DNA of 30,848 bases from a virus: the IMG/VR virus record IMGVR_UViG_3300029258_001604, positions 1 through 30,848 of that record; one strand, given 5' to 3'. Shown here piece by piece: positions 1 through 30,848 of this stretch (position 1 is the first letter of the stretch; the number at the start of each line of letters is the position of its first letter). The position numbers and the translations under genes were made by a program. The notes beneath the pieces were generated by a model. The model was not told the origin of the DNA. It did not search any database and worked only from the letters and a program-made list of their open reading frames with translations.

Positions 1-563
1 GGAGCTTTTTTAAATAATTTAACAGTATGCCAGCCTAAAGTAAGACCGGATGTCATGTTAAATACTGCGTTCCATCCATAATTCCTATTATCAGGCGTAT
101 CCCCAAATCCAGTGCGGGAAAAATCAGCTTGAGCTACACCATCAACTTCAATGCCGTACACTAAATTAGATATATCATTATAAAAACTTAAAAGATTTAA
201 AGCTGTACCATAAAATGTAATTTCTACAAAAGAATCAAAAGATGAAGTAGCAACGGAAGAACCATCAGGCGTAGAGAAGTTATTCCAATCCCCTACAAAT
301 CTTACTCTAACGTCTTTAGAATCTATTTCCCAAACAGCTTCACCATTAGGACCAAATTCATCAGATATTTGAGAAATAGAATTAACCATAACCCTTTCAA
401 CTGGCATTAAAGATTTAAGAGTATTAGACTCATCAAGCACTTGTGCTCTGTTTGTGATTTCAGTATGAGGAGCGTTAATATATACAGGTTTAATGAAGTT
501 ATCAAAACCCTCAGTGAGAAACTCACCTCTAAAATTTACGCCTGGTATTAATACTTTGCTCAT
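1..563 (-). CDS. Tail fibre / receptor-binding protein, partial (C-terminus beyond window)
   Basis: The reading frame opens with ATG at 563 and runs off the left edge after 187 codons, so only the N-terminal part is visible. AGGAG, overlapping the stop of the upstream gene, lies about 8 bases before the ATG. Residues from about 20 to the edge match the middle of the 1194-aa fibre encoded at 7243-10827. Shared landmarks are INAPHTEI..RAQVLDES, LKSLMPV.R.MVNS, EFGPNG, EIDSKD and FVEITFYGT, followed by LGWHTVKL. The last part is a jelly-roll, galactose-binding-like module of the sort found in carbohydrate-binding fibre tips. It is probably another host-recognition fibre made by duplication of that segment. 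The short N-terminus lacks an obvious virion-attachment domain, so attachment may be through the C-terminal part or a partner. The family is inferred from internal paralogy. Confidence 0.8.
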   Translation of the reverse strand, partial: MSKVLIPGVNFRGEFLTEGFDNFIKPVYINAPHTEITNRAQVLDESNTLKSLMPVERVMVNSISQISDEFGPNGEAVWEIDSKDVRVRFVGDWNNFSTPDGSSVATSSFDSFVEITFYGTALNLLSFYNDISNLVYGIEVDGVAQADFSRTGFGDTPDNRNYGWNAVFNMTSGLTLGWHTVKLFKKA

Positions 564-573
564 CTATATTCTC

Positions 574-1164
574 CTAACTATTTAAAATCGTTTGTCTATC
601 AGTTCTGAACTGCTCAATACGCTGCATTCTAGATACTCCATACGCCTTAACTGCATCTAAACAAGCTTGAGCATAGTCAGTAACTTTTTGATCTGTATCT
701 AGCGCATCTCCAGCAGAAAGACCGCCTCTATCAAATCTAGCAGTTAATCCAGCTCCAGACCAATCGGCAGGAGTCTCAAGCATTAAAGTCCACGTCTTTT
801 CGTATGCCGTAGCAGATTCAGTTGAAGTTGTTCCGAATACAGTAACCATCTCAGCTCTGACATCAGCATCCATTTGAGCGTAAGCAGCAGCTACTTGAGC
901 TTCTTTTTCTTTTTGAGCGGCTACAGCAATCAAGTCGTGAGCATCATAGATAGCCTGTGCTAGGTCTTGAGCTGTCACAGCATCTCCTGCACCTGGCTCT
1001 GATTCTTCTTGTAGTTGAGTCTCATCAAGCAAGGCAGACTTGATGATCTGAGTCTTTCCGTCTCTTGCTAAAGAAATTCTACAAGCATCTCCACCTAGAG
1101 CTTCTTTCAAGGCTTCTAAGTCTACTAACTTGTCTATTACGATCTTTACGCTAAATTCTTTCAT
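574..1164 (-). CDS. Hypothetical protein between fibre genes (possible tail accessory)
   Basis: This encodes 196 aa from ATG at 1164. The start sits 2 bases after the stop of the 2012-aa fibre gene, and its ribosome site AAGGTGA overlaps that stop, so it is probably translationally coupled. The protein is soluble and rich in Ala, Glu, Asp and Gln, with a probably helical alanine-rich middle (residues about 65-105) and a helical C-terminus containing RMQRIEQFR. There is no signal peptide or membrane segment. I do not recognise the family. Its position between two fibre genes would suit a fibre chaperone or small structural protein, but nothing in the sequence proves this. The stop is TAG at 574-576, 10 bases before the next gene. 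Confidence 0.8.
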   Translation of the reverse strand: MKEFSVKIVIDKLVDLEALKEALGGDACRISLARDGKTQIIKSALLDETQLQEESEPGAGDAVTAQDLAQAIYDAHDLIAVAAQKEKEAQVAAAYAQMDADVRAEMVTVFGTTSTESATAYEKTWTLMLETPADWSGAGLTARFDRGGLSAGDALDTDQKVTDYAQACLDAVKAYGVSRMQRIEQFRTDRQTILNS

Positions 1165-1166
1165 TT

Positions 1167-4100
1167 TTATTCACCTTTTTGCACTCTTCTAAGTTCTATT
1201 GAGTTAAAGTAGAGCTGCTCAGTAGACCCAGTATCTTCTTTTTCAAAGATAACTGTATCGCCTTTAACTTGGATTCTACCAGCAAATCCACCTGTAGCAA
1301 TGTCTGATTTAAAGGCAATATCTTGAACTACCCCTAGACTTCCATCACTCATCACTTCTCTGGCAAGAATCCTTCCAGCAGTTAAATTATTAGCACCTGC
1401 TGATGGTCCCACTTTTTTAGCTACTACATAAATTTTACCGGAAGCTGACTTAACTAACTGAGATTCTTCAAAGTTAGTACTACTAACTCCATCAAAAGCC
1501 TCAAACTTAGTATTAGTCCCAGGAGATGTTACATCAGGAATGTAAGTAATTTCTGTATCTATGAAAAAGTCTGCACCTTGGCGGTCATAACATACCATTA
1601 GACTATCAGAGTCAATCCATTCTATGCGATTTAAACTCAATTTATTAAATTTGATAGAACTACTTACAGTTGTATAACCGTTGTAAGTATCAATAATACC
1701 AACACCATCAGCTATATCGACAGGAGAACTAAATACAGGAGTAGCCGCAGTTAAATCTTGACAAATACTAATATAAGCCCCTGAAGTATTAAAAGTTCCG
1801 TAACCAAGCACTGCTAGTTTATTTCCGAACTTTTTAATACCAAGAAGTGCATCATTGTTATTATCTAGATTTTGAATAGTAATTGCTGTTTCCCAAGTAG
1901 CTCCGTCATCATCAGAGTACCACATTTTTAAAGCAAACGGAAGAGTATTTTCCAATCCAAAAACACATATTCTGGTGTTACCTGCTCCGATATCTACAGC
2001 CTCTACATGGATTGGAGAATCAGACCATATAGCGGCAGTAGAAACTCCGTCTTTAACAGATGTACTGGATGACCAAGTAGCTCCAAAGTCACTAGATACT
2101 GCTAGATTATAGGCATCTGTAGAACCAGAACGTCCTCCAGCGTATAATTTATTGTTTACAGGATCGTATGCGGTTCTAATGTCAAAAGGTACTACACCTA
2201 AATTAACTAATGTAGTATTTGCTCCTAAAATCCAACTATCCCCCTCTTTCGTTAATTGATATGCTTCAATATCATCTACAGTATTTTCTGAGTAAACGAT
2301 TACTGCTTTTGTTTCGTCTGAATTTATCCTAACATCAGGGTTTACTTCAAAGTAATTTGCAGTATTATTTGGTGATATACCTGTATCTTTACCAGTACCT
2401 ACTCCTACAAAGTTTTTACCTGAGTCTGTCGAATACCAGTAAGCTAATCCAGTAGATCCAGCTCTTTGAGTAGCTGCTATAATACTCTCACCTTTACGAT
2501 CAAAGCCCCAAATAGCAGCGTCAGAAGATAAGTTAGTAATCTGAGGCGGTACTTGCCTCCACTCTTCAACTTCTTCGTTGATTTGACGTTCTTTGTAGTG
2601 ATTGGTAAATACACTTTCAAACCCAAGACCATTATCAGTGGCAAAAGCTACAGTTTGACCTGAAGCCTGAATACGCCCAGCAAATCCAGAAACACTGGAT
2701 TTAAAGGCTAAATCAATTGCAGGTTCAGAAACATTTCCGTCAGTGTCGATTTCTTTAGCTAAAATTCTACCTACGGTTTGATTACTGGCAAAATTTGTAT
2801 CTGCTAATTTAGATATTATAAATATTTTTCCGTTATCTCCTTGCATAACTTGTGCTTCTGAAAAAAGTTCTGGAGCAGTGTCGTCTCTAAACACATCTAC
2901 AGTAGTGTTAGTAGCTGCAATATTACTAGTATCAGCAATTATAGAAGCTCTAGCACATCCTCTAACCTGATCTTGATTATATGCTGCTATTAAAGAAGTA
3001 TCTGAAGTCCAAAGAATTCTACCTTGCGCTGCCATTCTTAAATTACTTGTGCTAGGAGATATTTCGCCATTACCTTGAGCTACTGGACCAACTTCTCCAG
3101 TAATCTCAACAGGCGTAGAAAAAACAGGTGTAGCAACAGTCATATCGTCACATATAGTTATATATAGAGAGTTTGGATTAGTAGCTGTATATAATGTAGC
3201 AGCTAATCGATTACCTCTTCTTTTAATACCTTGTATAAAAACACTTCCAGGGAGTGCTGGTCCTAATTGAACTCTAGTTTCCCAAGTAGCACCATCATCA
3301 TCTGAGTACATTAAACTAGGAGTACTTACATCATTATCAAAAACAATAGCACATATTCTATCACCAAAGACAAAATTTTCGTAGACCCCAGAATAACCTA
3401 CTAAAGCAGTACCAGCTCCATCTTCTACAGAATCTTGAGCACTAAAAGTAGCACCATCGTCATTTGAAACATAATAATACATATTATTATTATTTGAATC
3501 AATAGCTGTGAATAATATTTTATCAGCATTCTCATTAAAAGAAGCTCTTAATTGTAGTGTATTATTAGCAGTTGATACTATGGCAGATCCAGAATTTGAT
3601 TCTTGTAATGTTAAACTACCATCGTCTTGAATAGTTCCATATCTACCGTAACTTAAAGTCCCACTTGATACCAATCCAATAAATACTTTTTTATTTCTAA
3701 TAGCAATAGCTGGACTTCTTTCTAAATAATAACCTGATCCCTTGGTAAAGTTTGAAACTGTATTCAAATCCTCAGCCACAATTTGCCATGTATCACCACC
3801 GTCATTAGTAGATCTAATTTTATGTGGTGTACCAGAGTTCACATCGTGGCTTACCATTACTCCAAATAAAGGATTATCTGGATCAAAAGCAATTCTATAG
3901 GGTTCTAAATCTATAGACTGTGCATCGTTAGCTTCAGTTGGAAATTTCTCCCAAGTATTGGCTACATTTATCTGCTTAAGTCCGAAATTGTTGTAGACTA
4001 CGTTCTCGATGTCTGCTGTATCTTCTACAGTTAACTCTTTCTCGCACTGCATATGGATAGTGCCATCGCTAGACACAGTTTGAATACGACCAGCGAAGCC

Positions 4101-7100
4101 TTGCTCATCTACGTTTGGCTTGTCGATGATGTCGATTTCTTGAGCAGCCTGAATAGAAGCTAGTTCTACAGATACATCGTCTAAGTCTAAAACTTCATTA
4201 TTATTTAAAGGTCTAGCTAAAAGTAGGGTTTTATCTCCTTCAGCCCTAAAGTAATAAGTAATCAAAGATCCACTAGGTATTTCGGAGGAGTTTTGTAATC
4301 GCAATAATCTTTTGCCGGAATCTACAGGAATATCAGCTAAGGCTTGATTGTAAACCTCGAATCTAGGAGCATAAGTACCTGAAACTGTAGTCATTCTAAA
4401 TTGCAATATGTAGAATTTTCCAGGCTCTGTATCTAGTTCTTGTAAAAATTCGATATTACCAGAAGATCCGTTACCCAATCTAGCGGCTCCAGAATTAAAA
4501 TTTGCAAATCCGGTGCCAGTTGTTTCAGCAGTCCACCCAGAAATATCTGTATCAAAAGTTCCATTAGTAACCAACTCAGTTTTAGCTGAAGTGTCAACTG
4601 TCAACGTAGAGGCGACGATCTTACCCAACGTGTCATTATCACCGTTAGATCCAAAAGCACGTTGTCCTACAAACTGAAGTCCAGAAGCTACTTCTTGAAA
4701 GTGTGGTTCACTTAAAATAGAGTTACCACCAGTCTGGTTGTTGTCGTAATCATTATATTGAATGATTTGGGTGTTAGCAGCCACATTCGACATGTCTGTG
4801 GTTAATGACATATATCCATTACCGTTATTAGCATTAACATAAGTCAAAACCCCATCATCAGTTTTAATGATACAAGGTTCATTTCTGAAGAATGCTCTAC
4901 CATTTGAGTTATTTTGAGAAGATCCCTCACCGTTAGTCATAGCTAGGTCATTAGATCCTGCGTCATCCCAACGAATAATCCCTCTTTCAAATGTAGGAGT
5001 AACTTGAGATAGATCAATTTCAGTAATCTGAGATCTAGCAGTATCCCCAACTCTGGAAAGAGTACCAGCACCATTTCCACTACCATGACTAGTAACAGTA
5101 TGGATAAGCCATTTATCGTCAGAGCCTAAAAACTCACCAATAGGAAGATGCCATCCAGAAGAAAGATCTTGAGGAAGGTCGATAGATGTAGCCCAGTTAT
5201 TACCTAGATCTTGATCGTCGGTGTAAAATAGGTTCCACCATCCACCAAAAGGAGCACCTTCACCACCTGTGAAGTAAGGAGCTGCTACGGCTAATCTGTT
5301 TTGAGCTACTTCTGAACAGGTTATATTATCAAACTCAACAACAGTACCACCCCCTGTAGTCTGTTCTAGTTGAATTTTAGTAGTTGTAGTAGTTGCTATA
5401 AAAGTAACCTGTCCTGATTGGACCTCAGCACTAAATCTGTAAGACCCTAACTGACCATTAGCAGCGTCTTTTACATCTAAAAAACCAAATCCTGGACCAG
5501 CTATCCTGTATTGATCTATTTTTATCGTATAGCTTTTTCCTACAGTTGTATTGATGATCTGTTCAGCTTGAGCTGCTGAACTTAAATTTATTCTTCCATT
5601 ATTCCAGGTTATACTAGAAACCAATTCAGTCCATCCTGAAATATCAGTGTCAAAAGTGCCATTAGTAATTAGCTCAGTTGGAGTAACTGATTGACCTGGG
5701 ACATCTACCACAGCGATTCTATGTGGTTGAAAATCTTGAAAAGATGCTATATTAAATTGAACCTGAGTAGCTACGTTCTTAACATTAGGTACTGTACCTG
5801 TCTCAAAAGTAGCACCCATGTCATTCGATTTATGTACGTAAATTTCTCTATCAGTATCGTTTATTGCAGTTACGTAGATAACTCCATTTTTTTCCACCGC
5901 ATTAATAGCTGTTAATGATCCACTAAATGTAGAATCTGATATAAAGTTATCGAATGGAGATGATTGAAATTCATTTGATCCTCTTAGAGTTAAGTCTCCA
6001 TTAGAGTCAATTTCGCCATAAAACCCACCAATTAAGTGTCTGGTAGAACCAAAGAAACTAAACGCAACAAATACTTTATTACCACGTACAATAACTCGTG
6101 GAGAACAAGAGTAGTATTCGTTAGTGTTATTCCAGTTAGAAGTTGATCTAGTATTAATTGTGGTCTCGTTAACAGAAAGACCACTATCTGCTGGATTTAG
6201 GTTCGCTAATTTCCAGCTTTTACCTTTATCTGTTGAATAAGAAACTCTCATTGTCCCTAAAGTATCTGAGTCAACTTGAGCAGAAACCACTACGTTACCG
6301 TCTGCTCCATTTCCGTGTAAAGCTACGTTGCCTTCAAAGAAGTTTGGCACTTCAGGTAAAGTTTCCCACCCAAGAACACCGTCTGTAGTATTAGGGCTGA
6401 TATCAGTATCAGGCTGACAGTCAAAAAGATATCCACGACCGATCTCATCAACAACAACTTTTTCATCAGAAGTAGCTTTACCTACGATAATTGAGTTAGC
6501 TACTTGAGATAAAGCAATTTGACCTGCTGTACCGTTAGTGTAGTAGTCAGATCCAATTGTTAATCCAGATAGACCATCGGCTTCACCTGAAAGAATCCCA
6601 GTTACGGAACTCAAGGCAGCACCATCATTACGAGCAATTGCACTAAAGCTCTCAGATCTATGCGCAGCAGATACAGGAGTGAAAGACCCATCATCCTCAG
6701 TAGGAGGGTTAGAATCATTATCTGTATTAACCACTTGCCACATCTTCTCTCTTGAGAATGTGTGGATTCCAGCAGCACGATAGAATGTTGCGCTATCAGT
6801 TAAATCGATAGCACCAAATCCTAAAGTAGGTAGGATTGAATTAGCTCCAGAGGCAATTAGATTAAAAGTACCTGAGTTTTCAAATGTAGCGATTTTGTGA
6901 TTTTGCTCTGAAAGAGTAATCACATAAGTATTGGCTCCAGCAGCTTCCATTTTTGATTTGATATCAGCAGCTAGAGCTGTGTATGGGTATAGATATTCAC
7001 CCTGTGCAATAGACACAGTAAAATCTGATCCACCTTCATTAAAAGTAAGCTGATCATTAGATGAATCAATTGTAAGAACCTTACGGACCTTAGCGTAAAG

Positions 7101-7205
7101 AGCTTGACCTTTAGTGATTGCTTCAGCAGCTCTTAATCTAAGAGAACTGCCTCCACCGCCAGAGCCGCCTTTAATTTGATTCGATTTAATTCCTGAAGTC
7201 GCCAT
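1167..7205 (-). CDS. Giant tail fibre with Asp-box (BNR/sialidase-like) propeller repeats
   Basis: This encodes 2012 aa with an ATG start and AAGGA about 9 bases upstream. After a Gly-rich leader, residues about 40-125 form a small beta module also seen in the baseplate proteins. Asp-box motifs (S-x-D-x-G-x-x-W/F) occur near residues 322, 459, 1130, 1246, 1300, 1590, 1702 and 1762, for example SDDDGATWE twice. Asp boxes mark blades of beta-propellers in sialidases and other glycan-active proteins. A GFAGRIQ motif recurs near 1034, 1506 and 1972, showing two repeats of about 470 residues that follow a more diverged first copy. Two carbohydrate-binding-like modules starting NGTFDTDISGW lie near 513 and 878. 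The role is most likely binding, and perhaps cleavage, of host surface glycans. Catalytic residues could not be assigned. It is far longer than a typical phage fibre. Confidence 0.88.
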   Translation of the reverse strand: MATSGIKSNQIKGGSGGGGSSLRLRAAEAITKGQALYAKVRKVLTIDSSNDQLTFNEGGSDFTVSIAQGEYLYPYTALAADIKSKMEAAGANTYVITLSEQNHKIATFENSGTFNLIASGANSILPTLGFGAIDLTDSATFYRAAGIHTFSREKMWQVVNTDNDSNPPTEDDGSFTPVSAAHRSESFSAIARNDGAALSSVTGILSGEADGLSGLTIGSDYYTNGTAGQIALSQVANSIIVGKATSDEKVVVDEIGRGYLFDCQPDTDISPNTTDGVLGWETLPEVPNFFEGNVALHGNGADGNVVVSAQVDSDTLGTMRVSYSTDKGKSWKLANLNPADSGLSVNETTINTRSTSNWNNTNEYYSCSPRVIVRGNKVFVAFSFFGSTRHLIGGFYGEIDSNGDLTLRGSNEFQSSPFDNFISDSTFSGSLTAINAVEKNGVIYVTAINDTDREIYVHKSNDMGATFETGTVPNVKNVATQVQFNIASFQDFQPHRIAVVDVPGQSVTPTELITNGTFDTDISGWTELVSSITWNNGRINLSSAAQAEQIINTTVGKSYTIKIDQYRIAGPGFGFLDVKDAANGQLGSYRFSAEVQSGQVTFIATTTTTKIQLEQTTGGGTVVEFDNITCSEVAQNRLAVAAPYFTGGEGAPFGGWWNLFYTDDQDLGNNWATSIDLPQDLSSGWHLPIGEFLGSDDKWLIHTVTSHGSGNGAGTLSRVGDTARSQITEIDLSQVTPTFERGIIRWDDAGSNDLAMTNGEGSSQNNSNGRAFFRNEPCIIKTDDGVLTYVNANNGNGYMSLTTDMSNVAANTQIIQYNDYDNNQTGGNSILSEPHFQEVASGLQFVGQRAFGSNGDNDTLGKIVASTLTVDTSAKTELVTNGTFDTDISGWTAETTGTGFANFNSGAARLGNGSSGNIEFLQELDTEPGKFYILQFRMTTVSGTYAPRFEVYNQALADIPVDSGKRLLRLQNSSEIPSGSLITYYFRAEGDKTLLLARPLNNNEVLDLDDVSVELASIQAAQEIDIIDKPNVDEQGFAGRIQTVSSDGTIHMQCEKELTVEDTADIENVVYNNFGLKQINVANTWEKFPTEANDAQSIDLEPYRIAFDPDNPLFGVMVSHDVNSGTPHKIRSTNDGGDTWQIVAEDLNTVSNFTKGSGYYLERSPAIAIRNKKVFIGLVSSGTLSYGRYGTIQDDGSLTLQESNSGSAIVSTANNTLQLRASFNENADKILFTAIDSNNNNMYYYVSNDDGATFSAQDSVEDGAGTALVGYSGVYENFVFGDRICAIVFDNDVSTPSLMYSDDDGATWETRVQLGPALPGSVFIQGIKRRGNRLAATLYTATNPNSLYITICDDMTVATPVFSTPVEITGEVGPVAQGNGEISPSTSNLRMAAQGRILWTSDTSLIAAYNQDQVRGCARASIIADTSNIAATNTTVDVFRDDTAPELFSEAQVMQGDNGKIFIISKLADTNFASNQTVGRILAKEIDTDGNVSEPAIDLAFKSSVSGFAGRIQASGQTVAFATDNGLGFESVFTNHYKERQINEEVEEWRQVPPQITNLSSDAAIWGFDRKGESIIAATQRAGSTGLAYWYSTDSGKNFVGVGTGKDTGISPNNTANYFEVNPDVRINSDETKAVIVYSENTVDDIEAYQLTKEGDSWILGANTTLVNLGVVPFDIRTAYDPVNNKLYAGGRSGSTDAYNLAVSSDFGATWSSSTSVKDGVSTAAIWSDSPIHVEAVDIGAGNTRICVFGLENTLPFALKMWYSDDDGATWETAITIQNLDNNNDALLGIKKFGNKLAVLGYGTFNTSGAYISICQDLTAATPVFSSPVDIADGVGIIDTYNGYTTVSSSIKFNKLSLNRIEWIDSDSLMVCYDRQGADFFIDTEITYIPDVTSPGTNTKFEAFDGVSSTNFEESQLVKSASGKIYVVAKKVGPSAGANNLTAGRILAREVMSDGSLGVVQDIAFKSDIATGGFAGRIQVKGDTVIFEKEDTGSTEQLYFNSIELRRVQKGE

Positions 7206-7226
7206 ATTATTATTCCTTATATATCT

Positions 7227-7235
7227 ATAATATCA
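7227..7235 (-). promoter_or_regulatory. Candidate extended -10 box, TGATATTAT
   Basis: On the minus strand TGATATTAT fits TGN-TATTAT, an extended -10 promoter. It lies just before the ribosome site of the 2012-aa fibre gene, and related boxes precede other minus-strand transcription units. No convincing -35 is visible. The surrounding 37-bp gap is almost all A/T, so chance is possible. Confidence 0.4.
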
Positions 7236-7242
7236 TATTATT

Positions 7243-10200
7243 TTATTCGTCTGCTAGTTCACCATAAAAGACTATCATATTAGCTACTCTATCCTGTGAA
7301 GAACCGCCTGCATCTGTGGTTACAAATCTAGAGGATTCTGGTCTTTTTTGAGAAGTGGCAATTGTTATGGTTCTACCTGTACCATCAGTCATACCTGCTG
7401 CAATCCAGTCAGCGTCTTTAAATGGAGTTTCAAAATAAACATCGAAAACACCAGCACTTATATCAATTACGGCAGATATATTAGATGATTTTCTTATTAT
7501 ATTGCCAGTATTTTGATCGAACAGTAACCATGCCTTTGCCTCACCTAAACTAGGCTTCACTTCTTCAATATCCTGCACCAAACTAAACTTACGCTCATCA
7601 CTTGAGCTTTGGTTTCCGATCTTTAGTGATGGGTCATTGCGGTGGACTGGAGTGATCACATCGAAAGCGTGAGGAGTGAATCCGTTAGCTGTATTACTGG
7701 TTATCTTTAAAGTATGCAAAGTTAGAGGCAGTCCAGTAATTTCAACTGCATTATGGCTTCCAGATTGCCCATTATAAACTCCAGTCGCAGCAGTAAAACT
7801 ACCACTGCCTCCACCAAGAATGTTTACCGTATATGCAGAAAAATCACTTGACCCATCTAATTCAAAAGTAGAATTGTTACTGGCTGAGTTACTTTCCCTT
7901 AGAATTATACCACTACCAAAAAAGCTTATTTGAATAGAATCACCAATGGTGTTGGTTTGAGGTAAAAATCCAGTAGTAAAACCTGCATCAAGACTTAAAG
8001 ACCATCCAGATCCCCCATACACCGCTTCTCTAGTATTAGCTTTTTGTAGAACTCCAGTGGCTATTTCAAATGGGTCTTGATTACCTGATTGACTTACAAA
8101 ATCAGCCATTAAATTATAATCTTCTAATTCAACTGCTGTAGCAGGTAAAGTAGGTCTTTTTGGTTCGTAGATTAATATATCTTGAAAACCTCCTGTATTT
8201 AACGCTGCGTTATTGAGTATTTTAACGGTATGGGTTCCGTAGGGAAGTCCCGATACAATTGGTTGAGTTCCATTTCTAGTATAAGTACCTTCTACATTAC
8301 CATCTACAATCACATCAATATCAGGAAAATTAGTAGGCGAACCAGTACTACCAGAAAATAAATCTATACCAGTACCTACAAAAGTTATAGTTATAAAAGA
8401 ACCTGAACCTCTTAATTGTATATCATCAACTCCATTAATCCTTACATTATTAGCTACTAGAGTTGTAGTTCCGTCATCTAATGTAAAAGCTAGATCTTTA
8501 TCGGTAAAATCTATCGCTGAAAAATCATCAGCTCTATTAGCTCCAAATTCACGAAAGTTAATTCTTCTAACAAGTTCTTCATCACTATGATCCGCACTTC
8601 CTAAGTAACTAGGAGAAGCAGGTACTTCAGTAAAAGCTTGTTTAAGTGTCGCATCGTCAACATCAAAATAATTAATAACACGAGCACCTTTAGTTCCTGT
8701 TAACGCAGCAGGCTTATAGGGTAAGCTAGAAGCAGAAGCTAATTCAGCTTTAGCAAGTCCAGCATATCCTGTACCTGGAAGTACATCGGATTGAGCTGCT
8801 TCGTTTAGGATTTCAAAACCGTAGAATCTAAAACTGTTAGCGTTACCGCTATTCATAGCAAGTTTAACAGTATGCCACCCTAAAGACAGTCCAGAAATAG
8901 CATTAAATACACTATTTTGTTTATAATTTCTACCTGCTAATACAAATGAGCCAGTAAACATATCGACAGTTTGATTAAATACACCGTCTACACTCACATC
9001 AAAAGCAGCTTGCGCTCCTGGCTGTCTACCAAGCCAATTAATACCTGTACCATAAAAAGTTATCTCTACAAAAGTATTAGGATCAGATCTTTCAGGAGAA
9101 TCTGCAATAACAAAAGTACCGTCGGACGTAGATTGTACGTCCCAATTCCCAACAACTCTGATTCTGGAGTCTTTTGAGTCGATTTCTTGTGTAATTTGCC
9201 CATTAGGTCCAAATTCATTTTGTAGCAAGGACAATGAGTTTACCATTATCCTATCAACAGGCATTAAACTCTTAAGAGTCTGTGATTCGTCTAGAACCTG
9301 AGCCCTATTTTGGATCTCTGTATTTGGAGCGTCAATGTACGCAGGCTCTACCATATTATTGAAGCTAGATTTGATGGACCCATCTTCAGCAGAACCGAAT
9401 GGAGTAAAGGGTTCACTTGGTTGTACGAAACCTAAAAGCCCACCTTCCATTTTAATTTCAGTGTTATTAGATCCATCGTGCATTTTTACCGAGCCTGGTC
9501 CTAAATGGATATCTCTCCATCTATTTCCAGCAGATCCTAAATCATATACGTTGTCTTCAGCAGGTATAAGACTAGTGTTAAGTGCATCTAGTTCAGCAAC
9601 ACGATATTGTGCTTTATGAACTCTAATAGGAGTTTCGGCTGGTAATGGTTGAGGGTTTCCACCTACAATCTCATAAATATCTACATACTTACCAGCAGCA
9701 GCGTCTTCTTCGTAAACTACGTTTCCGTCAGTATCGTTTTCGCCTACAATAAGTCTTTCAATGTCCTGACCGTTAACTTCAACATCAAGATCACCACGAG
9801 GAGCACCTGCGTCACCACCTGGGTTGTAAGAAAGAGTACCGTCTAAAGTTAAACGAGTTTTATTTGAAACAGTTGAAATAGTACAATTTACTGTACCAGT
9901 ATTGTCGGCAAAACCACGAGCAGATATTAATGTTTTCTCTGCAAGTCCTAAGCCCTCAAATGTATTTTCAATATTTACAAGCTCAAAACAGTCATCAACT
10001 ACAGCAGCAGCATCGTTAACTTGAGCATTAGCGTTTGGATTTAATGTGATTTGAGTTGAATCACCAGCATTATTGACTTCCATGTATTCGTGAGCAATAC
10101 TTATATCACTATTAGCAGGAACTTGAAAACTATCAACCTTCTTCATTAACACACCATTTCTGTAGAAACTATGTGCATTTGAGTTAAAACTAAATGTTTC

Positions 10201-10827
10201 GTTAAATGTTATGGTATATCCAGTTTGACCCTCTACTTTATCTCTGATGACAGATATAGTACCACCACCGCCAGCTCCACCGCCTCCGGTGAACTGAACA
10301 ATCTCATCATCAGTAATGTTTTCAATTGTTCCGGCATTGTTAAAAAGAGTAATATAACCAATAGTAAGAGCTTGTCCTGAAGGCTCTGGAAATTCTGCAT
10401 CGTCTTTTACTGCGTTAGAAGCAGCACCAGGAATAATTACGATTTCTGCGTCTTCATTGATCTCAATTAAAACTCTTAAATATTCATTGTTTGTGATTGT
10501 AATAGCAACATTTTGCCCAGCACTTGGAACAGCATCGTTACCAGAAACAGATGGAAAAGTAATTGTACCACCAGCAAAATCAAAAATAACATTATTGATT
10601 GGCTGGTTAGTTCTTTTTCTTAAAGTTTCTGGGTTAGTTATGATATTTGAACTAATATTAAGAATAAGATCAGAAGGATTACTTGCACGAAGGGCAAAAG
10701 GAGGTGTAACCTCTAAATCTATAGCAGGCAATATTTGCTTTAATGTTTTGTTTGAATCTACACCAGTCAACTGCTCTAGAGCTGACCTATGTTCTGATTG
10801 TCTGGAGTCAAATCTTTTAATTGTCAT
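7243..10827 (-). CDS. Tail fibre with galactose-binding-like repeats and fibre-tip C-terminal domain
   Basis: This encodes 1194 aa with an ATG start and AGGA 8 bases upstream. The N-terminal half is beta-rich with a Gly-rich linker (GGGGAGGGG) near 180-190. Near residue 424 is NVYDLGSAGNRWRDIHLG, a motif frequent in phage fibres just ahead of receptor-binding parts. Three modules of the form ITF.GTGI ... VDG ... GL..G.HTVKI begin near 590, 810 and 965; this pattern fits galactose-binding, jelly-roll carbohydrate-binding domains. The last ~110 residues (KAWLLFDQNTG ... VYFETPFKDADW) resemble a common fibre C-terminal domain. Residues about 490-700 are paralogous to the partial fibre at the left edge. 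It is expected to be a host-receptor or surface-glycan binding fibre. Confidence 0.87.
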   Translation of the reverse strand: MTIKRFDSRQSEHRSALEQLTGVDSNKTLKQILPAIDLEVTPPFALRASNPSDLILNISSNIITNPETLRKRTNQPINNVIFDFAGGTITFPSVSGNDAVPSAGQNVAITITNNEYLRVLIEINEDAEIVIIPGAASNAVKDDAEFPEPSGQALTIGYITLFNNAGTIENITDDEIVQFTGGGGAGGGGTISVIRDKVEGQTGYTITFNETFSFNSNAHSFYRNGVLMKKVDSFQVPANSDISIAHEYMEVNNAGDSTQITLNPNANAQVNDAAAVVDDCFELVNIENTFEGLGLAEKTLISARGFADNTGTVNCTISTVSNKTRLTLDGTLSYNPGGDAGAPRGDLDVEVNGQDIERLIVGENDTDGNVVYEEDAAAGKYVDIYEIVGGNPQPLPAETPIRVHKAQYRVAELDALNTSLIPAEDNVYDLGSAGNRWRDIHLGPGSVKMHDGSNNTEIKMEGGLLGFVQPSEPFTPFGSAEDGSIKSSFNNMVEPAYIDAPNTEIQNRAQVLDESQTLKSLMPVDRIMVNSLSLLQNEFGPNGQITQEIDSKDSRIRVVGNWDVQSTSDGTFVIADSPERSDPNTFVEITFYGTGINWLGRQPGAQAAFDVSVDGVFNQTVDMFTGSFVLAGRNYKQNSVFNAISGLSLGWHTVKLAMNSGNANSFRFYGFEILNEAAQSDVLPGTGYAGLAKAELASASSLPYKPAALTGTKGARVINYFDVDDATLKQAFTEVPASPSYLGSADHSDEELVRRINFREFGANRADDFSAIDFTDKDLAFTLDDGTTTLVANNVRINGVDDIQLRGSGSFITITFVGTGIDLFSGSTGSPTNFPDIDVIVDGNVEGTYTRNGTQPIVSGLPYGTHTVKILNNAALNTGGFQDILIYEPKRPTLPATAVELEDYNLMADFVSQSGNQDPFEIATGVLQKANTREAVYGGSGWSLSLDAGFTTGFLPQTNTIGDSIQISFFGSGIILRESNSASNNSTFELDGSSDFSAYTVNILGGGSGSFTAATGVYNGQSGSHNAVEITGLPLTLHTLKITSNTANGFTPHAFDVITPVHRNDPSLKIGNQSSSDERKFSLVQDIEEVKPSLGEAKAWLLFDQNTGNIIRKSSNISAVIDISAGVFDVYFETPFKDADWIAAGMTDGTGRTITIATSQKRPESSRFVTTDAGGSSQDRVANMIVFYGELADE

Positions 10828-10848
10828 ATCTTATCCTAAATAATAAGA

Positions 10849-10898
10849 TGACACAGCTATACTGATCTTTTTTGAAGGTCGGAATAGCGAGTGTGTCA
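10849..10898 (+). other. Long imperfect inverted repeat (hairpin), possible structured RNA
   Basis: TGACACA (10849-10855) and GCTAT (10856-10860) pair with ATAGC (10884-10888) and TGTGTCA (10892-10898), leaving a 3-base GAG bulge. After one A-A mismatch, CTGATCTT (10862-10869) pairs with AAGGTCGG (10875-10882) around a TTTTG loop. In plus-strand RNA all eight inner pairs form using G-U wobbles. In minus-strand RNA two of these become A-C mismatches. It lies in the 100-base gap between two minus-strand fibre genes, about 22 bases before the 1194-aa start. It could be an mRNA leader structure, a processing or partial termination site, or a plus-strand small RNA. There is no U-tract directly after it in the minus direction. 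Confidence 0.6.
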
Positions 10899-10916
10899 CA
10901 TTCATTCCTTTATATT

Positions 10917-10930
10917 TAATTTTTAAATTA
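10917..10930. repeat. AT-only hairpin at the end of the 108-aa gene
   Basis: TAATTT-TT-AAATTA is a 6-bp inverted repeat that includes the stop codon of the 108-aa gene. With only A-T pairs it would be weak, so it could equally be base-composition noise. Confidence 0.3.
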
Positions 10931-11254
10931 TAAGTCTCTTACTTTCCTAAAGTTTATTAAATCCCCTACTTCTAAGTCAAAAGTAAAGGTAATTTGAGTT
11001 CTAGTTCCACTTCCAACGTATGCATAATCCATACCGTCTTCCATTTTTTGACCATTTAGGTGAATCTCTAACTCAACACCTTGATAAGTTCCACTATTTG
11101 GTAGTGTTACAGGGTTTCCAGCAGTAATAGGATTTATCTCATCAGCTCCAGGAGTCCCACTTACAACCGTAAGCTCCTCATCATATATATCTATATCAGC
11201 AGCTAAATCAACTCCCCTAAGAACACCATTTATAGTTTGAACATATCTTGTCAT
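10928..11254 (-). CDS. Small single-domain tail fibre-type protein (LNGQ/GD.I domain)
   Basis: This encodes 108 aa from ATG at 11254. Residues about 22-105 form one beta-rich domain with EIHLNGQKMEDGMDYAYVG ... ITFTFDLEVGDLINFR. The same domain, including EVYLNGQLLSLGTDWAEVG ... LELGDIITVR, lies near residues 665-760 of the 932-aa fibre, so this gene is a free-standing copy of a fibre domain. The N-terminal INGVLRGVDLA echoes GGAIRGIDLT in the neighbouring 583-aa fibre, which suggests a shared attachment segment. No Shine-Dalgarno sequence precedes the ATG, unlike nearly all neighbours; a promoter-like box ends six bases upstream instead. It may be a fibre linker or collar piece. The structural role is inferred from paralogy and position. 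Confidence 0.8.
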   Translation of the reverse strand: MTRYVQTINGVLRGVDLAADIDIYDEELTVVSGTPGADEINPITAGNPVTLPNSGTYQGVELEIHLNGQKMEDGMDYAYVGSGTRTQITFTFDLEVGDLINFRKVRDL

Positions 11255-11260
11255 ATTTAT

Positions 11261-11269
11261 ATAATACCA
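11261..11269 (-). promoter_or_regulatory. Candidate promoter, TGGTATTAT, placed for a leaderless transcript
   Basis: The minus strand reads GGTATTATATAAATA over 11254-11268. It contains an extended -10 (TGG-TATTAT) and also TATAAATA, the T4-type late promoter consensus. The same 15-mer occurs at 25941-25955 before the giant baseplate gene. Six bases separate TATTAT from the ATG at 11254, so transcription would begin at or beside the start codon. Confidence 0.5.
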
Positions 11270-11274
11270 TATAG

Positions 11275-13026
11275 TTAAATTATACTTACTACCTGTACAG
11301 CCTGAACTAGAATCTTGTTAGTTTCAAGAACCATACCTACTCTTACAACAGCCTCATCGTTATTTGAAGGAGCTGTCACAGAGAAAGTACCGTCAGCCGT
11401 TAAGAAAACAGGCAATCCAATATCCCCAGCACCAAAAGGTGTATCAGCAGATCCAAGCTCAACTTCTCCAAGCATAGTTACATCCACTGGATCACCAGCA
11501 GTTAGAGCTGAACCGCCTACTTTAGCAATTCCAATAACATAGAAATCATCACTTGAAGAAGCGTCAATTTCAGCTTTGAAAATTCTTCCAGCAGTCTCAC
11601 CTGATTTGGCAAGCCTAACTAAATGAAGTTTATCGGCTGCCATAGCCTCACCAGCGTCAAAAGATCTCTTAATAACAGCATGTTTATGTAATGAGTCAGC
11701 ATTTGAGGCATCTGTCAAAGTCTCAGCTTCAGAAGCAGAAATATCTGTAGAAGCAAAGAATGTAACTGCTTCAGCAAGCTCAGCAGCATCAGCAAGTTTA
11801 GAAGTCTCAATTGCAGCACCAGCAGCTACTTTAGCATTATCCACAGCACCAGCGGCAAGTCTAGCATTATCGATACCTAGATCTTTAACGTCAAGTCCAG
11901 CAGTAACTCTCTCAAGAGCACCTGAAGGATCTACTAGAACTCTTAAGCTACCACCAGAAAACTCTAATCCTGGATCAGAAGCTAACGAAATACTAACAGC
12001 ACCTGAAGAAATTGCAATACCGTTGGCAGCAGTAGCATCAGCAAGCCTAATATCAAATCCTACCTTAGTAAGACCTGTTGAAGCAGTTGTTGATTCAAAA
12101 TATTTTTGGTCCCAAGAAGAACCGCCCCATTGACGTAATGAAGAAGACTCATCGTCAACAGAGATAAACATACCAGTTGTAGGTGTAGTGGCAATCCAGC
12201 TAGAACCGTCAAATTCAACGATATCACCAGCAGAAGCACCATCCCAATTTGCATTAGGAGCACCACCGTCATGTGCTAAAACATACACATCACCACTTAC
12301 TTCAGTAGGTGGAGCTAGTGTGTTGTCTGTAATATAATCAATGGCACTTTGTCCGTACCACTCAAAATTATTAATGATTGATCTGGTGTTTTCAGCATAA
12401 TCAGCTAATTCTTGAAGATTTGCCTTGGCAGATCCAGACGCTGATAACACGTTACCAGTGTAAGACCCCATATCTGCGCCAGAACTTCCTAGTGCAGACT
12501 GTAAGTTACCGATATCAGTAGAATTTGTTGCAATATCGCCAAGATCAACATCGGTGTCTGGCATTGTGATGGTTCTTACTGTACCTGTAGTAATTCCAGC
12601 AGCTTGGAAAGCTATTTTCTTAGTATCATCACCATCATCAGAGATACGGAATGTACTATCATCAAAATCAGGAGATCCAGCAGTAGCTAAAGCGGTATCA
12701 ATTGATGTTAACCATGCTTCAACATTTGCAGCGGCTGGAGAGTGATTGGCTGCTGTAGCCTTTACACCGATCAACTCCGCACCAGAAGTACCAGCAGCAC
12801 TACCTAGTTCTGTTTCCGTATAATATCTATTGTCGAATGTCCCATCAACCGCAGCGGCAGATTGAACTAATAGAAGTTTATCTAAAATTGCTTTAGTAAG
12901 TTCAGTTGAGGTAGATCCACCATCTGTGGTGAGTTTTAAGGTGTTTGTAACCAGTGAGTTTTGCGTGAGATCAATCCCTCTGATCGCACCACCAGCATAC
13001 TGCCTTAATCTAGTAATATCAGCCAC
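11275..13026 (-). CDS. Tail fibre protein, 583 aa, with hub-like C-terminal domain
   Basis: The start codon is GTG at 13026, with AAGGAG 7 bases upstream. Residues about 110-160 carry STFRISDDGDDTKKIAF ... TITMPDTDVDLG, a segment common in phage fibres. Residues about 225-305 (DNTLAPPTEVSGDVYVL, GDIVEFDGSSWI, MFISVDDE) resemble the DUF2793-type fibre domain. About 370-420 is an Ala-rich repeat of NARLAAGAVDNAKVAAG type, typical of trimeric fibre shafts. DISASEAETLTDASNADSLHKHA near 430-450 is another widespread fibre motif. The last ~120 residues (AGDPVDVTMLGEVELG ... GLPVFLTADG ... VVRVGMVLETNKILVQ) form a beta domain resembling the 149-aa protein encoded just upstream. It is probably a trimeric side fibre or a connector for the larger fibres. 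Confidence 0.87.
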   Translation of the reverse strand: MADITRLRQYAGGAIRGIDLTQNSLVTNTLKLTTDGGSTSTELTKAILDKLLLVQSAAAVDGTFDNRYYTETELGSAAGTSGAELIGVKATAANHSPAAANVEAWLTSIDTALATAGSPDFDDSTFRISDDGDDTKKIAFQAAGITTGTVRTITMPDTDVDLGDIATNSTDIGNLQSALGSSGADMGSYTGNVLSASGSAKANLQELADYAENTRSIINNFEWYGQSAIDYITDNTLAPPTEVSGDVYVLAHDGGAPNANWDGASAGDIVEFDGSSWIATTPTTGMFISVDDESSSLRQWGGSSWDQKYFESTTASTGLTKVGFDIRLADATAANGIAISSGAVSISLASDPGLEFSGGSLRVLVDPSGALERVTAGLDVKDLGIDNARLAAGAVDNAKVAAGAAIETSKLADAAELAEAVTFFASTDISASEAETLTDASNADSLHKHAVIKRSFDAGEAMAADKLHLVRLAKSGETAGRIFKAEIDASSSDDFYVIGIAKVGGSALTAGDPVDVTMLGEVELGSADTPFGAGDIGLPVFLTADGTFSVTAPSNNDEAVVRVGMVLETNKILVQAVQVVSII

Positions 13027-13061
13027 TTATTTCTCCTTATAAGATCTTCTTTATATTTTAT

Positions 13062-13073
13062 AGATTGCTATTG
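13062..13073 (+). repeat. 12-mer AGATTGCTATTG shared with the divergent control region
   Basis: This exact 12-mer also occurs at 16425-16436, in the control region upstream of the fibre operon. Here it sits in the 57-base gap between the 149-aa and 583-aa genes. It may be a regulator site or coincidence; two copies are too few to decide. Confidence 0.3.
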
Positions 13074-13083
13074 TTTTTGTTTT

Positions 13084-13533
13084 TTAAAGAGAGCCAATTA
13101 TTTGGATGTCTATAATGATATCTTTATTTGAAGGGTTTTCTTCATTTTGAACTATAATACCTAATCTAACCACAAAATCACCCACAACAAAGCCATTAAC
13201 ACCTATTTCTGGGGTTATATTTGTAAGATTAGAGGATTTGTCTAAAAAAATAACATCACCTGTATTAAATGAGGTGGTTATATTTTTAATTCTACCTTTT
13301 GAGATAACACTTACACTATCACCATTTGCAACATTTGATTCTAAAGCTCCAAATATAGAATATACCTGATCTCTGTCAGTAACATCTATCATGCCGATAG
13401 ATCCATTTCCAAGCACCCTTACAACAGTAAGTTGACTCAGTAAACCACCAGTACTATTAACAAAGCTTCCTGCTACCTTAGAGGTAGGTGTGTTAAAAAT
13501 GCCTTTTTCTAAATTTGATGGGTCGTAAGACAT
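13084..13533 (-). CDS. Small beta-rich virion protein (fibre hub-like domain)
   Basis: I place the start at ATG 13533 (149 aa) because AGGAG lies 5 bases upstream, overlapping the TAG stop of the 932-aa gene. A TTG at 13557 would add eight residues but has poor support. The protein has no signal or membrane segment. Its pattern (GDSVSVISKGRI ... FNTGDVIFLDKSSNLT ... GDFVVRLGIIVQ) matches the C-terminal domain of the 583-aa fibre next door, where the equivalents are GDPVDVTMLG ... GLPVFLTADG ... VVRVGMVLE. Such small beta-barrel domains occur in capsid-decoration and fibre-connector proteins. Here, inside a fibre operon, a fibre connector or cap is more likely than a capsid role. The function is inferred. 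Confidence 0.8.
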   Translation of the reverse strand: MSYDPSNLEKGIFNTPTSKVAGSFVNSTGGLLSQLTVVRVLGNGSIGMIDVTDRDQVYSIFGALESNVANGDSVSVISKGRIKNITTSFNTGDVIFLDKSSNLTNITPEIGVNGFVVGDFVVRLGIIVQNEENPSNKDIIIDIQIIGSL

Positions 13534-13541
13534 TCGATCTC

Positions 13542-16340
13542 CTATATTAAGTGCCAAACAGATCCGTCAGATACCAACTTTCTGGATTGATATTGGGTTG
13601 TAAGATCTATAGATGAAGCACCATCAATTGTCTGAGCACCAAAAGCATCAATAGTGACAATATTTGCTGAAGCGTCAATTTTCTTTATGTCTAATTCTTT
13701 ACCTGTAACAGTTGAAGCATCTGGTAGACTCAATATGATACCACCACCATTTGCATTACCTAAAACAATATCATCTCCTGCTAATATATTGTCTGTCATA
13801 GCCACAGTTCTCAAAGATCTGGTAGCAGCAGAAGAAGGAGCACTGATAGTAATTTCATTTGCTGTTTGATTTAAAACAACATTAGTTCCAGCTACAATGG
13901 TTTTGAATTGTAAATCCAATCCAGACTTACCAGCAAATATGACCTCACCAGCACCAAGATTGACACCATCGTTAGCTTCACCTACAGAACCTCCTCCGCC
14001 AATGTATCCACCAGCAGTATCGATTCTAACGGTAATTATATCGCCAAGCTCTAAATCAATTAGAGTTTCAAATACGTTTGATCCACTTCCAGCAATACCT
14101 ACTTCAGCCCAGTCAGTACCTAAACTTAAAAGCTGACCGTTGAGGTAAACTTCTAAAGCACCTTCACCTACAATATATAACTGAGTAGAATCAGAATCCC
14201 TAGAATCTAAAGGCATTGTAATATTAGATCCAGCAGCTACAGGACCATTGATTTCATTATCACCTGAAGGAACGCCAGCAATTACCTCGATATCTTCTTC
14301 ATAGGCGTTGTCATTTAAGATATCACTAATCTCACCTAAAGTAAGATTATCGCCTTCTACAAGTTTAGTATCGTCCCAAAGCCATACGGTATCACTAGAA
14401 TCTCTTACAGCAAGAACAAATACGTTTTCACCTAGAGGTACAGCGTCAGTATTGGCTACCGTAACACCTGAAAGGTCAGGTATTGAAAAGTTGGCATTTC
14501 TATCTATTAAAAAATATGCAGTTTGATTGGCTGCTAATGTAAGTGTACCGCCTAGACCAACATCTCCATCTACATTAGAGCTTGGAATAATTATATTTAA
14601 GTTAGGAGTACCACTTGATTTAGAAAATGTAATTTCTTGGTCTGATCCATTAGTTGTTTTAGTAACAACTTCATAATCGGGTCCAAAAGTTATTGTTTTA
14701 TCTTGAGCCTTATTAGCTACCATTGAAGTTAGCTTAGAAGACCTAACGGTTAAGTTTTCACCGTCTACTGTATTGTAATTTTCTGTACCTGTAAGAGCAT
14801 CTGTGGCTAATACATTATAAAGAGGGTCAGAGTCAGAATCGTTTGAAGACCCGATATAAGCAAGTAATGCAGCAGGAACCTGGTCAGAAATCTGAAGCTG
14901 TTCACCTACTTCTAATTCAGCATTTAAAAATCTAAGATAAACTCTAGCCTGTCCAGCAGAGTCTGCTCTCATAAATAGCCAATAAGTATCCGCATCAAAA
15001 GGAACATCTTCAATATCAGCTACTTTAATATGTCTATCTGTAGAAGGAGCAGCATCGGTTCTGTAATTACCCCATGCTATTTTAGCATCTGTACCATTAA
15101 TACCTGTAGAAGCACCGCCAAAGTTTTGAGTAAGAGTTACTTGACTTGTAGAGTCAACTGATAAAATTTGATAATAAGATCCATCACCTTCAGAAGCTAC
15201 TTTAACATAGTCTCCGGCTTCAAGATCTGTAGTCCAAGGAATGGCTCCGACAGAAGTTACTTCATCAGCACCGTTTGTAAAAACTAGCTGAGGAATTACA
15301 TCTACACCACGAATTAATTTTACATAAGCTACCTGGTTATCGTCCAGGTCAATATCTGTAGTGGCTGGGTTAGCCTCAATTTTATATTTAAGTCTGGTAG
15401 ATACAACCGTGAGAAACATATTCTCATCCCAGTTGATCTGTCCTGGATTTCCACTGTTATGCTCAATATAGCCACGACCAGTGAAAATAGTGTGACCGAG
15501 GTCGTACTTTAAGCTAGTTAGAGAACCAGCGTTGTTTTCAGAGTACCAGTATGTAGTACCCTTAATTTGCTTGATCTCTGTTTTAAGAGCTTCATCGTTT
15601 TCTTTAAATGTACGAATCTGCTTGTCACCGCCTCTAAAGGGAGAAGAGGTAGAGCTTGATGACTGCCAAAAATTCTCTTGACGACCTTCTGTGTGATTGT
15701 CCCATGGATACTCATGGAAGGGATCTGGGGTAGAGCTTCCAGCAGTACCTAGTCTGAACAACATTGGTCTGCGGTCTTGTATATTCAATACGTTATTAGA
15801 TGAATCTGTCTCCACAATAGCAATAGGAAGGACATTTGAAGTAAATAACGAGGATGAAATTACAATTTTATAGTCTAGCGTTTCGGCTAGTGGAAGTGTC
15901 TTTGTGATCTCTGACTTAGTAGTGGGATTCCAAAGGTAAGTTTGAGCTGTAGTAGTATCGTCAACTTCCCTGGTAAACTCTAAAGAAACATAGTTTAGAG
16001 CACCTGGTGTAAAAGCACCTTCAACTCTAGTATTAGTGGTAGCACTAAGCACTTGATTTGACTCGCCCACAGGTAACTCAAAGAAAGTACCTGATTCATC
16101 TGACGCACCGTGTAATATAGCAGAATCCTCAACAATAAGCTGAAGACCATTTGCAGAAGCTCCAATAGAGCCTGCCATTTCAATGTCAAAACCACGTATT
16201 ACGTATGATTTGGACTCACCAAGAACAAAAGACGCAAACATCTCATCAAAGTCATTTCTGACCGCTGATTCTATAGATCTAAGATGTGGTACGTCTACAC
16301 GCTGTTGATTAAGCCAATTTTGCGAACGCTTAACTGCCAT
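13542..16340 (-). CDS. Tail fibre / distal tail protein, 932 aa; first gene of fibre operon
   Basis: This has an ATG start with AGGAAA 8 bases upstream. The N-terminal ~200 residues (QRVDVPHLRSIESAVRNDFDE ... SYVIRGFDIEM) probably anchor the fibre to the baseplate, as they are the only part not clearly reused elsewhere here. The middle is a series of beta modules. Residues about 665-760 carry EVYLNGQLLSLGTDWAEVG ... LELGDIITVR, a domain that also exists alone as the 108-aa protein. A Gly-rich turn (YIGGGGS) follows. The last ~75 residues (LPDAS ... KKIDASANIVTIDAFG..TIDG ... SDGSVWHLI) form a common phage fibre C-terminal module. Being first in the operon, it may be the adaptor that connects the other fibres to the baseplate; this is inference. 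Confidence 0.86.
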   Translation of the reverse strand: MAVKRSQNWLNQQRVDVPHLRSIESAVRNDFDEMFASFVLGESKSYVIRGFDIEMAGSIGASANGLQLIVEDSAILHGASDESGTFFELPVGESNQVLSATTNTRVEGAFTPGALNYVSLEFTREVDDTTTAQTYLWNPTTKSEITKTLPLAETLDYKIVISSSLFTSNVLPIAIVETDSSNNVLNIQDRRPMLFRLGTAGSSTPDPFHEYPWDNHTEGRQENFWQSSSSTSSPFRGGDKQIRTFKENDEALKTEIKQIKGTTYWYSENNAGSLTSLKYDLGHTIFTGRGYIEHNSGNPGQINWDENMFLTVVSTRLKYKIEANPATTDIDLDDNQVAYVKLIRGVDVIPQLVFTNGADEVTSVGAIPWTTDLEAGDYVKVASEGDGSYYQILSVDSTSQVTLTQNFGGASTGINGTDAKIAWGNYRTDAAPSTDRHIKVADIEDVPFDADTYWLFMRADSAGQARVYLRFLNAELEVGEQLQISDQVPAALLAYIGSSNDSDSDPLYNVLATDALTGTENYNTVDGENLTVRSSKLTSMVANKAQDKTITFGPDYEVVTKTTNGSDQEITFSKSSGTPNLNIIIPSSNVDGDVGLGGTLTLAANQTAYFLIDRNANFSIPDLSGVTVANTDAVPLGENVFVLAVRDSSDTVWLWDDTKLVEGDNLTLGEISDILNDNAYEEDIEVIAGVPSGDNEINGPVAAGSNITMPLDSRDSDSTQLYIVGEGALEVYLNGQLLSLGTDWAEVGIAGSGSNVFETLIDLELGDIITVRIDTAGGYIGGGGSVGEANDGVNLGAGEVIFAGKSGLDLQFKTIVAGTNVVLNQTANEITISAPSSAATRSLRTVAMTDNILAGDDIVLGNANGGGIILSLPDASTVTGKELDIKKIDASANIVTIDAFGAQTIDGASSIDLTTQYQSRKLVSDGSVWHLI

Positions 16341-16365
16341 ATGTTGTTTCCTATATCTCTACCCT

Positions 16366-16375
16366 TATAATACCA
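16366..16375 (-). promoter_or_regulatory. Candidate promoter of fibre operon, TGGTATTATA
   Basis: The minus strand reads TGGTATTATA, an extended -10 box, with the likely transcription start about 20 bases before the ATG at 16340. No good -35 is visible, only an A-run. Related boxes precede the 108-aa, 1970-aa and 2012-aa genes. Confidence 0.5.
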
Positions 16376-16377
16376 TG

Positions 16378-16391
16378 AAATTGTACAATTT
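16378..16391. promoter_or_regulatory. Perfect 14-bp palindrome AAATTGTACAATTT, candidate operator
   Basis: AAATTGTACAATTT equals its own reverse complement. It lies just upstream of the fibre-operon -10 box, in the -15 to -30 zone where repressors commonly bind. A dimeric DNA-binding protein is a natural candidate. No repressor gene is visible in the window. Confidence 0.45.
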
Positions 16392-16404
16392 TTTTGGGGT
16401 AATA

Positions 16405-16422
16405 TGAGGTGGGCATTTATTT
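16405..16422. promoter_or_regulatory. Shared intergenic element TGAGGTGGGCATTTATTT
   Basis: TGAGGTGGG-(C)-ATTTATTT recurs, lacking only the C, at 28648-28664 in the other divergent intergenic region. Both copies lie in the same orientation 80-100 bases before the first plus-strand gene. The conservation in otherwise unrelated spacers suggests a control site. Confidence 0.5.
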
Positions 16423-16455
16423 AAAGATTGCTATTGAGGACTTGTATTAAAGATT
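16421..16455 (+). repeat. TTAAAGATT direct repeats
   Basis: TTAAAGATTG occurs at 16421-16430 and again at 16447-16456. The same 9-mer occurs once in each orientation at 28682-28711. Repeated short sites in two promoter regions suggest binding sites for one regulator. Confidence 0.45.
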
Positions 16456-16482
16456 GCCTTTTAGAGTAGATTATGATAATAT
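16454..16482 (+). promoter_or_regulatory. Candidate plus-strand promoter of the small-gene cassette
   Basis: TTGCCT (16454-16459), a 17-base spacer and TAATAT (16477-16482) form a weak sigma-70-like promoter. It would start transcription near 16489, just before GGAGGT and the ATG at 16501. Confidence 0.45.
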
Positions 16483-16500
16483 CGTATTATGGAGGTAAAA

Positions 16501-16887
16501 ATGGACAAATTAGAAAAAGAAGCAAAGAAAAAAAGGTCAACTGACGTATATTCAAATACTTACGACAATGGTGGGTGGTCTAAGCGTGACGCACTGCCTA
16601 CAGGAGATCCTATTGGGGATGTAGTGGAAGAAGAGAGTAAAGACAAGAAGCCTAAAGCCGACTTTGCCAAGTGGATTGAGGATACAAAGAAATACAACAG
16701 TACAATGAGAGGAAGATTAATAGTACCTCAAGGTAAGGATTTAAACATAAAAGCCGAAGATTTCTATGGATTTCCTGAAATAAAGAAATGTTGCGAAAAA
16801 CCGCAAAAATATAAGAATATTATTAGTAACAACCTCAAATTTTGGGCGTGTAGAAACTGTGGAGCTGATTTAGGAGATGTCGAATGA
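16501..16887 (+). CDS. Small zinc-finger-tailed protein, first of cassette
   Basis: This encodes 128 aa starting at ATG 16501, chosen because GGAGGT lies 4 bases upstream; an ATG at 16489 lacks such a site. The first 60 residues are charged and probably disordered (KEAKKKRS, EEESKDKKPK). The C-terminus has Cys97-Cys98 and Cys117-x-x-Cys120 in CC ... YKNIISNNLKFWACRNCG, then ADLGD. This is a likely zinc knuckle. The 107-aa protein two genes on ends in the same way. Its stop overlaps the next ATG (ATGA), indicating coupled translation. I know of no assigned function. Zinc-ribbon tails on short acidic/basic proteins suggest nucleic-acid or host-protein binding in early infection; this is inference. 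Confidence 0.82.
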   Translation: MDKLEKEAKKKRSTDVYSNTYDNGGWSKRDALPTGDPIGDVVEEESKDKKPKADFAKWIEDTKKYNSTMRGRLIVPQGKDLNIKAEDFYGFPEIKKCCEKPQKYKNIISNNLKFWACRNCGADLGDVE

Positions 16888-17099
16888 AAGTCAAAGAACT
16901 TATAGAGAAGCTTCAACAATTTCCAGAAGATATGGAGGTTTTTACATATGGTGTGGCATGTACTGGTAATAGATTCAAATATTTAGCATATGAAGCAAAT
17001 CCTCAAGAAGAAAGATTTGTAAAACTAGAAAAAGACATACTTATAGCTCAAAGACCTTGTGAGGAGACTAGAGGGGCAAAAAAATGTCTCGTGATTTGA
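16884..17099 (+). CDS. Small conserved phage-type hypothetical protein
   Basis: This encodes 71 aa. ATG at 16884 overlaps the preceding stop, and GGAGATGT precedes it. The opening KVKELIEKLQQFPEDMEVFTYG is a pattern I recognise from many small phage and bacterial proteins in which a short helix is followed by a beta strand (LI..L...P.d..V). Those proteins have no firm function. There is no membrane segment. The 3' end overlaps the next gene by 16 bases, which fits a compact co-transcribed cassette. Confidence 0.78.
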   Translation: MKVKELIEKLQQFPEDMEVFTYGVACTGNRFKYLAYEANPQEERFVKLEKDILIAQRPCEETRGAKKCLVI

Positions 17100-17407
17100 C
17101 CGATGAGGAAAAATTATTAAAAGAATTTGAAGAGATGTTAGGCTCTGTCAATGACGCTCATATTGATGAAGAAGATGATGAGGATGATTTTGGATTTTAT
17201 TTTCCACCACATTTTGTTAATTACCCAACAGACAAAGATTTAGAATATCCCAGCAAAAAGAAAGAAGAAAAGAAAGAAAAAGATGAGCCACCTCCAATAC
17301 CTAAAGAGGCTACTTGTAAGCACAAGAACAAGAAAAAGGTTATTATAAGTGCTACTATGAAATTTTGGATTTGCAAGGACTGTAAGACTGATTTAGGAGA
17401 TGCTTAA
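17084..17407 (+). CDS. Small acidic zinc-finger-tailed protein, paralogue of the 128-aa protein
   Basis: This encodes 107 aa, with ATG at 17084 preceded by GAGGGG at 7 bases. It has an acidic tract (HIDEEDDEDDF, about 27-36) and then a Lys/Glu-rich linker (KKKEEKKEKDE). The C-terminal zinc motif has Cys78-x-His80 and Cys97-x-x-Cys100 in VIISATMKFWICKDC, then TDLGD. The tail aligns with that of the 128-aa protein (IIS..KFW.C..C..DLGD), so the two arose by duplication or share a swapped tail. The acidic and charged body differs between them, as if the tail is a common docking module. The function is unknown. Confidence 0.82.
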   Translation: MSRDLTDEEKLLKEFEEMLGSVNDAHIDEEDDEDDFGFYFPPHFVNYPTDKDLEYPSKKKEEKKEKDEPPPIPKEATCKHKNKKKVIISATMKFWICKDCKTDLGDA

Positions 17408-17700
17408 TGGATTTTAGAAACCCTATAGAGGAACAAGATGGATGGAAACTTTTGGAAGAAATTACTATTAATGATAGGACACTTATCGCTTGGTACAATC
17501 CTAATGATTCTATTATTAGTCTCATTATTACGCACCTGTGCGAACAACCTAACGAACTAAGTAAAAGAAGCCCTTATACAACTTGGGGATACGTAACACA
17601 TATGGAAACCAACATGTACACATGTGCTGAGGCTGCTGAGGTTGTTTCCTTATACTTACAAGATATAGAAAAAGAAAATGCGTGGTGGGAAAATGCTTAA
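17407..17700 (+). CDS. Hypothetical 97-aa soluble protein
   Basis: ATG at 17407 overlaps the TAA of the preceding gene (TAATG), and AGGAGATG provides the ribosome site. The protein is Trp- and Glu-rich with a helical C-terminus (AEAAEVVSLYLQDIEKENAWWENA). It has two isolated Cys residues with no metal-site spacing, and no membrane segment. I do not recognise a family. Gene order and overlaps place it in the small early-type cassette. Confidence 0.75.
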   Translation: MDFRNPIEEQDGWKLLEEITINDRTLIAWYNPNDSIISLIITHLCEQPNELSKRSPYTTWGYVTHMETNMYTCAEAAEVVSLYLQDIEKENAWWENA

Positions 17701-17845
17701 ACAACATTTATTTGTAAATATTATGATGATATTGCAGGTAGGAGCTATTTTTAGTTATTTTTACAATAAAAACTGGGGCTTAGCAGTGTATTGGATGGCT
17801 TGCTTAGCGATTAATTTTGTAGTAACATATGTACTAGGGAGATAG
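17693..17845 (+). CDS. Tiny membrane protein (50 aa)
   Basis: I translated this by hand. ATG at 17693 overlaps the end of the 97-aa gene by 8 bases, with GGTGGGA just upstream, and it ends at TAG 17843-17845. The product begins MLKQHLFVNI and has two hydrophobic stretches: residues about 6-24 and about 29-48 (WGLAVYWMACLAINFVV). That suggests a two-pass inner-membrane peptide with a short charged loop (YNKNW). The function is unknown. Small phage membrane peptides often act on host membranes or exclude other phages, but nothing specific is seen here. Confidence 0.7.
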   Translation: MLKQHLFVNIMMILQVGAIFSYFYNKNWGLAVYWMACLAINFVVTYVLGR

Positions 17846-17847
17846 TT

Positions 17848-18003
17848 ATGCTAGAACTTATTTTACTACTAATAACACCATTTGTCTTATTTGCATTGTT
17901 TTTTGGAATACCAATGACTTATGGTGACAAAATAAGTAGAAACATGCTTGAAGACTATAATCCAAACGATATTAATTCATATCAAGAGCATTATACGGAA
18001 TAA
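17848..18003 (+). CDS. Tiny membrane-anchored protein (51 aa), last of cassette
   Basis: I translated this by hand. ATG at 17848 is 2 bases after the previous stop, with GGGAGA about 7 bases upstream. Residues 2-24 (LELILLLITPFVLFALFFG) form one membrane segment, and the remaining ~27 residues are polar and acidic (YGDKISRNMLEDYNPND). It ends at TAA 18001-18003, so it overlaps the 3' end of the convergent 141-aa tube-like gene by 32 bases. The function is unknown. The good ribosome site and its place in the operon argue that it is real. Confidence 0.7.
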   Translation: MLELILLLITPFVLFALFFGIPMTYGDKISRNMLEDYNPNDINSYQEHYTE

Positions 18004-18397
18004 TACCTTTGAAGTTAAAATTCAATTTAACAATTCCCTTTGCACTGATCTGAACATTTTCGTTGGTTACTTTGCATTGTGGAATAAATATAAGTTTAGT
18101 ATCTGACTGTCTATCTCTGATTTCAATTGAAACATATGGAGCTATTAATCTTTGGTTAATTTTAGTTGTAGCGTCCTTACCCTGTAGTCCACCGGATAAT
18201 TTTAATCTCAATCCTGAAATAGATCCTTGAACTGATATTCTATCTGTAGATATTTCTTGAGCAAATGGAGAATCGATACCATATGTCTCGGACTCACCAT
18301 AATCAATGGTGTAAGATATCTGCTGTACCTCTGGGTAAAGCTTTCCTCCTATGAACAATTTACAATTGGCTCCTGCCAATACTACTGATTGAGACAT
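17972..18397 (-). CDS. Tail-tube-like / baseplate small beta protein (141 aa)
   Basis: This has an ATG start with AGGAG 6 bases upstream, 8 bases after the 536-aa gene. The protein is almost all beta in pattern. It has GGKLYPEVQQISYTIDYGESETYGIDS near residues 17-43, then RISVQGSISGLRLKLSGG, and ends IVKLNFNFKGIIPYN. This layout (a short strand, an E-x-E-x-x-GIDS turn, and a long loop before a beta sandwich) resembles the tube and tube-initiator proteins of contractile-tailed phages. Its place at the end of the baseplate operon fits a tube-initiator or hub ring. The major tube gene, if separate, lies outside the window. It could instead be another small baseplate protein. Confidence 0.7.
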   Translation of the reverse strand: MSQSVVLAGANCKLFIGGKLYPEVQQISYTIDYGESETYGIDSPFAQEISTDRISVQGSISGLRLKLSGGLQGKDATTKINQRLIAPYVSIEIRDRQSDTKLIFIPQCKVTNENVQISAKGIVKLNFNFKGIIPYNALDMN

Positions 18398-18405
18398 TTA
18401 AACTC

Positions 18406-20016
18406 CTAAACTGGATCTTCACCCCAGACGTAAAATTTATCTGAGAATTCTGTACCCCATTTAGCTAACCCTATGTCGTTCGGGTACAACACTGTAATAA
18501 CGACCTGTATACCTGTAGCAGCTACCAGATTAATCAAGTCCTGAGCATATATACGACCTGATACAACGTCTGTAATATAAAAGGGATAATCAGAGCCATC
18601 TCTTGCTACATCATAAGGAAAATCTTGTGCCACTAAGGATATATTAGTTCCTGCACTATGTACATTCTGAAAAGAATAAGATGGGTTAATTAATATTTGA
18701 GTAGTTGATGGTCTAGATATATAAGGTACTGGACCCTCTTCTTTTGAAGTTCCAAAACCAAATATAAGCTTACCTTGATCATCAGGTATATCTGAAGCAT
18801 CGTCTACTTCAATAATAAGACTTGTGTTTTCATCTATGTCTTCAGTTGTATTACACTCTTCCCCACCAATCAAATATGGCTTGGCTGGATCAAATGTATA
18901 AGGACCAAGTTGATCTAGATCAGATGGACCTGTATCGTGTAAGTGAGCAGCACCTTGTCTATCACGTCTTACAACTCTGGTTGTAGCAGGTACGAATACT
19001 TCTAATAATCTATTTTCTGTTTGATATGCAGCAGCATAATTAACTTTAGAATTTAAAGTGAATCTTTTTGGGTTAAAAAATAAAATACCCTCATCAGTAC
19101 CTTGTAGTGTTGTTTCAGGAATACCAGCAGGATTTTCCCATTCTACATAAGCTTCACCTACCAAACCACCGCTTACTTCTGTAATAGTGAAAGTACCTTG
19201 ATTTGCACTATCAAAAGCAGAACCAAATATATTTACATAGTCATCTTTTTGAACTACACCAATAAATGGGTTTGGTCCACCAGACCAAGTAGCTCTAATT
19301 ACACCACCTGGCTCTTGAGATAACGTCCATTGAGTAGCTGCTACACCACCAGTAGGTCTGATCTCAGAAAACTTTAGCTTGTTTTGAGCTTTACCACCAC
19401 GAACTCTTACTGAAGAGGAAGGTCCATTGGTTTCAGATATAAGTGAAACATACCCACCATTACCATCATCTCTGGCAACAGCAGCACCTGTTTTACCTAG
19501 CCTTCTAATTTCTTTCGTAATAGCATCTGCTACTTCTTGAGCTGTAGCTGAGTTTATATTTGTAAATTGATTTGTTGTAAATGTAACTTCTACAGGCTCT
19601 TGATCATCATACTGAATAATCAATGTATCACCATCGTCTAGATCATAAGTCTCAAATTCTTCAGAGAATACTGTAGCTCTTACAAATTCATGACCATACA
19701 TTACCCTGAGGATTTCATGAACAAGATCTACAACCTGTTTACGAGTAGAAACCTCAATACCAATTTCCCTAAAGACTTCATCAGAAAGACCAATATTGTC
19801 TGGTCTAGTAAGATTACGACCAGCTAATAGTTCATCAAGATATCTACCATCAGCCGTTACAATATATAACTGATCATTAACAGCTTCTACATTGTCTATT
19901 AAATGTAAAGGACCACCAGCTAAGGCTTCTAAGATAGCGTCAGTCTTTTCACCCCTAACAGAAGGGTTTAAATACTGCCTAAGCCTCTGCTTTTCCTTAT
20001 CTCTAGTACTTGCCAT
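18406..20016 (-). CDS. Baseplate structural protein, 536 aa, sharing modules with the J-like protein
   Basis: ATG at 20016 overlaps the upstream TAA (TAATG), with AAGG upstream, so it is translated in step with the 1970-aa gene. The N-terminal ~110 residues are helical (ILEALAGG ... YLDELLAGRNLTRPD ... VVDLVHEILRVMYG), like the lead segment of baseplate wedge proteins. Residues about 150-210 (VTFTTNQF ... ATAQEVADAITKEI ... VSLISETNGPSSSVRVRGG) are a small beta/alpha module. VIRATWSGG ... DYVNIFGSAFDSANQGTFTI (about 240-280) matches repeats in the J-like protein. VDDASDIPDDQGKLIFGFGT ... EGPVPY (about 405-435) matches RVSDASEFPTTGQIYIGRGT ... EGPLDY near residue 110 of that protein. It is probably a wedge or arm partner of the J-like subunit. 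Confidence 0.82.
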   Translation of the reverse strand: MASTRDKEKQRLRQYLNPSVRGEKTDAILEALAGGPLHLIDNVEAVNDQLYIVTADGRYLDELLAGRNLTRPDNIGLSDEVFREIGIEVSTRKQVVDLVHEILRVMYGHEFVRATVFSEEFETYDLDDGDTLIIQYDDQEPVEVTFTTNQFTNINSATAQEVADAITKEIRRLGKTGAAVARDDGNGGYVSLISETNGPSSSVRVRGGKAQNKLKFSEIRPTGGVAATQWTLSQEPGGVIRATWSGGPNPFIGVVQKDDYVNIFGSAFDSANQGTFTITEVSGGLVGEAYVEWENPAGIPETTLQGTDEGILFFNPKRFTLNSKVNYAAAYQTENRLLEVFVPATTRVVRRDRQGAAHLHDTGPSDLDQLGPYTFDPAKPYLIGGEECNTTEDIDENTSLIIEVDDASDIPDDQGKLIFGFGTSKEEGPVPYISRPSTTQILINPSYSFQNVHSAGTNISLVAQDFPYDVARDGSDYPFYITDVVSGRIYAQDLINLVAATGIQVVITVLYPNDIGLAKWGTEFSDKFYVWGEDPV

Positions 20017-23000
20017 TACTCAACCTTAGAAATAGTAATATCGTTAACGATATCTAAAATAAGTGCTTTTTCACTTGGATTTACAACAATCACATCGTTA
20101 TTGATATCGTATTGAGGAGATGTTACAGAAACAGCCTTAACACCTGGAATACTATTAACAACAGCCACAATATCAGAAATCGCAATAGAAACACCTACAT
20201 CGTTAGAGTTGATAAGTGCTGCGATATTATTTCTAGCTTGCTCAACAATCTTACTAAAAGGAATACCTGTATTAACACGTACACCTACACCTACCTCAAT
20301 TCTTCTAACTAGAGGTGGTTCAATAAAGATTTCAGCTCCAGCAGCAGCAACACCAGGGTATGTTACATTATCTCTTGGATCACCGTAAACAATTCTATTT
20401 GACTCTGCAATAAGACCTGTGTTGTATCTATAAGAATCAAGACCACGCTTGACCTGTGTAGGAAAGTTCAATTTACCAATTGAGCTGAATGTAATTTCCC
20501 CAGCGTCCTTATTAACCTTTAAAAATTGCTCATCAGTATCGAAGGTTAAAATAGTTCTATTACTATTAGCAGGATCTACAGTTTTATTGTAGATTTTCTT
20601 ATATCCAGAGTATAGGAGTGATTCTTCTACATATACCTGAATAGCTTTCTCTTCTAGCTGTACATTTGTCTTGGGAGCTAGAATAGAGCCTACAATAGCC
20701 TTTTCCTTAGATATAATATCTATAATTACATATTCTCCAATGTTATCACCGTCAAATACATCACCAGATACAATGAACCTGTCTCCTACAACTGTAACGT
20801 CATATTCAGAAAACTTAAGAGAAGGGGTGTGAATTTCAAAAACATCTGAAATAGTAAGACCTGTTTCATTTACTGCTTTTGCATTTACAACTTCGACAAA
20901 ATTATCTCCAGAGTCAACTACTAAAAATTCACCTTGATTATCAGCGTTAAAGTCTGTACCGAATGTAGCTACATCACCCATCCTAGCAACACTTAAATCC
21001 GGCTGAGTTCCGTTAGTATCCCATTCAACTCTCATAATACCACCAGTGGCTACGACATCAAATTGAGTAGTGCCGTCAAACCCTAAAGATCTGAGGTTAT
21101 CTACCACATCTACAATTTCCTCTACAGCATTTTCATTTTCGATATAAAAAGAATTTTCATATGTTCTAATAACTCTAAAAGTACCTTGGTTAAGAGTAGC
21201 AAATGGATCTCCAATTATTACTGTATCACCTTCTTCAATTTTAGCTGAAACAGACATACTGCCAGCAATTAAAGACTCGGCTATAGCGTCTACACCTGAA
21301 GAATTTTCTACTACGATAGTAGTTCCGTCATCAGATGTACCTATAACTCTGAAAGAACCGTTGTTTTCTGCAACAGATAATCCAGATATGGTGAAAATAT
21401 CACCTCTTTGAGCTTCTATAAAGTTTACAGTACCTGAGGCTACAGTATATTCTGTAAATCCTGTATCATCATTTTTATCAACTGAAATGTCAGCAGCACC
21501 ATCGTTTATCTCAACAGTTTTGCTAAATACTGGAGCAGATCCAGTTCCATCCCAAGTAACACATACCAATTTACCGTGTTTTTCGACATGAAAAGTTCTA
21601 CCTCTATCTCTAAAGAAATTTCTAGGCTCACCAAAATAATGATTACCTTCATCTCTATTTGCTAGAGTTATAGTAGTCTGTCCTGCTGTAGGTACGTTAT
21701 CTTCAAAACTTACAGTAGTAGCAAAAGCAAGTCCTACATCTTTCTTTTGAGCTTGAGCGGCACTTAATTTAACCCACTGACCAGCTTCAAAACCAATTCC
21801 AGAACTCTTAGAAATTACCGTATTCATGAATTCAGTATCAGGTACTCTAGAAGCAGCCTGTAAAACCTGAGCATCAGCAGAATTACCTTTACCGCCAGTA
21901 ACTTGGACAACACCATTAGACCCTAAAAGATCTGTTCTGAATTGAATTTTACTTTCTCTTTCAGATGTAGTCACCTGAGCAAGTGTTGTGATACCAGTTA
22001 CGGCTAAGATGTTCATAAAATCCACAACCTGCCTTGCGGTAGTGGGGATCAATCTAATTTGCTCACCAGCATTAAATGCGTAAGCATTAGCTGTTGCTGT
22101 GGTAAAACTAGGGATTGTAAGGGCTTGTTTAAGTCTAAATTGATACGTTGGAGCTACAGCGTCTAAATCACTATTTTCAATCCAGTTAATACCGTCAAAC
22201 AAATCAATTCCTGTAGCGGTAAAATCTGTATCTTCCTCTGTAGACTTAGCTAAAACACCTGCACCAGTCAATCCATTATCATCAATAAGTTCTGCTGTTA
22301 AGTAATCAGCAAGATTATCAGTAACATAAGTTACAATTTCATCAGCAGTGGTATCGTTATTTTCAAATAAGTTAATTGTAGTAGAAGTAAGTGTTGCTCT
22401 ATCAATCTCAGCGACAGCAGCTCCAACTTCTCTAATAACAGTAAAGGAAGAGGCTGTGGCAGAATCTACTCTAAAAGTACCTGTGTTAGCTGGATCAAAC
22501 TCTCCATTATCAGTAATAGTAGCATAACCGCCTGAAGATAGTGCAGCATCAATTGTAGGAGCTGTACCAGTTCCGTTCCAAGTGTACGTTACCTCATCAT
22601 ACGTACCGAAAGTGGTAATTGTAACATCCCACTCAGTAGTTCCGTCAATATTATTAGATATTGGATTTCCTGATTTAAGATTGATTCTTACACTTGTCTT
22701 GTCAGTAATAAAAATATTGTGTCCAATTTCTTGGTTAGCTACTGTAGGATACGTATAGCCTACATTGTATCTTTCACCAGCCAATCCCCACTCAGCAGAT
22801 CTATAAAGAATAGCGTCTTCATTTACCAAAGGATTAGTAGGATGAAGTACATTTCTTGCTTTCATTAGTACTTTATAATTTTTAAAGTCAAAAGTACCAC
22901 CAAAGAACTGTTCAAATTCAATACCTGCACCAGAGTCTACATCATAAGCTCTGAAGTTATTTGAGTTAATACCCATAGTATTATTGACCTCAGCAGTTCT

Positions 23001-25928
23001 ATACATATTGATTGGGAATGTTTTCTCTGAGGGATCGTTATCTAAAATAACAACAATACTATCATTTGCAGTAAACTGAAAAGTATCAGCTATATAATAC
23101 CTATCGTTTTGTCTAAGTCTTCTAATTAATTGAGAAGGACTGATGTTTACAGTCAAACCAGATAGAGAATCTATTTGATTTCTTTCTTTTGAAGCCATAC
23201 TTTCTTGAATTGCAGTTAGAGGCTCTAAAAAAGATACGATTACGTTAGGATCTACACCCAACACAGCCAAGTCTACTGCACTATCAAAATCACCTATAGT
23301 AGAATTTGGCGGATCTGCGTCAGTATCGTCAGTAATTAGGTTATGAACAAACAAAGGAAAGTCTGAATCTGAACTTTCACTTTCATAGAAAGCAAATAGA
23401 GAGATTTCACTTTGACCTCTAGTATTTTCAGTAAAATTAAGAGCTTTTGCTGGGTCATTAAAAGTAACAACAAAAACCTCACCATCTGTATCTTCTGATT
23501 CAGTAGTTACTATTAATATCTCATCGCTTTCAGTTGAAGAAGTGGCTCCTACCAAGGAATCTCCCAAAAGACTTGCAATAGTGTTAATATTATAAGCACC
23601 TGCTGGTATCTTAGTTTTTTGAACAGCTTTATCTGTTCTCACAATAGCAATACCTTCACTCCAAACAATTGGACCTTCAGCAACAGCCGTTACGAATTCA
23701 TTAGGGGTTACTTTGAGATCTATTGTACTACTTGTCTTAGCTTGAACTCTAGCTTCTAGTCTATTACCTGCTGCTAAATCCTCAGACCAAATTATGACCC
23801 AATCTCCTACCTCTACATTATCAAATGCTGTGGCATTATTAGACTCATATCTGACGATATTAGCTGATGGCTTAGTAACAGTAATTGTTGTATCTGCCGT
23901 AACACCAGTGTTGACAAATATAGCGTCTTTATTATCAATTAAAAACCACACATAAGCATCGTTAACTAATGTAATACTCCCACCAAGGATTGGTGCTGAA
24001 TCTAAACTACCTTTTGTAAATTCAGTACCAGCACTAAGACTATCGCCTTCTTCAAGTGCTTGAGAAAGTTTAAATTGAGCTGTGTTTCTTGATAGTGTAA
24101 AGTCAGACTCCTTACCTTGAGCCGTAAGTCCTTGGGCAAGTGAAAACACACCTTTATTAACTAAGGTAGATATATTATTGATAGCAAGTTCTGCTCTAGA
24201 TGTCTGACCTAAGTTTGAATTAAGGACAATTCTATTTCCATTAATAGAAGCTGTAATACCTGTAACTTTTTCGTTAATCACATTAACCCATGATTGTAAC
24301 GAGTTATTTTTATCAACAGTTACGTGAGTACCTTCAGCCAGGAAGTCTGAATCATTAAAAGTATAAGTTATTTCATTAGTACCATCTACTGATATAATCA
24401 ATGTCTCGCCATCAGCGATAGTGTTTGACCAGTTAATTTGTTCTTCTGAAGTTACCTGGGCAACACGACCATTTCTAGATAGTGGAAGTTTATTTTTAAA
24501 AAGTCTTAGCGTTTGAATCTCACCAGCAGGAAGACCTAGTGCATCACCTGCGTCACCGCCTGTAGTAGGACTTGTCTTTTCCACAAACTCATCAAGCTCT
24601 TCTCTTGCAAAGATACTAATTCTAGTTCCGTTATCAATAGTACGAGCTGAGAATGTGATATTTGGGTTTGCATTAATAGAAGCAACAACTTCAAATGCAG
24701 TAGCGTTTCCGTTTGATCTAAAATCACCCTCATTAAAAACATGTTCGCTAATATCTCCACCTACCAAAATAGCAAGCCTGTCATTAGGGCTAATGCTAAA
24801 AGGAGATGTTTCGTTAGAAAGTAAAGATGCTTTAGCTACTGAAGTCTGACGACCTCCTGTAGCAAGTTTGAAAAATCTCTCACCACCTAATGCAGAGTCT
24901 ACAATAAATTCTAGACCTGTACCAGCAGCAGCTTCTTCATATCCAGTGCCGTCATCGATAAACAGTGTAGTTTTCTCACCATCAGAGAATATTTCATTAG
25001 ATGTAACTGTAGCATTCTCATCTGGAGCTTGAGCACCTAGCACAGAAGAAGTTACAGCAATTGCTGTACCAAGACCACGAGAAATCCTGGCTCTTTTAAT
25101 TTTAGATCTAATTTCATCATCGGTATCTGAGTTTTTACCTGTATTAAAACCAATGTCGTTTGTAACCGTAGCACCAGTAAAAGGTGTTGCAGCAAAACGC
25201 TTAATGGCATTTCTAGGTACGTTACCTTCACTGCCTGGAATTTGTGCAGCAACAGGTACGTTTGTAATTACGTTCTCACCATCAAGAATTACAGCTTGCT
25301 GGGTTAGGGTAAAATTAATATCAGATGAAGCACCTGAAGCAGGAGAGGATACTACCTCACCAGCAGAAACAGTACGAACCCCACCCTGAGCTAGGATTAC
25401 TGATTCAGATATATTGTGAAATTTTGTTGTTGGGTTAACAAGAGTAAGTTCCCAGAAGCCTCCTACCTGAGTAGTAGCACTATAATCAAGTGGACCCTCT
25501 ACGTTAGGAGTTCCACGACCAATATAAATTTGACCTGTAGTAGGAAATTCAGAAGCATCTGAAACACGGATAATACTTGAACCGATATTTGGAGGGTTAT
25601 CTCCAGCATATATTTTGGTAGCAATCTTTTCAAAAGAACTATCACGGATAGTAACAGTACCTGTAGCTACCTTATCACCTGAAATGGCGATATTTTCTTC
25701 TTCTGCAATTCTTTTGAGCTTTTCCCCTGTTGCCCTGTCTACGTTGAAATCTCTAAGTATAGAGAAGTTATCGGCTGATGCTCTGTATACTGATTGAGCT
25801 ACTGCCTCAAAGAAAGAGGTTACTACCGACCCTGTGTTTAAGTCGTTAACACCAATTTTAGCAACGTAGGTTCTCAGCATATCACCGAGAATTTGCTCAT
25901 ACGATTTTGGAGTTGGAGTTCCTGACAT
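20016..25928 (-). CDS. Giant baseplate J-like wedge protein (1970 aa)
   Basis: This has an ATG start with AGAGGGAT just upstream. The N-terminus (SVVTSFFEAVAQSVYRASADNFSILRDF ... ATGEKLKRIAEEENI) and the C-terminus (VGVSIAISDIVAVVNSIPGVKAV) match the ends of baseplate J / gp47 / gp6-like wedge proteins, which join fibres to the baseplate ring. Such proteins usually have a few hundred residues. Here more than 1,300 residues of beta modules lie between the two halves. These include FNDSDFLAEGT.. near 524 and at least five units ending in GTFRV-like strands (about 1152, 1524, 1582, 1662, 1730). The repeats also occur in the 536-aa neighbour. The enlarged middle may form arms that reach the fibres or host surface. 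The J identity is confident; the role of the insert is inferred. Confidence 0.85.
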   Translation of the reverse strand: MSGTPTPKSYEQILGDMLRTYVAKIGVNDLNTGSVVTSFFEAVAQSVYRASADNFSILRDFNVDRATGEKLKRIAEEENIAISGDKVATGTVTIRDSSFEKIATKIYAGDNPPNIGSSIIRVSDASEFPTTGQIYIGRGTPNVEGPLDYSATTQVGGFWELTLVNPTTKFHNISESVILAQGGVRTVSAGEVVSSPASGASSDINFTLTQQAVILDGENVITNVPVAAQIPGSEGNVPRNAIKRFAATPFTGATVTNDIGFNTGKNSDTDDEIRSKIKRARISRGLGTAIAVTSSVLGAQAPDENATVTSNEIFSDGEKTTLFIDDGTGYEEAAAGTGLEFIVDSALGGERFFKLATGGRQTSVAKASLLSNETSPFSISPNDRLAILVGGDISEHVFNEGDFRSNGNATAFEVVASINANPNITFSARTIDNGTRISIFAREELDEFVEKTSPTTGGDAGDALGLPAGEIQTLRLFKNKLPLSRNGRVAQVTSEEQINWSNTIADGETLIISVDGTNEITYTFNDSDFLAEGTHVTVDKNNSLQSWVNVINEKVTGITASINGNRIVLNSNLGQTSRAELAINNISTLVNKGVFSLAQGLTAQGKESDFTLSRNTAQFKLSQALEEGDSLSAGTEFTKGSLDSAPILGGSITLVNDAYVWFLIDNKDAIFVNTGVTADTTITVTKPSANIVRYESNNATAFDNVEVGDWVIIWSEDLAAGNRLEARVQAKTSSTIDLKVTPNEFVTAVAEGPIVWSEGIAIVRTDKAVQKTKIPAGAYNINTIASLLGDSLVGATSSTESDEILIVTTESEDTDGEVFVVTFNDPAKALNFTENTRGQSEISLFAFYESESSDSDFPLFVHNLITDDTDADPPNSTIGDFDSAVDLAVLGVDPNVIVSFLEPLTAIQESMASKERNQIDSLSGLTVNISPSQLIRRLRQNDRYYIADTFQFTANDSIVVILDNDPSEKTFPINMYRTAEVNNTMGINSNNFRAYDVDSGAGIEFEQFFGGTFDFKNYKVLMKARNVLHPTNPLVNEDAILYRSAEWGLAGERYNVGYTYPTVANQEIGHNIFITDKTSVRINLKSGNPISNNIDGTTEWDVTITTFGTYDEVTYTWNGTGTAPTIDAALSSGGYATITDNGEFDPANTGTFRVDSATASSFTVIREVGAAVAEIDRATLTSTTINLFENNDTTADEIVTYVTDNLADYLTAELIDDNGLTGAGVLAKSTEEDTDFTATGIDLFDGINWIENSDLDAVAPTYQFRLKQALTIPSFTTATANAYAFNAGEQIRLIPTTARQVVDFMNILAVTGITTLAQVTTSERESKIQFRTDLLGSNGVVQVTGGKGNSADAQVLQAASRVPDTEFMNTVISKSSGIGFEAGQWVKLSAAQAQKKDVGLAFATTVSFEDNVPTAGQTTITLANRDEGNHYFGEPRNFFRDRGRTFHVEKHGKLVCVTWDGTGSAPVFSKTVEINDGAADISVDKNDDTGFTEYTVASGTVNFIEAQRGDIFTISGLSVAENNGSFRVIGTSDDGTTIVVENSSGVDAIAESLIAGSMSVSAKIEEGDTVIIGDPFATLNQGTFRVIRTYENSFYIENENAVEEIVDVVDNLRSLGFDGTTQFDVVATGGIMRVEWDTNGTQPDLSVARMGDVATFGTDFNADNQGEFLVVDSGDNFVEVVNAKAVNETGLTISDVFEIHTPSLKFSEYDVTVVGDRFIVSGDVFDGDNIGEYVIIDIISKEKAIVGSILAPKTNVQLEEKAIQVYVEESLLYSGYKKIYNKTVDPANSNRTILTFDTDEQFLKVNKDAGEITFSSIGKLNFPTQVKRGLDSYRYNTGLIAESNRIVYGDPRDNVTYPGVAAAGAEIFIEPPLVRRIEVGVGVRVNTGIPFSKIVEQARNNIAALINSNDVGVSIAISDIVAVVNSIPGVKAVSVTSPQYDINNDVIVVNPSEKALILDIVNDITISKVE

Positions 25929-25947
25929 ATTAATCCCTCTTATTTAT

Positions 25948-25956
25948 ATAATACCA
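25948..25956 (-). promoter_or_regulatory. Candidate promoter, TGGTATTAT / TATAAATA
   Basis: The minus strand reads GGTATTATATAAATA over 25941-25955, identical to the box at 11254-11268. It combines an extended -10 with a T4-type late box TATAAATA. A start about six bases downstream would leave a leader of roughly 13 bases holding the ribosome site AGAGGGAT. It would let the giant J gene be expressed separately from the gp25/LysM gene upstream. Confidence 0.5.
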
Positions 25957-25958
25957 CA

Positions 25959-28622
25959 CTACAAGTCAAAAGTTATTGGAACCACACCAGTTCCATTAGC
26001 CACTTTAACCGCCATATCTATGGCTAGTGTTGCACCATTAAGTCTTATACTTATTCTTTCGATTGCACTAAATCTTGGATCATCTTGGATCATTTTATTC
26101 AGTGCGTTAATTATTTCACCATTTTCAATATCTGCTACAGAAATACCGTGATCCAATCCTAAACCAAAGTCAAGATGTCTCAATAAAGTACCTTGTTTAG
26201 TTCTAACCTTAAGCTTAAGAGCCTGAACAAGGTTTGTAAGACCATTGGCAAGTCTAAAATCACCAAACTGATCTAAAGCGACATCCCCATTATCAGTCAA
26301 TAGAAAATCGATCTTAGAAATTCTAGTAAGCTGATCTTCCTCTAAGTGAGTAGGTGTCTGAATTCTATCATCTTCTTCAGCAGGTTCTTCTACTGGTATA
26401 TAAATCTGATTTTGACTATTAACAGTACCTGGCAAGAAACCTTGAATAGTAGCATTTTCTGCCGTAGTCAAAGAATCTAAATTAGGTAGTCCATCAAAAC
26501 TAACTAAATAATTATTATCACCAATCTGCTCGACATCAATAATTTTTCTTGTAAACTTAGGAACACTGTCACTTCTTAAGACAATTGTTTGACCTATATA
26601 AAGCCTGCCCTCAGTATCGTCCACATTTATCTGGCGACCGTCACCATTAGACAATAAAGTGTAACTAAAACCTTCCTCATCAATGTATGGCGAGGTAAGT
26701 CTGTTTAACGTAGCTATTTCAACCCACTTATCAGGATCATTTAAGTACCTAGCAGCAATCTCTTCAATTGTTAAGCCAAATGGCACTGGAACCAATAGTT
26801 TTGACTGAGTAACGTCAAAATCAATACCAGCCTCATTAGCGAGTCCACCTACGAATTGTAATGGGTTTTCTATTGAAAAATCATCCCACTGCAAAGTGGC
26901 TGTTAAAAGATCGTACATCTGTAAAGATTCCATCAAAGATGCTAATATCTCATTTTCTTCGAGAGACATAGGTAAAACCCTATCTCTTGGGTCTGGTTTG
27001 TTATAGAAATCAGAGTATGTTTCATCTCCAGCACCAAAGTTATTGGAAATATCTAACATTAACTCTTCAATCTCAGTTCTAAATTCTTTTAGATCTGCAA
27101 CGGTAAGGAGTCGTACTCTTTCAATTTCTTCATCAACCCTTTCCTGCTGCTCTCTAGATAATGTAAGGTCATCTGTATTTATAGCATCAAATATATCGAA
27201 ATATTCTTCAGGATTCTCAAAAATCTGTCTTGTTTGGTCAGTTTGTAGTGTTTGAGCAGACCCAATACCTAAAGCTCCACTTTGTACAGCAGCCTGGCTT
27301 AGACCTTCATTCTTTCTACTCTCAGCCACAATTTGGTTAATAGCAATACCAGCCCTAGCCTCTTGTGTATTAGCTCTTAAACCGCCTGCACTGACCCCTG
27401 TAGCCGATGTTCCCACTGGTCCACCATCTGGACCTCTCTGGAAAGAATTAGCCACAATATTTAAAGAGTCTTTAATCGAACTGCTAAAATCATCCACTAA
27501 TTGACGTGGTAAGTCAATAACGGTAAATGCAAGTCCACCTAAATCCTTTACAGCAAGTGCTGTTTGTCTAAGTACGTTCAAAGGTCTTTGAAAGTCACTT
27601 CTAACAGCCTTAACAAGATTAATGCTATTCCCTAAAACTCTCCTGGTCTCTCTAATAGTACCAAGTATACGTTGAAAAGTATTAGCGTCAAGCTGTGGTA
27701 GCTCCTGAGAACCTGGAGGAGGTGGGTCAAGTTTAATTCTTTTCCAAGCCTTAAGCTGGAAACTAAACTGATATTCCATTGGTTTTTGTTGGTTCTGCTC
27801 CAAGTTAAAACTAATTGGAGTAACAATAAATGCTTGATTTTGTTTAGGAATGTCAAATACTAATCTATAATTTTTTGCTTCTGGTTTCTTTTTAAGTTGA
27901 GCATATCTCTCTAAAAACTGACCCATAAGCATAGCTTGATAGTAACCAGTTGAAAATAGAGTGGATGGGTGATCACCAGGACTCTGAGCATCTGATACAG
28001 ATGCAGGATGAGATCCGTCAAAAGCTCTCTTAACTCTCTGAAGGTCATCTAATACAGTATTAAACTGCGTGAGTGTACCTCCAAATATACTACCTAGAGA
28101 GGTAGGAGACTTAGGAACACCGCCTACAGTGGGTCTCTGAGCCCATATACCAGTGGTTCCAGACGCACTGATCATTTTATATTTAACACCATTATGCTCT
28201 TCTACAATACCACGCATGGTTGAAGATGTATTAATAGCAAATTGATCTTGAATTCTCAACATTTGAGGCGTAATAGGTAAGTTAAACTCCCAAGATCCAT
28301 TTTGAATCTCCTGAGTAAGAACATACTCAATACCGCCATTAGGAGCTTCTACCTTAGATCTCTTATTTCTTAGAGACCCACCACTAGTGCCGCCCAGTAT
28401 CCTGTCAGGCTGTCTCACATCAATAACTATCAACCTATATGGGTACAGTTGGTCCCATCTTCTAGTATCAATGTCTTGAGGAGCAAAAAAAGCTTCTGTG
28501 GGATCGTTTATATCCCAAGGCAAATCTTGAAGACCACCAAAGGTCTGCCCTGCGTCACCACCGACACCGAGCTGATTTCCTATAAAATTTTGTGCGTCCC
28601 TTATTAAACTATCAAAAGCCAT
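25959..28622 (-). CDS. Baseplate protein: LysM domain plus gp25-like C-terminal domain (887 aa)
   Basis: This has an ATG start with AAGGAAA about 10 bases upstream. The N-terminal ~310 residues (YRLIVIDVRQPDRILGG, NGSWEFNLPITPQML, EYQFSFQLKAWKRI) resemble the N-terminus of XkdP/gp53-type tail proteins that sit on the tube end. Residues about 310-480 form a linker of mixed helices and Gly/Ser-rich sequence. About 484-527 is a charged coiled-coil-like helix (EQQERVDEEIERVR). A LysM-like segment (VPVPFGLTIEEIAARYLNDPDKWVEIATLN) lies near 610-650. The last ~120 residues (DFLLTDNGDVALDQFGDFRLANG ... LRHLDFGLGLDHG ... DPRFSAIERISIRL) fit the T4 gp25 / P2 W baseplate wedge family. It would be a hub-to-wedge connector that carries functions usually split over several genes. 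Confidence 0.87.
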   Translation of the reverse strand: MAFDSLIRDAQNFIGNQLGVGGDAGQTFGGLQDLPWDINDPTEAFFAPQDIDTRRWDQLYPYRLIVIDVRQPDRILGGTSGGSLRNKRSKVEAPNGGIEYVLTQEIQNGSWEFNLPITPQMLRIQDQFAINTSSTMRGIVEEHNGVKYKMISASGTTGIWAQRPTVGGVPKSPTSLGSIFGGTLTQFNTVLDDLQRVKRAFDGSHPASVSDAQSPGDHPSTLFSTGYYQAMLMGQFLERYAQLKKKPEAKNYRLVFDIPKQNQAFIVTPISFNLEQNQQKPMEYQFSFQLKAWKRIKLDPPPPGSQELPQLDANTFQRILGTIRETRRVLGNSINLVKAVRSDFQRPLNVLRQTALAVKDLGGLAFTVIDLPRQLVDDFSSSIKDSLNIVANSFQRGPDGGPVGTSATGVSAGGLRANTQEARAGIAINQIVAESRKNEGLSQAAVQSGALGIGSAQTLQTDQTRQIFENPEEYFDIFDAINTDDLTLSREQQERVDEEIERVRLLTVADLKEFRTEIEELMLDISNNFGAGDETYSDFYNKPDPRDRVLPMSLEENEILASLMESLQMYDLLTATLQWDDFSIENPLQFVGGLANEAGIDFDVTQSKLLVPVPFGLTIEEIAARYLNDPDKWVEIATLNRLTSPYIDEEGFSYTLLSNGDGRQINVDDTEGRLYIGQTIVLRSDSVPKFTRKIIDVEQIGDNNYLVSFDGLPNLDSLTTAENATIQGFLPGTVNSQNQIYIPVEEPAEEDDRIQTPTHLEEDQLTRISKIDFLLTDNGDVALDQFGDFRLANGLTNLVQALKLKVRTKQGTLLRHLDFGLGLDHGISVADIENGEIINALNKMIQDDPRFSAIERISIRLNGATLAIDMAVKVANGTGVVPITFDL

Positions 28623-28647
28623 ATGTTACGAATTTCCTTGATTGATT

Positions 28648-28664
28648 TGAGGTGGGATTTATTT
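28648..28664. promoter_or_regulatory. Shared intergenic element TGAGGTGGGATTTATTT
   Basis: This is the second copy of the element at 16405-16422, with one base missing and otherwise identical. It lies in the divergent gap between the baseplate operon and the plus-strand basic-protein/PhoH operon, about 80 bases before the plus-strand start at 28727. Confidence 0.5.
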
Positions 28665-28668
28665 TTAA

Positions 28669-28677
28669 TGGTATTAT
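28669..28677 (+). promoter_or_regulatory. Candidate plus-strand extended -10, TGGTATTAT
   Basis: TGGTATTAT on the plus strand fits an extended -10. It would start transcription near 28684, inside the TTAAAGATT inverted repeat and ahead of the ribosome site GGAGAGG (28714-28720). It overlaps the minus-strand -10, so the two promoters would compete. Confidence 0.45.
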
Positions 28678-28704
28678 TATATTAAAGATTAGCATTTATC
28701 CCAA
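28676..28704 (-). promoter_or_regulatory. Candidate sigma-70 promoter of baseplate operon
   Basis: On the minus strand TTGGGA (28704-28699), a 17-base spacer and a perfect TATAAT (28681-28676) form the best sigma-70-like promoter in the window. Transcription would start about 47 bases before the ATG at 28622. Confidence 0.55.
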
Positions 28705-28711
28705 TCTTTAA
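28682..28711. promoter_or_regulatory. Inverted repeat TTAAAGATT ... AATCTTTAA, candidate operator or leader hairpin
   Basis: Two 9-base arms (28682-28690 and 28703-28711) are perfectly complementary around a 12-base loop. They cover the -35 and spacer of the minus-strand promoter and the expected transcription start of the plus-strand one. The arms are the same 9-mer repeated at 16421 and 16447. One regulator could control both directions. Alternatively, the plus-strand leader folds just before its ribosome site. Confidence 0.5.
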
Positions 28712-28726
28712 ATGGAGAGGCTCAGA

Positions 28727-28915
28727 ATGGCTAAAAAAAAGCGGAGTAAGAGCGATAAACGGAGTAAAAGACGTAAGTTATCGAAATTACTAAAAAAATT
28801 AGAACCCATCAAATCAAGAAAACCCACCTGTAAAGGTGGATACGCCTTCAAGTCCAAAAAAGACTATAATAGATCCCAAAACAAGAAGATTACTGAGGAA
28901 GAGCTAAGTGCTTGA
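28727..28915 (+). CDS. Small highly basic protein (62 aa), likely nucleic-acid binding
   Basis: The start is placed at ATG 28727 because GGAGAGG is 6 bases upstream; the ATG at 28712 would lie before that site. The product opens with MAKKKRSKSDKRSKRRK and is about a third Lys and Arg throughout, ending in ITEEELSA. Such composition suggests binding to RNA or DNA. It is first in the operon leading to PIN-PhoH, which acts on RNA or nucleotides, so an RNA-linked role is plausible but unproven. I recognise no specific family. The next ATG (28917) begins 1 base after its stop. Confidence 0.75.
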   Translation: MAKKKRSKSDKRSKRRKLSKLLKKLEPIKSRKPTCKGGYAFKSKKDYNRSQNKKITEEELSA

Positions 28916-28916
28916 A

Positions 28917-29078
28917 ATGCCGTGGTACATTCTAATACTAATGTGTTTTCAAGTACTTATAGTATTTTTGATGGTTATGACCATGTATAAAAGATATAAA
29001 AATTATAAAGTTAAACAACTCAGGAAGAGGTTCAAACTCATTAAAGGAGAAAAAGTTGGAAGGAAAATTTCTAGTTGA
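28917..29078 (+). CDS. Tiny membrane protein with basic tail (53 aa)
   Basis: I translated this by hand. ATG at 28917 is 1 base after the previous stop, and it ends at TGA 29076-29078. Residues 3-23 (WYILILMCFQVLIVFLMVM) are a membrane segment, followed by a strongly basic tail (YKRYKNYKVKQLRKRFK), giving an inside-facing C-terminus by the positive-inside rule. It overlaps the PhoH start by 23 bases. No clear Shine-Dalgarno sequence is seen, so it may depend on coupling from the basic-protein gene. The function is unknown. Confidence 0.6.
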   Translation: MPWYILILMCFQVLIVFLMVMTMYKRYKNYKVKQLRKRFKLIKGEKVGRKISS

Positions 29079-30213
29079 CACGAATGTAATAATGTTAGAC
29101 CCATACTGCTTGACAAAATTAGGAGGAACCGTATTAATCACAACAACCGTATTAGAAGAATTAGACAAACATAAAACTGACAATGGAGAAAAAGGAAGAA
29201 ATATTAGAGAGTTTGCAAGGATTATAGACAAAAACAAACTCGAACATATTGAATTTATACACACTGACTACGAAAGTATTCCAGTAAATGATGATAGAAT
29301 TATTGAGGCTGCTCGTGAAGCCAAGGCTGTATTGGTAACTAATGATATACTAATGAGCATAAAAGCTAAAGCAGTTGGTATTAAAACCCAGAGGTACGAG
29401 CCTGTTTCTATAGTTTGCGACAGAGCCTATACCGGACTTGTAGATTCTAGAGGTGAAGAATTTAAAGGCGATCTAGAGCCTAACCAGTTCTTGCTTTCTG
29501 ATCAAGGTCTGTTTTACAAGAAAGGTAATTCTGAAAAAAGACTTAGAAAAGACAATCGTGTATGGGGTATTACACATAGAAATGTCGAGCAAAAATGTGC
29601 TATTCACGCCCTTCTCGATGACAATATTAAACTTGTAACAATTAGTGGTAGGGCTGGTACAGGTAAGACACTACTTGCTATAGCCTGTGGATTAGAGAAA
29701 ACCATAAGCGAAAATAAGTACCAAAGACTTTTAGTATCAAGACCAGTAGTTCCTATGGGTCAAGATATTGGATATCTACCAGGTGATATTAACGAAAAGC
29801 TTGGTCCATGGATGCAGCCTATATTTGATAACATAGATTACCTATTTAATATCGAAGGTGGGGAGAAAAGAAGTTTTGACGCATACCTTGAACTTGCTAA
29901 AGAAGGTATCTTAAAAGTTGAGGCACTTACTTATATTAGAGGTAGAAGTATTCCTGATCACTATATTATTATTGATGAGGCACAAAACTTAAGTAAACAC
30001 GAAGTTAAAACCATTATATCTAGAGCTGGTGAGAATACTAAGATTATTTTGACTGGAGACCCTGATCAAATCGATAATCCAAAACTAGACTCTATTAATA
30101 ATGGATTGACATATGTTATAGAGAAATTTAAAAATCAGAAAGTGGCGGCTCATATAACGCTTTCCAAATGTGAGAGGTCTGAGCTTGCTGATGTAGCTGC
30201 TGAGATCTTGTAA
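29056..30213 (+). CDS. phoH: PIN-PhoH family ATPase/ribonuclease
   Basis: This encodes 385 aa, with start codon TTG at 29056 and AAAGGAG 6 bases upstream. Residues 1-115 are a PIN nuclease domain with the acidic set Asp8 (LVDTN), Glu34, Asp79/Asp80 (NDDRIIEAA) and Asp97 (VTND). Residues about 170-385 are the PhoH ATPase, with Walker A GRAGTGKT at 198-205, SRPVVPMGQDIGYLPG at 228-243, Walker B YIIIDEAQ at 303-310 and LTGDPDQID at 332-340. The C-terminal KCERSELADVAAEIL fits the family. The PIN-PhoH (PhoH2) arrangement is known from bacteria, where it has been linked to RNA unwinding and cleavage. In phages PhoH is common but its role is not settled. All key residues are present, so it is probably active. 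Confidence 0.93.
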   Translation: MEGKFLVDTNVIMLDPYCLTKLGGTVLITTTVLEELDKHKTDNGEKGRNIREFARIIDKNKLEHIEFIHTDYESIPVNDDRIIEAAREAKAVLVTNDILMSIKAKAVGIKTQRYEPVSIVCDRAYTGLVDSRGEEFKGDLEPNQFLLSDQGLFYKKGNSEKRLRKDNRVWGITHRNVEQKCAIHALLDDNIKLVTISGRAGTGKTLLAIACGLEKTISENKYQRLLVSRPVVPMGQDIGYLPGDINEKLGPWMQPIFDNIDYLFNIEGGEKRSFDAYLELAKEGILKVEALTYIRGRSIPDHYIIIDEAQNLSKHEVKTIISRAGENTKIILTGDPDQIDNPKLDSINNGLTYVIEKFKNQKVAAHITLSKCERSELADVAAEIL

Positions 30214-30365
30214 TGGTGTATTTGTTAATTGTATTAATTTGTTTGCTTATGGCTGTCATGAATAAACCATGTTTATGGGGATTAATGAACCATAGTTGGG
30301 AAGGTAAGGGAGAATACCAGCACTGCTCAAGGTGCGGTCTCATGAGAAAAAGGATGAGAAAATGA
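30213..30365 (+). CDS. Tiny membrane protein with Cys/His zinc motif (50 aa)
   Basis: I translated this by hand. ATG at 30213 overlaps the PhoH stop (TAATG) and the product ends at TGA 30363-30365, overlapping the next ATG. Residues 2-16 (VYLLIVLICLLMAVM) are a membrane segment or uncleaved signal. The rest holds Cys20, His27, His37, Cys38 and Cys41 in C-x6-H ... HCSRCG, then a basic tail (MRKRMRK). This resembles small zinc-binding phage proteins with a QxCxRCG motif, here joined to a membrane anchor. The function is unknown. Confidence 0.65.
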   Translation: MVYLLIVLICLLMAVMNKPCLWGLMNHSWEGKGEYQHCSRCGLMRKRMRK

Positions 30366-30848
30366 AAAAATTAATATTTATTTTACTTATCATGTTTAGT
30401 ACAACATCGTGCGCAACAAACATGGAAGTTAGACTTTCTAAGGAATATGATGGAGTTCATCACGAGTTTCAGCCATATGTTGAAGAATTTATTATGATGT
30501 CTGACGGTAAGGTAAGTGAAGAACACTTTAAAAGATTCTCAATGGGATTTAGAAAGTATGATGCTAGTGATAGTACTGTAGGAACTTGTCATTACCTAGT
30601 TCATGAGGTAGATATCAGTATTGACTGGTGGAACAGTGATAAATCACCTTCAGAAAGACTTGAGTTAGTTTTTCATGAATTTGGGCATTGTATTCTTAAT
30701 AGAGGTCACACTAAAAAACCCATGCATGATGGTTTTGTTCAGTGGCTTGAAAGAATAGGTTTTAAATTAGGTTTCTTTACTGAAAAAGGATTTTTACACG
30801 ATGGGTGTCCAGCTTCTTTTATGCATCCGTACACACTTGGTGAAAGAT
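30362..30848 (+). CDS. Lipoprotein with HExxH zinc-metallopeptidase motif, partial
   Basis: I translated this by hand; the frame is open at the right edge after 162 codons. ATG at 30362 overlaps the preceding stop, and GGATGAGA lies upstream. MKKLIFILLIMFSTTSC is a lipoprotein signal with Cys17 as the likely lipidated residue, though the lipobox (TTSC) is weak. HEFGH at 105-109 with a further His116 (CILNRGH) forms a zinc site, and ASFMHPY near 151-157 could supply the Met-turn seen in metzincin-like proteases. The spacing HExxH-x6-H is one residue longer than the classical metzincin HExxHxxGxxH. A phage-encoded exported protease-like lipoprotein could act on the envelope, in superinfection exclusion or in lysis. 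The substrate is unknown and the C-terminus is missing. Confidence 0.75.
   Translation, partial: MKKLIFILLIMFSTTSCATNMEVRLSKEYDGVHHEFQPYVEEFIMMSDGKVSEEHFKRFSMGFRKYDASDSTVGTCHYLVHEVDISIDWWNSDKSPSERLELVFHEFGHCILNRGHTKKPMHDGFVQWLERIGFKLGFFTEKGFLHDGCPASFMHPYTLGER

Follow-up and report, generated by a model that had tools for sequence, protein, structure and literature searches.

Examination of a 30.8-kb virus record (the window, meaning the whole stretch of DNA analyzed) uncovered a tail gene cassette that reads right to left, from a hub gene through a J gene to a gene for a candidate wedge partner. The central open reading frame (ORF; 20016-25928, minus strand) starts with ATG, encodes 1970 aa, and lies at exactly the coordinates and on the strand of the original prediction. 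The upstream hub protein (887 aa; 25959-28622, minus strand) contains a gp25-like C-terminal domain and matches phrog_975 (baseplate protein, E 8.9e-19), with a further PF10934 match below the cut-off. In 60 of 69 relatives, its gene lies immediately upstream of that for J; in one distant relative (L242, 935-3478) the hub and gp25-like parts are apparently encoded by two genes (319 and 527 aa) rather than one. The start of the 536-aa wedge-partner candidate (18406-20016, minus strand) overlaps the J stop codon by 1 base, and this gene directly follows the J gene in 72 of 76 relatives.

The 1970-aa protein is the J wedge protein of a myovirus baseplate, equivalent to gp6 and gp47, and profile searches, the N-terminal wedge fold, and the C-terminal domain all place it in the J family. 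PF04865 (Baseplate_J) matches residues 185-280 with an E value of 4.3e-6, above the curated cut-off (26.6 bits vs. 21.1 bits with residues 1-1100 as the query, and 29.5 bits in a second search), and is found in 33 of 40 aligned family proteins. The protein also matches phrog_6, annotated as a baseplate wedge subunit (E 1.1e-16). A family profile of residues 1-345 retrieved solved J or wedge chains of 348-489 aa from the PDB, the best being 9euf_C (5e-13), 9g8s_C (1e-9), 9ndy_H (2e-8), and diffocin TRI-2 (1e-5). Profiles were needed at this distance: a phmmer search of the PDB with the whole protein returned nothing real. A profile of the C-terminal 124 residues had no match in the PDB, and the J identity of that end was settled by fold. 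Pfam matches to Trans_coact and Peptidase_S24 fell below the cut-off and were set aside.

Structure prediction, proposed originally as a check and conducted here in two segments, returned J folds at both termini. The AlphaFold model of residues 871-1970 has a pLDDT of 84.8 and a pTM of 0.75, and that of residues 1-1100 is only fair (pLDDT 73.5, pTM 0.34). Residues 1-284 (25077-25928, minus strand) comprise N-terminal helices and the J beta-domain that make up the wedge core, and align with J wedge chains of phiCD508, A-1(L), phi812, Mu, P1, and others at VIA-align Z 10-15 over ~185 residues. At 10-16 A, the rmsd of these alignments shows a different placement of the sub-parts; what matches is the individual parts rather than a single rigid body. 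The C-terminal end (residues 1872-1970 plus stop; 20016-20315, minus strand) is predicted to adopt the J C-terminal domain, and ~90 residues of it align (Z 8-11, rmsd 1.9-3.1 A) with the corresponding domains of pyocin PA0618 (5ces), Pam3, E217, A-1(L), and phiCD508. The J-type signatures originally noticed are borne out at both ends by the predicted folds. Within the N-terminal part, residues 99-180 (25389-25634, minus strand) form a small beta-barrel (Z 7-10 to barrels such as T5 pb9), and a VSDAS...GRGTPN.EGP.Y element at residues 117-176 has a counterpart in the downstream gene (BLASTP, 38% identity across 64 aa, with residues 399-455 in the 536-aa protein). Residues 285-335 (24924-25076, minus strand), poorly modelled, are probably a helix and two strands forming the first half of the J middle subdomain, as judged from canonical spacing, and it is probably here that the protein departs from the J fold into an insert.

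Canonical J/gp47/gp6 proteins (P2 gpJ, 302 aa; Mu gp47; XM1 gp16, 404 aa; and those of phi812, phiCD508, and A-1(L)) share the same N-terminal wedge fold and C-terminal domain, but differ in the distance between the two parts. This distance is 74-105 aa in phiCD508, A-1(L), Pa193, Bas63, and diffocin, and 1587 aa here (residues 285-1871), in keeping with the original figure of more than 1,300 residues. The protein is four to six times the usual J size, with ~1,500 extra residues, all internal. That J proteins normally span a few hundred residues was confirmed in a survey of 115 PF04865 rows from 398 genomes of one phylum, where the median open frame is 382 aa and 97 of the 115 rows are at most 513 aa; 15 rows lie between 671 and 1299 aa, and three exceed 1400 aa. 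Two of these three are one secreted adhesin-like frame, and the third is a distant member of the giant-J family. A 2,726-aa frame in the survey (G347:C3) was rejected as a baseplate J: it encodes a secreted, adhesin-like protein that is duplicated and shows a J-like beta motif. The 2726-aa secreted adhesin-like protein encoded in one bacterial genome (L243, 1470-9647, minus strand) has two J-like beta motifs and is duplicated internally over a long stretch.

In order to find relatives, short ones included, patterns from either J end were used, and the best 80 of 116 and the best 80 of 179 candidates were examined. A single unbroken ORF holds both J ends in each of 76 distinct, complete relatives of 1,830-2,822 aa (counted stop to stop), and no short relative was found among the candidates examined. 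Contigs bearing the relatives are as long as 149-177 kb, and of the annotated phage records Myxococcus phage Mx1 (169.6 kb) alone gave a match. A first scan of genome contigs gave no relative; a distant one of 2,932 aa was recovered on a contig binned with a bacterial genome (N-terminal profile E 6.5e-86, C-terminal profile 2.7e-15). Separate genes joined by a sequencing error, named at the outset as an outcome that would overturn the reading, were looked for and not found, and with 76 complete single-ORF relatives and no short one among the candidates examined, gene fusion was excluded. The chance that the ORF arose through misassembly, or through the recent joining of adjacent genes, is accordingly negligible: broken copies of the J gene, which may reflect assembly error or decay, do occur on a few metagenomic contigs (L007, L016/L056/L076, and L064), but the same architecture is present in the 76 ORFs from many metagenomes and in the closed genome of the cultured phage Mx1. 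Between the window and relative L003, the insert carries 447 synonymous vs. 70 nonsynonymous codon differences, and by this measure it is under purifying selection. A very long ORF with J ends could also encode a precursor that is cut during assembly, the insert becoming a separate virion protein. This is improbable, since no result of the analysis points to it, cutting would have to free both sides of an insert nested in the J fold, and close relatives differ little in overall length (1970 aa in several). The original description, a J protein made larger by beta-rich material inserted within it, is shown to be right by sequence, by the predicted structures of both ends, and by the 76 relatives.

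The insert spans residues ~336-1855 (~1,520 aa; 20364-24923, minus strand), is absent from solved J proteins, and is conserved in all relatives. It had originally been placed at about residues 330-1730, an end that proved too early. Identity to the Mx1 protein, calculated per 100 residues, is 39-56% in the J N-terminal part, 42-50% for residues 301-600, 19-39% for residues 601-1800, and 37-38% in the J C-terminal part. The first ~265 residues of the insert are thus as conserved as J itself, and the remainder diverges. The conserved stretch includes a domain resembling part of a tail sheath protein (residues 486-607; 24108-24473, minus strand), whose best match, 7kh1_A6, aligns with Z 11.3 and 2.5 A over 108 residues (Foldseek probability 1.00). 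This 497-aa chain of the XM1 baseplate entry is one that we take to be the 495-aa XM1 sheath protein. The model of residues 391-608 also resembles the E217 sheath (Z 8.9). Further along, residues 638-843 (23400-24017, minus strand) resemble domains D2-D3 of FliD and the outer domains of flagellin (Z 8-9, with ~100 residues aligned at ~3 A), and residues ~1471-1563 are predicted to resemble, at a middling Z of ~6, the FCCH barrels of ubiquitin-activating enzymes (E1). Since the model of the N-terminal half is only fair, the placement of these domains along the insert is tentative. Middling fold matches to endosialidases and GTPase barrels (Z 6-8) were set aside as common arrangements of unrelated barrels, and no Pfam binding domain was found in the J protein of the window.

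At least five GTFRV-type repeats had been noticed in the insert; four are clear, and a diverged fifth is detected with a pooled profile only. The pooled 49-aa profile, trained partly on the repeats that it scores, gives 22-61 bits at five sites starting at residues 1128, 1504, 1562, 1646, and 1710, compared with a best score of 6.7 bits in 500 shuffles. On the minus strand, these are repeat 1 (residues 1128-1178; 22395-22547; 44.6 bits), repeat 2 (1504-1552; 21273-21419; 44.3 bits), which falls within the FCCH-like region, repeat 3 (1562-1610; 21099-21245; 61.0 bits), repeat 4 (1646-1694; 20847-20993; 42.7 bits), and the diverged repeat 5 (1710-1759; 20652-20801; 21.8 bits). With single-repeat profiles scored against 200 shuffles, repeats 2-4 each find the others and repeat 1 finds repeat 3 (8.4 bits), while repeat 5 does not rise above the shuffles and is too diverged for this approach. 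The protein contains six instances of the pattern [NQ].G.[FYW].[VIL], five of them within the repeats, vs. 0.31 per shuffled sequence.

Most length variation in the family is concentrated at three sites, all empty in the window copy, which follow residues ~1548-1554, ~1620, and ~1673 (minus-strand positions 21284, 21068, and 20909, the first taken at residue ~1548). Modules at these sites are carried by ~47, 5, and 53 of the 76 relatives, respectively, and range from units of ~80 aa and ~122 aa to tandem arrays and an Ice_binding-like domain. Inserts of 80-720 aa occupy the first site, the second holds ~80 aa, and the third usually holds ~122 aa. Arrays reach 615 aa; the array in L040 is built from repeated YVWFNV units, about five of them in tandem. 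In two metagenomic relatives the first site contains an Ice_binding domain (PF11999), with E 4e-29 in L072 and E 1.5e-35 in L139. These Ice_binding-like domains occupy residues 1597-1804 of L072 (L133) and residues 1536-1727 of L139, and a tblastn search found no similar phage record. In the model, the sites after residues ~1620 and ~1673 are predicted to lie in loops or hairpin tips, the latter at the tip of a hairpin with DSSP strands at model positions 796-803 and 807-811. Such hot spots mark places where these baseplates accept foreign domains in nature.

J is among the most conserved parts of contractile tails, and its ring opens at firing. The reading that we prefer, at a probability of roughly 60%, is that J bears a large appendage that has opened its middle subdomain, the proximal part of the appendage being structural and the distal part an exposed platform for exchangeable modules of surface-contact type. 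In this arrangement, residues 1-284 and 1872-1970 would form the usual wedge core, present by analogy in two copies per wedge and hence in about twelve copies per virion, and the opened middle subdomain would carry the ~1,520-aa beta-rich appendage. Because the proximal ~265 residues match J in conservation and include the sheath-like domain, they are probably fixed structure, packed on the baseplate or on the first sheath ring. The distal ~1,200 residues would form a string of FliD/flagellin-like and small-barrel (FCCH/GTFRV) domains projecting from the wedge. This part is variable, accepts foreign domains, and is built from domains of extracellular-filament type, and is therefore probably exposed. 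Loops of the distal barrels serve as tolerated insertion sites, at which small modules have been gained, lost, and multiplied in the phage lineage. Since modules are swapped at the distal sites, the most likely function is that of an exposed platform that touches the host envelope or holds fibres, and that would keep a mechanical link to the wedge ring, the opening of which sets off contraction. Long arms, receptor-contact surfaces, or fibre-docking surfaces, as in the original prediction, are plausible, and the swappable distal modules (Ice_binding-like in two relatives), together with the FliD/flagellin-like and sheath-like domains, speak for them.

A possible, if unlikely, alternative is a fibre dock, in which the insert would be a lateral arm for tail fibres or spikes, standing in for the additional domains of T4 gp7/gp10 or for the gp7-like portion of Alg12. 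The downstream partner may have a gpI/gp7-like role, and at 536 aa it is small beside T4 gp7 (1032 aa; PMC10457771), so the docking surface could have moved into J. In extracellular contractile injection systems (eCIS), gp7-like parts hold fibres (PMC8894135), and several large spike or fibre candidates follow the cassette in the same direction of transcription. Exchangeable modules such as the Ice_binding domain, however, would be unexpected in a conserved dock. As for the partner itself, a profile built from it found no match in the PDB, and phrog_1160 matches only the copy in the distant relative L242, a weak indication of gpI/gp7 identity. The partner and J share two module types, the VSDAS element and the GTFRV repeat, a sixth copy of which is found at residues 254-307 of the partner (29.8 bits). 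The Mx1 partner (WNM70275.1; L018 25793-28741) contains a large insert, annotated as kelch repeats, that is absent from the window partner, and the L242 partner contains a YVWYNV module in the same region.

The only named phage relative, the Mx1 protein annotated as baseplate protein J-like protein (WNM70274.1; OR576727.2), is a full-length homologue of 1925 aa with about 33-35% identity. Mx1 is a 169.6-kb contractile-tailed phage of Myxococcus whose genome announcement does not discuss the giant J protein (PMC10720576). Its J differs in having only two recognizable GTFRV repeats and several other small insertions, and its locus differs in that 11 genes, nearly all on the opposite strand, separate the hub and J genes. 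The opposite-strand genes in this interval (L018 13815-19922) include NAD-salvage genes, among them nicotinamide phosphoribosyltransferase and NMN adenylyltransferase. Further large J-like proteins were identified by fold. An inner baseplate peripheral protein of phiKZ (9xqs, ~960 aa) is a large beta-rich chain with a J C-terminal domain at residues 840-966 (Z 7.7), but it is about half the size and matches weakly overall (probability 0.35); no large J-like gene was found in the part of the phiKZ record examined. By fold, the C-terminal half is matched best (E 8.8e-62) by proteins of uncultured Caudovirales phages in UniProt/BFVD that carry the automatic name 'Baseplate protein J-like' (A0A6J5L250 and others). 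These proteins evidently belong to the giant-J family or one near it, and no paper on large J-like proteins of uncultured phages was found in the open-access literature.

Enlarged J proteins are also known from contractile injection systems. Alg11 of AlgoCIS is a J-like wedge protein in which domain IV (residues 278-643), with two CBM-like modules, forms a cage (PMC8894135), and the extra domain of the J-like Cis11 of the Anabaena CIS likewise forms a spike cage (PMC8894136). Movement and opening of the AlgoCIS cage have been proposed to trigger firing (PMC8894135, PMC13314943). Inserts of the giant J subunits could in the same way enclose the central spike in a large cage or skirt, which would act as a second-stage trigger by opening when the target is touched, and host-contact-type modules at the hot spots would fit such a role. 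We consider this rather doubtful, as fold comparisons of the window protein turned up no CBM-like domain and the insertion site appears to be different. Like the giant J, Alg11 and Cis11 are wedge proteins enlarged by internal domains, of surface-contact type in Alg11 (PMC8894135, PMC8894136), but they total only ~1,012 to 1,227 residues, the Alg11 insert is ~366 aa vs. ~1,520 aa here, and they are not phage proteins. Their insertion lies at the tip of domain III, and the place in the window J appears different when judged from chain ranges only. In the eCIS J chains of PlPVC1 and PVC (9qgl, 6j0n), extra residues precede the end of the J N-terminal part and are followed by a normal ~90-aa spacer. 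By chain ranges, the eCIS inserts therefore appear to lie within the J N-terminal part and not in the middle subdomain, and the giant-J insert, larger and apparently at another site in the fold, looks like an independent elaboration.

Returning to the platform reading, the ~1,520 extra residues per chain would, if twelve copies are present, add an estimated ~2 MDa to the baseplate. A more speculative extension, which we hold to be quite unlikely, is that in this lineage of ~150-177-kb myoviruses the insert has become an evolvable organ for sensing receptors or surfaces, set directly in the wedge ring that controls contraction, whose exchangeable adhesion modules, such as the Ice_binding-like domain and the tandem YVWFNV units, touch the host and relay the contact to the wedge without a separate fibre protein. 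As the cultured phage Mx1 encodes a giant J, target sensing by a wedge protein, an idea raised for AlgoCIS, is testable in a phage.

The window also encodes separate tail-spike candidates, and primary receptor binding is therefore probably theirs. One is a 1194-aa protein (7243-10827, minus strand) that begins with a carbohydrate-esterase domain (CE2_N) and weakly matches an endosialidase. The other, of 2012 aa (1167-7205, minus strand), contains BNR/sortilin-type repeats; it is another giant that probably belongs to the virion, and may be a spike built of several propellers. Three small plus-strand ORFs (16489-17700) are found among the minus-strand tail genes, and a PIN-PhoH fusion protein is encoded on the opposite strand at 29056-30213 (plus strand).
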